Part shown: in pieces, positions 1 to 64,000 of the stretch
Numbering within the stretch: the stretch's first letter is position 1
Layout of the letters: each line of letters opens with the position of its first letter
NCBI RefSeq assembly: GCF_014218805.1
Contig: NZ_JACJUV010000001.1
Span: 992,001 to 1,056,000, forward strand
From: Teredinibacter franksiae
GTDB lineage: Bacteria > Pseudomonadota > Gammaproteobacteria > Pseudomonadales > Cellvibrionaceae
Reading direction: 5' to 3'
Length of the DNA stretch: 64,000 nucleotides
Position numbers and translations under genes: made by a program
The notes under the pieces: model-generated
Told to the model about the DNA's origin: nothing
Databases searched by the model: none
Seen by the model: the letters and a program-made list of their open reading frames with translations, nothing else

Positions 1-812
1 ACACAGGAAAAATTGACAAACTTTCACCGCGCACACGCACCCGCGCACACAAAATTGTTGAAGAAGCCATGCTTGCAACCAATTTATGTGCCGGTGAGTT
101 TTTGCAAAAACACAACACTGGCTTGTTTACCAGCCACAGTGGATTCCGCGAAGACAGGCTCGGTGAAGTAAAAGCCTTGTTAAAAGAAGAATCGGTTGAA
201 CATCCAGAAAATTTACTTGAAGCAGACAGCTATATTGCCCTCATTAAATCGTTAATGGCCTCCGACAAGGCCCACCTCGTATCGCCCTTGCGTCGAATGA
301 TGCCTTCTAGCGAACTAAGCTTGGCTGCAACGCCTCACCTAGGCATGGGCATGCCGGTATATGCCACCGTCACCTCCCCCATCCGTCGCTACGCAGACCT
401 CTACAACCACTGGGCCATTAGTCAGCTGTTAACCGATAGCGCGTTTACACCCATAACCACAGAAAACCTGGCAGCGGTGAAGAGCGCACTGCAACAAAGC
501 CGCCAGGCCGACCGCGAACTATACCAATGGCTGATTTGCCAGTACGCACAAAAATTTGTGGGCACAAGCGGTAAAGCCAAGGTACGCATTGTCACCCAAC
601 AAGGCTTTGGCGCGCGCTTAATCGATTCCGGTGTCGATGGCTTTGTGCTCTTCCCTAAAAAGCAGGAAAAAACGTTCGATGCTAAACGCATGACAATCAC
701 AACTCAAGGCAATACCTACGCACTGGAAAACGATGTAGAAGTGAAAATTGAGAGTGTGGACATGGAAAAACGCCGAATAGCTTTTAGCGTTATCGGCCCT
801 GAGGCTGATTAA
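1..812 (+). CDS. rnb: Exoribonuclease II, C-terminal part (5' end outside window)
   Basis: The reading frame is open from base 3, so the gene starts upstream of the window. The visible ~270 residues carry the end of the RNB catalytic domain, including the KIVEEAMLATN and TSPIRRYADL stretches that line the RNase II active-site channel. They are followed by a C-terminal S1-type RNA-binding barrel (about residues 165-265, GVDGFVLFP). The enzyme degrades single-stranded RNA processively from the 3' end in the cytoplasm. RNase II is preferred over RNase R because the tail after the S1 domain is short, with no long basic extension. The upstream domains cannot be judged. A hairpin lies about 220 bases downstream. 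Confidence 0.88.
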   Translation, partial: TGKIDKLSPRTRTRAHKIVEEAMLATNLCAGEFLQKHNTGLFTSHSGFREDRLGEVKALLKEESVEHPENLLEADSYIALIKSLMASDKAHLVSPLRRMMPSSELSLAATPHLGMGMPVYATVTSPIRRYADLYNHWAISQLLTDSAFTPITTENLAAVKSALQQSRQADRELYQWLICQYAQKFVGTSGKAKVRIVTQQGFGARLIDSGVDGFVLFPKKQEKTFDAKRMTITTQGNTYALENDVEVKIESVDMEKRRIAFSVIGPEAD

Positions 813-1032
813 CACTTGTTTAGCAGGGAATGGCCATATAAAAACGGCCAGCTCCCCCTGCCCGCTCTCCACCTCCATACCGACAGCATAAGGGTTAAAA
901 ACAAAAAAAAGAAAGAAATCACTCAAAAGAAAAGTACTTTTGATGGATAAACAGAAACAGTAAAGACCGCCGAAGACGTGAAATAATTAACCAAACGATT
1001 TAAAAGTTTACTTTAACTTTCGTATCACCGAA

Positions 1033-1057
1033 AAAGGGTTGTACTCAACAACCCTTT
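1033..1057. terminator. Hairpin between rnb and the nitrate operon
   Basis: Perfect 10-bp inverted repeat (AAAGGGTTGT / ACAACCCTTT) with a 5-base loop. The run of five T residues after the stem is on the minus strand; on the plus strand the tail is short. It could still end rnb transcription weakly. Confidence 0.5.
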
Positions 1058-1103
1058 ACTCTTACCTCAAATACCTCTAGCCAAGCACACACAACCCCCA
1101 GCA

Positions 1104-1120
1104 CTCACCATTTTGGTGCG
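1104..1120. promoter_or_regulatory. Putative NtrC binding site (distal)
   Basis: CTCACC-N5-GGTGCG resembles the NtrC dyad TGCACC-N5-GGTGCA, with the inner CACC/GGTGC kept and the right spacing. It lies about 250 bases upstream of the sigma-54 promoter of the nitrate transporter operon, a normal enhancer distance. Confidence 0.55.
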
Positions 1121-1264
1121 ACCACTAACAATTAAAAAGTAAAACAAGAATTTTTATTTCTGTCCAAGCACAGTTTTGTGTCTACTACGCCCACCCTTTG
1201 CACCACAAGCAAACACTACAAGCGGCGTCCTCTGTTCTAGTTTGAATCACCACTAGATGTAACT

Positions 1265-1281
1265 ATCACCAAAGCGGTGCA
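1265..1281. promoter_or_regulatory. Putative NtrC binding site (proximal)
   Basis: ATCACC-N5-GGTGCA matches 10 of 12 defined positions of the NtrC dyad, with the right half perfect. It is about 90 bases upstream of the -24 element at 1369, the usual place for an enhancer site of a nitrogen-regulated promoter. Confidence 0.65.
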
Positions 1282-1368
1282 TCAGAACTTCTCCTAAGCA
1301 AACAAAAACCCCAAGAAATCGCTCTTAGGCTACTGATTTTTAAGTACTTTTTTGATTTCCCCATCAGT

Positions 1369-1384
1369 TGGCAAGGGAATTGCC
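1369..1384 (+). promoter_or_regulatory. Sigma-54 promoter of the nitrate transporter operon
   Basis: TGGCAAGGGAATTGCC fits the -24/-12 consensus TGGCAC-N5-TTGC: GG and GC are separated by exactly 10 bases and only one core base differs. Transcription would start near 1395, leaving a leader of about 110 bases before nrtA. With the two NtrC-like sites upstream this predicts induction by nitrogen limitation. The leader could hold an attenuator, but I see only a weak inverted repeat (GCTCG/CGAGC, about 1437-1478). Confidence 0.7.
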
Positions 1385-1505
1385 ATTATCTCCATGTATT
1401 CATGACTCACAAATAATATTTTTAAACGCTGGTTTTGCTCGCACAGTTTCAACGCACAAATAACGAGCGCCATCCAATAAACACCTAATGACCTGGGGTT
1501 AAACA

Positions 1506-2912
1506 ATGGGACTAAAGATTTTTTCATTTCACAGACTTTCAAATTTTTCTGCGGCAATAATAACGGCGTTATTGCTGATAGTTACAACTTTAAGTTCACA
1601 TGCCGAAGAGCTAGAACTTGAAAAAGATGAACTGACTTTCGGCTTTATAAAACTGACCGATATGGCTCCACTGGCCATTGCCTACGAACAGGGCTTTTTT
1701 GAAGACGAAGGACTATTTGTAACACTGGAAGCGCAAGCCAATTGGAAAGTATTACTGGACGGTGTTATCGACGGTAAGCTTGACGGTGCGCACATGCTTG
1801 CGGGCCAGCCTCTAGGAGCAACTATCGGTTACGGCACCAAAGCCCACATCGTTACCGCCTTCAGTATGGATTTAAACGGTAACGGCATCACCGTTTCCAA
1901 CGACATTTGGAAACAAATGAAGCCTAATATTCCAGTCAAAAATGGCAAGCCCGTTCACCCCATCAGCGCAAGCGCGTTAAAGCCGGTTGTCGAAAAATAC
2001 AAGTCTGAAGGTAAACCCTTCAACATGGGCATGGTATTCCCCGTTTCCACCCACAACTACGAGCTACGCTATTGGCTAGCTGCCGGCGGACTTGAGCCCG
2101 GTTACTACGGCCCAGGCTCTTCCGGCACTGTTGGCCAAATTGCTGCCGATACACTGCTGTCAGTAACACCACCACCACAAATGCCCGCCACCATGGAAGC
2201 CGGCACTATATACGGCTACTGCGTGGGCGAACCTTGGAACCAGCAGGCCGTATTTAAAGGTATTGGTGTACCGGTTATCACCGACTACGAAATCTGGAAA
2301 AACAACCCAGAAAAAGTGTTCGGCGTGTCTGATGGATGGGCGAAAAAATACCCCAACACTCATTTAGCCGTAGTAAAGGCCTTAATTCGTGCGGCGCAAT
2401 GGTTGGACGAAAAAGACAATGTTAACCGCGAAGAAGCCGTAAAAATTCTATCCAAACCTAACTACGTGGGCGCCGACGCTGAAGTTATCGCCAACTCCAT
2501 GACAGGCACCTTTGAGTACGAAAAAGGCGATGTGCGAGAAGTGCCAGATTTCAACGTATTCTACCGCTATTACGCCACTTACCCATTCTACTCAGACGCT
2601 ATTTGGTACCTCACACAAATGCGTCGCTGGGGCCAAATTGGTGAGGACAAACCCGACACTTGGTACCACGACATGGCCAAAAAAGTGTACAAGCCCGAAA
2701 TTTACATGAAGGCTGCGAAAATTCTGGTTGCAGAAGGTAAAGTCAAAAAAGAAGATTTTCCTTTCGGAACAGATGGCTACAAGGCACCGCAAAAAGAATT
2801 TATCGACAGCATTGTTTTTGATGGTAAAAAACCAAACGAGTACCTAGCTAAGTTCCCAATTGGATTAAAATCTGGTGAAGTCGTAACCGCAACTGGCGTA
2901 AAAAAGAAGTAG
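1506..2912 (+). CDS. nrtA: Nitrate ABC transporter substrate-binding protein
   Basis: The 468-residue protein begins with a typical signal peptide (basic start, hydrophobic ~16-30, cleavage near SSHA-EE), so it is exported. The mature part is an NrtA/CmpA-type binding protein: [21 protein letters not shown] at the start of lobe 1, and a later segment with [15 protein letters not shown]. It captures nitrate (possibly nitrite) in the periplasm for the NrtB permease encoded 121 bases downstream. Sequence alone cannot separate nitrate from bicarbonate or cyanate binders, but the NtrC/sigma-54 control region and the nitrate reductase operon in the same window favour nitrate. A strong hairpin follows the gene and may keep its transcript level above that of nrtB. 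Confidence 0.88.
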
Positions 2913-2951
2913 CCATTACAAAATTGCAACGAAGTTAAATGGAAAGTTTCT

Positions 2952-2993
2952 CCCGTCTTGTCGCGGTGGTTCGCCACCGCTCTTTTTGACGGG
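2952..2993 (+). terminator. Intra-operon hairpin between nrtA and nrtB
   Basis: GCGGTGG-TTCG-CCACCGC (2963-2980) is a perfect stem with a TTCG loop, followed by TCTTTTT, and enclosed by an outer CCCGTC/GACGGG stem (2952-2957/2988-2993). This looks like a partial terminator or 3'-stabilising stem that would raise binding-protein expression relative to the membrane components. Confidence 0.6.
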
Positions 2994-3033
2994 CTATCCA
3001 AGAAGAAACTGTATTTAGTGGACTGAATTTATC

Positions 3034-4047
3034 ATGAACAAAATCATCAACATATTGCAGGTATCAGGCTTAACGTGGTTTGTACCGGTCGCACGTCTAA
3101 TTGCAGGCGAGGATCCAAAAGAACAGGCAAAGCAACTTTGGATAGCAATGGGCATACCCATCATAGCTTTTGCTATTTTTATAGCTTTATGGGGGCAAAT
3201 GTCGAGCAAGGTGGTAACCAGCTTAGGCACCATACCGGGCCCAACCCAAGTATTTGAGCAGGCACAAGGCCTCTGGCAAGACCACAAATACCAACGGGAA
3301 AAACAAGCCGAATTTTATGACCGCCAAGAGAAGCGCAATACAAAATACGAAGCGCAGGGAAAGCTGGAAAAAGTAAAATGGCGTAGTTACACCGGTTCTC
3401 CCACATATATCGACCAGATTTGGACGAGCATAAAAACTGTTTTTATGGGGTTTTTACTGGCAACTATTGTTGCGGTTCCGCTGGGCATATTCTGCGGATT
3501 AAGCAACACATTTAATACGGCCATGAACCCCATAATACAACTATTCAAACCAGTTTCACCGCTTGCATGGCTACCCATCGTCACCATGATTGTAAGCGCA
3601 ACCTATGTCACATCAGACTCGTCTTGGTTCAGTAAATCATTTTTAAACTCAGCTATTACCGTAACCCTTTGCTCGCTGTGGCCAACACTCATCAATACCG
3701 CCCTTGGTGTTTCCTCCATCGACAAAGATTTGATGAATGTAGGAAAGGTATTACAGCTAGGCTGGTTCACAAAAATCACCAAACTGGTACTGCCCTCTTC
3801 GTTGCCGCTTATCTTTACCGGTCTACGGCTTTCCCTAGGCGTTGGTTGGATGGTATTAATAGCCGCAGAAATGCTGGCGCAAAACCCTGGCCTAGGAAAG
3901 TTTGTATGGGATGAGTTCCAGAACGGCAGCTCCAACTCGCTAGGACGTATCATGGTTGCCGTACTCACCATTGGCATTATCGGCTTTCTGTTAGACCGCA
4001 TAATGTTCACCCTGCAAAATTTATTTACCTTCGGCGATAAACGCTAG
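3034..4047 (+). CDS. nrtB: Nitrate ABC transporter permease
   Basis: The 337-residue integral membrane protein belongs to the NrtB/TauC/SsuC permease type. An N-terminal membrane segment (about residues 35-55) is followed by a charged periplasmic stretch (about 80-120), then the permease core with the EAA-like coupling loop (about 225-260, [21 protein letters not shown]) and [13 protein letters not shown] near the end. It would form a homodimeric channel coupled to the two ATPase domains encoded by the next gene, which starts 10 bases downstream. A GGAG Shine-Dalgarno precedes that next gene inside the spacer. The extended N-terminus with its extra charged loop is longer than in the smallest family members. 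Confidence 0.87.
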
Positions 4048-4057
4048 GAGCTCTACT

Positions 4058-5902
4058 ATGTCATTTTTACAGTTCAAAGACGTCTGCAAAAATTACGGCT
4101 CCGGTAAAAACATTACCGAAGTTTTGGCCAATATAAATTTGGAAATTGAAGACGGAGAGTTTGTCGCAATCGTAGGCTTTTCAGGAAGCGGTAAAACAAC
4201 GTTGATCTCTTCTATTGCTGGGTTAATCAAACCCGATAGTGGTGAGGTTGTATTCAAAGGAAAGCCCGTAACCGGGCCTAGCCCAAAGCGCGGGCTTGTC
4301 TTTCAGAATTACTCACTTATGCCTTGGCTAACAGTGTTCGGTAATATCGAGCTGGCGGTAAACCAAGTTTTTAAAGACTGGCCAAAGAAAAAACGGGTAG
4401 AGCATATTCGCCGATATATCGACATGGTAGGGTTGTCGCACGCAGTAGATCGCCGTCCCGCAGAATTATCTGGTGGTATGCGGCAGCGTGTTTCGGTTGC
4501 TCGTGCACTCTCCATGCAACCCGAATTACTGCTGCTCGACGAACCACTCTCTGCTTTGGATGCGCTAACCCGCGCAAAACTTCAAGATGAAATTGAAGTT
4601 ATCTCGCAAAAAGAAAAGAAAACCATCGTACTTATCACCAATGATGTAGATGAAGCCATTCTATTGGCTGACCGGGTTATACCCCTAAATCCTGGCCCAC
4701 GCGCATCACTAGGCCCCGAATTTAAGATCAACATTCCCCGTCCACGCGACCGCACGCAAATGAACCATAACGACGAATTTAAATTTCTTCGTAAGGAGAT
4801 TACCCAATACCTGATGAAAGTGGGTATGGAAGCCGCTAATACCGACGACTCACTAATATTACCCAATATTCAACCCAACACCGCGCGCTTACCATCCAAA
4901 GAATCGATAAAAGCAGCCCAAGTTCCCGCGAGTGAAAAAGGTCGCGTAGCGCAATTTCCAAACGCTACAGCAGAAATTGCAGCACAACACCATACCCAAC
5001 ACATAGAAAAATACGTGGAATTTTCCAAGGTAACAAAAGTTTACCCAACACCTAAAGGGCCATTAACCGTTGTAGATAAATTCGACCTCAACATGAAGAA
5101 GGGGGAATTCATCTCACTGATAGGACACTCCGGGTGCGGAAAATCAACAGTGCTCAGCATGGTTGCAGGCCTAAATGACATAACCGGCGGCGGTATTATT
5201 CTCGATGACAAAGAAGTCACCAACGCCGGACCAGATCGTGGTGTAGTCTTCCAGGCTCCTAGCTTATTCCCCTGGTTAACCGCCCGTGAAAACGTGATGC
5301 TGGGCGTAGAACGGGTATACCCCCATGGCAGCAGAAAAGAACGTAAAGAAATTGTTGAATACTATCTTTCGCGTGTTGGCCTTGCTGACTCCATGAATAA
5401 AAAGGCTGCCGAACTCTCCAATGGTATGAAACAACGCGTCGGTATCGCCCGAGCCTTTGCTCTTTCGCCAAAACTATTATTGCTCGACGAGCCTTTCGGC
5501 ATGCTTGACTCTCTCACACGCTGGGAGTTACAGGAAGTGCTAATGGAAGTATGGAAACGCACGCAAGTAACCGCTGTATGTGTTACTCACGATGTGGACG
5601 AAGCCATTTTACTGGCAGACCGTGTAGTGATGATGACCAATGGACCCAACGCCAAAGTGGGTAAAGTTATGGAAGTCAATTTACCTAGGCCACGTACACG
5701 TAAGCAACTACTTGAGCATCCAGACTATTACCGCTATCGCGAAGAACTACTCACCTTCCTTGAAGAATGTGATCACGCCCACGAAGATGACAAACCCGTC
5801 TCCCTCAGCAGAGAAGAAGTCGCTGATATTGAATCAATTAACCTCGAAACCGTCACAGGGCTACCGCAGACAAAGGAAACGAAGGAAATGGCTACAGCAT
5901 AA
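4058..5902 (+). CDS. nrtC: Nitrate ABC transporter, two fused ATP-binding domains
   Basis: The 614-residue cytoplasmic protein contains two complete ABC ATPase domains. Domain 1: Walker A GFSGSGKT (40-47), Q-loop Q83, signature LSGGM (137-141), Walker B LLLLDE (157-162). Domain 2: Walker A GHSGCGKS (356-363), Q399, signature LSNGM (453-457), Walker B near 474-479, H-loop H511. They are joined by a linker of about 90 residues. In cyanobacteria the two ATPases are separate NrtC and NrtD, with NrtC carrying an NrtA-like domain instead; here both are in one chain. The H-loop position of domain 1 is Asn (TNDVDEA, N195) and the domain 2 signature has Asn for Gly, so one composite ATP site looks degenerate. 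The gene ends just before a strong terminator. Confidence 0.88.
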
Positions 5903-5917
5903 AGCTGTCTAGATCAG

Positions 5918-5949
5918 AAAAAGCGCATTGTCAAAACAATGCGCTTTTT
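5918..5949. terminator. Bidirectional terminator between nrtC and mtrB
   Basis: Perfect 14-bp stem (AAAAAGCGCATTGT / ACAATGCGCTTTTT) with a CAAA loop. It has T-runs on both strands and sits between the converging nrt and mtr operons, so it can end both. Confidence 0.9.
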
Positions 5950-6007
5950 GTATTGTCGTCGCCCATCGCTCACGCGCCTAACAAGCGTTTAGTAGAAACC
6001 AAAAATG

Positions 6008-8116
6008 CTAAAAACGATAGTGCACAGACATCATTGTAGCTACAACGTCATAGTCTTCGGCATTGTAACCAAGACTAATGACATTCACCAACTCATCCAC
6101 CGCCAATCCAGCCATTTGCCAATCGTCCACCACATAGCTTTCATAGGCAAGAGAGCCCTTAACGAATAGATTTTCGTTTATTGCGTATTCTGCGAATGTA
6201 TTCAGTGTTTTATAGTCCGTGGTGAGCTGCGGATAAGGATCGCTGAGTACATAGGTGTCCACACGAATATTGCCGGCTGAATCGCTGTGCATATAATCCA
6301 TCCCAAGTTTTACCCTGTCGCCCATCAGACTATAGTTCACACCCCCACCCACAGTTTTCACAATATCTTCATTGTGCGCAAACCAATCGGCTGCAGAATA
6401 GCTTTCGCTTCCCGCTTGCTTGGATACGATTTTTTCACGTGTGCCAAAAAAATGAAAATTAAGCTTATCGGTTAGCACTACGGTTAAATCCGCATTGCGC
6501 GTTAGATCTCTCGCCTCGGTAAGACCAACAGGTGAATTTTTGTAGTGATCGCGAGACGAATCCACAAAAATATCCAGCGCCACCCTTTCATGAATAAAAA
6601 AACTTGCTCCGGCATAACCTTTTATTCGATCTCTATCCGCCATATTGTATTTGCGCATCAAGGGATTTTGGGCTGGTTCAATGTCAGCGACAGGATTAAA
6701 ACCGGACGCCTCTCTACGAGAATTGGAAAGCCGAAACTGCAAGTCCATTTTACTGCCAACTTTAACCCTCACTTTCCCCCAACCAGAATCTTCTTCCGTT
6801 TTTTCAACGTCTTGATAGCTTCGTTCTCGTACAGAAAAATCATAGCCAACACTAATTTTTGCCGGCCGACTTGGGCGTAAAACCGATTCCACCCCCCAGC
6901 TCTGATTGCGAAAACTATAGGGCAAATTCCGCCTAGTTACGCCGGGATATGCATCCGTAGTTACCCAATTAAACAACTGGCTTTGGGTTTTGTTATCGCG
7001 TTCATCAATGCGGTAAAAAGCTTTCACCTGCACTTTACGATTTAGTGTGGAATTTAGCCGCAGGGAACCCGTTAGGGTATCCACTTTTAGTTCGCCGGCA
7101 TCCTGCGGTAGCTGTACGAGTAAACCTTGGTTAAGCGTGGGTGCCAGCAACTCCGAAGTCTGACTCATACTACCACGGGCAATATCAGCATTAATTCGGC
7201 TGTTTCCAAGGTGATAACCTGCCGTCAAGCGCAGCTGCTGAAACTGATTGTCGGGCGGTAGGGCCAACTGCCCCTGATCAGCACCACTAGCAATTGGCCC
7301 GAAGGCATTCGACCAGGTTAACGACTCATTTTCATTTTTAAATTGGGAGCCATAAAAGGTTAAACGAGACTGCAGGTTGCGGTCAGTATAGGTGGCAGAC
7401 AACTCCAACTCATCGGTCACATAGTCAACCGGCTCCAGCATTTGCACGCTATTAAAGAAAAAAGCACCTGCATTACGCTTATTGCCGTCACGAATGTCAC
7501 GACGAAAATCAATAGCGGTTTCCCATTTATGCGCAGGTATATACAAGGCGCCCATATTGATACGCTTACGCTGAGTTTGTAAATCTACGGAAGAAAGCTC
7601 GGTGCTTATGTCACTGCTTTGACCAACAGGTACCCAATTTTCGGGCAACTGTAATTGTGCGCTGCCATTATTAGTGAAAATTGAACTCAACCCCAACCCA
7701 CGGGTATGCATTAATTCGCTGTAATCTAGAAAATATTCGTAGCGCCCCTGTAGCCCACCAGTAAAATTAGCCGTCTGGTTGTCCAGTGTTAGGTTGCGCA
7801 TCGATAGATCGTAAAAACGGCCGTTCTCAGCCAAGTAATTCACGCGTAAGTTGGCAATGCTGAACGGGCCTTCTTCATACAGACCATTATATTCACCAAA
7901 CCGCATGGCATCGCCAGAAAGGTTCCCAACCCCGAACTCAAGCTCGCCACTAATGCCGTATTCGAACGCACAGTATTTGCAGGCCCAACGTGAAACATCT
8001 AGGTCGGCGGGAAGCGTAGGTTCAGTGGTATCGGCCTGACTAGCAACGTTCAAAAGCACCAGTATTCCGCACAACAATGCGTTGACGAATGGATGATGTA
8101 ACGCTGGTATTTTCAT
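6008..8116 (-). CDS. mtrB: MtrB/PioB-type outer membrane beta-barrel of the Mtr conduit
   Basis: The 702-residue protein has a signal peptide (residues ~1-28, cleavage near SQA) and then mostly alternating amphipathic strands ending in a C-terminal Phe (VHYRF), as expected for an outer membrane barrel. Near the mature N-terminus is CKYC, the CxxC motif characteristic of MtrB proteins. In the known Shewanella complex MtrB forms a porin sheath around the decaheme MtrA, letting electrons cross to the surface cytochrome MtrC. The gene is last in the minus-strand order mtrC-mtrA-mtrB, 9 bases after mtrA, the same order as in Shewanella. Length fits the family (about 680-720). Confidence 0.88.
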   Translation of the reverse strand: MKIPALHHPFVNALLCGILVLLNVASQADTTEPTLPADLDVSRWACKYCAFEYGISGELEFGVGNLSGDAMRFGEYNGLYEEGPFSIANLRVNYLAENGRFYDLSMRNLTLDNQTANFTGGLQGRYEYFLDYSELMHTRGLGLSSIFTNNGSAQLQLPENWVPVGQSSDISTELSSVDLQTQRKRINMGALYIPAHKWETAIDFRRDIRDGNKRNAGAFFFNSVQMLEPVDYVTDELELSATYTDRNLQSRLTFYGSQFKNENESLTWSNAFGPIASGADQGQLALPPDNQFQQLRLTAGYHLGNSRINADIARGSMSQTSELLAPTLNQGLLVQLPQDAGELKVDTLTGSLRLNSTLNRKVQVKAFYRIDERDNKTQSQLFNWVTTDAYPGVTRRNLPYSFRNQSWGVESVLRPSRPAKISVGYDFSVRERSYQDVEKTEEDSGWGKVRVKVGSKMDLQFRLSNSRREASGFNPVADIEPAQNPLMRKYNMADRDRIKGYAGASFFIHERVALDIFVDSSRDHYKNSPVGLTEARDLTRNADLTVVLTDKLNFHFFGTREKIVSKQAGSESYSAADWFAHNEDIVKTVGGGVNYSLMGDRVKLGMDYMHSDSAGNIRVDTYVLSDPYPQLTTDYKTLNTFAEYAINENLFVKGSLAYESYVVDDWQMAGLAVDELVNVISLGYNAEDYDVVATMMSVHYRF

Positions 8117-8125
8117 ATAATAAAC

Positions 8126-9157
8126 CTACCGCATCATTTTCGGCCCAGAAGGGTGGTTAGAACCGTGAACCTGTGCATGACAATTCATGCATGCACCCGC
8201 ACGTAACAGCGCCGATGCATTGCCACCATTACCGATTGACGTTTGTGCAAGGCTCGGGTGGCCCTGCTGAGAATGGCAATCGCGGCACAACAGCGCCGTA
8301 CGCTTGGACAATAAATCCGGGTGTATAGAGCCGTGTGGCGTGTGACATAACGAGCAGTCCTCCGAAGCAGGGGCATGCTCCCACAAAAACGGTCCGCGCT
8401 TTTCCGCATGACAGCTGTAGCAGGTTTCATTTAACGTGGGTTTTACCAACATGGCATGCGTCTCCGCACCGTGGCTTGCATGACAATCACTGCAACCTAA
8501 TTCACCAAAGCGTACAGGGTGACTAGACGGTTTTAAAAACTCGCTGCGCTCCTTCTGGTGGCAGTTAAAACACACTTGCGCCTGCCGAGCGTTATCCAGA
8601 GATGGGTCGTGAGCCGTATGCACCGTATGGCAATCGGCACAAGCGACCTCGCCCATTTGGTGAGCACTGCCCTGCCAGGCGATATGATCGTCGTCTTCAT
8701 GACAGTCCAAGCACATACGGTTTTGTGCAGCCACCGACTCATTCGACTTCGGCCCAAAATTAAATATAGGAGGCCGTTCTTCACCTGGGCGAACCCGGCC
8801 TACATGGCTGCCGGTTTTCAGCGCCTGCTCCATAAACTGGATCGCTTTCACGCCGGGGCCATGGCAAGCCTCACACTGCAAGTTCGAAAACGGCGTTCGG
8901 GAATCGGCAAGGCTTGCATGCTTGGTTTTAAAAATATCAAAAACCGGAAATTTGGCTGTTTCGTCGTGACATTTAATGCAGGTGTCAGCACCTTTGCGCG
9001 TATATTCCACAGCACTGATAGACTGCTTGACAGTTTCGGGCAACACGACACGCTTCTCGTCTATTTCGGCCGCCGCAAAAGTAAAAAGAGGAATAAAAAG
9101 CAACGCCAAAAAAGCGCGCTTAAGGGCAAGAGAAAAGAAATGCAAATTCGAATGCAA
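8126..9157 (-). CDS. mtrA: MtrA/DmsE-type periplasmic decaheme cytochrome c
   Basis: The protein contains ten CxxCH heme motifs (CIKCH, CEACH, CLDCH, CADCH, CFNCH, CSDCH, CYSCH, CSLCH, CRDCH, CMNCH), the full set for MtrA, and its length (about 343) matches MtrA of Shewanella (333). The chosen start is a TTG at 9157: AGGAG lies 8 bases upstream, and it gives a clean signal peptide (ALKRAFLALLFIPLFTFAAA). A longer in-frame ATG at 9274 would overlap mtrC by 53 bases and place about 45 extra residues before the hydrophobic segment, so it is less likely. MtrA would carry electrons from periplasmic donors through the MtrB barrel to MtrC. Confidence 0.9.
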   Translation of the reverse strand: MHSNLHFFSLALKRAFLALLFIPLFTFAAAEIDEKRVVLPETVKQSISAVEYTRKGADTCIKCHDETAKFPVFDIFKTKHASLADSRTPFSNLQCEACHGPGVKAIQFMEQALKTGSHVGRVRPGEERPPIFNFGPKSNESVAAQNRMCLDCHEDDDHIAWQGSAHQMGEVACADCHTVHTAHDPSLDNARQAQVCFNCHQKERSEFLKPSSHPVRFGELGCSDCHASHGAETHAMLVKPTLNETCYSCHAEKRGPFLWEHAPASEDCSLCHTPHGSIHPDLLSKRTALLCRDCHSQQGHPSLAQTSIGNGGNASALLRAGACMNCHAQVHGSNHPSGPKMMR

Positions 9158-9221
9158 CGGCCTAGCTCCTTTGGGTTCACATTGGACGGCAGCTTTCGCA
9201 GCCACCGCCCCTAAGAGAGCA

Positions 9222-11669
9222 CTAATCGGGAATGACATCCCCCCAGAAGTTATCAAAGGCTTCATCATGCACAAACTTCACGTCGGCAATTTTACCTGGG
9301 CCATGGCACACCGCACATGACTCAATATTATTTGCAATGACCAGCGGCTCAGAACCCTCGCCACCAAAAATGCCGTTGTTGTCTGTCATGTGCTGCTGCG
9401 CGAGTGAACTATCATGGCAAGCGGAACATACCGACACCGTAGGCGACATTTTCCAATCGTCTGTTTGATCGGCTACCCGGGAAACAAAATCGGAACCATC
9501 GGCCGCCGCATTGGGATGCGTATTCACAGTACTACCAAGAATGCCGAAGAAAGATGGCATAAGCCAATCCGCACCGCCGTCGTCAGAGCGGTCATCCAAC
9601 GTAAAGGTGTCGTCGAGGTGACAGGTTTCACATTTACTTAAAACACCAGGGAAACGCACATGGCTGTAATCGTGTGCCGAGCCCCCATAACCGTATGCCA
9701 CATAACCTTGCTCGCGGAAACCGTGGCCCTCCTCGCCGTCGTAAGTGGTTTTGGCCCCTGCGTGTATCGCGTGGATCATGTATTTAAAATCAACACTTTG
9801 TTCGGCCATACCATCAACGGTAGCCGTTACATCCACCAGCCCCGTGGTGGCATCTTTGGGGCGACGACCAATATCGGTTCCTGCCGGATTGTGGCAAAGA
9901 ACACAGAGCTGGCCGTTATTGTTGCGATTATTACCGTGCAGGTTAAGCGCATCGTGGCAACGATCGCACTTAGTTGGCACATCCACCACGTGACGCCTTG
10001 GTTGTGGGCTGGTATCCGTTATAGCGAAATAGCTGACCTCACTATTCACCGGCACACGCACACTGAAGTTACCTTCCCCATCTTTACCAATGGGATGACC
10101 TTCTAAAGCAATGGCGCCCGACCCGCTAGCCGAAACGGGTACCACCACACCTTCTATCGCACCGTTCACGGTAAAAGTACCGTCGGCGTTATCGGTAACA
10201 GCGGTTGAGGTTCTTAAGTTTATCGAATCGGTACGTGATGGTCGCGAACCCATGCCGTCATGGTTTGTATAGTCGCCCGTACTCCATGCGACCAACATGT
10301 TGAATGATGCCCCGCCGGTAGTAAATTCCGGATCGGTGCCATCGGCACGCACGTTGTAAGCATTGCCGTACTGATGATTCTCGGCGCCACTCGGGTCAGT
10401 CACTGAAAAAGTAAGTGTTGGGCTGGTGTTAGGTGGGCAAACCGGTCCCATATCCACAGTGGTTCCACAAATAGAAAGAAAGTTAAATTGGAAGTAATCG
10501 CGCGCGACCTTATCGGGAATAGTATGCGACTCAGCCACACTGCCGGCGATGCGATCCGTATCGTGACAGGTCATACATTCGCTGTTGTCGGTAACCACAC
10601 CACCGGTGTGACCGCCCTCGGTAACAGAACCATCAACGTTAAAGTCAATATCGTCATGACAGGAACCACAGGCCGACAGGCTCGGCTGCATCCAGGCATG
10701 GCCTTGGGGCGTTAATGGGTTGCTGCCATCATGGCACTTACTGCAGTTGCGGATGTCTTGTGGATATACCACATCGGAAAAGTCATCACCGCGAATAATC
10801 AAACTTCCGCCAGCCTTAACACTGGGCAAATTGGCGCCGGCATGAATACGGTGAATCATCGGCGACATATCAGCGCTGTAGTTATTGTCACCATTCCAAG
10901 TACCAGGGTTATGGCAAGTAACGCACAACTGCGCTTCAAAACGCGTACCGTGAACAGTAATTTTATCGTGACATTGATTGCAGTTCTCGGTGGAGATAAT
11001 TTCACGCATATCCACTACATCGCCGCCCGCCGGTAAAAAATCGTGCACCATATTCACTAAAGGGATATCACGGTTACCCTGCTGAATACTCAGGCGGTGC
11101 GTTAACATGGGTTGATAACTGACATCCAACGGCGCACCGTCAAAATCGGTGCAAGGGTCTGGGCACTCAACAGTAGAAACATCGGTAGCGAAGGTATACG
11201 TGTAACGGCCATCACCGTGGTTTTCGAGCGTCCCCCAAGGGTAGCCGCTGCGGTTGCGCTCTTGGCGAGCCTGCATACCACCGGAACTGGCGCGCAAAAT
11301 ATAATTCTGCCATCGACTAGGTTCGCCGCTTAGCGCCGGCAACAGTTTAGAAAGATTAAAGCGTAGATCACTTTCACCAATGCCGGAAAAGCCCTCTCCC
11401 CGCTCGTTCGTCACTGAGAAATTCACCACCGGCGCACTCTCAATCACCACCCCACTCACAACGAACGACAGCTCATTGGCTTCAATAGTACCCACAGACT
11501 GCCCCGGCGGCCCCTCAGGACCCTCCGCCCCTTCTGGGCCCGCAGGCCCTTGCGCGCCAGTAGCACCATCGCTGCCGCCACCGCAACCGGCCATCAAAAG
11601 AACAAAGGAAATCGTAAAAAGGACAAAAGCTTGCTTACAGAAGTGTCCCGCCGAGTGTACCTGTTTCAT
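9222..11669 (-). CDS. mtrC: OmcA/MtrC-family decaheme surface lipoprotein
   Basis: The 815-residue protein has a lipoprotein signal with lipobox LMAGC (Cys29), directly followed by a short collagen-like Gly-X-X stretch (about 34-56). Ten CxxCH motifs fall into two groups of five: CNQCH, CVTCH, CSKCH, CGSCH, CMTCH at about 230-369, and CDRCH, CVLCH, CETCH, CSACH, CAVCH in the C-terminal third. This matches the two pentaheme domains alternating with beta-barrel domains in MtrC/OmcA. It is predicted to sit on the cell surface and deliver electrons to extracellular acceptors such as metal oxides, flavins or other redox solids. It is the first gene of the minus-strand operon and its promoter faces the divergent cytochrome operon. 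Confidence 0.9.
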   Translation of the reverse strand: MKQVHSAGHFCKQAFVLFTISFVLLMAGCGGGSDGATGAQGPAGPEGAEGPEGPPGQSVGTIEANELSFVVSGVVIESAPVVNFSVTNERGEGFSGIGESDLRFNLSKLLPALSGEPSRWQNYILRASSGGMQARQERNRSGYPWGTLENHGDGRYTYTFATDVSTVECPDPCTDFDGAPLDVSYQPMLTHRLSIQQGNRDIPLVNMVHDFLPAGGDVVDMREIISTENCNQCHDKITVHGTRFEAQLCVTCHNPGTWNGDNNYSADMSPMIHRIHAGANLPSVKAGGSLIIRGDDFSDVVYPQDIRNCSKCHDGSNPLTPQGHAWMQPSLSACGSCHDDIDFNVDGSVTEGGHTGGVVTDNSECMTCHDTDRIAGSVAESHTIPDKVARDYFQFNFLSICGTTVDMGPVCPPNTSPTLTFSVTDPSGAENHQYGNAYNVRADGTDPEFTTGGASFNMLVAWSTGDYTNHDGMGSRPSRTDSINLRTSTAVTDNADGTFTVNGAIEGVVVPVSASGSGAIALEGHPIGKDGEGNFSVRVPVNSEVSYFAITDTSPQPRRHVVDVPTKCDRCHDALNLHGNNRNNNGQLCVLCHNPAGTDIGRRPKDATTGLVDVTATVDGMAEQSVDFKYMIHAIHAGAKTTYDGEEGHGFREQGYVAYGYGGSAHDYSHVRFPGVLSKCETCHLDDTFTLDDRSDDGGADWLMPSFFGILGSTVNTHPNAAADGSDFVSRVADQTDDWKMSPTVSVCSACHDSSLAQQHMTDNNGIFGGEGSEPLVIANNIESCAVCHGPGKIADVKFVHDEAFDNFWGDVIPD

Positions 11670-11814
11670 GAAGCCTCCTGATGCCGAGTATCAGAGTGGT
11701 GAAACTTAACTCTAGTGATTAAACAACTGATTTGGGGCCTGAATAGGCCAAAATTGACTACAATTTGCATTTACAGGTTAATTATTAAACAGTTTAAATT
11801 GATTGTAGCGTAGA

Positions 11815-11833
11815 CTGCGACAAAATGTCGCAG
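11815..11833. promoter_or_regulatory. Perfect palindrome in the divergent cytochrome promoter region
   Basis: CTGCGACA-AAA-TGTCGCAG is an 8-bp perfect dyad with a 3-base centre, in the 262-base spacer between mtrC and the plus-strand cytochrome operon. No T-run follows, so an operator is more likely than a terminator. The regulator is unknown. Confidence 0.55.
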
Positions 11834-11836
11834 GTG

Positions 11837-11850
11837 TTGATCTGGAACAA
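11837..11850. promoter_or_regulatory. FNR/Anr-like box
   Basis: TTGATCTGGAACAA matches the FNR/Anr consensus TTGAT-N4-ATCAA at 9 of 10 positions. It is centred about 88 bases before the ATG at 11932 and 174 bases before mtrC, so oxygen-responsive control of both operons is plausible. Confidence 0.5.
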
Positions 11851-11931
11851 ACACAACAACTCATCCAATTAACAGGCCCAATAAAACCCGTTAATAATGA
11901 TCATTCTGACAAGCAATAGAGAATTTTCGCC

Positions 11932-12549
11932 ATGAATCTACAACCTACAGTTCTGGCTTTAATCACCCCCTTGCTAGTGGCCGTGATACCTGTAGCTTTC
12001 GCTGCCGATACAGCGGGCCTTATCGCCGATTGCGAGGCCTGTCACGGTAAGAACGGAGCTTCCACAGATCCAATGGTGCCCACCATTGCCGGTTACTCCG
12101 CTTACTACCTAGCGGAGTCCTTACTCATTTACAAAGAAAAAGCTCGCCCCTGCCCGCAAATTAAATATTTAACCGGTGCTAAAAAAGGAACCTCCACCAC
12201 CATGTGTGAAGCCGTTGCCCACCTAAGCGAAGAACAATCAAACGCCATTGGGGAACACTACGCAGAAAAACCCTTCGTCCGCGCCAAGCAAGCGTTCGAC
12301 CCAGCCCTAGCCAAAATTGGCTCAGGCCTGCACGAACTGCATTGCACAAAGTGTCATGAAGATGGCGGCAGCTCGCCAGATGATGATGCCGGCATACTCG
12401 CGGGCCAGTGGACGCCGTTCCTAGACGTTCAAATGACAGAGTACCTTGAAGGTAAGCGGCCCATGGACGAAAAAATGAAGCCGAAAATGGAAGTATTGAA
12501 GCCAGAAGACGTTAAGGCGCTGCTCCACTTCTACGCCAGCTTTCAGTAA
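11932..12549 (+). CDS. Periplasmic diheme cytochrome c (c4-like), copy 1
   Basis: The 205-residue protein has a signal peptide (cleavage near AFA-AD) and two class I heme sites: CEACHGKNG at about 35 and CTKCHED at about 141. Two further cysteines between the hemes (RPCPQ and TTMCEA) are also present in the paralogue at 13307 and could form a disulfide. Overall it resembles cytochrome c4/c553-type soluble or loosely membrane-bound electron carriers. Together with the CymA-like gene 34 bases downstream and the divergent mtrCAB genes, a role as periplasmic shuttle from the quinol dehydrogenase to MtrA is inferred. It starts the plus-strand operon behind the FNR-like box. Confidence 0.8.
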   Translation: MNLQPTVLALITPLLVAVIPVAFAADTAGLIADCEACHGKNGASTDPMVPTIAGYSAYYLAESLLIYKEKARPCPQIKYLTGAKKGTSTTMCEAVAHLSEEQSNAIGEHYAEKPFVRAKQAFDPALAKIGSGLHELHCTKCHEDGGSSPDDDAGILAGQWTPFLDVQMTEYLEGKRPMDEKMKPKMEVLKPEDVKALLHFYASFQ

Positions 12550-12583
12550 TTCAACTTCTCACCTAAAAAGCCGAGTAAGTGCA

Positions 12584-13168
12584 ATGTCTGAACAACCACC
12601 GCGTAAATCACGATTATGGAAAAAGCCGAACCACTGGATTTGGCTGGGTATTCCCGCCGGTGGCTTTGCCATGCTCCTATTGGGTGCTATCGCGCTGGGC
12701 GGCTTTAACTATGTTATTCACGAAACCAGTAGCATGGAATTCTGTGTTTCCTGCCACGAAATGGAAACCAACATATTCCAGGCCTATAAAGAAACCCCGC
12801 ATTACAACAACTCCAGTGGCATAAGAACGGGCTGCTCTGACTGCCATGTGCCCCAAGCCTGGGGCCCGAAAATTTTACGTAAAACCCATAAAGGTCTAGT
12901 CGAAATTCCAGCAAAAATTCTGGGCACCATTTCCACACCCGAAAAATTCGAAGCCAAACGCCTAGAAATGGCCGAACGTGTTTGGGCTGATATGGAAGCT
13001 ACCGACTCTCGTGAATGTCGCAGCTGTCACTCCCTAGAAGCAATGGCCAATCAGGACCGGCGTACCGCCAAAAAACATAGCCTTGAAAGAAAAGCCGACA
13101 AAAACGAAACCTGTATCGACTGCCATAAAGGCATCGCGCACCAATTACCGAACGGCTACATCCCCTGA
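12584..13168 (+). CDS. NapC/NirT/CymA-family tetraheme quinol dehydrogenase
   Basis: The 194-residue protein has one N-terminal membrane anchor (about 18-42) and four CxxCH motifs at 54, 84, 145 and 177, the normal CymA/NapC layout. SMEFCVSCH follows the anchor as in the family. It would oxidise menaquinol or ubiquinol at the outer face of the inner membrane and pass electrons to periplasmic cytochromes. In Shewanella the homologous CymA feeds MtrCAB but is encoded elsewhere. Here it sits between two diheme cytochromes and opposite mtrCAB, so the locus appears to code for a whole quinol-to-surface route. Its length (CymA 187) supports CymA over longer NapC-pentaheme variants. Confidence 0.85.
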   Translation: MSEQPPRKSRLWKKPNHWIWLGIPAGGFAMLLLGAIALGGFNYVIHETSSMEFCVSCHEMETNIFQAYKETPHYNNSSGIRTGCSDCHVPQAWGPKILRKTHKGLVEIPAKILGTISTPEKFEAKRLEMAERVWADMEATDSRECRSCHSLEAMANQDRRTAKKHSLERKADKNETCIDCHKGIAHQLPNGYIP

Positions 13169-13306
13169 TACGACCGTTAAACCGATGCGACAGGCCTATT
13201 CCAGTTTTGCTTGACCCAAAACAAATATTTTTGCCAAGGAACGATTCCCTATGGGCTACTTCAGGCCAATAATAAAGTAACCGTGAGAATAGGAGGATCG
13301 TTTTCC

Positions 13307-13945
13307 ATGAACATCCAACACAGGTTTCTCGCCTTATTTTTTTTGCTTTCTCCTGCCATTGCTACCGCGCAAGATTCCGCGCTGCTTGATAACCCCATCG
13401 ACCCAGAACTGTTAATTACTATCAACGATTGCGAATCTTGTCACGGCAAAAATGGGGTTTCAACAGATCCCACTACGCCCACCATTGCGGGTTACTCTGC
13501 GTTTTACATGGAAAACGCTTTGATACTGCTTCAAGCCCGCGGCCGTCCCTGCCCACCGGTAACCTACCCCCGTGGCCCAAAGGCGGGAAAGCAAACCACC
13601 ATGTGCAAGGCTGTAGCGACACTAGATGACTATAGTCTGAGCGAGCTTTCCAGGTATTTTTCAGAAAAAACCTTTAAACCTGCCATCCAAACTTTCGACC
13701 CAAGCCAAGTGACAAAAGGAAAGTCCTTGCATGAGAAACATTGCCAGGATTGCCATGACGATGGCGCTACGGCGGGTACAGATTCCGGTTTTCTTGCTGG
13801 GCAATGGACACCGGTTTTACGCGCCCAGCTAAACGCCTTTGCCGCAGGAAAACGACCAATGGATGCCGATATGAAGATAAAAACAAATGGCCTAAAAGCA
13901 GAGGAAGTAACGGCGTTATTGCATTTTTATGCGAGCTTTCAGTAA
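13307..13945 (+). CDS. Periplasmic diheme cytochrome c (c4-like), copy 2
   Basis: A paralogue of the protein encoded at 11932: both have an N-terminal heme site in a CE-x-CHGKNG-S-TDP context, a conserved cysteine pair between the hemes, a second heme site (CQDCHDD), an AGQWTP segment and an identical LLHFYASFQ end. The start at 13307 is chosen because AGGAGG lies 10 bases upstream and the protein then begins with a signal peptide (MNIQHRFLALFFLLSPAIA). A longer frame from 13211 lacks such signals. It is the third gene of the cytochrome operon. Two versions may serve different partners or redox ranges; this cannot be told from sequence. Confidence 0.8.
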   Translation: MNIQHRFLALFFLLSPAIATAQDSALLDNPIDPELLITINDCESCHGKNGVSTDPTTPTIAGYSAFYMENALILLQARGRPCPPVTYPRGPKAGKQTTMCKAVATLDDYSLSELSRYFSEKTFKPAIQTFDPSQVTKGKSLHEKHCQDCHDDGATAGTDSGFLAGQWTPVLRAQLNAFAAGKRPMDADMKIKTNGLKAEEVTALLHFYASFQ

Positions 13946-13986
13946 CATAAACTCAAATCCAGATTTCTACTATTTGACTCGTTATC

Positions 13987-14006
13987 TCGGGCCTTTAAAA
14001 GCCCGA
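13987..14006 (+). terminator. Hairpin after the diheme/CymA operon
   Basis: TCGGGC / GCCCGA stem with an 8-base loop and outer ACTC/GAGT pairing, 40 bases after the stop. It has no clear T-run, so it is a weak terminator candidate. Confidence 0.4.
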
Positions 14007-14180
14007 CGAGTTGATTAAGCCAGCATTTTTCATTGTATGTTGTAGATACTCGTTCTAAGCAAATGACAGCTTGTGGGGATAGCAAAATGGGGGGTTAACA
14101 CCAACACCATTAATAGCCTTCTAACAATGTTTCTAACAAAAACCCACAATAACCCAATAATGCCGACGGGCCTGCCTTGC

Positions 14181-14507
14181 CTAAGACTCACACGCCCCTG
14201 GACGATAATGCTGAACATTTGTATCTGCACAGGCGCTACACCCATTTGCATAGGTCACGTCCTCCGTAGCTGGGCATGGCGTAGTCACACATTGCCTTTT
14301 GGTATCTCTAGTAGCGCACACTGGCACGTAATCTCTCGTACACCGTGGAGATCGCGGTTCGCGGCATTCAGTAACCGGTATTGCGTAGTTCTCATTAAGA
14401 TCAGCCGAGGTCTCGATCTCGTCAGCACTACTTTTTATTGCGGAAGCGCACGCAGAAATAACAAGCGCAACACCAAACAATAGAATAAAGGTATAGACAT
14501 ACTGCAT
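14181..14507 (-). CDS. Small lipoprotein with Kazal-like domain
   Basis: The start at 14507 has GGGAG 8 bases upstream and gives a lipoprotein signal (MQYVYTFILLFGVALVISAC, lipobox ISAC). The mature part of about 85 residues is rich in cysteine. It holds a C-x-R-x-Y-x-P-V-C-A element followed by Y-A-N-G-C-x-A-C, the spacing seen in Kazal-type protease inhibitor domains. Kazal-like lipoproteins occur in many marine gammaproteobacteria and may protect the envelope against proteases, but the target is unknown. A longer frame up to 14669 adds residues with no export logic and is not favoured. No operon partner is visible. Confidence 0.7.
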   Translation of the reverse strand: MQYVYTFILLFGVALVISACASAIKSSADEIETSADLNENYAIPVTECREPRSPRCTRDYVPVCATRDTKRQCVTTPCPATEDVTYANGCSACADTNVQHYRPGACES

Positions 14508-14816
14508 AGATAAACTCCCCTTAACGTAAGGCCTTCGAAATAAATAAACCCACAAATTCGGTAGCAAATAAAAATCAGGTTTTAACCCGTTATTGGCTTT
14601 CAGGCACTTCCTATTGGTTTCTAGGGCAAATAAGTAGACAGACAACCCTAGAAAGCTAGAATAGTACACAGATTAAAGATACCTACATTCATGAAGAAGG
14701 TCATCTTGAAAAAGCGTTATATTTCGGTAAATCACTTCGCTTAGTACAGCATTCTGCTGTCGTGTCTGCTGTAGCCGTAAATAGCCTATACGCAAGCACC
14801 TGAAATAAATGACCTG

Positions 14817-16259
14817 ATGGGCCTATCACTCAAAGATTTAATGTCAATAAAAGTAGAGGTTGCCTCAAGGCATAAAGAACAAGCTAGACTTACCCCCTCC
14901 TCCGTCACTATTTTTTTACGTCACCAGATATTAGAAATGGAGGTTCGCAGCGTAGAGGAATTATTGAATTTCGTGCCTGGCTTTCAAACCTCCCGCGTCA
15001 CCTTCCTTAATCAAGGCTATAGAGTAGTCGCCCGCGGCCTCGTCACTGGGCAACCATCGTATTCAGTACTTTTTTTGATGGACGGTCAGCGTATGAACTC
15101 AGATATGTCTGGTGGAGCCATGTTTGATAACCGATTTATCACAACAGCAAATGTTGACCGCGTGGAAGTCATCCTAGGCCCCGGCTCCGCCATGTATGGC
15201 TCCAGTGCATTCTCTGGCGTAGTCAACATCATCACCACAAAAGACACCAATGAGGCCTATGTCGCGGCAGACGACTATGGCAGCCGAGAGCTCTACACCA
15301 ATGGTTCAGTACACAATAATCATTGAAAAGCCTCAGGTTTCACCCGATTATAGAAGGGTGACGGTGTTCACTATGGCGCCGATTTGACCTCCCAAATAGA
15401 CCTTTCAACCACATCCACCCAAGACCCAAATCAGGGTGTAGACGGTAAGGCCACTATTTCTTTTCTCAGATTAATTACACGGCACATTGGGCATGCGCCT
15501 CGATAAACCCACGGGTATCGGCGCAGATTTCAATCCACGTACCGCACTTATTTTTACTCCGTCACCCACACGAAGCTTTAAACTAATGTACGGAGAAGCC
15601 TTTCGTGCCCCCAACCGCTTGCAAACCGATGATGTGTATATTGGCAACCCAGCCATCAAATCAGAAAAAATCCGCACACTGGAAACAGCTTGGCTACAAA
15701 ATTGGGCTGAACAGCTCAACAAAAATATAAGCCTACAAAGCGCCGTAACACTGTTTGTAAGTAAGCATAAGAACCGTATCAGCCTAAAACCTGGCGGAGG
15801 CCCTTTTGGACTAACTCTCAATAACGAAACAGATACCCTTACAACCTCTGGGTTGGAGATGGAGATGTCGGCCAGAATGGGTTCTTTCACCCGCCTACGC
15901 ATGGCCTATACCTATTTACCCCAAACAGAAAAGAACCACAATCGTTTTCAACTGACACACTCTCGCTCATTGCCAGCTACAACCGAACGGAATGGGGTGC
16001 AAACCTCAATACTCAGTTTCACAGCAACACACAACAAGTTATCGTTACGCGAACCAACCCCTCGCTAAAAACACTAGAGGCGTATTGGCTATTAAATGCA
16101 TCGTTTTACAAGGCAAATTACGACAATACCAAATTTATAGCCCGCGCCTATAATCTTACCGATGCTACTTATTATTCACCGAGCATGAACCGACGGATGG
16201 TGACTGGATTAGAAAATAGAGGCCGTATGTTTACCTTTGGTGTAGAGGTAGCATTTTGA
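14817..16259 (+). pseudogene. TonB-dependent receptor, disrupted
   Basis: 14817-15326 encodes a receptor plug domain (DLMSIKVEVASR, FLMDGQRMNS, VDRVEVILGPGSAMYGSSAFSGVVNI). After a stop, 15487-16068 continues in another frame with barrel sequence (YGEAFRAPN is a typical receptor motif), and a third frame ends in NLTDATYY...FGVEVAF at 16259, a proper barrel C-terminus. Upstream of 14817 the frame reads AYTQAPEIND but meets a stop at 14778, so the signal peptide is also broken. The middle of the barrel (about 15330-15480) is largely missing. This is a decayed outer membrane receptor with no function expected. Confidence 0.85.
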
Positions 16260-16441
16260 GCATTGCTCAATAGGCTATGCGCAAAGGCTTGTGTTACTCA
16301 CCGCACTAGCGGATTTATGTAAAACCCTGCGCTAAAGAAATAACGCTAAAAAACCTTGCCACCCTCCATTCGCTATTTTTCGCCATTAGGCGAAAGTACA
16401 GCGCTAGCCACGAAAGCCTTCCATGCGTATAAATCACACAT

Positions 16442-16471
16442 AAAAAAAGGAGCACCCAAAAGGTACTCCTT
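16442..16471 (-). terminator. Terminator after the M15 peptidase/lipoprotein pair
   Basis: On the minus strand AAGGAGTACC / GGTGCTCCTT pair through 10 bp with one wobble around a 5-base loop, followed by a run of T residues. It lies 83 bases past the stop of the lipoprotein gene. Confidence 0.75.
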
Positions 16472-16553
16472 ATATCTGCCGTATTGTACGGTTCATTCAA
16501 ACACCCAAACACTTATCGAGCCTGAGCGCTCGAATACAGTGTAAACGAATACC

Positions 16554-17018
16554 TTAGTCCACTTCTTCTGGCATAAACGCCCTATCCATGCCGCTCAACG
16601 CCGTATCCGAATATCGCTTGGCAACCGCGCCATATACCTGAGGCTCCACTATTAAACCTTGGTAAAGATAGTTTGGGTATCCCTTCTTCACAAACAATGT
16701 AAATTCGTCCTCATCGCCAAGCTGAATGTTAAAATCGGCTTTAACAACCCGAATAAAGAGAAAACCATCACCTTGCTCCTGTTTAAATTCATTAAGGTAG
16801 GCAGCCCAATCAGCATAGGCCTCGGTAGCCGAAATATCTTCGCTATAGGAAAATAGCACAATAGGTTTACCCAAGTCATAACGCTGTTGTAATTCCGGAG
16901 AACCAAATATACTAGCGTTAATGTTTGCACTGCTGGGCTCATGAACACTACAACCACTCACAGTAACAGCTAGAAAAATCAGTAAACCAAGGCTGGAGAG
17001 AAACTGCTTAGGAAACAT
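16554..17018 (-). CDS. Lipoprotein of unknown function, partner of the M15 peptidase gene
   Basis: The 154-residue protein has a lipoprotein signal (FLAVTVSGC, Cys at about 23). The rest shows no family I recognise; it is acidic and mixed alpha/beta in appearance. The ATG at 17018 directly abuts the stop of the upstream peptidase gene, so translation is probably coupled. A peptidoglycan-cleaving enzyme without a signal peptide next to an exported lipoprotein fits a toxin-immunity pair, in which the lipoprotein would protect the producer's own periplasm. This is inference; it could also be an accessory factor. Confidence 0.65.
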   Translation of the reverse strand: MFPKQFLSSLGLLIFLAVTVSGCSVHEPSSANINASIFGSPELQQRYDLGKPIVLFSYSEDISATEAYADWAAYLNEFKQEQGDGFLFIRVVKADFNIQLGDEDEFTLFVKKGYPNYLYQGLIVEPQVYGAVAKRYSDTALSGMDRAFMPEEVD

Positions 17019-17879
17019 TTAACTCGCCTCCTTGGGGATTTCCTGATTTTCAGACACCATTCGTTGATTCAGGAAAAATTTTGCATCATAGGGAAAGGTT
17101 GCCGAGTCTAGTTTTGAATCAAAATGAGGCGTATCCACCTTCGTAAAATCACCGCCCCAACGATACCCGGCATCTTTCAGAGCTTTTACAATATCTTTCG
17201 CGTTTTGCGTTTGTTTCTTATTTTTAAAGTTAGTGCTGTTATTCCAGCTATCGCCATCAACAATATTACAATCTAACGCATGACCGATAAGGTGCTGCGA
17301 TTTACTCGCCGGTGGTACTACCGCGCCACTGACTTTCACACCATGTTCCCGAAACACTTGATTAATTTTTATCGTCACTTTCTTTTCTTTGGCTTTTTCA
17401 TTCAACTTAGTCAACAGCGCCTTTGCGCCACTAGACATCACCAGTTCGCCAGCCTGAACCTTAGTAGAACCCGTTTTTTTAAAGCTCGGTCCAGCTTCAA
17501 TATTGGAAAGACCAGAGAAAGGGACACGAACTAAATCGCCAGTCACTTTTTTACTGTCTTTAACCCATACAGCAAGTTCATCGTAGGTGCTTTTGTCCAA
17601 TTTTCCACTGGTTAAAATATTGGATGTTTTTAAGCGAGTAGCTCGGGCTTTAGCCTTAATACAAACCGTCATATTGGCACACACCCACTGAAATATTTTT
17701 AAAGATTTTTCCGTTTGCGGGCCAAATATACCGTTCTCTGCTGTGGTGAAAGTACCTACCGATTTAAGGTTTTTCTGTAATTCGGTAACAGTATACGCGG
17801 GTGTTTCTGCGAGCACCTTACCACCCCACTTTTTACCGGTATCGGTATCCCCATTCTTAAGTTCAATATGCGTATCCAT
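17019..17879 (-). CDS. M15-family peptidoglycan peptidase with PG-binding domain
   Basis: The 286-residue protein has an N-terminal peptidoglycan-binding-like segment (about residues 30-65, LQKNLKSVG...GIFGPQTEKSLKIFQ) and a C-terminal M15 zinc peptidase domain. The zinc site is complete: SQHLIGHALD fits SxHxxGxAxD and TPHFD provides the third ligand. Such enzymes cleave D-Ala or L-Ala/D-Glu bonds in cell-wall peptides, as D,D-carboxypeptidases or phage endolysins do. There is no signal peptide, so it must leave the cytoplasm by a dedicated route (secretion system or lysis) or act only on release. No phage structural genes are near. The directly abutting lipoprotein gene suggests an effector-immunity arrangement. 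Confidence 0.78.
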   Translation of the reverse strand: MDTHIELKNGDTDTGKKWGGKVLAETPAYTVTELQKNLKSVGTFTTAENGIFGPQTEKSLKIFQWVCANMTVCIKAKARATRLKTSNILTSGKLDKSTYDELAVWVKDSKKVTGDLVRVPFSGLSNIEAGPSFKKTGSTKVQAGELVMSSGAKALLTKLNEKAKEKKVTIKINQVFREHGVKVSGAVVPPASKSQHLIGHALDCNIVDGDSWNNSTNFKNKKQTQNAKDIVKALKDAGYRWGGDFTKVDTPHFDSKLDSATFPYDAKFFLNQRMVSENQEIPKEAS

Positions 17880-18228
17880 AAGCTGCTCACTAAAATGTTC
17901 GTTTATTTGGATTCATTTTGCTAACCAACTGTTCCAGCTTTACACTAAGTATCTTTGGTTTATCTCAGTCATTCTGCGTTTTACGTAAAATATCCTATTA
18001 TTCGCCTAACGTCCCCACTCAATGCTCGCCATTTCAACATAAATTAAGACGTCCTCCATGGCACGGAAAACAATAAAGGGTAACGCCCCAAAAAGCGTTT
18101 TATAAATACAACGACTAATTGTTTTACTGGTCTGTATTCTAGCTATTTCTAATGAGGTTATTGTCGTTTACCTTAGACCAAAGGGCCTCCCCTGCGAAGG
18201 CCCCTTTTTGGTAAAAGCTAAATACCCC
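17880..18228. other. Intergenic region between M15 peptidase and pectate lyase genes
   Basis: The 349 bases hold no convincing gene. Near its right end lies a GC-rich hairpin with a T-run (separate entry). The left part would carry the promoter of the M15 gene, but I see no clear -35/-10 pair. Confidence 0.5.
18180..18208. terminator. Terminator after pectate lyase gene
   Basis: AAAGGGCCT / AGGCCCCTTTTT form a stem with one bulged base, with T-runs on both strands (longer on plus). It lies just past the pectate lyase stop codon. Confidence 0.65.
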
Positions 18229-20454
18229 TTAAAGCGCTAAGCTGTTGATGTATTCTTCTACATTTACCCAGCCATCACCATCAATATCCTGCATGGCATC
18301 AGCTGCACTGTTAGGATTTAAACCGTTTTGCTGTTCCCAGCTATCGGGCATACCATCGCGATCGGTATCAGTGGGAGCGGTACCACCACGAATAATACCC
18401 ACCACATTCGGTAGGCCAAGACTCGTTTCGTCACTAATTGTTTTACCCGCTGTACCCCAGCTTTGCAGTTCATTCATTAAAAATTGGTCCACCGCATCGC
18501 GGCTTTTAGACGCACCGGCATTCGCAATCACATAGTCCAACGCCGCTTGAGCACCAAGTGTTGGCACTTCAGGGTAGTCGATAGGCGGGGAATCGTACCA
18601 AGTAACACTGCCATAACCACTTTGGTCCAACAAAAACGGGTTTAAGCTGCCGTTTTTGTCTGGGTCATACCAGTTATCCTTGGCGTACAAGTGGTACACA
18701 GCACTGCCACTTTTCATTACTGCACCGCTGGTTTCGGGGCCGGAGATAAACATATTACCCACTAAGGCACCATTGTAACGCGCACCGGAATCTGCCGCCG
18801 AATCACCCAGAATGTAACCTGCGACCCCCCAGTGATACACCACATTATTCACAAACTGTAAAACGCCGCGTGCCTTGGGGTTTCGCGTATGGTTATCGAT
18901 GTAAAGCGATCGTAATATTGAGGCACCACCCCCTTGCACAGTCATTAATCCGCCCGTGGAATGGGTTTGCAAACCTTGCGCAACAATGGAATTCTGGAAG
19001 GTGAAATTGGAAATGGTATAACCGCTATCCGGACTAACGTCGAGGGTGCCATCACGTCCCCAGCTTAACGAACAATGGTCGAAGATTATGTCGTTACCAC
19101 GAGCGATAGAAACAGCATCTTTATCATTGGTGCCAATTTTACCCATGCGGAAGCGGATGTAACGGACGATAGTGTTAGAGGCATTGGTAAACGCCGCACC
19201 ATTTCCATAAATGCTAATACCATCGCCTGGCGCGGTTTGACCGGCAATGGTTTGGTTGCGTAAAAACACCAAACGATCCGTAATTTTTATCACACCACCC
19301 ACATCAAACACCACTATTCGATTAGGCTGACTGATCGCTTCGCGAAGAGAGCCCGCACCATTATCGTTTAAGTTAGTAACGTGAACCACTTCTCCGCCAC
19401 GTCCACCGACGGCGAATCGACCAAAGCCCATTGCACCAGGGAACGCTAAGGTCGAACCGTCTGGAGTAACCGACGCCGCGCAGGATATAGGCGACACATT
19501 AAAACCCGTGACCGTTATAGCGTCGATATTGGGCAAGCCGCTAGAGGTATCGGCCACCAACGTTACGGTATTGGCCCCGGCTTGCAAATATGTACTAACT
19601 TCAACGGATTGCCACGCAGCCCAACCGCCGGTTGCAGGTAAATCAACGCTGTAACTTCCATCGGCGCCGCCATTTATAAACAAAGTGCCTGATCGTGATG
19701 CGCTACCGCCATTGGCGAATCGGATACTTATCGTTGCACTACCGTACACACTGGCATCCACTTGCCATTCTATTGATGCACCGTCTACGTTTTCCGTATT
19801 GGCATAACCGTTCCCCGTAAACCCTGCATGAGCAGATTCAACAGCCACAGACGTATTTAAGCAATACCCTGCGTCTTCTTCTTCAATCACAATAGTGTTT
19901 TGATTGGGTTCTGATGTTGGAGTCGGAGTCGGAGTCGGAGTCGGAGTCGGAGTCGGAGTCGGAGTCGGAGTCGGAGTCGGAGTCGGAGTCGGAGTCGGAG
20001 TCGGAGTAACTACTGGGGTTGGTGTAGACGTCGGGGTAGGTGTTGGCTCAAGGCTAGAATCGCACAAGGTACCCATTACAGTAGGAACTTCAGTTCCAGC
20101 GCCGGTACCCTGAAAACCAAATTCGGCCGTTTGCCCAGGCTGGATTGAGGAATTCCAATTTAAACCCGTCGCGGTATAAGGATTAGAACCTGAAAAATTC
20201 GCGTTCCACACACTAGAGACACGATTGTCACCACTGTATTGCCAATCCACTTCCCAGCTGTCAACGGCATTTTCGCTATTGTTCGTAATGCGGATACTTG
20301 CGACAAAACCAGAGCCCCATTGATTGCTAATAACGTATTCACAATTTGCCCAGATTTGTCCAGAACATAGCGCCCAGGAGAAAGCGAGTAAAACACGCGT
20401 TAAATTTCGAGTAAAAACCCGGTTAACACCACGATAACTGTAATGAAGGAGCAT
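18229..20454 (-). CDS. Secreted multidomain pectate lyase (CBM2, CBM35/6-like, PL1)
   Basis: The 741-residue protein shows in order: signal peptide (to about 37, WA-NCEY); a CBM2-type cellulose-binding module (about 38-131, with NSSIQPGQTAEFGFQ); a Thr-Pro linker encoded by a perfect hexamer repeat; a beta-sandwich module like CBM35/CBM6 (about 190-325); a PL1 pectate lyase domain (about 345-660, FPGAMGFGRFAVGGRGGE at its start, NHTRNPKARGVLQFVNNVVYHW with the RxPxxR catalytic element); and a C-terminal calcium-binding repeat (DTDRDGMPDSWEQQNGLNP). It would cleave polygalacturonate by beta-elimination outside the cell. The first module suggests anchoring to plant cell wall cellulose. It is a paralogue of the enzyme at 28917, with different N-terminal module and linker. 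Confidence 0.88.
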   Translation of the reverse strand: MLLHYSYRGVNRVFTRNLTRVLLAFSWALCSGQIWANCEYVISNQWGSGFVASIRITNNSENAVDSWEVDWQYSGDNRVSSVWNANFSGSNPYTATGLNWNSSIQPGQTAEFGFQGTGAGTEVPTVMGTLCDSSLEPTPTPTSTPTPVVTPTPTPTPTPTPTPTPTPTPTPTPTPTPTPTSEPNQNTIVIEEEDAGYCLNTSVAVESAHAGFTGNGYANTENVDGASIEWQVDASVYGSATISIRFANGGSASRSGTLFINGGADGSYSVDLPATGGWAAWQSVEVSTYLQAGANTVTLVADTSSGLPNIDAITVTGFNVSPISCAASVTPDGSTLAFPGAMGFGRFAVGGRGGEVVHVTNLNDNGAGSLREAISQPNRIVVFDVGGVIKITDRLVFLRNQTIAGQTAPGDGISIYGNGAAFTNASNTIVRYIRFRMGKIGTNDKDAVSIARGNDIIFDHCSLSWGRDGTLDVSPDSGYTISNFTFQNSIVAQGLQTHSTGGLMTVQGGGASILRSLYIDNHTRNPKARGVLQFVNNVVYHWGVAGYILGDSAADSGARYNGALVGNMFISGPETSGAVMKSGSAVYHLYAKDNWYDPDKNGSLNPFLLDQSGYGSVTWYDSPPIDYPEVPTLGAQAALDYVIANAGASKSRDAVDQFLMNELQSWGTAGKTISDETSLGLPNVVGIIRGGTAPTDTDRDGMPDSWEQQNGLNPNSAADAMQDIDGDGWVNVEEYINSLAL
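19919..20007. repeat. GGAGTC hexamer microsatellite (14 perfect units)
   Basis: Fourteen perfect GGAGTC units plus a partial one. On the minus strand they encode the Thr-Pro linker of the pectate lyase. Unit length is two codons, so slippage changes linker length without a frameshift. Confidence 0.95.
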
Positions 20455-21072
20455 TAGAAAACCTCTTATACATGATTAATTATTATTGGTTATAGTATTG
20501 ATTATAGGACTCTAAATTTGGAAAAACTACACGCTAGGCTTCTAGACCTCAACCCTCGAATGCTACAGGTAACAATGACTCTAAAACCTCTACCAGCAGA
20601 CATTTTTGCATATAAGCGGAGGCAATAACCAAGACAGATCAAGGGAACCTCAAAATTGGCGCCAAAAAAGGCCGATCCAAAAAACAAGCTTCCTGCGTCA
20701 CTCTAACGACAGGAAATAGCAAAGAATTACTCAGCGCTTACCGTTCAGCCTACACAATTAAAAACCCAAGTGTAATCGACAAAACTCTAGCACACGGGTG
20801 AAAAACAGACTTCAAATGCTTCCATAAAAAATGAAGTGTGAAGAGCGCTAAATTAGCATAAAGACTTACCAAAGCCTCGCACCCCCCAACCACAAACATT
20901 CTTATATTGTCGTGATTAAATCTAAGCAGGAACCACAACACTATACGTTTTTGGCGCAGAATTTTTATAGTAAGTGGCTATCAACAATGAAATTACTGGA
21001 AATCATTCATAAGAAAAACACCGTTACTTTACAAAAAACAGTCCGAGTCCATGCAATTCAATTTTCAAATTT
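20455..21072. other. Intergenic region upstream of pectate lyase
   Basis: These 618 AT-rich bases hold only short unconvincing frames. They would include the promoter of the pectate lyase (minus strand). I see no clear promoter, RNA or repeat. Confidence 0.5.
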
Positions 21073-21693
21073 TTATACTTGAATAAACCTATAGTACTCA
21101 CTGAAGCCAGTGAGTATATTCGTAGTGGCAATAGATGAAAGAATTAACCCCATCACTCGACTTATCACACTAGCACCACTACTGCCAATAAATCGGGTAA
21201 TAAAGCCAGAAAGCAACATCAACACATAAACAAGCGCTAATACAGATAGCATAATTAATGCTGTTTGTACTTGCTCTAAAATACTGAATATAGCATTTTC
21301 TGTTAACAGCACTGCAGCCAACATCGCCCCTGGCCCCGCAATTGAGGGTACAGCAAGTGGGAAAATGGCTGTTTCTTTATGAGATTTTTCTAAAAGCTTT
21401 ATCTCTTCTTCAGGTTTACTATCGCCAAATATCATATTCAGCGCGAACAGAAACAAAACAATTCCTCCAGATATTTGAAATGCAGGAAGAGGAATGGATA
21501 AAGCCTTTAGCAGCACCTCTCCAATGACGACAAAAAACAACAATACACATGCCGACACAAGCGTTGCAAGCAAGGCTATACGGCGCTGGGTTTTTGGGTC
21601 ATATTTACCTGTTACAGCTATGAACACCGGCACTGTACCAACCGGGTCTATAACGGCAAAAAATGTTATGAAAACAGCTAAATAGTCTATCAC
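21073..21693 (-). CDS. MarC-family integral membrane protein
   Basis: The 206-residue protein has six predicted membrane segments and the family's opening FFAVIDPVGTVPVFIAVT and central PLAVPSIAGPGAM motif, both diagnostic of MarC/YchE/YhgN proteins. The family's function is not settled; a link to multiple antibiotic resistance has been withdrawn for MarC itself, and transport or amino acid export has been proposed for relatives. The gene stands alone, with about 120 bases to the next gene. Length is normal for the family (about 200-220). Confidence 0.85.
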   Translation of the reverse strand: MIDYLAVFITFFAVIDPVGTVPVFIAVTGKYDPKTQRRIALLATLVSACVLLFFVVIGEVLLKALSIPLPAFQISGGIVLFLFALNMIFGDSKPEEEIKLLEKSHKETAIFPLAVPSIAGPGAMLAAVLLTENAIFSILEQVQTALIMLSVLALVYVLMLLSGFITRFIGSSGASVISRVMGLILSSIATTNILTGFSEYYRFIQV

Positions 21694-21812
21694 TTAGTTT
21701 CTATTCCGAAATTAGGTAGAGGGAGCAGCCTTCATTGGATTTCGATCTCCTCGAACACCCACTTGAAAGCGCCGTGCCGTAAGGATTACAACGCTAAGCC
21801 CATAATTAAGGC

Positions 21813-22676
21813 TCAATCTGTCATTTTCTCATAGGACACAAATGCGAATTCTGTACTGTCTGGCGACCAAGAAGGAACATTAATAGTGCCTTGCCCGCCA
21901 TAAAAGACCCCAGTTAGATCTCTCAATTTATGAGATTCGATATGAAGTAACATCAGCTTTACCTCTTGCCCAAAGGGATGATCTTGCCCCATATCATTTA
22001 GATAGCGTAGAAATACAAGATACTTTCCATCTGGGGATGGGTGCGGGAACCAGTCTGAATGAGGTGAATGTAAAAGCTGCGTTTGCTCCTTCCCGTTTTC
22101 AAGCATTCGCCAAATTTGCATTTTTTCGGCTCTATATGAATTGTAATAAATATACTTTCCGCAAGGGGAATAGTCTGGCCCATCGTCCAAGCCGTCAGTA
22201 AAAGTTAATTGGGTTTCATTACCCCCATCAACATCAACGCTATAAATATTATAGTGCCGACTGTGCTTTCTTCCCGCAACGTAAACCAACCTCTTATTAT
22301 CGGGAGACCAACCATGCCAATAGGAAGGCCCGAGCGTTGTAATGCGCCTGGGTTCACCACCGCCAATAGGCATTATGTAAATGATTGAATCGCCATTATC
22401 ATTTTCTGAATGATGGCTTATGGCTATTTCATCGCCACCTGGTGAAATGCCGTGGTCATTGTTATTTTTGTTTGCGTTGCCAGAAAATAGAGCTTCAGGC
22501 TGGCCACCAGCAACGGGGATCTTGTGCAGCAACCCATCTTGATTAAAAACTAAAAACTTTCCATCGCGACTCCAATTTGGCGCTTCAAACAAACATGTAC
22601 GGCTATACACCTCTTGGCGTACACCCGTTTCAATGTTGATGATTTCGAGTCTGCTAACAATAGGGAAGTCGGGCAT
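21813..22676 (-). CDS. TolB-like WD40/PD40 beta-propeller protein
   Basis: The 287-residue protein consists of PD40-type blades: repeated W-S-x-D-G-K-F/Y-L-V-F and SPDGKYLVF elements about every 45 residues (NWSRDGKFLVF, HGWSPDNKRLVY, DYSPCGKYIYY, HPSPDGKYLVF, SWSPDSTEFAF). Six blades are likely. There is no signal peptide, so unlike TolB it appears cytoplasmic. Such proteins are often annotated as components of the Tol biopolymer system, or relate to oligogalacturonate lyase-like propellers; with pectate lyases nearby the second idea is tempting, but no catalytic signature was recognised. It sits 82 bases from the IS1380 element, which may separate it from its original promoter. Confidence 0.65.
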   Translation of the reverse strand: MPDFPIVSRLEIINIETGVRQEVYSRTCLFEAPNWSRDGKFLVFNQDGLLHKIPVAGGQPEALFSGNANKNNNDHGISPGGDEIAISHHSENDNGDSIIYIMPIGGGEPRRITTLGPSYWHGWSPDNKRLVYVAGRKHSRHYNIYSVDVDGGNETQLTFTDGLDDGPDYSPCGKYIYYNSYRAEKMQIWRMLENGKEQTQLLHSPHSDWFPHPSPDGKYLVFLRYLNDMGQDHPFGQEVKLMLLHIESHKLRDLTGVFYGGQGTINVPSWSPDSTEFAFVSYEKMTD

Positions 22677-22754
22677 GAATGTACTCTACGTTGAAAACAA
22701 TATTCGGCGCACATCAAATACTGAACCTTACTGACTGCTTTGATATGGGTCGCG

Positions 22755-22758
22755 TTAA
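22755..22758. repeat. Target-site duplication of the IS1380 element, left
   Basis: TTAA directly before the left terminal repeat, matched by TTAA at 24354-24357. Confidence 0.8.
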
Positions 22759-22894
22759 CCCTGTGAATGCATAAACAGTAAGAAAACCCACGCCCAACAC
22801 CTATAAATGGAGCTTGAAAGGCTGGTTTCGTGATGTATTCTGGATTTCACTCTGGGTGAGTTCCAGAGCACATAAAATCCATAAATAAATAAAA

Positions 22895-22959
22895 AAACGG
22901 CTCAAGTTTTTGTTACTATTTTTTCACCACAAAAAAAAGAATAAAAACAAGAGCCGTTT
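22895..22959 (+). promoter_or_regulatory. Hairpin upstream of the IS1380 transposase start
   Basis: AAACGGCTC / GAGCCGTTT pair perfectly; after a 2x2 mismatch a further G-T5 / A5-C stretch pairs. The right arm ends 4 bases before the transposase ATG, so the structure could mask the ribosome binding region, as seen in other insertion sequences that avoid expression by read-through. Confidence 0.6.
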
Positions 22960-22963
22960 CGAT

Positions 22964-24331
22964 ATGAAGTATAGCAAGACCGAGATTAACAGTAAAACCC
23001 ACGCCGTCCCTGACGTCCGTTTTGACGACCAGAAACTCACGTCGTTTGGGGGTTTGGTCATATTTCAGTTGATGCTAAAATCGCTTAACTTAAAACATCG
23101 TTTAAGGCAATGCTTAGAGCGCGGCCAACCGAATCAGACATACGGGCAAGCGACATTAGTTATACTCCTTATTGTCCATATCACCCTAGGTTATCGTAAG
23201 TTAAGTGATATAAAGTTCTACCAGCATGATCCTATAGTAAAACACCTGCATGGGCTCAACAGTCTGCCTAATGACTCAACGCTTAGCCGTCGACTGAACG
23301 CCGTTACAGGTCAGCATATTGAAAAAGTCTCACTTTTATCTCAGCAATTGGTCGTGGATCGCTGCGTCGAAGAAAAATTCTCTCGCATTACCCTGGACTT
23401 TGATGGATCTGTAATATCAAGTAAACGCTACGCAGAAGGCACCGCCGTTGGGTACAACAAAAAACACAGGGGTGAGCGAAGCTACTATCCTTTGTTCTGT
23501 ACAATCGCACAAACAGGACAAGTCTTTGACGTATTACACCGCTCTGGAAATGTTCATGATTCAAATGGCGCCCATAAATTCATTCTCGCCAATATCCGTA
23601 GAATAAGGCATTTTATGCCCAAAATTGCGATTGAAGTAAGAATGGATAGCGCCTTCTTTAGCGATGAAATCATTAGCTTACTGAGTCAGCAGAAAGTCGA
23701 ATTCACCATCAGCGTACCCTTTGAGCGGCACCTAAAGCTTAAAAACATTTTGGAGAAAGAAGAGGGTTGGTCCAAAATAGACAGTACGTATAGCACGACG
23801 GAAATTGACTGGAAACCCAAATCCTGGTCTAAGTCATTTCGCATGATTGGCGTTCAAAGAAAAGTCTTTATTCAACACAAAGGTGTTGTTCAGCTCGATC
23901 TATTTATACCCTATAAAACTGGGGTTGATTATACCGTCATTGTCACTAACTCCACGAGAAGTGCTAAAAAGGTGATGGAATGTCATCAAGGGCGCGGTTC
24001 TCAGGAAGGTTTGTTTGCGGAATTAAAGTCGCAGGCTCAAATGGACTACATTCCCGTTAAAACAAAATTCGGAAATAATATGTATTTGCTTTGTGCCGTC
24101 ATGGCACATAACCTGAATCGTGAGCTGCAAATGAAAACCCATGATAAATCGCGTAAGGCGAACGCAAAACGCGCGGCTTTCTGGGTATTCGAATCTTTGA
24201 GTCGAGTAAGAAATACCCTTTTTATTCACGCGGGAAGATTGATTCGTCCAAATGGCCAGTTAGTGCTTAGCATGAACTCAAATGACACACTAAAAAATGA
24301 TATGGACAAGTATTTCGCGTGCCTAAGTTAG
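22964..24331 (+). CDS. IS1380-family transposase
   Basis: The start at 22964 (MKYSKTEINSK) is chosen; an upstream alternative start at 22910 lies inside the hairpin and adds a lysine-rich tail. The protein of about 455 residues has the DDE-type RNase H fold of the family: ITLDFDGSVIS carries the first acidic residue, EVRMDSAFFSDE the second, and GRGSQEGLFAELKSQ the catalytic Glu region. The C-terminus follows LCAVMAHNLNRELQM. It would catalyse cut-and-paste transposition at the terminal repeats. Reading frame and motifs are intact. Confidence 0.88.
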   Translation: MKYSKTEINSKTHAVPDVRFDDQKLTSFGGLVIFQLMLKSLNLKHRLRQCLERGQPNQTYGQATLVILLIVHITLGYRKLSDIKFYQHDPIVKHLHGLNSLPNDSTLSRRLNAVTGQHIEKVSLLSQQLVVDRCVEEKFSRITLDFDGSVISSKRYAEGTAVGYNKKHRGERSYYPLFCTIAQTGQVFDVLHRSGNVHDSNGAHKFILANIRRIRHFMPKIAIEVRMDSAFFSDEIISLLSQQKVEFTISVPFERHLKLKNILEKEEGWSKIDSTYSTTEIDWKPKSWSKSFRMIGVQRKVFIQHKGVVQLDLFIPYKTGVDYTVIVTNSTRSAKKVMECHQGRGSQEGLFAELKSQAQMDYIPVKTKFGNNMYLLCAVMAHNLNRELQMKTHDKSRKANAKRAAFWVFESLSRVRNTLFIHAGRLIRPNGQLVLSMNSNDTLKNDMDKYFACLS

Positions 24332-24353
24332 TCAGATTTATGCATAATTAGGG

Positions 24354-24357
24354 TTAA
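24354..24357. repeat. Target-site duplication of the IS1380 element, right
   Basis: TTAA directly after the right terminal repeat. Confidence 0.8.
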
Positions 24358-24600
24358 ATATCGGGCGCCCCGTGGTTGTATCCAACTTTTAAGGTAAACG
24401 CCCAAATATTAATGTAGGCTAGAGTATATAACACAACCAATGAAGTGAGGAAAAAACCTTCCCGAGGCAGCCTCTCCTACGCGAGGCGGTTTACCTCTTT
24501 TTCTTGCGCTCCATAACTTGGTGAAAAAGCAGCCCACCCTTTACGCCATGTTTTACGCTCAAAACACATAAACAACACCTAGTTCCCGAAAAGAAATAAG

Positions 24601-25869
24601 CTAGCCACCTGCAGGCTGGTAACTTTGGAACTCGCGAATGAACGCATCTCTCTTCAAGCCAGCTAAGCGACTTAGATCGAATTCCATTCGCAACAAAATA
24701 TTCTGAAAATCTTTATCTTCAACGCCTTTATGGGCGTTAATGATTTCTTTTGCTAGACCTTCCAAATCTGCCGTGACAACAACACCATTATCAGCATCGG
24801 ACATTATGGTGCTTATACTGGCCTGCAACGGTCCTATAATAGCGGCATATTTTGATAATGATTTTATATCCATCCTAGCAAACTGGGAGAACACATACAT
24901 ATAGCTCACATATTCTTTCCCTGCTTTTGAGTTTGTAAGGAATTCATCCCTAAACGAATGAATGGAGCGAAAATCAATTGGTGCCGCCAAACTAAATCCA
25001 AGCGCTTGACTTAAGGCCGGTAATTGAGCAGCCGTACACCCACCACCGCCGCCACCCCCATCACCAATTTGACACATGTGCCCTCCTATTGGGTCAGACA
25101 CACAACTGCCATTTCCGCCCGGAGGACACAACACCACATTACCACAGCTACCCGTGCCAGGATTATCATCGGCACGAAGAGCGCTGTACAATGCAGCACC
25201 GTACAAACCTACTGTTTTCGAGCCTTTGCTACGCGATTGGTCCATTAGTAATACTTTCATTAACTCTTTATTAGGCGATTTACTAAACGCTAAAGTTTTA
25301 AACAGCTCTGAGCTAAATTCAAAAATTCCGGATTCTTTTGGCAATGAGGAGCCCTTAATAGCGGCAAAATGCAACATACGGATTTCGTCCATATTTAAGA
25401 GCCCATCAAGCTTACGCGACAATGACAACACCTCCCGAAATGTATTATCCGATTGCCTTTCATAATAGAAGTGCTTAATGCCATCCCTACCGGCCCCAAC
25501 AATACTAAAAGCATGCGTATTTAATTTCGAAATATCTACTTCAACACCGCTTGATTTTGTTGTGTAGATATATGCGAATAGCGTTTTATTGTCGCTAGCG
25601 GCCTCTTTTTGTGGTGGCAGCAATATTGTTGATATCTGATCCATTACCTGCATCGACAGTGAGTCAACGACTACATAGCTCAACTTACGTAATCCAGTAA
25701 CCTCTAGAAATCGTTCATCATGTCCAGAAACCTTTGGTACGCTCTTAGTCTCAATTTTTTGATTAAAAATGCTGATGCTTGCCGGCCCCGACTCATCGCA
25801 AGCAGTACTCAACCCAACAATAGATAAATAAAATATCGCAAATACGAATTTCCGGCGTACACTTTCCAT
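24601..25869 (-). CDS. Lipoprotein of unknown function
   Basis: The 422-residue protein has a lipoprotein signal (FYLSIVGLSTAC, Cys at about 24). I do not recognise the family. The N-terminal half is mixed alpha/beta. A middle low-complexity stretch (about 240-285) is rich in Gly and Cys (CGNVVLCPPGGNGSCV, then a run of eight Gly), and the C-terminal 140 residues look helical. It is alone in its transcription unit, between the IS1380 element and a region of dead mobile elements, so it may be part of an acquired block. A surface or periplasmic location follows from the signal. Confidence 0.6.
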   Translation of the reverse strand: MESVRRKFVFAIFYLSIVGLSTACDESGPASISIFNQKIETKSVPKVSGHDERFLEVTGLRKLSYVVVDSLSMQVMDQISTILLPPQKEAASDNKTLFAYIYTTKSSGVEVDISKLNTHAFSIVGAGRDGIKHFYYERQSDNTFREVLSLSRKLDGLLNMDEIRMLHFAAIKGSSLPKESGIFEFSSELFKTLAFSKSPNKELMKVLLMDQSRSKGSKTVGLYGAALYSALRADDNPGTGSCGNVVLCPPGGNGSCVSDPIGGHMCQIGDGGGGGGGCTAAQLPALSQALGFSLAAPIDFRSIHSFRDEFLTNSKAGKEYVSYMYVFSQFARMDIKSLSKYAAIIGPLQASISTIMSDADNGVVVTADLEGLAKEIINAHKGVEDKDFQNILLRMEFDLSRLAGLKRDAFIREFQSYQPAGG

Positions 25870-26199
25870 TTTATAGCCTCAAAAATTGTCCATACCATTA
25901 TAGATAGAATCATAGATACTCAAGAAATACAGAATAGCCCTTGACTCACGAACACCTTCCGCATAATTATTAGTCGCAGTTTTTCCGCACGGCGGAATGC
26001 ATAAAACAAGCGGCACAGCAAAGATTTTGTGCTGCAAATCATTATGGAGCGACAAGCTAAAACACACCATAACCACGCCATTTATTTACACCGTTAGTGG
26101 AAACAGATGCAAACTAACGAAACAATGGGCAGTCGCCTATCTTAAGGCTAGCAACCACAATAGAATGTGTATTTTACCACCACCTACGAAATGCTTGTT

Positions 26200-26720
26200 T
26201 ATCGCAAGCAAGCCATGGATACCCCCCCAACTATTACTACTCAATGTCGATTGCTTGCTGTGCCCTGCAGTCGTGCCCCCCCCTCGTAGCGCAGGCCCTG
26301 GACTTCTCTGTGGTTTTGCCCGCCCTTACAGACCAACACTATAAGTAACGACGCCAATGGGTAGCAGATCGTATTTTTCTTTTAGGGAGAAGTGCTCTCT
26401 GTTGATAGAGGCACCTAAGCAGCGACAAGCAATCACCACCATGTGGTGTAACACATCAACATGGATGGAGCACACAGCATGACTGGAGCGCAGAGTTTAG
26501 GGCCACAGCCTTAACCAGAACCTTGCAAGTTGAGCTGGCGGATGAATGGTCACCTTTAAAGAAAACGGCTCCACTGGAGCCTTAGTGGACCAATATTGGG
26601 CACTAAAGATAATGTGCAAAAATGCCCGTAGGACATGCACAAAAAAACTACTTTGTAGCAAAGGGAACGAACTGAAAGGAATGAAAACTAGCACGCCAAG
26701 CTTAAGGCTCACCCACCGTG
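26200..26720 (+). pseudogene. Heavily decayed Y1 (RAYT-type) transposase relic, copy 1
   Basis: Scattered nucleotide similarity to the better copies at 27863 and 33062: a Cys/Arg-rich 5' part near 26250-26330 (LLCGF), then CAATCACCACCATGTGGTG near 26426, matching the HHHLV metal-binding stretch. No frame survives. Boundaries are approximate. Confidence 0.4.
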
Positions 26721-27049
26721 ACCCACTGGATTAATTCGCTAGAATTCATCAGAGCGAACTGCCTTTTAATCAGCCTCCCAGATGGATCGAAGAGTAAAAG
26801 CTCGGCAGGGCTGGCTCGGTGGTCAGCGATAAGCTGGTCTCCCTCTGGGGTGCTAATTTTGGCGATGAGAAAGAAAACTTGATCACTAAGCTGATCACGA
26901 GCCTTATTCATTTGCTCAGTCTGGCTTATGCTAACGCCAAGATTTGGATCATAGATAAACACCAGAGTCGGCAAGCCGGTGCCTATTTGCTCGTGGGTCA
27001 TCTTAAAACCTTTAGGTATCGACATTACTGCAATCCCTAGAAGTATCAA
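26702..27049 (-). CDS. Hypothetical membrane-anchored thioredoxin-like fragment
   Basis: The frame gives 115 residues from a TTG at 27049 but is open back to about 27137 without an ATG, so the N-terminus is uncertain or lost. A hydrophobic segment (VSIGVIIFVLILLGIAVM) is followed by TGLPTLVFIYDPNLG and a region like a thioredoxin fold, but the usual CxxC is absent (DPNLGVS takes its place). It may be a truncated envelope protein. Upstream lies a group II intron remnant, so rearrangement is likely. Function unknown. Confidence 0.4.
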   Translation of the reverse strand: MILLGIAVMSIPKGFKMTHEQIGTGLPTLVFIYDPNLGVSISQTEQMNKARDQLSDQVFFLIAKISTPEGDQLIADHRASPAELLLFDPSGRLIKRQFALMNSSELIQWVTVGEP

Positions 27050-27151
27050 TACAAATATGATGACACCAATAGAAACCCAAGGAATTCGGCGAGTGGTGTT
27101 AAAATTATGTTTCCCGTTGATAACAAAATCCTCTCTTATTTATTGAAGCTA

Positions 27152-27250
27152 GTCACGGCAGGAACTTCATACACACAAACCCCCTCATACAGATCCGGAC
27201 GTGCGGTTTTCCCGCATCCGGCTCCTCTGTTGTACTCGCTCTCGCAGTGC
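27152..27250 (-). mobile_element. Orphan 3' end of a group II intron (domains V-VI)
   Basis: On the minus strand GAGCCGGATGCGG-GAAAA-CCGCACGTCCGGATC is a group II domain V hairpin closely matching those of the introns at 42159 and 46957, followed by a short domain VI and a CCGTGAC end. No reverse transcriptase gene is attached, so this is a remnant. Confidence 0.7.
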
Positions 27251-27331
27251 ACAACATCCTTCAACTACCGCTATACCTTCATTTGTCTTGTCCCAGCGTT
27301 TTGTCAGGTGCTGCTATTTTGGGCTAGCACT

Positions 27332-27690
27332 CTACGATACTAATTTACGCTGACAATTTGGTAACATTTCAGCTATAAATAGACCACTCACACCCTCAAT
27401 TGAATACGAAATGGAAACATCCCGCGTCCCATTACTAATTGAATATTCGGCAACCTCAAAATACGATAAAACCCTTAACCAATATGACATCCTCGGTGTT
27501 TTTCGGTGACGTTGCGCTGGCGTCACAAAGCGGAGTTTGCTATGCCGGTGTTCATTGTTATACCAGCGACTGAAATTCTGCACCCAGTCGCGTGCATCCG
27601 ATAAACTGGAAAAACCCGAGGAAGGCCATTCCGGTCGATATTTTAAGGTCCGAAACAGCGACTAAGAGAACGGATTGTCGTTGCTCACTC
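27332..27690 (-). pseudogene. IS3-family transposase fragment
   Basis: The minus strand encodes the C-terminal part of an OrfB integrase domain: SNDNPFS, stop, SLFRTLKYRPEWPSSGFSS, then WVQNFSRWYNNEHRHSKLRFVTP. The catalytic core upstream is missing and an in-frame stop is present, so this is a dead fragment. Confidence 0.75.
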
Positions 27691-27862
27691 TGGGGAAGAC
27701 TATAAGACGATAATACGCCGAGCTCTTCCATCCTTGCTTTTATCGTTTGGGCTTATATCGTTTGGAGTTTCATCAACACTTGTGGGTACTCACACTAACA
27801 TTTGAATCCGGGTAAAAACCACTGAGCACTACAACAGCATAAAGAACCTCAAGGAATGAACC

Positions 27863-28175
27863 ATGCGCCGCCCAAGGAAGCAACAAATAGCCCTAGAAGC
27901 CACACCCTACTATCATTCGTCTTTGGCGTCCTGTAGTCGTGCACCTCTCGCTGCGTGCGCCGCGCCTTTCTCTGTGGCCTTGATGCGTTAACCGGTAAAT
28001 ATCACGAATACCGCCGCCAATGAGTTGAATACCATATTCAGCTCTTAGGAGAAGTCTTCTGTATCGATGTCTGTGCCTATGCCGTAATGAGCAACCACCA
28101 CCATCTGGTATTACACATCAATATGGCAGAAGCCCACAGCTTAACTGACCTAGCGGTATGCGAACGGTGACACAA
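27863..28175 (+). pseudogene. Y1 (RAYT-type) transposase, 5' half only
   Basis: From ATG 27863 the frame reads MRRPRKQQIALEATPYYH, then frameshifts lead to FLCGLDALTGK, LLGEVFCIDVCAYAVMSNHHH and AEAHSLTDLAVCER. These match the N-terminal half of REP-associated Y1 transposases, with the HxH metal site in SNHHH. Stops and shifts interrupt it, and similarity ends near 28175. Confidence 0.7.
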
Positions 28176-28916
28176 GAGATATTTCCAACTACTCGAATGC
28201 ATTTCTCTTAGTATGGCTGTCTTAATTTTTCTCAGGATAATTGACCAAAAAATAGTGTGATCTTGGTAACAATATATCTGTGCATAGGTCGGATAATTCT
28301 TATCTCATTAGGATCGCGGCAATATATATTAGGATGCAGTGACAAACAGAAAAAATACCCCTAATAAATTCGTAAAAAATACTATATGGTGACCACGTGT
28401 TTTTTACAGATGAAGCAGACTAATTTTTATTGAATTATATGAACGTGCATACAGCACTATTTTTTATAGCGTATTAAGCATGTGGCACACATCGTTTTAG
28501 CCTAAAAAAGTAAGTATATTATTCTGGTTTCTATTTAAACGTATATTACCTGTTCTTTCTCATCTGTAAATATTCTTGATATGAATTTAAAACCGTTACC
28601 GAAGAGCCATCTAAACAGTATTAATAGCCTTTAGTGCACCGCTATTACTTGTTTCTAATGGGTATGGTCTAGTCATAATAAATAAACCAATTTAACCAAG
28701 ATCACTTAGTAAGAAATGGCCGCCTAAGCAGTACTGTGATTCCCTAAGCACAGGAATGAGATTAAGGAATCACAAATAAAAATCATTGCTTTCAGATTTT
28801 AAAAAAACCTAATGTAAAACTCTAAAAATGCATTGGTGGTAAATAGTAAACACACAGAAAGCGTTCATTCTTTCGCTCTATCGTAAATCCAAAAACAATA
28901 AATTTAGGAACCTTAT
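28176..28916. other. AT-rich intergenic region upstream of the second pectate lyase
   Basis: About 740 bases without a gene. It would contain the lyase promoter; the only clear structure is the inverted repeat at 28735-28774. Confidence 0.5.
28735..28774. promoter_or_regulatory. Inverted repeat ahead of the second pectate lyase
   Basis: TGTGATTCC / GGAATCACA is a perfect 9-bp dyad spaced by 22 bases, about 145 bases before the ATG. An internal GGAAT (28753-28757) could pair instead with the left arm, so two exclusive hairpins are possible. An operator for pectin-related control or an RNA switch are both speculative. Confidence 0.45.
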
Positions 28917-31106
28917 ATGTCCTCAAAAATAATACTCTCCCTTGGTGTTGCGGCGTTACTGGCATTACCGCCAGCAGCAAGCGCCCTAGATTGTACAGGT
29001 GTAAATGATTACCCTAACTGGCCAGCAAAGGACTGGGCTGGAGGTGATTACAACCACGCGAATGCCGGTGACAGCTTGGCATATCAAAACAAACTGTACA
29101 CGGCAAACTGGTACACCAACACTGTTCCTGGAAGTGATTCTTCATGGACACTGTTAGGCGATTGCGGCGACACCCCGCCAAGCTCCTCCAGTTCAAGCTC
29201 GTCTTCCAGCAGCTCTAGTTCAAGCAGCTCTAGCTCAAGTAGCTCTAGCTCAAGTAGCTCTAGCTCAAGTAGCTCAAACTCGTCTTCTAGCAGTTCCAGT
29301 TCCAGTTCCAGTTCCAGCAGCTCTAGTTCGTCGTCAAGCAGTTCGAGCTCAACCGGCGAAAACGAAATCACTATTCAAGAAGGCGCGCAGGGTTTCTGTC
29401 TTGTTGACGGCTCAGTTGACAATAACAACAGCGGGTTTACCGGTATCGGCTTCGCCAATACCGATAATGCCAGTAACAACGGTGTTGAATGGAGCGTAAA
29501 TGTTCCCTACACCGGCAACTATATTTTGGAGTGGCGTTACGCTAACGGTTCCTCTACTAACCGTACTGCCGATATCCGTGTAAACGGAATCACTGAAAAT
29601 GTTGACTTCGACGGCACAGGTTCCTGGGCCAGCTGGACAACGGTGCAAACAAATATCGCCTTAAACGGCGGCACCAATAAACTTAGATTAGTGGCTACCA
29701 ACGCATCGGGCTTATCGAATATTGATTACCTGAAAGTTGTTGGTGAGAGCCCTCGTGCCGGTGACTGTAACGGCGGTTCGAGCAGTAGCTCAAGCAGTAG
29801 TTCAAGTAGCAGCTCAAGTAGTAGCTCATCAAGTTCTAGCAGCACGTCTTCATCATCTTCCAGCACTAACGGGCCGTTGGCCGCCTTCCCCGGCGCAGAA
29901 GGCTACGGCAAAAACACGACAGGTGGACGCGGTGGTGACGTATACATAGTCACCAACCTAAATGCTTCTGGGTCGGGAAGCCTAGGGGATGCGCTATCAA
30001 AAGGTGGGCGCACCGTTGTTTTCGCTGTCTCGGGAACCATCACGGGCCGTTTCAACGTGCCGAATAACACCACTATCGCCGGTCAAACCGCGCCGGGTGA
30101 TGGCATCACCATCTTCGGTCAAATGACCCATGGCAGTAACGTCATAGTTCGTTATATACGCGTGCGTTTCGATGGCCGCGGTGATGAAGATGCTTTCGGT
30201 AAGCGTTATCAGAACAACGTAATGATTGACCACGTTTCGGCCAGCTGGAGCCGTGACGAAGTCATGTCGATTTACCATGGCGAAAACGTCACTATTCAGT
30301 GGTCAATGATTTCAGAGGCCTGCCCGAATGAAGGAACAGACAGTCACCGTTTCGGCGCTATCTGGGGGAATGATTACAGCACCTATCACCACAACCTAAT
30401 TGCCCACAACGAAAGCCGCAACCCTCGCTGGGCATCCGGTGGAGGCCACAACGACTACCGCAATAACGTGCTTTACAACTGGGGTTACGCAAGCTCCTAC
30501 GGTGGTGAGCGCCAGCAGGTGGGCAACGCCAACTTTACCGGCGTTTGGGTAAACATGATTAACAACTACTACAAGCCTGGGCCAGGAACAGAGGGTGGTG
30601 TTAAAGGCGTTATCGTGCAGCCACAATCCCGCAGTGCAGGTGATATCGGTAACTTTCACGTTTCAGGTAACATTATCGAAGGCAATTCATCTGTTAACAG
30701 TGACAATTGGAAAGGCGTTGCTGGCAGCGAGTACGTCAAGATGAACTCCCCCTGGAATGCCATGGCCATCAACAATCAACAATCAGCTCAAGATGCTTAC
30801 GCAGCAGTGCTCGCCGACGTTGGCGCTAGCATAAAACGTGATGACGTTGATAAACGGATTATTTCTGACGTGCGCAACGGCACGGCAACTCTGGGCCAAA
30901 ATGGTTATATTAGCTGCCCGGCGGAAACAAGCTTACCGCAACTGAACAGCGCACCAGCACCCGCTGATAGCGATCGCGACGGCATGCCAGATAACTGGGA
31001 ACGTGCAAACGGCCTGAATCCAAATAATGCCAGTGATCGAAATAACAAAGACTCAGTGGGCTATACCATGCTGGAAAACTACCTAAACAGCATTGATACG
31101 ATTTGA
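28917..31106 (+). CDS. Secreted multidomain pectate lyase with poly-Ser linkers
   Basis: The 729-residue protein shows: signal peptide (about 1-23, ASA-LD); a CBM5/12-like module (about 27-83, YPNWPAKDWAGGDYNHANAG with the W/Y pattern of chitin/cellulose binding); a poly-Ser linker of nearly 60 residues; a CBM35/6-like module (about 148-280); a second poly-Ser linker; a PL1 pectate lyase domain (about 325-650, FPGAEGYGKNTTGGRGGDVY; NESRNPRWASGGGHNDYRNN in the catalytic region); and a C-terminal calcium-binding repeat (DSDRDGMPDNWERANGLNP). It is secreted and degrades pectate by beta-elimination. Poly-Ser linkers are a hallmark of Saccharophagus/Teredinibacter-type enzymes. The CBM35/6-like, lyase and C-terminal parts are paralogous to the protein encoded at 18229. 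Confidence 0.88.
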   Translation: MSSKIILSLGVAALLALPPAASALDCTGVNDYPNWPAKDWAGGDYNHANAGDSLAYQNKLYTANWYTNTVPGSDSSWTLLGDCGDTPPSSSSSSSSSSSSSSSSSSSSSSSSSSSSSSSSNSSSSSSSSSSSSSSSSSSSSSSSSTGENEITIQEGAQGFCLVDGSVDNNNSGFTGIGFANTDNASNNGVEWSVNVPYTGNYILEWRYANGSSTNRTADIRVNGITENVDFDGTGSWASWTTVQTNIALNGGTNKLRLVATNASGLSNIDYLKVVGESPRAGDCNGGSSSSSSSSSSSSSSSSSSSSSSTSSSSSSTNGPLAAFPGAEGYGKNTTGGRGGDVYIVTNLNASGSGSLGDALSKGGRTVVFAVSGTITGRFNVPNNTTIAGQTAPGDGITIFGQMTHGSNVIVRYIRVRFDGRGDEDAFGKRYQNNVMIDHVSASWSRDEVMSIYHGENVTIQWSMISEACPNEGTDSHRFGAIWGNDYSTYHHNLIAHNESRNPRWASGGGHNDYRNNVLYNWGYASSYGGERQQVGNANFTGVWVNMINNYYKPGPGTEGGVKGVIVQPQSRSAGDIGNFHVSGNIIEGNSSVNSDNWKGVAGSEYVKMNSPWNAMAINNQQSAQDAYAAVLADVGASIKRDDVDKRIISDVRNGTATLGQNGYISCPAETSLPQLNSAPAPADSDRDGMPDNWERANGLNPNNASDRNNKDSVGYTMLENYLNSIDTI

Positions 31107-31658
31107 TATAAAGCATCGAGAAACTAAGACCTATTTAGGAAAGTAAAAGCTTGGATTTTGTCAGCTTGAGCGGAGAACCTTTAACAGGTCTTTGTATGCA
31201 CTAAGCAAAACATGTTGCGTGCATCACTCTCTAGGCAATCAAATAGAGTATATAACTCTATTTGATTGCCTTTTTTATATTCAAAAGAATTTAAAAGGCT
31301 TTTTTTTATTCTCAACTCAAACATAGCGGCTCGAACGAACCTTCTAACCATAAAAAGGGTTAGCATAACTGCGCTACCTTCTCGGCGTTAATCGCAATTC
31401 TAGGGGCGATTATTTTCAACTATTTGTCACTTTTACGCACGGTGATCGGCCCAAGCTTCGCCCATCTCATAATCGCTAATTGGTGTTTATTCGAGAGTAA
31501 TGCACATAAAGCAGCTACCACCCCAACAGCACATTCGAAAAACCTCATCCATTTTCGATATTTATTGGCCCGCGCGCCAGACAACTCAGTGTATTCATGC
31601 ACACCCTGCACACTGCTTAGCGTTCATCTTATCGTCCACACACGCATCTCAAAATAAT
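31107..31658. other. Intergenic region between pectate lyase and TIM-barrel gene
   Basis: About 550 bases holding the terminator at 31233-31276 and nothing else recognised. The two genes converge here. Confidence 0.5.
31233..31276 (+). terminator. Strong terminator after the second pectate lyase
   Basis: Perfect 17-bp stem (AGGCAATCAAATAGAGT / ACTCTATTTGATTGCCT) with a 5-base loop, followed by T6. Confidence 0.92.
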
Positions 31659-32933
31659 TCAATCTAAAACCTCATAATATAAATATTCCCATGCCAACTG
31701 TACGCTATACATTGGCGGGTATGAATAATCTTCCACCTCTACAACAATATAATCTGGAACTTCAAATTCGCGGTGATGAAATAACGCCACCCAATCAATC
31801 ACTCCGCTCGCACCCAACTCCTTATAATCCTTAATGTGCCAGCTTAAAAAACGATTTTGGTTTTTCCCAAAATAATCTACGGGTTTCACTCCTGCAACCT
31901 CCATCCGATAAATATCGGCTTGAAAGTAAACGTATTCAGGATTGGTATTTTCCAATAAATAATCATAAATACGAACACCTTCGACCAGACTAAATTCATC
32001 TGCATAATTACGGAAGGCGAAGGTAATGCCTTTTTCTCGGCACAACTTCCCTATAGCATTATAGTAGTCACTTAATCGTTTCAAATCTGCTTTAGTTTTT
32101 ACAAGCTTGAGTTGATGATTAGAAGTTGTCAAATATTTTACTCCTGCCTCCACATGGTCATCTACCGTCTTTGACCACCATGTTATTGCACTACCCCAAG
32201 CATCAGCAGCAGGAAGATCATACAATACCATCGACCCTAAAAATTGCATTCCTTGGGTTTCCACCACGTTACGAAATTCCTTTGGTGAAACCCCATAAAA
32301 AGCACCGTTATCATAAGCAAAGGTTTCCACATAGCTATAACCCATTCTGCCTAATTCCCGCAGGGTTGCGGCTAAGTCTTCCAGCATTTCTTCATGGACA
32401 GAAGCCAATTGAATACCAATATTTTTATCCTTCGGGTTAGATTTAATATAACGGGTTTTCCAAAGAGTTTTACCTGACTCATCAAACCCTTCAACCAACA
32501 AATTTGTAGGGCTTTGAAAGTCGAATTCAACTCTCATATAAAAATTACCTAGCATATCCACATCTTGCATTTTCCATTCTTTCTCGGATGAAAAACGCCC
32601 TTTTCCTTTGAAAACAACACCTTCCTGATTTTGTCCTAACGCGACAATTTGATCACTCTTCGAATCATACCCAATTAGCTCCGTAAGTAAGGATTTGTAT
32701 TTTCCATTTTGATATTGAAGCACTTCCACCTGCATGGACTGGTTATCCATTTTTGAGATATTGATCATCTTAATAGCTGGAAACGTACTGAAGCTATCCG
32801 TATCAGCATGAACGCTACTTACCCAATGCCCTGCGTATTGATGTAAGCGGTCAACTTGAGCTTCGATCGAATGCTGTGCCAAGAGGCTTTGATTTAGAAG
32901 AAAAATTAGTGCTATCGAAACTATAACTCTCAT
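31659..32933 (-). CDS. Exported sugar isomerase/epimerase-like TIM-barrel protein
   Basis: The 424-residue protein has a signal peptide (to about 19, LLAQ-HS), a beta-rich N-terminal domain (about 25-165) and a C-terminal TIM barrel of the xylose isomerase-like/AP endonuclease 2 family (about 170-424; GIQLASVHEEM, GYSYVETFAY, ITFAFRNYADEF, FLSWHIKDYKE). The HIKD and E/D residues at strand ends resemble the metal-binding positions of sugar phosphate isomerases/epimerases. Being exported, it probably acts on an oligosaccharide or sugar in the periplasm rather than on a phosphorylated one. Substrate unknown; its place beside a pectate lyase hints at plant polysaccharide use. Confidence 0.72.
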   Translation of the reverse strand: MRVIVSIALIFLLNQSLLAQHSIEAQVDRLHQYAGHWVSSVHADTDSFSTFPAIKMINISKMDNQSMQVEVLQYQNGKYKSLLTELIGYDSKSDQIVALGQNQEGVVFKGKGRFSSEKEWKMQDVDMLGNFYMRVEFDFQSPTNLLVEGFDESGKTLWKTRYIKSNPKDKNIGIQLASVHEEMLEDLAATLRELGRMGYSYVETFAYDNGAFYGVSPKEFRNVVETQGMQFLGSMVLYDLPAADAWGSAITWWSKTVDDHVEAGVKYLTTSNHQLKLVKTKADLKRLSDYYNAIGKLCREKGITFAFRNYADEFSLVEGVRIYDYLLENTNPEYVYFQADIYRMEVAGVKPVDYFGKNQNRFLSWHIKDYKELGASGVIDWVALFHHREFEVPDYIVVEVEDYSYPPMYSVQLAWEYLYYEVLD

Positions 32934-33061
32934 ACTTATGACCTTTTGCTTACTTTTTTATGTCGGGTTAAAAGTATTGGAACCGAACCAAAATTAGACA
33001 CCAACACTAAAATTCGCCCCAAGACCACTGTGCGCTACAACAGCACAAGAAACCTCTAGGA

Positions 33062-34192
33062 ATGAGCCATGCCCGCCCAAGGAAGCAACAAATATCCTTA
33101 GAAACCACACCCTACTACCATTTGGCTTCCTGCGCGCTCTGCGTCCTGCAGCCATGTACGTCTCGCTGTGTACGCAGAGCATTCCTCTGTGGCTTTGATG
33201 CGCTAACCGACAAAGATTACAAACACCTCCGCCAGTGGGTTGAAGACAGCATTTTATTCCTAGGGGAGGTATTCTGTATAGATAGCTGTGCCTATGCGGT
33301 AATGAGTATCCACCACCACGAGGTATCACTCATCAATATCGTAGAAGCCCACAGTTTAACTGACCTAGAGGTATGCGAATGCTGGCACAAGCTTTACAAG
33401 GGCACACTCTTAACTCAGATGTTTGTTAAAGATGAACCGCTCGAAGAGGGCCAACGGCTTGCCGTTAAAGAAGCTCGATCACTGGCGGCTTGAACTAGCC
33501 AATATCAGGCTCTGGATGTGGGCCTTAAACGAACCCATTGCCCGCATGGCGAACGACGAAGACCAATGCACAGGCAGGTTCTGGACAGGTTTTTGCTCCT
33601 GCAAAACCTACATTTCCAACATCCATTTTGGTCAGCGCCGGTTTAAATCACAAGCGTTGCACGATGAAAAAGCACTCGCCGCCTGTATGGCCTACGTAGA
33701 TTTGAACCCCATTCGAGCCAGAATGGCCAAGACACCTGAGGAATCTCAGCACACCTCCATTAAACGCCGCATTGAAAGCCAATAAAAAACAACTCACAAC
33801 CGCTAAAACTCGCCGAATATATGGGTAACCCAAGAGAACCCATGCCCCAAGGTCTACCCTTTCATTTACCATGATTACGTACAGCTTGCGGATACTACCG
33901 GTAGAACTATTCGTGAAAAAAAGTGGCTTAATCGACAATAACTTGCCTCCCCATTCTAGAGCGACTCAATATTTCTAGCTGTGAATGACTTGTGCTCACA
34001 ACCCAGTTTGAATCTAAATTCAAAAGTTTGGTTGACTGTAAGGAGAAGCTAATGCTTGCAGTAAAGGCATTAGGGCTGCAAAGAAGACCGACATACGCCA
34101 GTTATGAAGCGATATTCCACCAACATTTCCATTCAACATTAAATCTCGACCCACTTGCTCAGCGAGAGCGAATTAAACTCGCTAAAAAATAG
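33062..34192 (+). pseudogene. Y1 (RAYT-type) transposase, frameshifted, copy 3
   Basis: The best of three related relics. 33062-33493 encodes RPRKQQISLETTPYYH, RRAFLCGFDALTDK, GEVFCIDSCAYAVMSIHHHEV and CWHKLYKGTLLTQMF. 33423-33785 continues in another frame with WALNEPIARMANDEDQCTGRFW and SQALHDEKALAACMAYVDLNPIRA, typical of the REP-associated Y1 family. An insertion of about 18 residues interrupts the RFW...RFKSQ element. Stops follow, and a C-terminal piece (FESKFKSLVDC...KALG) ends near 34192. The deletion of a base right after the start (compare 27863) shifts the frame at once. Not functional. Confidence 0.78.
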
Positions 34193-34389
34193 GTGATACC
34201 AAATACTTTACGCCAAAACTATACTCGCAGCGCACCAGGAAAAAAAGTGACAAACAAACTGAATATTCTCGAAACCTACTTAATGGTATTTTTCTTAACG
34301 TGACTATCCAATATTTTTTTGCGCAACCTCAAAATATTTGGTGACAAAAACTATTAATCACCTTACCTGCGAGTTCAGAAGAGCCGTGT

Positions 34390-36687
34390 TTACTTCTTTT
34401 TTAAATGGGGTTCGGCGTCCCGGAGCAGGAACCGCGATACAAGAAATGTCTCTGACCCTAAACCCTTTGTGCGATAGGCGTCTACTGAAACCGAAGTGAT
34501 CGTAGAATCAGTTACTCCGAGCAAGGCAAGATCTCCTGCCTCGGAGACATGCATCGCTGCGTACGATGCACCGTCAGCATAACGCATCGAATGCAGAGTT
34601 CCCGCAGCTTCCCAATCTAGGACAGAGATGAACAATCTCTTGATTCCTTTATGCTTGTCACCAGTGCTGCCTATTTCACCGGGGAAGTCGGGCGAATCTG
34701 TCTCTCCACCGACCACGATCCGTCCTTCTCCTATGGAAAACACATTCCTCGCCGTATCATTACCACTGCCGCCCAAGATTGTGGCGAAGACAGGCTTAAA
34801 TTTTGCGCCTTCCAAAACGGTGACAAATGCATTCTCCTGAGCCGGAGTCGCTGTAACGGGGGCGCCCGGTAACATCGGAAAATTCGCTGATATCGTTGAG
34901 CCCGTCAAGTAGATCCGTTTGTCTAGCCCCACCACTACCGAGGTAACAAAGTCGTTTCCTGTCCCGCCTAGATAGGCTGCATGAAGTAGTCTGGCTCCAT
35001 TGGGGCTCAATTTAGCAAGGAACCCATCACCATCCCATTTGCTCTCACCGCCACCGAAACCTCGCTGAGAAGCATCAGTAGTCACGGGTAAATCTGGAGA
35101 GCGGGTGTTGCCACTCAAATAGATGTTTTGCGCTTCGTCCAACGCGAGCTTTGCGATGTTGTCGAATTCGCTACCGCCAAAAAAGGTTGAAAAGATAAGC
35201 TGACGTCCGTCGGCACTGAGCTTTGCGACAAAAGCCTCGAACCCCCGAAAGTTGCGATCGAACGATCCCTTTGTGGTTGGGAAGTCCGAAGAAAGTGTGG
35301 TGCCACCGATAAGAATATCGCCCTTCCTGTCCAGTAGAATGCTGGTAGATGTCTCCTGAGCGCTGCCGCCGATATAGGTGGAGAACAGAAGCCGGCTTCC
35401 GGTCGGATCGAGCTTGAGCACGTAGACATCGCCACCCCAATCTTTTTCCCCATTGAACGTGACATCGTAGGCGTTGGCCGTGGTCGGAAAATCCGCCGAG
35501 TGAGTGCCCCCCACCAGGTAAACTGTACCTCGTGTATCCACCGTAATATCGACATGATGCTCGCGTTTGCTGCCGCCGATTAGTGTGCTGTAGACAAGAT
35601 GACCGTCGGGTGAAAATTTGGCGACAAACGCATCTGCCTTGCCTTTCAGTTTGGTTTGAAAAGCACCGCGTGTCGTCGGAAAATTGGGGGCACGGGTAGT
35701 ACCGCTCACATAGACAAACCCTTTGCTGTCCGTGAAAACGCCGAGGCCGCTACGTGGGTCGTGTTGCCCAAAGAACGTGGAGAAGCTTTGAGAATATTGT
35801 GGCAGGCTAGCGTCTTCTTTGCTCGCTAACGGCCTAGTGCGCAGCTCTTCGATGATTCGCGCACTGACCCAATAGATGTAGCCTGTGCCGTTTTTCTGGA
35901 GGCGCGTAAAGAAAAGGTATTTACCGTCTGGGCTAACGGTCGGGCACAACACAGCGCGAGCATCGCTATTAATCTCTGGCCCAAGATTAACCGGCTTCAA
36001 CCAATCTCCGTCTTTACCGCGAAAACTCACCCAAATGTCATTCTTTGTGTAGCTTCCCACACGCGGAGAATTGAACAGCAGGTAGCTTTCGTCAGGCGCC
36101 ACAAAACCGTGCGACGCACCGCCAGTGTTAACAATATCACCGAGGTCAACAGGCGCATTGAAATCTTCGCCCACCGGTTTGGAAACCATGATCCTGCCTT
36201 GATCCCACTTGGAATTTCTCGAGAAGAAGAGATTTCCGCCGCTAGTGATGCTTGGGAAATACTCCACTTCTTTTGTGTTAATCGCTCCATTAAGTTTGCT
36301 TGGCTCAGAAAAGCCATCGTCGCTATACCGAACCCAGAACAAGTCGCCGCCGCGATCATAATAGAAGATCCGTTTTGACTTCGCGTCAAAGCTAACTTCT
36401 TTGCCTGTGAAACTAGTCTGTTCTGGCGATGACCAACCATTTGGGCGGCGCCGCATCACATATGAAGTACGATCAGGTTAACGTGAGAAAATCACCATTT
36501 TCCCGTCTGGAGAAAACTGCAATGCATGGCTGTTCTTGCCTTCCATGGAAACCGTACCAGGAGCAAAAACAACAGGGGTATCACTCGGAGGGTGTTGACC
36601 TAGATAATTTCCCTTAAAGTCGATCAGTTCTTGCGCATAAACAACACTGTTCAAAGCCATCAGTAACAGCAGCACAAATATCTTCAT
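34390..36687 (-). pseudogene. Exported PD40/SBBP beta-propeller protein with premature stop
   Basis: One frame runs from ATG 36687 to 34390 (766 codons) and is broken only by a TAA at 36480-36478 in ...MVIFSR-stop-PDRTSYVMRRRPNGW. In related PD40 proteins this position is FSRYP, so TAT/TAC to TAA is the likely single change. The first 69 codons carry a signal peptide (MKIFVLLLLMALNSVVYAQE). After the stop come PD40 blades (about 80-270) and then a domain of SBBP repeats (F-V-A-K-L-S-x-D-G, STFFGGSE-x-D, GNTRSPDLP; about 290-740). Function would be extracellular or periplasmic, unknown. Restart at 36459 would give a 689-residue protein without export signal. Confidence 0.75.
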
Positions 36688-36750
36688 ATTTTGCCCCTTG
36701 TCCCCATTTGTTATTTATTTCTCAAGCTGCACACGGCCGTATATTCCAAC

Positions 36751-37587
36751 CTATTTGGCTTGCGCCGCAGTCATCCAACGTAGAGCGTAGTGCATGGTTG
36801 GGAAAGGCACATGTCCCTGGTCCTCAAAGACGCGGGTCTTAACATCCAAAGCCGAGCCCTCAGTTTTCTTGAGTGAATCAAGAAAGGCCAAGCCCCGACG
36901 AGTGCGGGATCCGTCCTTGTCATAGCTGTCCTTGCTGGCATTCCCAACATATACCCAATGATGCCTTTGCGGATTCTTCGAGCGTTCCGCCAATGCCTTC
37001 TCGAATCGGCGCAGCCTTTTCTCGGACAACCCGAAGCTGCCGAGTACATAGCCGTCAAACAACTCCGGCGCGCGCAGGCTGGTGTAGAGAGCAAAAATGC
37101 TACTGGCTGATTGACCGCTGAGAGTGCGGGATTCTTTGGTTCGATAATTTGCCTCGACAAAGGGCACGAGTTCTTCTGCAAGGAACCGGATGAATTGATC
37201 GGCGCCTTGATCGAGGTTCATATCCCGACGTCGATCGGTATTCTTGATGCCAACCACGATGTGGTCTGGGGCCAGACTCCAGTCGTACAGATACTCGACG
37301 GTGCCAACCGTTTGAAGGAATACAGACTTACCGCCGTCTAGCTTATAGAGTACTGGATAACGCTTTTTCCCTTTCTTGTAGTCCTTTGGTACCCGGATCA
37401 ACAAGGTTCTTTCTTCGCCCAAGACTTTGGACAGAAGGGTTCTCTGGGTCCCAACAGAAATTACCTCTTCTGTATTTGGACGACTGATTAAGTCTCCGCT
37501 GGGTGGGGCATGCTGTTCATCTTGAGCGAGCAAGCTAGTGGGCGACAACACACCCAGGGTAACGATAATTACTACTATTTTTTTCAT
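36751..37587 (-). CDS. Exported alpha/beta-hydrolase esterase (esterase D/IroE-like)
   Basis: The 278-residue protein has a signal peptide (to about 21, SLLAQ-DE) and the fold of the PF00756 esterase family: RTLLIRVPKDY...RYPVLYKLDGG at the oxyanion side, nucleophile elbow TLSGQSASSIFALY (Ser in GQSAS), and a final His in VFEDQGHVPFP. Members include siderophore esterases and feruloyl/acetyl esterases. In a pectin-degrading organism a role in cleaving ester groups from plant polysaccharides is possible, but the substrate is not shown by sequence. The propeller gene follows 64 bases downstream on the same strand, so the two may form a transcription unit. Confidence 0.78.
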   Translation of the reverse strand: MKKIVVIIVTLGVLSPTSLLAQDEQHAPPSGDLISRPNTEEVISVGTQRTLLSKVLGEERTLLIRVPKDYKKGKKRYPVLYKLDGGKSVFLQTVGTVEYLYDWSLAPDHIVVGIKNTDRRRDMNLDQGADQFIRFLAEELVPFVEANYRTKESRTLSGQSASSIFALYTSLRAPELFDGYVLGSFGLSEKRLRRFEKALAERSKNPQRHHWVYVGNASKDSYDKDGSRTRRGLAFLDSLKKTEGSALDVKTRVFEDQGHVPFPTMHYALRWMTAAQAK

Positions 37588-37681
37588 TTGGTGCTCTCCT
37601 TACACTTAGGGGGTTCAACCCAACACAAACCAATTCCAATTCGCCACAAATATGTGCCGCCAGAATATCCACGTTCAAATA

Positions 37682-37942
37682 TTAATTAGGCCAAGGCATG
37701 CCTCTATGATCAACCGCCTCCAAAATATCTACAAACCTATACGCTTCCCACTCATCCGTAAGCTCACTGCCATAGAATAAATCGCCTAAATAAATAGAGA
37801 CCTCAAACGGCGAATACGAAATTTCAAAAGGAGAAATTACAAACACGCCGAACCTAAAATTTAATTTCTCAGCCCCATCAGTTATAACGTCGCAATTACC
37901 GGCACCGAAAGTGGAGCGGGTTTTGCGCTTAAAATGGAACAA
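37682..37942 (-). CDS. Hypothetical protein, 86 residues
   Basis: The frame encodes an acidic protein with an aromatic-rich centre (FGVFVISPFEISYSPFEVSIY...ELTDEWEAYRFVDILEAV). I do not recognise it. It resembles the small soluble proteins found in integron cassettes, and it lies just beyond the last attC I can recognise, but no attC was seen on its left side. Possibly a degraded distal cassette. Confidence 0.45.
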   Translation of the reverse strand: MFHFKRKTRSTFGAGNCDVITDGAEKLNFRFGVFVISPFEISYSPFEVSIYLGDLFYGSELTDEWEAYRFVDILEAVDHRGMPWPN

Positions 37943-38046
37943 CGCACCATGCGCTATGGACGCGTAGCTTTCGGTGGCCGGTAGATTGCTTTGTAAAAGC
38001 CTACCTGCTATTCTCGTACGGAAACCCCGTACTTCTGGTGATGTAT

Positions 38047-38319
38047 ATGGACACAGTTAGTGTAAACAAATTTAGAGACAACCTAAAAGCCTTTGTAGAA
38101 CAAGCAGTTAGCACACATACCCCCATAAAAGTGACTCGTAGAGCAGGTGAAGCCTTTGTGGTCATGAGTGCCGACGACTGGGAAAGAGAACAGGAAACTC
38201 TTTACGTTCTACAAAACAGCAGCCTGATGAAACAAATTGCTGATTCGACTACAACTCATACCCAGCGTGCCGGATATGCCCCAACAAGTGAGCAAATGGA
38301 TGAGATCACTCGTATTTGA
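38047..38319 (+). CDS. yefM: YefM/Phd-family antitoxin
   Basis: The 90-residue protein (start MDTVSVNKFRDNLK; alternative starts at 38038 and 38041) has the N-terminal DNA-binding and dimerisation fold of Phd/YefM (PIKVTRRAGEAFVVMSADDWE) and a C-terminal toxin-binding tail. It would neutralise the YoeB-like toxin encoded next, whose gene overlaps it by 20 bases, and repress their shared promoter. The pair lies on the plus strand, opposite to the cassette genes, immediately distal to the last attC, a common situation for toxin-antitoxin cassettes that help to stabilise large integron arrays. Confidence 0.85.
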   Translation: MDTVSVNKFRDNLKAFVEQAVSTHTPIKVTRRAGEAFVVMSADDWEREQETLYVLQNSSLMKQIADSTTTHTQRAGYAPTSEQMDEITRI

Positions 38320-38569
38320 AGGTACAACCTGGGTAACTTATGAGGAGCTTCGTGAGAAGGATAAAAAACTCCACAAAGCTCTTTGTAAATTATTAAAAGA
38401 AATGCTTCGTTCAGATCCCTCCACAGGCTTGGGCAAACCAGAACAACTCAAACATAACCTTGCCGGTTTTTGGTCAAAGCGCATTTCTCAAAAAGATCGT
38501 TTAATTTACAAATTTGACGATCAGTATATTTATGTTTTCGCAATAGGCGGCCATTACGACCAGCACTAA
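38300..38569 (+). CDS. yoeB: YoeB/Txe-family ribosome-dependent mRNA interferase toxin
   Basis: The start at 38300 (MRSLVFEGTTWVTYEEL) overlaps the antitoxin gene by 20 bases. The 89-residue protein matches YoeB/Txe: WVTYEELREKDKKLHKALCKLLKEMLR, P-S-T-G-L-G-K-P-E-x-L-K in the centre, LAGFWSKRISQKDRLIYK with the basic catalytic region, and a C-terminal GGHYDQH similar to the GHYDD ends of Txe proteins. Such toxins cut mRNA in the ribosomal A-site when the antitoxin is degraded. Both genes are intact. Confidence 0.85.
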   Translation: MRSLVFEGTTWVTYEELREKDKKLHKALCKLLKEMLRSDPSTGLGKPEQLKHNLAGFWSKRISQKDRLIYKFDDQYIYVFAIGGHYDQH

Positions 38570-38604
38570 ATTCGACTTGTCTACTTTTCGTGGGTAGCTC
38601 TAGA

Positions 38605-38704
38605 GCCTAACGCTAAGCTCATAAGCGCCAACTGTGCAGATTTTTTTACGCTAAAATGTAGAGAAGCGGAATGCGTAAAACGAACTGCGCAGTTGGCGTC
38701 TTAT
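38605..38704 (-). repeat. attC-1, interrupted (family A)
   Basis: Starts GCCTAACGCTAAGCTC and matches the intact family A sites at 46567, 51214 and 51602 up to GGCGTCTTAT (38704). The missing end, GGAGCGACTGGTTATGC, is found at 40840-40856 beyond a group II intron and 141 further bases. Confidence 0.85.
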
Positions 38705-38709
38705 TCCGG

Positions 38710-40698
38710 GTAAGAGCCGCCCTCACGGGCGACGCTCCCCACAGATCCGTACGTGACCTTTTAGTCATACGGTTCCTCGGTGATTGAGCACCAGCAGTGC
38801 TCAACATATGACTCTGTACCTGACAAACAACTACACCATTTTAGTGATTTTCGGTTCAGGCAACTTCCATACATCTAAAAATGCCTTAAATTTTTCCCAG
38901 TTAATAAAACCCTTTTGGGAACGGCGGCTCAGCCATTTACGCCAACTAGCTCGCACATACTGATAGAACATCCACAGGGATCGATAGTTACAGCGTATAC
39001 CGTAGTATCCATAGTGGCCATGTAGCTTTGACCTCAACCCTTTTAGCTGCTCTTTAACCGGTTCATGCTTGTTATTCCTGCAGTAGAGATAAATACTCCG
39101 CATCGCTCGCGCTTGGCGTTTCCTCATCGTCTGCCGCTTGACTACCCAATGACCGTTTCTAGACATTCCCCAGTAGTGGGTAAAACCTAGAAAATCGAAT
39201 GTTCCCGTACCGCTTTTATCTGTTAAACGGCTCGGCCAACGGAAGTGAACCATTTTACTCTTTTCCGGATGAATCGTAAGACCAAACTTAGCAAACCGCT
39301 TAGGAAGAACGCGCATTAACTTTTCCGCTTCTTTCTTGCTTTGGCAGCCGAGTATAAAATCGTCGGCAAACCTTACCAGAAAGCTCCTGCCTTGCAGCTT
39401 TCGCTGGGCCTGCGTTACAAACCATTCGTCTAAGACATGATGGAGGAATATATTGGCTATAAGAGGGCTGATCACCCCACCCTGTGGCGAACCACAGGCC
39501 GGGTAGATGACACGGCCTTCTTCAACAACGCCTGCCTTTAACCACCGTCCAATTACCTGCAAAATTTTCCCGTCATTTATTCGTAGCCGTAGTATTTCTC
39601 GAATACGATCGTGCGGCATTTTGTCAAAGAATTTACTGACGTCCGCATCGATAACGGTACTCACTTTTGCTTGGTAACACCCATCCCTAACGTCTTTTAG
39701 TGCATCGTGGGCACTACGTTTCTCTCTAAAGCCGTACGAGAAATCGTAGAAGTCCACTTCGTAAATGGCACTTAAGATCATCGCGATTGCTCTTTGCAAT
39801 AGCTTGTCTTCAAAAACAGGAATGCCTATGGGGCGCTGACTACCGTCTTCTTTATCAATCCATACACGCCGAATCAGGGGCGCTACGTAGCTCCCCTCTT
39901 TATAACGCTTAAGGAGGTGTTCGAGATTTGCTTTCAGGTTTTCAGCATAGTCTTGCGCTGTCACCTTGTCTGCTCCCGGTGCCGCATCCTTTCGGGTTTG
40001 GCGATAGGCTTCTCTTAATAGGTCAGCGTCAACTAGATGGTGTAGCGTGGTAAACACCCTCTTCGGGTGCAACCGTGCTTGTGCTCGTAGCTGATTAAGT
40101 TTTAGTGAGACAGTTTGTGATCTCAAGGTATCTCCTGTCGTTCGATTAACCAGCGTGTCATACCCGACTTCACCTTCCCTACAGTGGGTCCTTAAGGTAA
40201 TCGTTCCCCACCTTTCCGGCCAAAGGGTAACCACCTCTAACCATCGGTACTATGATCCGCTAAGACTTCCAAAATAGCTTCCTAGGTCTCTTCGCTCTCG
40301 CTATCGATTCCCAGTACCTGCGAGCTTCACAGCTTGTTTGTGTTTTCTTATCAGATACACTGTAAGAACTCTTCGATAAGTGCTGCAAAATACTTACCGA
40401 AGCCGGGCGTATTTCTATACCGGCATACCCTTGCCGGTTTCTCCTCCAGGACTACAATGGATCTCCCGAGTTTCCCGAATTACCCCTTTATGCACATGCC
40501 ACATTCAAAGACCCCGGTGGTGTCGCAAGTACTTGCCATAACGCACTTGAGACTGCAGCATTCCGATACACTCCAGCTCGTCTGCTTTCATATCTCTCGA
40601 TATTTATTGACCACAACTCTACAATATTTCAGGGCTCTATAAACAGCCTACACACTCGCTCCACCCTTGCTCCGCACACCGCGTTACCTTGGTCGCAC
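38710..40698 (-). mobile_element. Group II intron 1 (distinct subtype)
   Basis: The 5' end is set at GTGCGACC (minus strand, 40698), the canonical group II start. The 3' end follows domain V (GAACCGTATGAC-TAAAA-GGTCACGTACGG) and domain VI, with TTAC near 38710. The encoded protein and RNA differ clearly from introns 2 and 3. The left exon boundary is approximate (within a few bases). Confidence 0.75.
38831..40126 (-). CDS. ltrA: Group II intron reverse transcriptase/maturase (intron 1)
   Basis: The start at TTG 40126 is preferred: AGGAG lies 5 bases upstream, and it gives a family-like N-terminus (RSQTVSLKLNQLRAQARLHP); an upstream start at 40234 would extend into intron RNA domains. About 431 residues with RT motifs: DADVSKFFDKMPHD, CGSPQGGVISPLIANI, LVRFADDFILG (catalytic FADD) and a maturase domain with RRSQKGFINWEKF at the end. 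No HNH endonuclease domain follows, as in group IIC enzymes. It would splice and mobilise its host intron. Confidence 0.85.
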   Translation of the reverse strand: MRSQTVSLKLNQLRAQARLHPKRVFTTLHHLVDADLLREAYRQTRKDAAPGADKVTAQDYAENLKANLEHLLKRYKEGSYVAPLIRRVWIDKEDGSQRPIGIPVFEDKLLQRAIAMILSAIYEVDFYDFSYGFREKRSAHDALKDVRDGCYQAKVSTVIDADVSKFFDKMPHDRIREILRLRINDGKILQVIGRWLKAGVVEEGRVIYPACGSPQGGVISPLIANIFLHHVLDEWFVTQAQRKLQGRSFLVRFADDFILGCQSKKEAEKLMRVLPKRFAKFGLTIHPEKSKMVHFRWPSRLTDKSGTGTFDFLGFTHYWGMSRNGHWVVKRQTMRKRQARAMRSIYLYCRNNKHEPVKEQLKGLRSKLHGHYGYYGIRCNYRSLWMFYQYVRASWRKWLSRRSQKGFINWEKFKAFLDVWKLPEPKITKMV

Positions 40699-40839
40699 CC
40701 GGGCTTCACTACTAACCTATTGGCTAAATTTTAGTTTGGTGGGACTTGGATGGTTTATTATCCGCACCCACTGGGTAAACATGAGTCAATTTCAGAATCT
40801 AATCATTCATCCCAAGACTTCGGATTTTCCTCGGCACGA
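40699..40839. other. Unexplained 141 bases between intron 1 and the rest of attC-1
   Basis: Not present in the other family A cassettes. No gene, no attC and no intron signature recognised, though a second GTGCG occurs on the minus strand near 40783. It could be leftover from an earlier insertion. Confidence 0.5.
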
Positions 40840-41127
40840 GGAGCGACTGGTTATGCGGCGGCGGTTGGCGCTACAACAAAACCACTTTTTTAATTTAGTT
40901 TGCCGATGGCAGCAGGAAAGAACACACCACCCCACCAACAAACCCCATATTATGAAAGTGGTGGCTAAATGCGAATTGCTATTTACCACCACCTATAAAA
41001 CTTTCAATTGGCACCAGGAACAAAGCTGGTGAGATACAAAGAACCGACTTACTTTAATACCGAGAGACTCTCTACAACGTGCCGTAAATTAGGCACATGA
41101 CTCGTTTTATTTATTCTTGAACCGCGC
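40840..41127 (-). repeat. Repeated cassette body, copy c1
   Basis: First of seven copies of a ~270-bp cassette body that lacks a normal gene. It carries an extra base in the T-run near 40890, which breaks the 46-codon frame seen in copies c3, c5, c6 and c7. Confidence 0.85.
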
Positions 41128-41229
41128 TCATAACGCCCGCCTATGGCGCCGCAGTGGAGTTGGAATTTTTGTGGTACACCCACCACAAAAAGGCCGACGG
41201 AACGGTCACGCATGAGACGATTGTTAGGC
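41128..41229 (-). repeat. attC-2
   Basis: TCATAACGCC ... GTTAGGC, attC of the DUF805 cassette. The stop codon of the gene lies in the right core. Confidence 0.85.
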
Positions 41230-41715
41230 ACTTCCGCCATCTTTTGATTTTTTACGAAACCCTGGCCCATATTGATTCGCACCATTTGTTCCAGAAACAA
41301 ATAACAATAAAAACAAACCGATCGTAAGTATAGTCAATGGAATACCGAACCAAGGGTTAAAATCCATATCTTTGCAACGCTTTCCAGCGATCACAAATAT
41401 TATAACCAGCCAAAGAAAATAGAATACATAAAAGTACAATGGATCTTGGTGCAGAGCGCTAGTAAATCCACTCATAAGCAGAATTGGAATCGTTAATAAC
41501 AGTGACAAAACAAAGTCAATACGACCTATTCGATGCTTTAGTGAAAAGATTCGCGCGAGCCTATGAGGTGGCTCTTTGTCAACAAACTGGCCGACAACAG
41601 CATCCTTTTCCGAAGGATAAAGCTTTGCATCCGTACTTCTGCTTAGCATACATTTGGTACATACCCATACTCCTTCATCAATTCGTCTAGAGCATTTGCT
41701 ACATTCCCATTCCAT
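41224..41715 (-). CDS. Cassette gene: DUF805-like membrane protein with zinc ribbon
   Basis: The 163-residue protein starts with a C-x2-C...C-x2-C zinc ribbon (ECSKCSRRIDEGVWVCTKCM), followed by a DUF805-type membrane domain: FSLKHRIGRIDFVLSLLLTIP, further hydrophobic segments near 95-120 and 125-145, with GKRCKDMDFNPWFG between. DUF805 proteins are small inner-membrane proteins of unknown function. The TAA stop is inside the attC core, a tight fit found for several genes of this array. Confidence 0.75.
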   Translation of the reverse strand: MEWECSKCSRRIDEGVWVCTKCMLSRSTDAKLYPSEKDAVVGQFVDKEPPHRLARIFSLKHRIGRIDFVLSLLLTIPILLMSGFTSALHQDPLYFYVFYFLWLVIIFVIAGKRCKDMDFNPWFGIPLTILTIGLFLLLFVSGTNGANQYGPGFRKKSKDGGSA

Positions 41716-41722
41716 AAGAGAT

Positions 41723-41821
41723 CCCTAACGCCAAAATAATTCGCCGGAGCGAGATGGCTTTTTTTTGCTCCGCAAAAAAGAAGACATCTTGCGCAGGTCA
41801 GATTGACTGGCCTTGTTATAA
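41723..41821 (-). repeat. attC-3
   Basis: CCCTAACGCC ... GTTATAA, attC of the CPCC-protein cassette. Confidence 0.8.
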
Positions 41822-42145
41822 GTTTCTTGATTTAAGTTCATAACTGTTTCGTTGGTGCTCGGGAAGAACATGTTTTTCCATTTCCAGTTCACATGAACCA
41901 AACTCTTTAAAGTTTTGCCTACCTTCCCGCAATGTAATGCCGTGATTTGCCCCAGATTCGACATCTAACTCATCAATATCCTGACCATCATCTTCCCAAA
42001 AACAGATCGGACATATTAAGTAGTTGTTACGCTCAGGCAACGATATGTAATCACAGCAAGGGCACTGCTCCCTTGGAGTCGGGTCATCAGGTTCATACCA
42101 CTCAATTTTCTTGTTTTTAAAAATACTTACAATTTTCTTGAACAT
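41816..42145 (-). CDS. Cassette gene: cysteine-rich CPCC-family protein
   Basis: The start ATG 42145 (MFKKIVSIFKNKK) is chosen over a TTG at 42151. The protein of 109 residues has CPCCDYISLPERNNYLICPICFWEDDGQD followed by SGANHGITLREGRQNFKEFGSCE, the pattern of the Cys_rich_CPCC family (PF14206), likely a zinc-binding domain. Function is unknown; members are often found in mobile islands and as toxin-system neighbours. The stop codon TAA lies in the attC core. Intron 2 is inserted 13 bases before the start codon, at the cassette boundary. Confidence 0.8.
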   Translation of the reverse strand: MFKKIVSIFKNKKIEWYEPDDPTPREQCPCCDYISLPERNNYLICPICFWEDDGQDIDELDVESGANHGITLREGRQNFKEFGSCELEMEKHVLPEHQRNSYELKSRNL

Positions 42146-42158
42146 TTGCAATTACTTA

Positions 42159-44125
42159 GTCATGGTAGAACGGCCAGTTACCCAAGCCGCCCCCATACAG
42201 ATCCGGACGTGCGGAACTACCGCATCCGGCTCCTCAATAATATCGTTGCTCGTGTAATTCACAAGCCCTCAATACCAGTCCACTTGAATGTGACGTTTCC
42301 ACACCCGTGGTTGCTGGATCTGAAAGTATTTTAACATGTCTTTAAACCCTTGCCAGTTAAAGCTGTGCCGCTGACTTCGCCGATTGAGCCACTTGTATAG
42401 ACTATGCAGAACATAATCATAAACACGCGCGACACTTCGACTATTATCAGGCAAACCAAAGTAGTTTATAAAGCCCGTCAGCTTACGCCTTAACTGTGGC
42501 ATCCAGACATTCAGTCGTTTAGACCGATTGGCTTTTATCCACTGATAGAACTCGCTCAACTTAGCTTTGTGTTTCTTTGGTGCCGTATGTCGACGCAACC
42601 TAGCCTCACCCTTTTTATCAGTGTCCCAGTAGTACTCAAAGCCCAAGAATTCGAAGCTATGGTGCTGCCCTGGGTGGAACCGACTAAACCGCTTCAGGTG
42701 TGTTTTCTCTGGCGCTACGTCTAACTTAAACTCTCTCAAGCGTTTCGGTAGTTCCCGATAAAACTCACGCGCCTCATTAGCGTACTGGAACGCAACAACA
42801 AAATCGTCGGCGTACCGTATCAACATGGCTCGCCCCTGTAAGCGTGGCTTTATGCGTTTCTCAAACCAAATATCCAGTGCGTAATGTAAGTATATATTCG
42901 CCAATACCGGGCTGATCACACCGCCCTGTGGACTTCCACTGGCCGGTTTCTCAAACACCCCTTCTGGTGATTTTATTCTCGCTTTCAGCCACTGGTTGAT
43001 AAGGTTCAATAAGGCTTTATCTTCAATACGCTGTTTCAGCATACGCATCAACCACTCATGATCTATATTATCGAAGAAGCCTTTTATATCCGCTTCGACA
43101 ACATAACCATAAGTACCGTATTGAAGGTTCAACTGTAAACTATGCACCGCTTGATGCGCGCTTCTGTTCGGACGATAACCATAACTATTCTTCACAAAGT
43201 CCTGCTCCCAAATACTTTGCAGTATCTGACTCACGCTTTGCTGTACGATTTTATCATCTAACGTTGGCAGCCCGAGCGGGCGTAGTTTACCGTTGGATTT
43301 TGGGATAAAGACCCGCTTCACATCATTCGCTCGATAGCTTTTACACTTTAGCGTTTGATGCAGGCGGTTGATATTTTCAGGCAATCGTTGTTTGAAATCG
43401 CTAGGTGTTACGCCGTCAATTCCACACGCCGATTGTTTATTGATTTGACCCCAACTTTGTACCAACAAATCCGAATCTAGCAATCCGTATAGATTCTGGA
43501 AACGATGATTAGGGTGGGTTTGTGCCTTAAATGCTATGGTATGCAATGCGGTTGTCATAGTTTCTCCAGCCCGACTTGTCCGGACTATGTGTCTGTTACA
43601 TACCGTGATATTACTGTCAGCCCCCTCGCCATGTGAACGGCTTTCCCGCTCTCAGACTACTATGAGCTGATCCGACTTCCAAGGTGCCATCGATCTGCCT
43701 CGCTTTTTACTCAGCGTCACTACCCACTTCCTGCGGGAGCTACTTTGGATCTCTCAAGTTCTCGAAAACATCTCTTTATACATGCCACGGTTTGATAACT
43801 CCGCCAACTCGCCACAACCTTGCCAACTAATGGTTGTATTGCATGGGCTTCGGCGGCGTTACAAGCCTAGCCAGTCAGGACAATTTATTATCAGAGCGAT
43901 ACCAACACTTCAGGAACACGCATTCCTTATGGCCTACATAATTCTCTGTCTACGCTTCACACTGGTTGTTCGATTATTTGTTGAAGAAAAAAAAATCAGC
44001 AACAGGAAAGTATTCGCGATCCATAATCTCCGCACAGTGCGCAAGACTCGATACAGGTGGCTGGCTAGACCTTACCCGACTGGGACTTACACCCAGCAAG
44101 ATGCTCCAAGCTTAACTTGTCGCAC
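42159..44125 (-). mobile_element. Group II intron 2, inserted in an attC core site
   Basis: 1967 bases from GTGCGACAAG (5' end, 44125) to CATGAC (3' end, 42159). Both ends were fixed by comparison with the second copy at 46957 and with uninterrupted array junctions. The 5' exon is ...GGCGTTA (end of attC-4) and the 3' exon TAAGTAATTG. Domain V is GAGCCGGATGCGG-TAGT-TCCGCACGTCCGGATC. Features fit the group IIC introns known to target attC. Confidence 0.9.
42269..43558 (-). CDS. ltrA: Group II intron reverse transcriptase/maturase (intron 2)
   Basis: The 429-residue protein, identical to that of intron 3. RT motifs: EADIKGFFDNIDHEWL, ASGSPQGGVISPVLANIY, LIRYADDFVVAF (catalytic YADD); maturase domain with PQLRRKLTGFINYFGLPDNS; no endonuclease domain. 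It needs its intron RNA to splice and to reverse-transcribe into new attC sites. The frame is intact. Confidence 0.9.
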   Translation of the reverse strand: MTTALHTIAFKAQTHPNHRFQNLYGLLDSDLLVQSWGQINKQSACGIDGVTPSDFKQRLPENINRLHQTLKCKSYRANDVKRVFIPKSNGKLRPLGLPTLDDKIVQQSVSQILQSIWEQDFVKNSYGYRPNRSAHQAVHSLQLNLQYGTYGYVVEADIKGFFDNIDHEWLMRMLKQRIEDKALLNLINQWLKARIKSPEGVFEKPASGSPQGGVISPVLANIYLHYALDIWFEKRIKPRLQGRAMLIRYADDFVVAFQYANEAREFYRELPKRLREFKLDVAPEKTHLKRFSRFHPGQHHSFEFLGFEYYWDTDKKGEARLRRHTAPKKHKAKLSEFYQWIKANRSKRLNVWMPQLRRKLTGFINYFGLPDNSRSVARVYDYVLHSLYKWLNRRSQRHSFNWQGFKDMLKYFQIQQPRVWKRHIQVDWY

Positions 44126-44236
44126 TAACGCCTGTAGCACCTGCACAAATTGTGACGTGCTTTTTGGTGTATTGTGAGCAACGCGAACGCCAAAAGGCGC
44201 GTTGCAATTTGTGTCAGGTGCCTACACTTGTTAAGT
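44126..44236 (-). repeat. attC-4 (family D)
   Basis: TAACGCCTGTAGCACCTGC ... GTTAAGT; closely related to attC-23. Its outer core base triplet is now separated by intron 2. Confidence 0.85.
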
Positions 44237-44266
44237 GCCAGGCACATTATTTATTTTTAGGAGTTA

Positions 44267-44509
44267 CTAGCTTACAGATTGTAAACTAATAGCTGCATAC
44301 CGAAGGATATAAGGCTTAACTTTTTCAGCAGTTTCAAAATCCGGAATATCTTTACCCCAAAATGCTACGTAGCAATCTTTGCAATCAAGTTCCTTGTCAT
44401 GCCATGTTGATATTACTATACCGTATTCATCATCCTTATCTGGACACGAAAGCTTTACCATTTTCCCGACGACGATATTGTTTTCATGTTCTTTAGGATT
44501 CATTTTCAT
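44267..44509 (-). CDS. Cassette gene: hypothetical protein, 80 residues
   Basis: The start ATG 44509 lies just inside the cassette, with AAGTGG upstream. The protein (VVGKMVKLSCPDKDDEYGIVISTWHDKE...CYVAFWGKDIPD) looks like a small beta-rich domain, possibly KOW/SH3-like, with a Cys pair. I do not recognise a family. A longer frame would run back through attC-5 and is rejected. Confidence 0.6.
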   Translation of the reverse strand: MKMNPKEHENNIVVGKMVKLSCPDKDDEYGIVISTWHDKELDCKDCYVAFWGKDIPDFETAEKVKPYILRYAAISLQSVS

Positions 44510-44514
44510 TTGCC

Positions 44515-44634
44515 ACTTAACGCTAAGGTAGCCTGCGTTGCATATGGAGCTGTTTTTTGTGCAAGAATGTAGCGAAGCGGAATGCACAAAAAAGCGGCGG
44601 AGTATGCAGCGTCAGGGTGACCGACTGGTTATGC
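44515..44634 (-). repeat. attC-5 (family B)
   Basis: ACTTAACGCTAAGGTAGCC ... GGTTATGC; nearly identical to attC-18 and similar to attC-19. It belongs to repeated cassette copy c2. Confidence 0.88.
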
Positions 44635-44899
44635 GGCGGCGGTTGGCGCTACAACAAAACCACGTTTTTAATTTAGTTTGCCAATGGCAGCAGGAACGAA
44701 CACACCACCAACAAGCCCCACATTATAAAAGCGGTGGCTAAATGCGAAGTGCTATTTACCACCACCTATAAAACTACTATTTGGCACCAGGAACAAAGCT
44801 GGTGAGATACAAGAACCTACTTACTTTAACGCCGAGAGACCCGCTACAACGTGCCGTAAATTAGGCACATGACTCATTTTATTTATTTACGGACCGTGC
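44635..44899 (-). repeat. Repeated cassette body, copy c2
   Basis: Copy of the ~270-bp cassette body, with a small deletion near 44705 and the extra T also seen in c1 and c4, so the short frame is broken. Confidence 0.85.
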
Positions 44900-45016
44900 T
44901 CATAACGCCTTGCACACTTGCGCTGTGGTTGGAGCCGCTTGCCGTGCAATAATGAGCGTAGCGAATGCACGGCAAGCTGCGGATACCACGGCGTCGAGTG
45001 GTGCAACTTGTTAAGT
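44900..45016 (-). repeat. attC-6
   Basis: TCATAACGCCTTGC ... GTTAAGT, attC of the small membrane protein cassette. Confidence 0.85.
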
Positions 45017-45322
45017 GTTGACACGCCCATACAAATACTTAACTCCACTTATAATTAGTAAGACCAACATTCCACTTGTACCCACATCGATGATAAAAAC
45101 AACGCCAAAAAAGCCTATGCCAGATTTTATAACTTCTATTGGGCTGGTAGCCGTTGCTATTAGCGCGAACACGGCCGCAACAAACGGAATATATGAAACG
45201 TGCCTATCAATACCTGCCTTCTTATTTCTGTAATTTTCAAAGATGCAGAAATAATTGAGCACCAACGTATACAAAGATACGGCGCAGCAAAAAACAAATA
45301 CTATCCATTGGATTATGTTCAT
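45011..45322 (-). CDS. Cassette gene: small membrane protein, 103 residues
   Basis: The start ATG 45322 has AGCAGG upstream. Three hydrophobic segments (about 3-25, 45-65 and 75-98) predict an inner-membrane protein, with a charged loop (ENYRNKKAGIDRH) after the first. No family recognised. The TAA stop lies in the attC core. Frames extending upstream would cross attC-7. Confidence 0.65.
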   Translation of the reverse strand: MNIIQWIVFVFCCAVSLYTLVLNYFCIFENYRNKKAGIDRHVSYIPFVAAVFALIATATSPIEVIKSGIGFFGVVFIIDVGTSGMLVLLIISGVKYLYGRVNT

Positions 45323-45336
45323 ACCTGCTTTCTTAC

Positions 45337-45450
45337 ACTTAACGCCGCTGTAACCTGCCCAAATTATGGAGCAGTTTTGTGCGATAATGAGCGCAGCGAA
45401 TTGCACAAAATCGCGTAGTAATTTGGGTCAGGTTTACAGCCTTGTTAGGC
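45337..45450 (-). repeat. attC-7
   Basis: ACTTAACGCCGCTG ... GTTAGGC. Confidence 0.85.
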
Positions 45451-45457
45451 ATGTAGC

Positions 45458-45829
45458 CTAGTTACCTTTTGGGTAGTTATAATACAAGCTCTCGACAAAC
45501 TTAAACCTTTCACTGTAAAGCCACTGCACAATGCGCTCTACATCAGGCACTCCCACCTCGCTGCCTATCACTGAGGTCAATTTTGGGCGAATGTAGAAAC
45601 ACTTGTCACTTTCGCCAACTCCGATCTCAGGGTTTACACCAATAAAAAGTCCCGGCCCCAACCAAGCATGACCACTCTCACGCTCGTTGATTTTTATCAC
45701 AAATGAAAATTCAAGTTCTACAAATTTGACTTTTAGAGCTCTGACCTCGCTTGCACCGTAATCTTGAAGCTGCTTGAATTTATCTGTTTGTATAATTTCC
45801 CAGTCAAGGGATTTCCCAGATACTTTCAT
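45458..45829 (-). CDS. Cassette gene: hypothetical protein, 123 residues
   Basis: An ATG at 45829 starts a soluble, mixed alpha/beta protein without signal (MKVSGKSLDWEIIQTDKFK...GLFIGVNPEIGVGESDK...VQWLYSERFKFV). Composition and size are like immunity-type or other integron orphan proteins. No family recognised. Confidence 0.65.
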   Translation of the reverse strand: MKVSGKSLDWEIIQTDKFKQLQDYGASEVRALKVKFVELEFSFVIKINERESGHAWLGPGLFIGVNPEIGVGESDKCFYIRPKLTSVIGSEVGVPDVERIVQWLYSERFKFVESLYYNYPKGN

Positions 45830-45834
45830 ATATT

Positions 45835-45932
45835 GCCTAACGCCTCAAACACCGGCTTGGTTAAGTTGGCGAATTTTTTGGAACAAAAAAGGTGACAACT
45901 TTAACAAGTCCGCGTGCTTTGACTTGTCAACT
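45835..45932 (-). repeat. attC-8, degenerate right core
   Basis: GCCTAACGCC opens the site; arms CAAACACCGG and CCGCGTGCTTTG pair, and an inner CTTGGTTAAGTTG pairs with CAACTTTAACAAG. The closing core reads GTCAACT instead of GTTRRRY, so this site may recombine poorly. Confidence 0.65.
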
Positions 45933-46518
45933 ATGTCGCCTACGTCTTCTTGATTGTATAGCTGAAAGTGCTAGCGCTATTAATCCCGAGCCAAATAGCA
46001 AGATACCTGGCGGTTCCGCTACTGACGCAAACTTGATATCAAGCGATAAATGCGTATTCGCAGTGGATCCGATTCCAGACAAATCGATGTATATATTATC
46101 TACATCAAACGTAATTCTTGACTCATCAAATATTGCTAACCCTCCCCAAGAATTAGTAAATCCATCTGTAGCTGTATTTAAACTGACATCTATTATGTCA
46201 TTAATTGCTAAATTTATATCCTGAAATACGAGAAACTCAGAGTAACTATACATAGATCCTGGTCGCCAGTGATCAATAGTGATGCCGTTGTCAGAAACAT
46301 CAATTATTTTTTCATTGAAAGCTCCGTATAACGGTATCTCTACCTCATCACCAACCAAGATATTGGTACTATAGAAAGTGCCACCTGGACCAAAGAAAGG
46401 AGAAGGAGGAATATATGTATGTATGTACTTCCATTGCTTGTCCAATTAGGCCTGCGTTAGCATTTACTCCAAACATGATGAATAAAAGCATATACAGAAA
46501 CTTAGTAACCTTTACCAT
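45927..46518 (-). pseudogene. Cassette gene: PEP-CTERM protein, frameshifted at a tetranucleotide repeat
   Basis: From ATG 46518 (AGAGG 8 bases upstream) a signal peptide is encoded (MVKVTKFLYMLLFIMFGVNA-NA). The frame then shifts at an ACAT repeat near 46415-46430. The rest of the protein continues in the next frame to 45927 (from FGPGGTFYSTNILVGDEVEI), ending with the PEP-CTERM sorting signal: VAEPPGILLFGSGLIALAL followed by Arg-rich RRRRR. Removal of one 4-base unit would restore one frame of about 196 codons. PEP-CTERM proteins are exported and anchored by an exosortase, expected elsewhere in the genome. Confidence 0.7.
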
Positions 46519-46566
46519 TTTATTGCCTCTTCAAATGAGCTGATATATGTGTTTTCCTACTTAGGT

Positions 46567-46683
46567 AGTTAACGCTAAGCTCATAAGCGCCTACTGTGTA
46601 GTTTGTTTTACGCTAAAATGTAGCGAAGCGGAATGCGTAAAACAAACTACACAGTTGGCGTCTTATGGAGCGACTGGTTATGC
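46567..46683 (-). repeat. attC-9 (family A)
   Basis: AGTTAACGCTAAGCTC ... GGTTATGC, attC of repeated cassette copy c3. Confidence 0.88.
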
Positions 46684-46818
46684 GGCGGCAGTAAGTACCA
46701 CAACAAAACCACGTTTTATTTTAGCTTGCCAATGGCAGCAGGAAAGAACACACCGCCCCACCAACAAACCCCATACTATAAAAGCGGTGGCCAAATGCGA
46801 AGTGCTATTTGCCACCAC
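46678..46818 (-). CDS. Possible 46-residue hydrophobic peptide, copy c3
   Basis: Below the usual size limit: GTG at 46818 (or 46815) to a TAA at 46678-46680 that lies exactly in the attC core, as for six larger cassette genes here. The peptide has one hydrophobic helix (HLATAFIVWGLLVGRCVLSCC) and a basic stretch (QAKIKR). The same frame of identical length is kept in copies c5, c6 and c7. A stop codon directly precedes the GTG and no good ribosome binding site is seen, so translation is uncertain. Confidence 0.35.
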   Translation of the reverse strand: MVANSTSHLATAFIVWGLLVGRCVLSCCHWQAKIKRGFVVVLTAAA

Positions 46819-46956
46819 CTATAAAACGACTATTTGGCACCAGGAACAAAGCTAGCGAGACACAAAGAACCTACGTACGTTAACGCCGAGAGACCCGCTA
46901 CAACGTGCCGTAAATCAAGCACATGACTCGTTTTATTTATTTTCGAACCGCGCTCA
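46684..46956 (-). repeat. Repeated cassette body, copy c3
   Basis: Copy of the ~270-bp body, ending (plus strand) at GAACCGCGCTCA, where intron 3 is inserted. Confidence 0.88.
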
Positions 46957-48923
46957 GTCATGGTAGAACGGCCAGTTACCCAAGCCGCCCCCATACAGAT
47001 CCGGACGTGCGGAACTACCGCATCCGGCTCCTCAATAATATCGTTGCTCGTGTAATTCACAAGTCCTCAATACCAGTCCACTTGAATGTGACGTTTCCAC
47101 ACCCGTGGTTGCTGGATCTGAAAGTATTTTAACATGTCTTTAAACCCTTGCCAGTTAAAGCTGTGCCGCTGACTTCGCCGATTGAGCCACTTGTATAGAC
47201 TATGCAGAACATAATCATAAACACGCGCGACACTTCGACTATTATCAGGCAAACCAAAGTAGTTTATAAAGCCCGTCAGCTTACGCCTTAACTGTGGCAT
47301 CCAGACATTCAGTCGTTTAGACCGATTGGCTTTTATCCACTGATAGAACTCGCTCAACTTAGCTTTGTGTTTCTTTGGTGCCGTATGTCGACGCAACCTA
47401 GCCTCACCCTTTTTATCAGTGTCCCAGTAGTACTCAAAGCCCAAGAATTCGAAGCTATGGTGCTGCCCTGGGTGGAACCGACTAAACCGCTTCAGGTGTG
47501 TTTTCTCTGGCGCTACGTCTAACTTAAACTCTCTCAAGCGTTTCGGTAGTTCCCGATAAAACTCACGCGCCTCATTAGCGTACTGGAACGCAACAACAAA
47601 ATCGTCGGCGTACCGTATCAACATGGCTCGCCCCTGTAAGCGTGGCTTTATGCGTTTCTCAAACCAAATATCCAGTGCGTAATGTAAGTATATATTCGCC
47701 AATACCGGGCTGATCACACCGCCCTGTGGACTTCCACTGGCCGGTTTCTCAAACACCCCTTCTGGTGATTTTATTCTCGCTTTCAGCCACTGGTTGATAA
47801 GGTTCAATAAGGCTTTATCTTCAATACGCTGTTTCAGCATACGCATCAACCACTCATGATCTATATTATCGAAGAAGCCTTTTATATCCGCTTCGACAAC
47901 ATAACCATAAGTACCGTATTGAAGGTTCAACTGTAAACTATGCACCGCTTGATGGGCGCTTCTGTTCGGACGGTAACCATAACTATTCTTCACAAAGTCC
48001 TGCTCCCAAATACTTTGCAGTATCTGACTCACGCTTTGCTGTACGATTTTATCATCTAACGTTGGCAGCCCGAGCGGGCGTAGTTTACCGTTGGATTTTG
48101 GGATAAAGACCCGCTTCACATCATTCGCTCGATAGCTTTTACACTTTAGCGTTTGATGCAGGCGGTTGATATTTTCAGGCAATCGTTGTTTGAAATCGCT
48201 AGGTGTTACGCCGTCAATTCCACACGCCGATTGTTTATTGATTTGACCCCAACTTTGTACCAACAAATCCGAATCTAGCAATCCGTATAGATTCTGGAAA
48301 CGATGATTAGGGTGGGTTTGTGCCTTAAATGCTATGGTATGCAATGCGGTTGTCATAGTTTCTCCAGCCCGACTTGTCCGGACTATGTGTCTGTTACATA
48401 CCGTGATATTACTGTCAGCCCCCTCGCCATGTGAACGGCTTTCCCGCTCTCAGACTACTATGAGCTGATCCGACTTCCAAGGTGCCATCGATCTGCCTCG
48501 CTTTTTACTCAGCGTCACTACCCACTTCCTGCGGGAGCTACTTTGGATCTCTCAAGTTCTCGAAAACATCTCTTTATACATGCCACGGTTTGATAACTCC
48601 GCCAACTCGCCACAACCTTGCCAACTAATGGTTGTATTGCATGGGCTTCGGCGGCGTTACAAGCCTAGCCAGTCAGGACAATTTATTATCAGAGCGATAC
48701 CAACACTTCAGGAACACGCATTCCTTATGGCCTACATAATTCTCTGTCTACGCTTCACACTGGTTGTTCGATTATTTGTTGAAGAAAAAAAAATCAGCAA
48801 CAGGAAAGTATTCGCGATCCATAATCTTCGCACAGTGCGCAAGACTCGATACAGGTGGTTGGCTAGACCTTACCCGACTGGGACTTACACCCAGCAAGAT
48901 GCTCCAAGCTTAACTTGTCGCAC
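46957..48923 (-). mobile_element. Group II intron 3, same insertion position as intron 2
   Basis: 1967 bases, the same length as intron 2 and differing at only a few positions (for example near 47053, 47955 and 48827). The 5' exon is ...GGCGTTA (end of attC-10) and the 3' exon TGAGCGCGG; the empty junction GGCGTTATGAGCGCGG occurs at 51989 and 53411-53417, so insertion was clean, between GTTA and T. Confidence 0.92.
47067..48356 (-). CDS. ltrA: Group II intron reverse transcriptase/maturase (intron 3)
   Basis: The 429-residue protein is identical to that of intron 2, with YADD catalytic motif in LIRYADDFVVAF and maturase domain, no endonuclease. Identity of two copies in one array points to recent transposition or segmental duplication. 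Frame intact. Confidence 0.9.
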   Translation of the reverse strand: MTTALHTIAFKAQTHPNHRFQNLYGLLDSDLLVQSWGQINKQSACGIDGVTPSDFKQRLPENINRLHQTLKCKSYRANDVKRVFIPKSNGKLRPLGLPTLDDKIVQQSVSQILQSIWEQDFVKNSYGYRPNRSAHQAVHSLQLNLQYGTYGYVVEADIKGFFDNIDHEWLMRMLKQRIEDKALLNLINQWLKARIKSPEGVFEKPASGSPQGGVISPVLANIYLHYALDIWFEKRIKPRLQGRAMLIRYADDFVVAFQYANEAREFYRELPKRLREFKLDVAPEKTHLKRFSRFHPGQHHSFEFLGFEYYWDTDKKGEARLRRHTAPKKHKAKLSEFYQWIKANRSKRLNVWMPQLRRKLTGFINYFGLPDNSRSVARVYDYVLHSLYKWLNRRSQRHSFNWQGFKDMLKYFQIQQPRVWKRHIQVDWY

Positions 48924-49031
48924 TAACGCCGCTATAAATTGCGGCTTTGGAGTTGATTGATTTGTGGTAGCGTAGCGTTAAGCCACAAAACAAGCGACGG
49001 AAAAGCCGTCAATTTGATAGCTTTGTTAGAT
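48924..49031 (-). repeat. attC-10
   Basis: TAACGCCGCTATAAATTGCG ... GTTAGAT; intron 3 abuts its outer core. Confidence 0.85.
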
Positions 49032-49520
49032 TTGGGCAGCAACAGCATATTCGACACTAAGAACCCTTTTACCACTATATACATTCAGAATTCTTAAAAT
49101 AATCCAACTACCGCCACCGTCTATGATTATTTTCTCACCTTGACTGTAACTACCAATATTTTTCCGCTCCTGCAACAACTTAACGACAGAAGTCAGATCT
49201 TTGCGTAGATACGAAGACGCGCTCTTAATAGCCGTTATAGTTGCTTCTATAACAGCTCCTCCCCCCTCATCTCCATCCACAAACCTTACTGCCAAACTTA
49301 TACTATTGTTGTGGCAGCCTCCCTGAGACAGCTCATAGCTGATACCATCACTACCCACGAAGTTTTCTACAACATAGTGTTGCGGCCAGCCTATATCATA
49401 CTGGCTTACCTTTTCCTTAATTACTGCAGGCTCAGGTACGGTAACACTACATCCCTCGGCTAACGTCAGATTAGCGAAAAATAAAAATAGTGCTAATAGA
49501 AAAAGATAGAAATTGTTCAT
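49026..49520 (-). CDS. Cassette gene: exported hypothetical protein
   Basis: The start ATG 49520 gives a signal peptide (MNNFYLFLLALFLFFANLTLA-EG). The mature part (about 140 residues) has CSVTVPEPAVIKEKV near its start and an acidic GDEGGG loop; it looks periplasmic, mixed alpha/beta. No family recognised. TAA stop in the attC core. Confidence 0.65.
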   Translation of the reverse strand: MNNFYLFLLALFLFFANLTLAEGCSVTVPEPAVIKEKVSQYDIGWPQHYVVENFVGSDGISYELSQGGCHNNSISLAVRFVDGDEGGGAVIEATITAIKSASSYLRKDLTSVVKLLQERKNIGSYSQGEKIIIDGGGSWIILRILNVYSGKRVLSVEYAVAAQI

Positions 49521-49526
49521 AGTAAA

Positions 49527-49640
49527 ATCTAACGCCAAGCTCACCTGCAGTTTTTGCGGAGAGCAATTGTGTAAAATGGAGCCACGCGACATACACAATT
49601 GAGCGCAGCAAAAAATGTCAGGTGCAGCTTCTTGTTATGT
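49527..49640 (-). repeat. attC-11 (family C)
   Basis: ATCTAACGCCAAGCTCACC ... GTTATGT; nearly identical to attC-13 and attC-17. Confidence 0.88.
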
Positions 49641-50099
49641 TTAACACGCCTTTATTTTCATTTTCTTAACGGATTGAGATTCGTATTGTGAAACATTATC
49701 TTCACCGGTAACTTCATTTCGTAAATAGACACCATACTCACCCTCTATAATTTTAATTTGATACAAATACATATTCTCCTTTTGATCCATTGGTAAAACA
49801 TCGATATATGCTGATTCCCGATATGTAGTGCCGAACTCCTTATCACTTGGATTTTCTAGCAATGCCCTTAACCCTTCTTCTTCAGTAGGGTACCTTCCGT
49901 TATCTCGCTTGAACATTAACAAAGCCATTTCAATTTGAGAAAAATCATGCTTTGATTTATTTACTTCTATATCTATGCAATTAATGCGTGGAGAAAACAT
50001 CAAAGCAGCTAAAAATACGACTAACACCGCTAAGACCAAAACAAGAATCGAGGACATAGCTATTTTCAACGATTTACTCCGATTCTTCGAGCAGAACAT
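49641..50099 (-). CDS. Cassette gene: GspG-like (type II secretion pseudopilin domain) protein
   Basis: The start ATG 50099 lies inside the attC core (GTTATG). 152 residues: short basic start, one membrane segment (AMSSILVLVLAVLVVFLAALMF), then a T2SSG-like domain: FSQIEMALLMFKRDNGRYPTEEEGLRALLENP closely follows the major pseudopilin pattern (IEMALxxYKLDNGxYPTTEQGLxALxxxP). The classic prepilin peptidase motif before the helix is not evident, so it may be a membrane-anchored relative rather than an assembled pseudopilin. Such a domain inside an integron cassette is unusual. Confidence 0.72.
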   Translation of the reverse strand: MFCSKNRSKSLKIAMSSILVLVLAVLVVFLAALMFSPRINCIDIEVNKSKHDFSQIEMALLMFKRDNGRYPTEEEGLRALLENPSDKEFGTTYRESAYIDVLPMDQKENMYLYQIKIIEGEYGVYLRNEVTGEDNVSQYESQSVKKMKIKAC

Positions 50100-50208
50100 A
50101 ACGCCCTGCAGCAGCGGCCGCCGTGGAGGTGTTGGTTTTTGCAGTAGCGTAGCGACCACTGCAAAAAAAACACCGGAACGGAGGTCCGGCTGACTGAGTT
50201 GGTTATGG
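50096..50208 (-). repeat. attC-12
   Basis: ACATAACGCCCTGC ... GTTATGG. Confidence 0.85.
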
Positions 50209-50652
50209 TTTTTTACACGGGTCATGTAATTCAACGGATAATTTCCCTGAACTCTCAACGTCGTAACTGTGGACAGTTAAATAAGGTTTCAACATTTTCT
50301 TCTCAGCTTTCTTACAGCTACCGACATCGCCATAAGGGATATTGATACGGAAAAATGACCCGAATATTCCCACATCATTTACAACCCACACTCCTGAAAT
50401 ATCAGGGTCAATCAGACCTTTCAAAACCCTATTGGAAACATCTACGTATTGATTATAAATCCTAACACGCAAATAAACCGCTTTTGATTTACTCTCACTA
50501 TTCACAACCTGCAACTTCACCGTATAGGCATCTTCCCCATATCTGTCTTCTCCATCGAGGACATAACTCGTTGGATTGGCGAGGTAAGGCTCATTTGCCG
50601 ACACGCCAAGCGAAAAAAATACAAGACAATAAATGAGATACTTTTTTTTCAT
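50203..50652 (-). CDS. Cassette gene: exported hypothetical protein
   Basis: The 149-residue protein has a signal peptide (MKKKYLIYCLVFFSLGVSA-NE). The mature part is beta-rich (AYTVKLQVVNSESKSKAVYLRVRIYNQ), with a Cys pair (GSCKKAEKK, HDPCKK). Periplasmic; no family recognised. TAA stop in the attC core. Confidence 0.65.
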   Translation of the reverse strand: MKKKYLIYCLVFFSLGVSANEPYLANPTSYVLDGEDRYGEDAYTVKLQVVNSESKSKAVYLRVRIYNQYVDVSNRVLKGLIDPDISGVWVVNDVGIFGSFFRINIPYGDVGSCKKAEKKMLKPYLTVHSYDVESSGKLSVELHDPCKKP

Positions 50653-50661
50653 CTAATTGAA

Positions 50662-50775
50662 CCATAACGCCAAGCTCACCTGCAGTTTTTGCGGAGAGCA
50701 ATTGTGTAAAATGGAGCGCAGCGACATACACAATTGAGCGTAGCAAAAACTGTCAGGTGCAGCTTTTTGTTATGT
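50662..50775 (-). repeat. attC-13 (family C)
   Basis: CCATAACGCCAAGCTCACC ... GTTATGT. Confidence 0.88.
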
Positions 50776-50776
50776 T

Positions 50777-51217
50777 CTATTTCTTTAATAATTTGCTCCA
50801 CCATCGTATCCCGTGCTCACCAAGTATTAACAACACAACAATTGCAGCAACGAAAATCCAAATAGAAGTCGAGTATGCTACTGTAGCTATTCCAAGTATT
50901 GAGCTGGGTAATATGATAAACAAAGCCCAATATGATGGAACAACTAACTTTTCGCTAATTCGATATTCTGATATATCAGTAGTTGACTCGATTATTAGCT
51001 GCTGCCATTCAGTGAAAGATTCAGCTTCCCAGTTATTTTCTTGCTTGAGGTTTGAAACGTCATACCTCTTTGGCTCGCCACCAAACCAATTGTACCAAGC
51101 TACTGACTCTTCTTCAGGAATCATAGCTAATGGTACGTCAAACTCCTTAATATAGAATCGCGTTCCTTTTGGAAATTCTTCTTCTCTAGGTATTCGCATA
51201 ATTTTGTGGTTGAACAT
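50777..51217 (-). CDS. Cassette gene: membrane protein of unknown function
   Basis: The ATG 51217 lies in the attC core (GTTATGT); a second ATG is 6 codons later. 146 residues: a soluble N-terminal part (EFDVPLAMIPEEESVAWYNWFGG...FTEWQQLI) and two membrane segments near the end (SYWALFIILPSSILGIATVAYS; IWIFVAAIVVLLILG). No family recognised. Confidence 0.65.
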   Translation of the reverse strand: MFNHKIMRIPREEEFPKGTRFYIKEFDVPLAMIPEEESVAWYNWFGGEPKRYDVSNLKQENNWEAESFTEWQQLIIESTTDISEYRISEKLVVPSYWALFIILPSSILGIATVAYSTSIWIFVAAIVVLLILGEHGIRWWSKLLKK

Positions 51218-51330
51218 AACGCTAAGCTCATAAGCGCCTACTGTGTAGTTTGTTTTACGCTAAAATGTAGCGAAGCGGAATGCGTAAAACGAACTGCGCA
51301 GTTGGCGTCTTATGGAGCGACTGGTTATGC
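51214..51330 (-). repeat. attC-14 (family A)
   Basis: ACATAACGCTAAGCTC ... GGTTATGC, attC of repeated copy c4. Confidence 0.88.
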
Positions 51331-51601
51331 GGCGGCAGTAAGTGCTACAACAAAACCACGTTTTTAATTTAGTTTGCCGATGGCAGCAGGAAAGAACACA
51401 CCACCCCACCGACAAACCCCATACTATAAAAGCGGTGGCCAAATGCGAAGTGCTATTTACCACCACCTATAAAACTACTATTTGGCACCAGGAAAGAAAC
51501 TGGTGAGATACAAAGAACCTACGTACTTTAACGCCGAGAGACGTTCTACAACGTGCCGTAAATCAAGCACATGACTCGTTTTATTTATTTTCGAACCGCG
51601 C
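51331..51601 (-). repeat. Repeated cassette body, copy c4
   Basis: Copy of the ~270-bp body with the extra T (near 51365) that shifts the short frame, which then reads on into the attC. Directly followed by copy c5. Confidence 0.88.
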
Positions 51602-51718
51602 TCATAACGCTAAGCTCATAAGCGCCTACTGTGTAGTTTGTTTTACGCTAAAATGTAGCGAAGCGGAATGCGTAAAACGAACTGCGCAGTAGGCGTCTTA
51701 TGGAGCGACTGGTTATGC
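51602..51718 (-). repeat. attC-15 (family A)
   Basis: TCATAACGCTAAGCTC ... GGTTATGC, attC of copy c5. Confidence 0.88.
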
Positions 51719-51853
51719 GACGGCAGTAAGTACCACAACAAAACCACGTTTTATTTTAGCTTGCCAATAGCAGCAGGAACGAATACACCGCCCCACCGAC
51801 AAACCCCATATTGTAAAAGCGGTGGCCAAATGCGAAGCCCTATTTACCACCAC
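51713..51853 (-). CDS. Possible 46-residue hydrophobic peptide, copy c5
   Basis: Same 141-base frame as in c3, with substitutions (NRASHLATAFTIWGLSVGRC) and the TAA in the attC core. Translation unproven. Confidence 0.35.
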   Translation of the reverse strand: MVVNRASHLATAFTIWGLSVGRCIRSCCYWQAKIKRGFVVVLTAVA

Positions 51854-51988
51854 CTAGAAAACTACTATTTGGCACCAGGAAAGAAACTGGTGAGATACAA
51901 AAAACCGACTTACTTTAACGCCGAGAGTCCTGCTACAACGTGCCGTAAATCAAGCACATGACTCGTTTTATTTATTTTCGAACCGCGC
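51719..51988 (-). repeat. Repeated cassette body, copy c5
   Basis: Copy of the ~270-bp body in tandem with c4. Confidence 0.88.
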
Positions 51989-52102
51989 TCATAACGCCGC
52001 TAGAACCTGCACAGCGTGCGTAGCGGATTTTTGGTGTATTGTGGCAGAGCCACACCAAAAAGGAGCGTAGCATGCAGTGTCAGGTTGCTAGCTTGGTTAT
52101 GC
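51989..52102 (-). repeat. attC-16
   Basis: TCATAACGCCGCTAGAACC ... GTTATGC. Confidence 0.85.
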
Positions 52103-52492
52103 ATATAGCTCTCGCAAAGAACTGTGGTCCTTGGATATAAAGTACTCAATCGCTTTACGGGCCTGCTTTAAACTGAAAGTATCTGCACTTAGATTCACTG
52201 TACCCTGCTTCTTAGAAAAGCCAAACCAAGCGCTAACTTCTCTAGGAAAATAGCACTCTGAAACAAACATAGGGTTGTCGTTATCACCATATCCCGAAAC
52301 CCACACATACTCTTCTTCTGATTTTATAATCACACTGAGCGTTGGAGAGCACTTTTCCAGCTCATTAGCCTTCTTAACCTCCCCAGACCAATCAAATTCA
52401 TCGAATGCCGATAGCGCATCGGACGAAATATTTATATTTCTATCTTCTGACTCACTATGAGAATGGTGTGCATATTGAAAGTTAAGTTTCAT
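52097..52492 (-). CDS. Cassette gene: hypothetical protein, 131 residues
   Basis: An acidic soluble protein without signal (MKLNFQYAHHSHSESEDRN...EEYVWVSGYGDNDNPMFVSECYFPREVSAWFGFSKKQG...LKQARKAIEYFI). Alternating beta and alpha stretches resemble immunity-type proteins; no family recognised. TAA stop in the attC core. Confidence 0.65.
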   Translation of the reverse strand: MKLNFQYAHHSHSESEDRNINISSDALSAFDEFDWSGEVKKANELEKCSPTLSVIIKSEEEYVWVSGYGDNDNPMFVSECYFPREVSAWFGFSKKQGTVNLSADTFSLKQARKAIEYFISKDHSSLRELYA

Positions 52493-52509
52493 TTAAATTC
52501 TCGATTAAT

Positions 52510-52623
52510 GCATAACGCCAAGCTCACCTGCAGTTTTTGCGGAGAGCAATTGTGTAAAATGGAGCTACGCGACATACACAATTGAGCGTAGCAAAAAATG
52601 TCAGGTGCAGCTTCTTGTTATGT
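52510..52623 (-). repeat. attC-17 (family C)
   Basis: GCATAACGCCAAGCTCACC ... GTTATGT. Confidence 0.88.
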
Positions 52624-53021
52624 GGGCGATCTACTTCACGGAAAAACACTACGTTGCGAAACGCGAGTGAAGCTTTTGCCGACGACTGGCGATAGAAAAC
52701 TGCCCTACACACTCACTACCATTTTAGTTTAAAACATGAAGAACGAACGGGGAAAACTTGATAGCGACTCCCTGCTACGGACTCCTTAATTGCGATGGTT
52801 AAACCTACCACGACATTCTAAAACGAACAAGATGCCAAAACAAACCACTCGCTATTTGATCACATTCAGACTTGCAGAATACTCAGCGGTGCTCAATGCT
52901 AGATAGCCAATTTAGATTATCGAACCACCTAAACCTACAAACTAAAATTCCGCCACAAACCAAATAAACTTACCTACGAAGTAAAAAAACTAAAATTAAT
53001 TACAAAATTAAAGGCAGAGCC
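52624..53021. other. Cassette body without recognisable gene
   Basis: About 400 bases between attC-17 and attC-18. No frame above about 60 codons on the cassette strand that stays clear of the attC. It may be a decayed or non-coding cassette. Confidence 0.6.
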
Positions 53022-53140
53022 ATATAACGCTAAGGTAGCCTGCGTTGCATATGGAGCTGTTTTTTGTGCAAGAATGTAGCGAAGCGAAATGCACAAAAAG
53101 CGGCGGAGTATGCAGCGTCAGGGTGACCGACTGGTTATGC
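53022..53140 (-). repeat. attC-18 (family B)
   Basis: ATATAACGCTAAGGTAGCC ... GGTTATGC, attC of copy c6. Confidence 0.88.
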
Positions 53141-53275
53141 GACGGCAGTAAGTACCACAACAAAACCACGTTTTATTTTAGCTTGCCAATGGCAGCAGGA
53201 AAGAACACACAACCCCACCAACAAACTCCATATTACGAAAGTGGTGGCTAAATGCGAAGTGCTATTTACCACCAC
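53135..53275 (-). CDS. Possible 46-residue hydrophobic peptide, copy c6
   Basis: Same 141-base frame (HLATTFVIWSLLVGLCVLSCC, then QAKIKRGFVVVLTAVA). Ends in the attC core although this attC is family B, not A. Confidence 0.35.
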   Translation of the reverse strand: MVVNSTSHLATTFVIWSLLVGLCVLSCCHWQAKIKRGFVVVLTAVA

Positions 53276-53410
53276 CTATAAAACTACTATTTGGCACCAG
53301 GAAAGAAACTGGTGAGATACAAAAAATCCACTTACATTAACGCCGAGAGACGCTCTACAACGTGCCGTAAATCAAGCACATGACTCATTTTATTTATTTT
53401 CGAACCGCGC
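53141..53410 (-). repeat. Repeated cassette body, copy c6
   Basis: Copy of the ~270-bp body carrying a family B attC; in tandem with c7. Confidence 0.88.
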
Positions 53411-53528
53411 TCATAACGCTGAGGTAGCCTGCGCTGCATACGGAGCTGTTTTTGTGCAAGAATGAAGCGAAGCGTAATGCACAAAAAACGGCGGAGTATG
53501 CAGCGTCAGGTTGACCGACTGGTTATGC
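53411..53528 (-). repeat. attC-19 (family B)
   Basis: TCATAACGCTGAGGTAGCC ... GGTTATGC, attC of copy c7. Confidence 0.88.
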
Positions 53529-53663
53529 GACGGCAGTAAGTACCACAACAAAACCACGTTTTATTTTAGCTTGCCAATGGCAGCAGGAAAGAACACACAA
53601 CCCCACCAACAAACTCCATATTACGAAAGTGGTGGCTAAATGCGAAGTGCTATTTACCACCAC
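53523..53663 (-). CDS. Possible 46-residue hydrophobic peptide, copy c7
   Basis: Same frame and sequence as in c6. Translation unproven. Confidence 0.35.
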   Translation of the reverse strand: MVVNSTSHLATTFVIWSLLVGLCVLSCCHWQAKIKRGFVVVLTAVA

Positions 53664-53798
53664 CTATAAAACTACTATTTGGCACCAGGAAAGAAACTGG
53701 TGAGATACAAAAAACCCACTTACATTAACGCCGAGAGACTCTCTACAACGTGCCGTAAATCAAGCACATGACTCATTTTATTTATTTTCGAACCGCGC
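53529..53798 (-). repeat. Repeated cassette body, copy c7
   Basis: Copy of the ~270-bp body, nearly identical to c6. Confidence 0.88.
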
Positions 53799-53930
53799 TC
53801 ATAACGCCGCCAGCAGCGGCAGATTACATGGAGCACCTTTTGTGAAACAATGAGCGCAGCGAACACAAAAGGTGCGGAGTGTAAGCTGTCCAACCCACGA
53901 AGTGGGTGTTGCTGACTGGCCTTGTTATGT
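53799..53930 (-). repeat. attC-20 (longest site)
   Basis: TCATAACGCCGCCAGC ... GTTATGT, about 130 bases, with an extra CCAACCCACGAAGTGGGTG hairpin inside. Confidence 0.85.
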
Positions 53931-54449
53931 TTATAGCTGAAGAGGTACAACACTTAGACTATATAAAGCTACGCCCACACTAGCCATATTAGCTAACATG
54001 AACCATACAAAGTGCATGCTTTTATAGCGAAAGCCATTTTTGAATACATATTTATATACCGCTCCCTCAACAACAACATTGGCCGCACATGCAAGCAGAA
54101 ATGTGGCTCCCCAGGATATTGGATTAAATGTGCCCACATCCAATACATAGTTTACTAGTTGCCCTAACGTAAATTCCCAACCGAGACCTAAAATTGGGAT
54201 GAGTATGTAGCCAATAAGCGCTGAAGCAGCATTAGCAGCTACCACTGCCATTATTGCCATTTCAATTCTCGGGCAAAGCAACTTCCTAACGAATAGATAT
54301 TCAACCAAAAGACCTGTGGAAATTGCCCACCATGAGAAAAGACGAACCTCCAAATATAGCGCAGGCCATACAACATTCGCATGTGCCAGTACTGGAAGAA
54401 ACAGAACTAATATAATTCTAAATTTGCGCATAAGACTACTTGGAAACAT
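53931..54449 (-). CDS. Cassette gene: polytopic membrane protein
   Basis: 172 residues from an ATG lying in the attC core (a second ATG is 6 codons later). An N-terminal hydrophobic segment (IILVLFLPVLAHA) could be a signal or first helix, and four further membrane segments follow (about 38-55, 65-90, 110-130, 145-170). No family recognised. Confidence 0.68.
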   Translation of the reverse strand: MFPSSLMRKFRIILVLFLPVLAHANVVWPALYLEVRLFSWWAISTGLLVEYLFVRKLLCPRIEMAIMAVVAANAASALIGYILIPILGLGWEFTLGQLVNYVLDVGTFNPISWGATFLLACAANVVVEGAVYKYVFKNGFRYKSMHFVWFMLANMASVGVALYSLSVVPLQL

Positions 54450-54544
54450 AACGCCGCGCTAAACGGCCGCAGTGAAGGCGCGAAGCGCCGTAACGGAGGT
54501 CCAAGCACAGCTTGCTGTGCTGATGTTTGAGCGCCTTGTTATGA
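54446..54544 (-). repeat. attC-21
   Basis: ACATAACGCCGCGC ... GTTATGA, with a GCGCGAAGCGC loop. Confidence 0.82.
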
Positions 54545-54851
54545 GCCACACTCGTTACCCACATAGATCGCATGAACCACCCTTTTTAAGTAAGTTGTAC
54601 TTCCTGTGGCAACACACTTCCCGGCTACCACTTAAAAGGAACGAACAACGCTTACCGCCAATTCTACTACCGTAACAAGCTCCATTAATTTGCGCTTTTT
54701 GCAATTTAATTGAGCGACTAACTTGCGCCCATTTTCTACGAAGTGCTTAGTTGTTGCCTTCGGCTACAACTCTCACCCCACACTAATACTCTTACCGAAT
54801 TAGCACCCCACTACAAAAGTGGAAGTTAAAATACCTTAATTCGCCCTAGCC
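54545..54851. other. Cassette body without recognisable gene
   Basis: About 300 bases between attC-21 and attC-22 with no supported frame on either strand. Confidence 0.6.
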
Positions 54852-54965
54852 TCATAACGCCTATATCAGTTGCGTTTTGGTTGTAGTGGAGTTTTGGCGT
54901 ACAGTGGCGAAGCCATGCCAAAACGGAGCGCAGACCAAAATGTCAACTGGATATGCTTGTTATGT
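54852..54965 (-). repeat. attC-22
   Basis: TCATAACGCCTATATCAG ... GTTATGT. Confidence 0.85.
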
Positions 54966-54972
54966 GAATTTT

Positions 54973-55302
54973 TCATTGAGTGGCACGACGCCAATCCCCA
55001 CCGTAATCTCGATCCACGCTCTCCTGCGATACAACCCAATACATGTTTCTATTTCCCTGAAGTCGTTTGACGACATTACCGAGAAGTATTTCTTTAAATG
55101 CATTTTGAACTCTTGCGTCTTCTTCAATTTTTTTCATTTCAAAATCAGTTTTAGTTTGAACAAGAAGGCTTACGGTGTAATCTCCTTTTATTCTAGACCT
55201 TAATACGACATGCGCATTGTAGTTTAAGCTACCCAAATACGATGAAAATTCTTCCTGTATTTTTCTACGCGCTCTATCAAATCTGTACTCTCTAAAGATC
55301 AT
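54973..55302 (-). CDS. Cassette gene: hypothetical protein, 109 residues
   Basis: A basic soluble protein (MIFREYRFDRARRKIQEEF...AHVVLRSRIKGDYTVSLLVQTKTDFEMKKIEEDAR). Alpha-beta-beta-alpha order suggests a small ferredoxin-like fold, but no family was recognised. Confidence 0.65.
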   Translation of the reverse strand: MIFREYRFDRARRKIQEEFSSYLGSLNYNAHVVLRSRIKGDYTVSLLVQTKTDFEMKKIEEDARVQNAFKEILLGNVVKRLQGNRNMYWVVSQESVDRDYGGDWRRATQ

Positions 55303-55310
55303 CGATATTC

Positions 55311-55427
55311 ACATAACGCCTGTAGCACCTGCACAAATTGTGGAGTGCTTTTTTGTGTAAATTTGAGCGCAGCGAATACACAAAAAGGCGCGTAGCAATT
55401 TGTGTCAGGTGGCTACACTTGTTAAAT
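55311..55427 (-). repeat. attC-23 (family D)
   Basis: ACATAACGCCTGTAGCACCTGC ... GTTAAAT; related to attC-4, 11 kb away. Confidence 0.88.
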
Positions 55428-55434
55428 GTTGGGA

Positions 55435-55821
55435 TCAATTTTTAGCACCATAATGTTTCAAAAGCTTAACCGCTGTAATATTTCCATTCTCTGTAGCAAC
55501 TTGTAGCGCAGACGAACCGCAGCATGATGCATTTGGAGAAGCACCTTCCTCTAATAGAGCTTCAAGCATCTCGGTACTTTCGTGACTTGCTGCATGTAAT
55601 ACTGGAAAGTTAGTAGGCATGCCACCGAAACACTTTATAGCTAGATCTCGAGTTACACCATTCGGATCTGCTCCTAACTCGAGTGCGAAATTGAATGCTA
55701 TTTTATCTTCGTGGTAGGTTGCTCGCTCCAATAAATAGGATATCTTGGCCTTTTCACACTCTTCCGCGAACGACTTAACTGACATTCCCAATAGTATTAA
55801 ACTAAAAAACAATAAGCGCAT
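55435..55821 (-). CDS. Cassette gene: exported ankyrin-repeat protein
   Basis: 128 residues with a signal peptide (MRLLFFSLILLGMSVKSFA-EE) and about three ankyrin repeats: FNFALELGADPNGV, FPVLHAASHESTEMLEALLEEGASPNA, SALQVATENGNITAVKLLKHYGA. It is predicted to mediate protein contacts in the periplasm. Short for the family but complete. Confidence 0.8.
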   Translation of the reverse strand: MRLLFFSLILLGMSVKSFAEECEKAKISYLLERATYHEDKIAFNFALELGADPNGVTRDLAIKCFGGMPTNFPVLHAASHESTEMLEALLEEGASPNASCCGSSALQVATENGNITAVKLLKHYGAKN

Positions 55822-55839
55822 ACTTATTTCACTGGTGAC

Positions 55840-55947
55840 ATTTAACGCTGAGCTAAATTGCAGTTTTGGAGGAGCCTTTTTGTGGTAGTGTTTTTTACCA
55901 CAAAAAGAAGCGACGGAAAAACTGTCAATTTGAGCGTTTTGTTAGCT
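55840..55947 (-). repeat. attC-24 (first cassette)
   Basis: ATTTAACGCTGAGC ... GTTAGCT; attC of the attI-proximal cassette. Confidence 0.85.
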
Positions 55948-56376
55948 TTACTTGGCACAAAAGCCCCACTTTTTACAAAGCGCCTCACTACTAACTCTAG
56001 GAAATGGAATGTACTTGCTGATTTTCCAACTTCCATTCTCTAACGACAGCTCTACTTTAACTGTTGAGTATTCGGATATTTGTTCTATTTGTACTGGCCA
56101 AGCGCGATCAATTTCGAAGTTTACTTCTACAACAGCGACATTGTCTTTAACAATCACCCTGCCAATTTCGAAGCCTTTAACTCCAATTACAGTATCCCAA
56201 CCGGGTTCTTCTTCGTAGGCTACGAGCAATCGATAACTTTGCGCCTCGACCGAATTTAAACGAGCGCCTTGAAAATCGTATTGGCAGTACTTTTCTACAA
56301 TATCTCTTGGCGTCTCTTGAGCATAAGTAGACACCGATAGAAATACTAATAAAAAGCCAATAACTTCAAATTTCAA
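55948..56376 (-). CDS. Cassette gene 1: exported hypothetical protein
   Basis: TTG at 56376 with AAGGA 7 bases upstream gives a signal peptide (LKFEVIGFLLVFLSVSTYA-QE); an alternative start at 56427 lies beyond attI and is rejected. The mature ~120 residues (DIVEKYCQYDFQGARL...VAVVEVNFEIDRAWPVQIEQI...WKISKYIPF) resemble an NTF2/DUF-type cystatin-like fold, but this is only an impression. As the first cassette it should be the best expressed. Confidence 0.65.
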   Translation of the reverse strand: MKFEVIGFLLVFLSVSTYAQETPRDIVEKYCQYDFQGARLNSVEAQSYRLLVAYEEEPGWDTVIGVKGFEIGRVIVKDNVAVVEVNFEIDRAWPVQIEQISEYSTVKVELSLENGSWKISKYIPFPRVSSEALCKKWGFCAK

Positions 56377-56393
56377 TACGTTTTCCTTCGTGA

Positions 56394-56460
56394 AGCTAAC
56401 ATTTGTATATCGCGCCCCAGGCGTCATATTTCGGGGCGCGCATATTTTTTATTTGGAAAC
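56394..56460 (-). other. attI region with hairpin
   Basis: The first cassette joins here at AGCTAAC (minus-strand GTTAGCT). The adjoining DNA carries an 8-bp perfect dyad CGCGCCCC / GGGGCGCG (56411-56418/56433-56440), followed on the plus strand by ATATTTTTTATTT, so it may also terminate transcription entering from the array. The right limit of attI is not defined. Confidence 0.65.
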
Positions 56461-56671
56461 CCGAAAACTACGCTGAAACCCCTGCCACGTCAAGCTTTCC
56501 GCCAAGTGGCGCCTAAATCCCAAAAGGACAAATGGTCCCAATGGCCTCATATCACCGAATTCCCTCAACCCACGTAACTCTTTGAATTTATTAAACAAAC
56601 AGGCTATTTTTACATCAAGCTCAGATATATGAGGAAATAAGTGAGTATTTTTTTACATGCCGCAAATAAAA

Positions 56672-56687
56672 CTGTATATTAATACAG
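56672..56687 (+). promoter_or_regulatory. LexA box upstream of intI
   Basis: CTGTATATTAATACAG is a perfect CTGT-N8-ACAG SOS box with AT-rich centre, 22 bases before the intI start. SOS control of integron integrases is established for several integrons. Confidence 0.85.
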
Positions 56688-56709
56688 TGAACACTTATGA
56701 AGGCCTGTT

Positions 56710-57693
56710 ATGGACGACATTCCCCGCAACCTACCTGATAAACCTACCCGCTTTATGGACCAGCTGCGTGTATTCATAAGAAGCAAACAGTTGGCCTATC
56801 AAACGGAAAAAACTTACTGTACCTGGGTCGTTGACTTTATCCGCTACCATAATATGAAGCACCCAATGTATTTGGGTGGTACCCATGTTGACGACTACCT
56901 AAGTCACCTGGCGGTAAAACGAGACTTTTCCGTCAACAGCCAGAAAACCGCATTAAATGCGCTTGTCTTTATGTTTAAGCAGTTTTTAAAAATTGATGTG
57001 GGTGTTTTATCCTTTACACCAAGTTCAAGGCCCAAAACGATTCCCACGGTTTTTAGTCACGAAGAAGCGAAATCGGTAATTGATCACTTACACGGCCGAT
57101 ACAAGCTAATGGCTTCTCTTATGTATGGATCCGGCCTAAGGCGATCTGAAGTGGCGAGGCTGAGAGTTCAAGATATAGACTTTAGCAACGATTGCATTGT
57201 CGTGCGTGAATCCAAAGGAATGAAGTGGCGACGAACGCTTTTACCCAAAGTACTTGTTAAAGACCTTGCGCACCAAATTGACTTTGCACTGGCTCTTCAC
57301 CAGAGAGACCTAGATGAAGGATTTGGTGAAGTCTATTTACCACATGCTTTACATAAAAAATACAAAGGTGCGCCCGTAAGCCCCATTTGGCAATATGTTT
57401 TTCCCGCCAGTCGACTCGCGCAAGACCCTCGTTCAGACAAAATTCGGCGTCATCACATTAATGAATCCACATTACAGAAAAAGGTTTCTATCGCTATTAG
57501 TAAAGCGCGCATACTCAAAAAATGCGGCTCACATACCTTTAGGCATAGCTTTGCAACAAACCTATTAAGAAACGGCGTTGATATTCGCAGCATACAGGAA
57601 ATGATGGGGCACAATGATTTGTCTACCACTCAAATTTATACGCATGTGGTTGGTATTCAAGAACGGGGAGTGGTAAGCCCCATGGATAGCTAA
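56710..57693 (+). CDS. intI: Integron integrase (tyrosine recombinase)
   Basis: The 327-residue protein has an N-terminal SAM-like core-binding domain (about 14-100) and a catalytic domain with R144 (GSGLRRSE), H275 and R278 (SHTFRHSF), H301 (GHNDLS) and nucleophile Y310 (TTQIYTHV). Between about 195 and 255 lies the extra region specific to IntI proteins ([19 protein letters not shown]...[20 protein letters not shown]), needed to bind folded attC. It recombines attI with single-stranded attC to insert cassettes. The gene points away from the array, as is usual. GAAGG stands 8 bases before the ATG, and a LexA box precedes it. Confidence 0.93.
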
Positions 57694-58028
57694 CTTACTT
57701 ACTCAAAGCGGTAACCAAGAAAATGCTACAACAATTGGGCGCTGAATCCCGTATTGTGAAGATCGGTATTAGGATTTTCGCTGGGGGAATGTCGTTAGAA
57801 CCGCAATTTATTATTCGAAAAATCAATAATGCCTGTGTGTTTAATAGTGGTATGTACAACCCCAAACATATATACCCACATCTAGATATTAGCCCTACCT
57901 TTCAGCCCTAGTACCCGCCCCCCCCAAACACCAGCAGAAAACACCTCGCTGTTCCCGGTCAAAAAAAAGCGGCCCGTAGGCCGCTAATGGGTGCAAAAAA
58001 CCCTATGTTACTGCTGACCTATTAAGTA
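57694..58028. other. Intergenic region between intI and the nitrate reductase operon
   Basis: About 335 bases. A 62-codon plus-strand frame at 57723 has no supporting features. The terminator at 57961 is the only clear element. Confidence 0.5.
57961..57985 (-). terminator. Terminator of the nitrate assimilation operon
   Basis: Minus strand: AGCGGCC-TACG-GGCCGCT followed by T7, 44 bases past the last stop codon of the operon. Confidence 0.9.
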
Positions 58029-59876
58029 CTAGTGTTTCCATGTTGCCACACCCACCGCAGGGTTGGCCGCTAGGCCAATCTCTCTGGCGTGCTCTTCGAA
58101 GGCTTTGTTCTTCCAAAAGAAGGCGCCAGGCATGGTGGTAGGCACCACCAGCACGTAAAAAATTGCGCGGCCAATCAAGGCAGAGCCCAGCACACTGACT
58201 GTAACAAGGCCCCAAAGTGTTAGCCCCAGCCAGCCGTTTATAGCGGCAGCGCCGAGCGCAAGCACCGCGACTATATTAATAGCAATTAACACATTGCGTA
58301 GTAAGTAACTTTTACCAAAGGTAGTGGACTGTACGTAGTGCGATACCGCGCCTTCGTTTTCAGCTTTGTTTAAATCTTTTGCGTGCCGCTTAAGGCCAAC
58401 ACCCTCAACTGCTAGCCCAGCCACAATAACAACCGCAAGGCTCGATAAGAGTGCAGTGTAATCGTCGCCTATAATCGCGAGGTAAGGTACGTTCAAAACA
58501 CCGTACACCAACCCTCCTAACGCTAACGCGGTGCCGCCAAAGGTGCTGGCGGTTTGTCGATGGTTCCAAAAAGGACGTGCCGGAATACGGTAACAGCGGT
58601 ACATGTAATAAAGGCCCACGAGACTACCCAAGAATGCCAACGCACCGGTTACCGTCGCAGGTACAGCGGTGTAGGCTGCCAGCGAATCGCCGAATAGACC
58701 TTGAAAAATAGCATTGTTAGGCAGCATGGTAAGTAAATGTAAACCGGCAAAGGCCATATACACGGCAACACCCGCTCCCTCGCGCGACACCGGCGAATGG
58801 CGCAGATTGTTAAAGCCTCGATAAAATCGAAAGGGTTTGCCCAAGTGTGTGGTAGACAAAAATAAACCCAAGCCCGCCAAACCAAACGCAATGGCAACCA
58901 TGGGCACATACATAACGGAATTCATCGCAGCGCTTAAGGCTGGTACGCCAAGTAAGCCGCCCAAAAAGGCAATGGCAAACAAACCAATAGAGGCCTGAGT
59001 AACCAAGGTAAACAACACCAATGGGTTTTCGCGCGAAGAAAGCCGTTTAAGGTTCCACTGCTTGGTTACCCCTTCTTTCTGGTCTACAACCGGTTTGTAT
59101 TTACCGTCTTTATTGTTTTTGTGGTATTTCACTGGCATGGAGTCTGTACGGGTAACTTCACGCGGCATGTCTTTAATTTGCTGGAAGCGAATATTCGGTT
59201 TGGTAATAGATGGGTCTGGGAAGCCGGGAATTTGGGTTTCGATTTGGTCGCGGTTTTGCGGTGTATTTTCCACTACCCCAAAATTCAGCGCGTTACCTAA
59301 ACACGCCGAAACACATGCGGGCTTTAAACCCACTTCTAACCGGTCTACGCACATGTTGCACTTTTCAACCTGGCCGTTAACTGGGTCTAGTTGTGGTGCG
59401 TTGTACGGACATACCCAGGTGCAATAACCACAGCCAAAGCAAATATCGGGGTCTTGTATTACCGCTCCGTACTCTGGGTGCTTGGTGTAAGCGCGCGTTG
59501 GGCATCCTTTTAAACAAACGGGGTCGTCGCAGTGGTTACAGGCCATGGAAATATTCATGCGAGTGAAATTGGGGAATGTTCCCCCCTCCACATAGCCTAC
59601 CGAGCGATAACTAAGGTGCGGTGGCAAATCATTTTTCTCACTACAGGCGGCCTCGCAAGCGTGACAACCAATACAGTTGTCGGCGGTGAAGTGAAAAGCG
59701 TGTTGTTTGGTACGGTTGGGGTTTGGGCCTATACCATCGTCACCGTTAATGCGCAGGCTTATGCCGTTATCGTCTACCGGTGTTAATTTAATTTCTTTAC
59801 CGTAACGATTTTGCTCTTCGGTTTTGGGGTCGAAGAGCTTTGCGTATTTGGGTTCGTCTTCTCTTACGTTGAGCAC
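58029..59876 (-). CDS. Fused DmsB/DmsC-like iron-sulfur and membrane anchor subunit
   Basis: A GTG start at 59876 with AAGGA upstream. The first ~230 residues are a four-cluster ferredoxin subunit (CIGCHACEAAC, CNHCDDPVCLKGCP, CFGCGYCTWVCP, CNMCVDRL...CVSACLGNAL), as in DmsB. From about 290 onward come eight hydrophobic segments of a DmsC-like quinol-oxidising anchor (LGKPFRFYRGFNNLRHSPVSREG is typical). In DMSO reductase these are two proteins; here they are one. It follows the NasA-type nitrate reductase gene in an assimilatory operon, so it probably passes electrons from quinol to that enzyme. No Tat signal is present, so the iron-sulfur part faces the cytoplasm. Confidence 0.83.
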   Translation of the reverse strand: MLNVREDEPKYAKLFDPKTEEQNRYGKEIKLTPVDDNGISLRINGDDGIGPNPNRTKQHAFHFTADNCIGCHACEAACSEKNDLPPHLSYRSVGYVEGGTFPNFTRMNISMACNHCDDPVCLKGCPTRAYTKHPEYGAVIQDPDICFGCGYCTWVCPYNAPQLDPVNGQVEKCNMCVDRLEVGLKPACVSACLGNALNFGVVENTPQNRDQIETQIPGFPDPSITKPNIRFQQIKDMPREVTRTDSMPVKYHKNNKDGKYKPVVDQKEGVTKQWNLKRLSSRENPLVLFTLVTQASIGLFAIAFLGGLLGVPALSAAMNSVMYVPMVAIAFGLAGLGLFLSTTHLGKPFRFYRGFNNLRHSPVSREGAGVAVYMAFAGLHLLTMLPNNAIFQGLFGDSLAAYTAVPATVTGALAFLGSLVGLYYMYRCYRIPARPFWNHRQTASTFGGTALALGGLVYGVLNVPYLAIIGDDYTALLSSLAVVIVAGLAVEGVGLKRHAKDLNKAENEGAVSHYVQSTTFGKSYLLRNVLIAINIVAVLALGAAAINGWLGLTLWGLVTVSVLGSALIGRAIFYVLVVPTTMPGAFFWKNKAFEEHAREIGLAANPAVGVATWKH

Positions 59877-59910
59877 GTTTAGTCCTTGGTAAATTACAGT
59901 CTATTTTTTG

Positions 59911-59979
59911 TTCCCACCTACGCGGGAATGACAATAATGCTTAGTACTTGCTTTTCTTCGCCATGCCCACGCATGTGGG
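59911..59979. repeat. Two REP-like palindromes between nitrate reductase and its electron-donor gene
   Basis: TTCCCACCTACGCGGGAATG (59911-59930) and GCCCACGCATGTGGGT (59965-59980). The first resembles the widespread short palindromes of gammaproteobacterial intergenic regions. Confidence 0.5.
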
Positions 59980-60000
59980 TATTCATTCGAGATAGATTTT

Positions 60001-62184
60001 TTAAAACGCGCGCATGTCTACATTCATGCGTGCGGCTTCCTTTTGATCTATATGTTCTATACGCACGGACGACTGTTTAAACGCTGGTTGACGTGAATGT
60101 GGGTCTAACAGGCCAAGCGATAATCGGTTAACACAGTCGTGATAATGCATGGGAATAAAAACCATATCCCGTGCAACACGCTGGGTGGTTTGCACCAGCA
60201 CTACGGCATCGCCTCGGCGCGAAACCAAACGCACGTAGCTCATATGTTTTATGCCTAACTCGGTTGCGGCGTCTGGGTTCATTTCCATATAGGGTGTTGG
60301 GCTAAACTTATTACAATTACCTACCTTGCCGGTTTTGGTTCGGGTATGAAAATGCTCCACCACACGGCCACTGTTTAACCAAAATGGAAAGTCTTCACAG
60401 GGGCGTTCGTTGTTTTCGATGTAGGGCATATCCATTAGTTTGGCTTTGCCGTCGGCGTGCTGAAAAACACCTTCGGTATACAAGCGTGGCGAACCCTCAT
60501 CTTGGCCTTCACGGAAGGGCCACTGAATACCGCGCTTTTGCTCTATAAGGTCGTAACTCATACCCGATATATCGAGCATGCGGTTTTCGCCCTTAGAGAG
60601 CTGCTTCATTTCTTCAAAGGCTTGCTCGGTATCTTCCGGAAAGCTCATTTTCAGCCCTTGCTCCCAGCGCTTGGCCAGTTGGGTAAAAATCCAGAAGTCG
60701 GATTTTGAATCACCTATAGGCTTTACCACCGGGCGCGTGAGGTTTACTCGGCGCTCGGTGTTAGTGAAGCAGCCTTGCTTTTCTGCCCAGAGCGCTCCCG
60801 GTAAATACACGTTGGCGTACTGGGTGGTTTCTACGTCTTGGTAGCAGTCTTGTACTACACAAAACTCCAGCTTTTCGAATGTTTTTCGAATACGTGCAGA
60901 GTTAGGCATGGATGTCATGGGGTTTGTCGCTACCAGCCATAACGCTTTAATTTGCCCTGTTTCAATGGCGGGAAAAATATCGGTTTCGGTTAGCCCACGT
61001 TTCGGCGGGAAGAATTCCGGGTCTACTCCCCAGAAACTGGCCACTTCTTCTCGATGCTCTGGCTTTTCCAATAATCGATAACCGGGTAAACCTGAAGTGG
61101 ATGACCACTCGCGGGTACCCATTGCGTTATTCTGGCCAGTAATGGATAAACTGGTACCACCGGGTTTACCGATATTACCGGTAATTAAATTCAGGTTATT
61201 AATGGCGCAAACACCGTCGGAACCATGGGTACTTTGGTTAATACCCATTGTCCAAATGGACATGGCCGCATTGGCATTAGCGTATAGGCGCGCTACGTTG
61301 CGAATGGTATCTTCATCTATACCGCATATTTTGGCCGCCGAAACGGGGTCGTAGTCTTCAATCGTAGCGGCGAATTTTTCATAGTTACTACAACTGCGTG
61401 CGATGTAGTCCATATCCGCTAGGCCTTCCTTTAAGATAACGTGAGCAAGGCTATTCAGTAGTACAAGGTCGGTTCCCGGTGTAATGGGCAGGTGCATATC
61501 CGCAAACTGTGCGAACATGGTTACCCGAGGGTCTACAACAATCAGTGGAAATTTACGTTTTTCCAGCGCTTCTTTTAAGCGCCAATATATTATGGGGTGC
61601 TGTTCTGGCAGGTTAGAACCAAAGGCAATTAAACATTCGGTATGCTCAAAATCGCCATAGCAACCGGGTGGGCCGTCGGAGCCAAAAGAACGCTTGTAAC
61701 CCGAAACCGCCGAGGCCATACACAGGGTGGTATTACCGTCGTAGTTGTTGGTGCCAATAACACCGCGCACTAGCTTACCCAAGGTGTAGAACTCCTCGGT
61801 CATTATTTGACCGGTGGATACAATCGCTACGGAATCGCGGCCGTATTTTTCTTGTATACGTTTAAATTCTGCTGCGGTTTTGTCTAGTGCGGTATCCCAG
61901 TTCGTATCTTGCCAATTATCGAAACGTTTTTCGCGTACTTTTGGCGTAGTACCACGGCCAACTGAATCGAATATTTGCGCTTCGGTTAAGCCTTTTATAC
62001 ACAACTTACCACGGTTAACATCGGCACCACCCACGCCGCGAGTCGTAACCGGTACACCCTCTTCGTTCATGCCAATTTCAATAGAGCAACCCGTAGAACA
62101 GTATCCACAGGTAGAGTATTTCCAATCGACCACACCTTTATCACGAATGATGATCGGGTTTTTATTTTTTCGACCAAATAACAT
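60001..62184 (-). CDS. nasA: Assimilatory nitrate reductase, molybdopterin catalytic subunit
   Basis: The 727-residue cytoplasmic enzyme (no Tat signal) starts with a [4Fe-4S] site (STCGYCSTGCSIEIG...GKLCIKG) and carries the molybdenum-ligand region TTLCMASAVSGYKRSFGSDGPPGCYGDFE, as in NasA and NapA. GQNNAMGTREW and the C-terminal molydopterin-dinucleotide domain (FWLNSGRVVEHFHTRTKTG...YMEMNPDAA) are intact. It reduces nitrate to nitrite. The extra C-terminal [2Fe-2S] domain of the Klebsiella NasA type is absent, as in cyanobacterial NarB. It is the third gene after nirB and nirD; electron supply is probably the DmsBC-like fusion encoded 124 bases downstream. Confidence 0.9.
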   Translation of the reverse strand: MLFGRKNKNPIIIRDKGVVDWKYSTCGYCSTGCSIEIGMNEEGVPVTTRGVGGADVNRGKLCIKGLTEAQIFDSVGRGTTPKVREKRFDNWQDTNWDTALDKTAAEFKRIQEKYGRDSVAIVSTGQIMTEEFYTLGKLVRGVIGTNNYDGNTTLCMASAVSGYKRSFGSDGPPGCYGDFEHTECLIAFGSNLPEQHPIIYWRLKEALEKRKFPLIVVDPRVTMFAQFADMHLPITPGTDLVLLNSLAHVILKEGLADMDYIARSCSNYEKFAATIEDYDPVSAAKICGIDEDTIRNVARLYANANAAMSIWTMGINQSTHGSDGVCAINNLNLITGNIGKPGGTSLSITGQNNAMGTREWSSTSGLPGYRLLEKPEHREEVASFWGVDPEFFPPKRGLTETDIFPAIETGQIKALWLVATNPMTSMPNSARIRKTFEKLEFCVVQDCYQDVETTQYANVYLPGALWAEKQGCFTNTERRVNLTRPVVKPIGDSKSDFWIFTQLAKRWEQGLKMSFPEDTEQAFEEMKQLSKGENRMLDISGMSYDLIEQKRGIQWPFREGQDEGSPRLYTEGVFQHADGKAKLMDMPYIENNERPCEDFPFWLNSGRVVEHFHTRTKTGKVGNCNKFSPTPYMEMNPDAATELGIKHMSYVRLVSRRGDAVVLVQTTQRVARDMVFIPMHYHDCVNRLSLGLLDPHSRQPAFKQSSVRIEHIDQKEAARMNVDMRAF

Positions 62185-62379
62185 GGTTTGTCTCGTTTAG
62201 TTAACTATCGCCAATAGGGGGAACATTCACTTTTCGGACCGTATTAATCAAACCTACAAGGCTAAGCGTTTATGGACATTTCAAAGAACTAGCTTGTTGT
62301 TTATGTACAGCGCTAACCTAACCCCAAAGCTTGCTTCACGTACTGTAAGATTTCGCTCCAAGTGCAGAAAAAATGGTAA

Positions 62380-62715
62380 TTACAAGGCTTCTGCTAATTG
62401 AATTTGGCCGCCGTGCTCGCGCACCGGAAATGTTTTTATGCTGACCTCTTCATCTTCCAAACAGGCACCTGTTTGCAGATTAAAATGCTGTTTATATAAT
62501 GGCGAGGCAACAACAATTTGCTGCTTTAGATCACCCACGATACCGCGTGCTAATACGGCCGTTTTCGTGAAGGGGTCTATTGCGTCTATTGCATAAAGTG
62601 TTTCTTTCACTTTAAAAATAGCGACCTGCTGTTCGCCAAGCAGTGCGCGAACACCCAGCAATGGTGAGAGATCAGCTGCATCACATACGGACACCCAGTT
62701 TAATTCATTACTCAT
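62380..62715 (-). CDS. nirD: Nitrite reductase small subunit
   Basis: The 111-residue protein is a Rieske-fold NirD: WVSVCDAADLSPLLGVRALLGEQQVAIFKV at the start and CLEDEEVSIKTFPVREHGGQIQL at the end. As in other NirD proteins the Rieske Cys/His cluster ligands are missing (VASPLYKQHFNLQTG replaces the second box). It accompanies NirB in cytoplasmic NADH-dependent reduction of nitrite to ammonium. It lies 15 bases after nirB. The 195-base gap to nasA is longer than expected within an operon, but no terminator was seen there. Confidence 0.88.
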   Translation of the reverse strand: MSNELNWVSVCDAADLSPLLGVRALLGEQQVAIFKVKETLYAIDAIDPFTKTAVLARGIVGDLKQQIVVASPLYKQHFNLQTGACLEDEEVSIKTFPVREHGGQIQLAEAL

Positions 62716-62730
62716 GTTTCTCTCTCCTGG

Positions 62731-64000
62731 TTACGCTGGCACAGCTTCAGACTCAACAAATTTAACAACTTCTTCTTCCGTAGCGGGTCGAATCTGTTCG
62801 CGCTCTTCCACAAATACCACGGTGTTGTCTTTGGCATCGCTGTTTACAAAGGTGCGGAAACGCTTAAGTTTTTCCGGGCTTTCTATGGTGGTTTTCCATT
62901 CGCACTGGTAGGTATCTACAACAAGGTCCATATCACTTTCCAGCTCGGTACAAATATTAAGCTTATCGTCTACAACAACAGATCTAAGGTACTCCAAACC
63001 GCCTTCTAGGTTGTCCATCCATGTGGCAGTACGCTGCAGCCGGTCCGCTGTGCGTACGTAGAACATCAATACACGGTCGATAGTTTTAACCAGCGTTTCG
63101 TCATCCAAGCCGGTAAGGAATAAATCCGCGTGGCGAGGCTTCATACCGCCGTTTCCACAAACGTAAAGGCTCCAACCGGTTTCGGTGGCAATAACGCCTA
63201 TATCTTTACTCTGTGCTTCTGCACATTCGCGGGTACAACCGGATACGGCGAATTTAATTTTATGGGGTGCCCGTAAGCCCTTGTAGCGGTTTTCCAGCTT
63301 AATCGCCATTCCAGCACTATCGAGCACGCCGTAACGACACCAAGTGCTACCCACACAGGATTTAACCGTACGCAGTGATTTGCCGTAGGCATGGCCCGTT
63401 TCAAAACCCGCATCGACTAGTTCTTTCCAAATAAGGGGTAGTTCATGCTGTTGAGCACCAAATAAATCGATACGCTGCCCCCCGGTAATTTTGGTGTAGA
63501 GACTGTAGGTTTTAGCCACAGCGCCAATGGCAATAAGTTTGTCTGGGGTAATTTCACCGCCTGGAATACGCGGCACAATGGAGTAGGTTCCATTTTTTTG
63601 CATGTTGGCCATAAAGTAGTCGTTGGTGTCTTGCAGTGGCGCAACACCATCTTTAAGCACATAGTCGTTCCAGCAGGAAGCGAGAATGGAACCAACGGTT
63701 GGCTTACAAATATCACAACCCAAACCTTTGCCGTGCTTCTCTACCATTTCGTCGAAGGTTTTAATTTTTCCTACGCGTATGATGTGATACAGCTCTTGAC
63801 GCGTATGCCCGAAGTGCTCGCAGAGATCGGTATTAACTTCTACACCCAGCTTAGTGAGTTCGCTGTTAAGAAGCTGGGTGGTCAAGGCAACACAGCCACC
63901 GCAACCGGTTCCCGCTTTGGTTGACGATTTAACTTCGCCAATGGTGGTAGCACCCGCCTGAACAGCGCAGCAAATATCACCCTTTGACACATCGTGACAA
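62731..64000 (-). CDS. nirB: Nitrite reductase large subunit, C-terminal part
   Basis: The frame is open to the window edge; upstream residues read CHDVSKGD, so the gene begins outside. The visible ~423 residues include the BFD-like [2Fe-2S] domains (GDICCAVQAGATTIGEVKSSTKAGTGCGGC; GKGLGCDICKPTVGSILAS) and the siroheme/[4Fe-4S] domain with its four ligands (SCVGSTWCRYG and VSGCTRECAEAQ). The enzyme reduces nitrite to ammonium with NADH in the cytoplasm. It heads the visible part of the nirB-nirD-nasA-dmsBC-like operon. Confidence 0.92.
   Translation of the reverse strand, partial: CHDVSKGDICCAVQAGATTIGEVKSSTKAGTGCGGCVALTTQLLNSELTKLGVEVNTDLCEHFGHTRQELYHIIRVGKIKTFDEMVEKHGKGLGCDICKPTVGSILASCWNDYVLKDGVAPLQDTNDYFMANMQKNGTYSIVPRIPGGEITPDKLIAIGAVAKTYSLYTKITGGQRIDLFGAQQHELPLIWKELVDAGFETGHAYGKSLRTVKSCVGSTWCRYGVLDSAGMAIKLENRYKGLRAPHKIKFAVSGCTRECAEAQSKDIGVIATETGWSLYVCGNGGMKPRHADLFLTGLDDETLVKTIDRVLMFYVRTADRLQRTATWMDNLEGGLEYLRSVVVDDKLNICTELESDMDLVVDTYQCEWKTTIESPEKLKRFRTFVNSDAKDNTVVFVEEREQIRPATEEEVVKFVESEAVPA

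Follow-up and report, generated by a model that had tools for sequence, protein, structure and literature searches.

An ORF-less, multi-copy integron cassette family in Teredinibacter franksiae and its relatives within one bacterial family

The repeated element described here is the body of an integron cassette that carries no open reading frame (ORF), which we call family C, and its 3' end carries an attC site of one of two types, A or B. On sequence grounds, it belongs to a larger superfamily of cassettes that lack an ORF, are often present in several copies and in this survey occur in one bacterial family only. We put the probability that a regulatory action in cis is what preserves the body at roughly even (about 0.5).

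Results

Seven cassettes in a chromosomal integron

The window (the whole 64-kb stretch of DNA analysed here) holds a chromosomal integron in which the attI/leader region lies to the left of the integrase gene and the array runs leftward. The genome has both an integron integrase and an attI. The minus strand is the reading strand of the cassettes, so each attC lies to the left of its own body; the TTA at the border is assigned to the preceding attC.

56710-57690, plus strand: IntI, integron-type tyrosine recombinase, above the TIGR02249 cut-off
56396-56685, minus strand: attI/leader region
40854-41130, minus strand: body of c1, ORF-less cassette family C
40840-40853, minus strand: first 14 nt of the c1 attC (family A), ahead of a group II intron
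38705-40839, minus strand: group II intron inside the c1 attC, ends approximate, with a reverse transcriptase (RT) ORF at 38831-40234 and RF02005 at 40502-40748
38608-38704, minus strand: remainder of the c1 attC (family A, positions 15-111), 94.8% identity
44632-44902, minus strand: body of c2
44518-44631, minus strand: attC of c2, family B
46681-46956, minus strand: body of c3
46570-46680, minus strand: attC of c3, family A
51328-51604, minus strand: body of c4
51217-51327, minus strand: attC of c4, family A
51716-51991, minus strand: body of c5
51605-51715, minus strand: attC of c5, family A
53138-53413, minus strand: body of c6; body plus attC identical to copies at genome positions 3077021 and 3186157
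53025-53137, minus strand: attC of c6, family B
53526-53801, minus strand: body of c7
53414-53525, minus strand: attC of c7, family B

A sequence-only reading of the window had described a common body present seven times. The copies are real: bodies of about 276 nt (271-277 nt) occupy seven window positions and are 86.6-99.3% identical to c6, the reference. That reading gave family A attC sites to c1, c3, c4 and c5 and family B sites to c2, c6 and c7, a split that stands except that the c1 site is not intact, being cut by the group II intron. The coordinates bear out the tandem arrangement of c4-c5 and c6-c7. Seven is the right count for the window, but the genome holds about 40 copies and the window array is one of six.

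Besides the intron in the c1 attC, for which an RF00029 match at 38704-38777 falls just under its cut-off, a second group II intron (RT at 47067-48356) abuts the 5' end of c3, between c3 and the preceding attC. In a search of window positions 38000-58000 against Rfam at E ≤ 1, the matches were to families of group II introns, apart from a single MIR810 match below threshold, which lies on the c3 attC.

Copies of the leader (260-290 nt, 90-97% identical) head four other arrays, giving five leader-headed arrays in total, and the common leader ends in ATATACAAATG^TTA. The first cassette behind the leader is a C cassette at 3186157 and an ORF-less cassette of another family, T, at 2768166. No second IntI was found in the six array regions fetched, the one in the window being the only one there. 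Because five arrays are headed by a leader and intI is present in one of six regions, several attI platforms are probably supplied by one and the same integrase.

Copies across the genome

The family C body occurs at 40 genomic places, far more than chance would give, all on contig C1, as 39 full-length copies and one partial copy of 167 nt. They are distributed over six places on this contig with 4 (one partial), 7, 17, 1, 1 and 10 copies. An attC lies 3' of the body in 38 of the 39 full-length copies (36 sites of 111-114 nt and two of 28 nt), and the 39th is c1 with its split site. By type, the 40 copies comprise 21 with B, 15 with A, two with A deleted to 28 nt, one split (c1) and one, the partial copy, with none. 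The two types have their ends and centre in common and differ in their arms, with 85 of 125 aligned columns identical.

Cassette borders are G^TT, and the identity of repeated units stops at these borders. Six groups of byte-identical body-plus-attC units were found, three of them spread across different arrays and three inside one array. Upstream, the flanking sequences diverge immediately in all six groups. Downstream they differ in four groups, and in the remaining two every copy is followed by another C cassette. Tandem runs reach six C copies, and the next cassette is again C in 15 of 38 cases. Since identical units occur in different arrays and the C cassette at 3186157 comes first after its attI/leader copy, the integrase probably moved body and attC as whole units. 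Multiplication inside integrons, as the sequence-only reading proposed, is upheld.

We delimited cassettes with a home-made attC scan that misses some sites, so that some intervals hold two cassettes. Among the 121 attC-to-attC intervals scanned, other repeated families have two members each, with the exception of one family of six members, all of them intervals where C was fused with a neighbour because the attC between them had been missed. A DNA search of 58 related genomes returned, besides the source genome, short matches in one congener and nothing more, and no family C match was found in plasmid, phage and viral collections.

Mosaic bodies and attC type

The presence of one body with two attC types had been read as a swap of attC, with recombination between body and attC as one suggested cause. 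The 30 distinct bodies contain 48 informative sites with two alleles, and of the 1128 pairs of these sites 511 failed the four-gamete test (Rmin 19). Nearby sites were more compatible than in shuffled data: in a PHI-like test with a 30-nt window, none of 1000 shuffles was as low, and wider windows gave p = 0.003 at 60 nt and p = 0.032 at 100 nt. Body and attC distances did not agree in the way that would mean simple duplication; a weak correlation was present (Mantel r = 0.157, p = 0.002, n = 36, with identical copies included, which inflates r), and within types it was 0.234 for A and 0.239 for B. In 46-nt windows, a link to attC type appeared at body positions 91-226 and was absent at 1-91 and 226-271. 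At the level of single sites, 9 of 44 were linked to attC type at p < 0.05, uncorrected, among them columns 261 and 275, which adjoin the attC.

Given these mosaic sites and the weak link to attC type, we infer that the mismatch between body and attC can be explained by copies exchanging sequence through homologous recombination or gene conversion. Exchange occurs along the body, and the proposed swap requires no special process; we saw no sign of a dedicated exchange where body and attC meet, although one may have taken place.

A superfamily with a conserved core

ORF-less cassettes of other genera in the bacterial family align with C over a core of about 160 nt whose length is nearly constant. 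Within it are E1, AGTTTCGTTCCT, and, about 102 nt further on, a second TTCKTTCC (E3, TTCTTTCC).

53299-53310, minus strand: E1 core of c6, AGTTTCTTTCCT
E1 starts in the other copies: c1 41016, c2 44789, c3 46842, c4 51490, c5 51877, c7 53687

We searched genomes with a sequence-only profile (R1) of 23 sequences from 8 genomes. Considering the best 20 candidates per genome, it matched at least 42 of the 143 genomes searched in this bacterial family. These belong to 8 of its 32 genera sampled, and at least 27 of the 42 had two or more matches. Training sequences came from 8 of the 42 genomes, in four genera, and the other 34 contributed none. Outside the family, none of 320 other gammaproteobacterial genomes matched among the best 9 candidates of each. 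The strict filters of this search lose weak matches. Four weak matches in G006, with E values of 0.0015-0.006, were left out of the genome consensus table. An earlier 31-nt pattern, allowing up to three mismatches, had hit 2 of 144 family genomes including the source genome, an underestimate that the profile mended.

The matches are cassette-like. In all 10 loci checked the match is followed by an attC-like site at a distance of 55-73 nt, and in 7 of the 10 an upstream attC-like site closes the locus as well, giving bodies of 263-294 nt. Of 16 genome consensus sequences, which represent four genera, 12 have E1 without a change, a conservation that is partly by choice because the profile alignment was built on a core chosen around E1. 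The spacing between E1 and E3 is 102-103 nt in 35 of the 36 scored C copies (of 39) and 100-104 nt in the 26 scored among 45 matches elsewhere. Across the whole window, E1 with up to two mismatches occurs 10 times against 5.7 expected, and 6 of 100 shuffles reach 10; this count is not clearly above chance, so E1 is meaningful only in the context of the cassette. No E1-like site was seen near intI.

The sequence-only reading had suggested that the body itself might be under selection. The family-wide conservation found with the profile supports this suggestion.

Other ORF-less families

Two further ORF-less families are present in the window.

52624-53027, minus strand: ORF-less cassette family T, adjoining c6
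54545-54857, minus strand: ORF-less cassette family U, with two full matches and one partial match in this genome and 41 in Bs31

Family T has seven direct-search matches in this genome, four of them at 95% or above. Families C and U are amplified in opposite directions in two congeners: this genome has about 40 C cassettes and few of U, whereas Bs31 (G007) has 41 of U and three diverged C cassettes.

In the 40 kb beside intI of G003-G006 and in nine contigs of G007, repeated families are mostly ORF-less. One repeated family is common to G003, G005 and G006, and the others with five or more members are each confined to one genome. The ORF-less families seen in G003-G006 differ from the profile-matched ones. 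Over six genomes of the genus (G000 and G003-G007), we divided 212 families by rough rules into 15 ORF-less and 193 coding-like, with four unassigned, after setting aside intervals that contained N or were at least 700 nt long. At least three copies in one genome were reached by 8 of the 15 ORF-less families versus 3 of the 193 coding-like ones, and two of these three are homologous to ORF-less families. In the integrons of 12 gammaproteobacterial genomes outside the family (100 intervals, L137 being left out as too short), we found no multi-copy ORF-less family and one ORF-less interval.

With nhmmer, ORF-less families matched each other in nine distinct pairs at E < 0.05, always on the sense strand; the full output at this threshold was 30 matches, of which some paired one family under two names, leaving nine non-trivial pairs. 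No ORF-less family matched any of 190 coding cassettes. The top 6-mer of a scan over the same six genomes, TTCGTT, is present in sense in 11 of 15 ORF-less versus 26 of 193 coding families (p = 1.2e-6, uncorrected for the scan) and in antisense in 2 of 15 versus 28 of 193. It occurs in 12 of the 15 ORF-less representatives, compared with a mean of 3.8 and a maximum of 9 in shuffles. Elsewhere in the bacterial family (19 stretches, 143 intervals, L151 being left out as too short), 8 of 16 ORF-less cassettes contained it, compared with 12 of 96 coding ones. Its position along ORF-less bodies showed no significant preference (KS p = 0.15; 9/14 versus 6/27 at 0.5-0.8). Local folding energy was tried as a class mark of ORF-less cassettes and rejected, as they are no more stable than 40 sampled coding cassettes (p = 0.13).

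Discussion

A possible role in cis

If C bodies act in cis, they would do so within long arrays in which a gene cassette offers little space for a promoter of its own. The start codon lies a median of 19 nt from the cassette edge, and the distance reaches 60 nt or more in 10 of 198 coding cassettes. According to Blanco et al. 2024 (PMC11014356), most of the gene-less Vibrio cassettes tested there are sense-strand promoters. It is this short room before the ATG, together with the promoter activity of gene-less Vibrio cassettes, that leads us to favor a cis-regulatory role. In such a scheme, the E1/E3 pair (TTCKTTCC twice, about 102 nt apart) would be a putative element recognised by RNA polymerase, by a regulator or by the transcript. 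The integrase would move body-plus-attC units, homologous recombination between copies would mix the bodies, and lineage-specific amplification might reflect turnover among interchangeable ORF-less cassettes.

Promoter prediction gave no sign of such a site. No sigma70-like signal was found: with a promoter matrix, the best sense scores were 8-11, at shifting positions, while shuffled sequences averaged 9.1 (sd 1.6). A consensus scan returned no promoter-like and no terminator-like site. The same paper reports that prediction fails for proven promoter cassettes too (PMC11014356). Other findings count against regulation in cis. Tandem runs of up to six copies would be superfluous if each cassette served as the promoter of one gene. 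At the threshold used, the profile has no match in G002-G006 and one in G001, that is, it is missing from most congeners. The consensus sequences of G144 and G035 have a disrupted E1. Finally, none of the 39 full copies in this genome has the exact E1, as 20 carry AGCTTTGTTCCT, 13 carry AGTTTCTTTCCT and six have other forms.

A more specific version, which we hold only tentatively and consider improbable, is that the cassette superfamily is ancient and common to the whole bacterial family and that E1/E3 is the putative recognition site of a dedicated host factor, with the interchangeable cassettes forming a genome-wide regulon across arrays. If true, lineage-amplified cassettes would switch on integron gene expression along many arrays at once.

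Alternative explanations

The best placed of the alternatives, although we doubt it, is that C is a selfish or neutral hitchhiker without a function for the cell, which would have accumulated through well-recombining attC sites of types A and B, tandem duplication and several attI platforms. The tandem runs and identical copies fit this, as do the five attI-headed arrays with one IntI among six regions, and selfishness is one of two options named for Vibrio cassettes by Boucher et al. 2006 (PMC1382264). Nevertheless, sites resembling attC A or B (79-88%, one partial) lie away from C at three places besides the split site of c1, and the intervals with these three sites cluster with nothing else. 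A hitchhiker is also hard to reconcile with a body core that is alignable between genera, and the most repeated bodies are again ORF-less in Bs31 (family U), G004, G005 and G006.

Somewhat less probable still, in our view, is that C encodes a transcribed structured small RNA or RNA leader, in which the predicted sense hairpins CACCAG..CTGGTG and GTGGTGGTAAATAGC..GCATTTAGCCACC would act in trans or in cis. Over 30 distinct bodies, 20 stem pairs picked by eye on the consensus gave 554 Watson-Crick pairs, 39 sense G.U, one A.C and six others. Transitions of the two types were 9 versus 2 in stems and 29 versus 43 outside them (Fisher p = 0.02), mostly keeping sense G.U. Pairing (96.0% versus 93.8% shuffled) and covariation (0.148 versus 0.114) were each reached by none of 500 shuffles, although related copies inflate such tests. 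Pooling seven families gave p = 0.016, but C alone among them was individually below 0.05. The integron-encoded sRNA-Xcc1 (cited in PMC8876359) offers a precedent. Against an RNA, we found no fold common to genera (consensus −1.13 kcal/mol), and folding energy was not clearly below that of shuffles and no better in sense (z = −1.21) than in antisense (z = −1.66). The lack of a terminator-like site in the consensus scan and the absence of Rfam matches at the gathering cut-off in two scans, of 137 kb and 126 kb, also speak against it. Taken together, these results are suggestive of a constraint at the RNA level inside C that is not common to genera.

We consider it very improbable that C is a decayed protein gene or a tiny-peptide cassette. 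ORFs do occur, the longest in the 19 delimited copies measuring 48-97 aa, but their strand varies between copies and none is conserved; those above 70 aa (in 5 of the 19) are on the antisense strand. Seven cassettes delimited in other genomes have, with both strands considered, longest ATG ORFs of 23-87 aa. Least probable of all is an assembly artefact in which repeats were collapsed or falsely multiplied, since, despite the high identity of the copies and the tandem pairs in the window, the 39 full copies comprise 30 distinct sequences with many different neighbours and other genomes have similar arrays.

Comparison with known systems

High-copy non-coding cassettes in Vibrio, gene conversion among them and the options "selfish or regulatory" have been in print since 2006 (Boucher et al. 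2006, PMC1382264), including a non-coding cassette with 45 copies in V. vulnificus CMCP6. Those superintegron cassettes are likewise ORF-less, strongly paralogous and taxon-restricted, with gene conversion proposed. They belong to another bacterial family; for them that paper describes homologues that are either more than 80% identical or lacking, whereas C has diverged relatives with a common core across genera. The gene-less promoter cassettes of Vibrionaceae (PMC11014356) and the ORF-less cassettes of oral metagenomes (PMC6557892) likewise have an attC, lack an ORF and lie among gene cassettes. For the Vibrionaceae cassettes promoter activity was measured, whereas C is a conserved multi-copy superfamily known from sequence. 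ORF-less cassettes also occur in the large array of Vibrio sp. DAT722 (PMC2945992), as here; there, expression was measured and a promoter was located at the junction before a coding cassette, a kind of evidence that differs from ours. The non-coding cassette of sRNA-Xcc1 (Chen et al. 2011, cited in PMC8876359) shares a possible RNA function with C, which differs in having no fold conserved across genera. Saccharophagus degradans (PMC2386152), probably of the same bacterial family as our genome, has a core integron and satellite clusters with a common repeat; that repeat lies between genes, gene duplicates are reported, and the available portion of the paper names no ORF-less cassette family.

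As far as the coverage of our literature search reached, we found no earlier example of ORF-less cassettes that can be aligned across a whole bacterial family and have a short conserved core in common. Such a set bears on two open questions, the silence of large integron tails and the role of non-coding cassettes, and its short core provides a handle for a mutational test of array regulation versus passengers. Two congeners, one rich in C and the other in U, amount to a natural experiment on cassette turnover. Within the literature covered, four features seem new: the occurrence of such a superfamily in this bacterial family, the motif at its core, the contrasting amplification of C and U in two congeners, and the presence of several arrays headed by an attI.

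Arrays headed by attI and other recombinase genes

A near-identical attI/leader stands at the head of five arrays, and the integrase gene intI is present in just one of these five regions, so that the arrays headed by attI without intI are integrase-less satellite arrays.

Copies of the attI/leader
Window 56396-56685, attI/leader
Genome contig C1 82887-83146, attI/leader
Genome contig C1 2767879-2768168, attI/leader
Genome contig C1 3185890-3186156, attI/leader
Genome contig C1 3387820-3388104, attI/leader

On another contig (C8 624193-624498), a stretch of 102 aa shares 54% identity with the beginning of IntI and is possibly an integrase fragment. Two tyrosine recombinases in 319-aa frames, both distant from IntI, are encoded at C1 3402844-3403542 and 2802330-2803007, one of them inside an array and the other near another array. 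By inspection only, transposase-like genes (families F8 and F10) are contained in the cassette arrays of the congeners G003 and G005 (L109-L112).

Introns and attC variants in the arrays

The window array carries three group II introns, two of which encode identical RTs (429 aa each) and are positioned at the attC border (GTTA); a 467-aa RT is encoded by the remaining intron, which is located inside an attC arm.

Group II introns (ends approximate)
Window 38705-40839, group II intron
Window 42159-44125, group II intron
Window 46957-48923, group II intron

In two copies of the ORF-less cassette family C (L035 ~2694-3000 and L039 ~5872-6180), attC A is cut down to 28 nt, and these copies are probably frozen in place. 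An additional attC type occurs three times, each time with a different cassette body (window 49521-49640, 50656-50775 and 52504-52623), which indicates that cassettes outside family C also have attC types in common.

In the draft genome of the congener Bs31 (G007; L115-L123), several short contigs terminate in or near copies of a repeated ORF-less cassette, U; this repeat therefore seems to break up the Bs31 integron in the draft.
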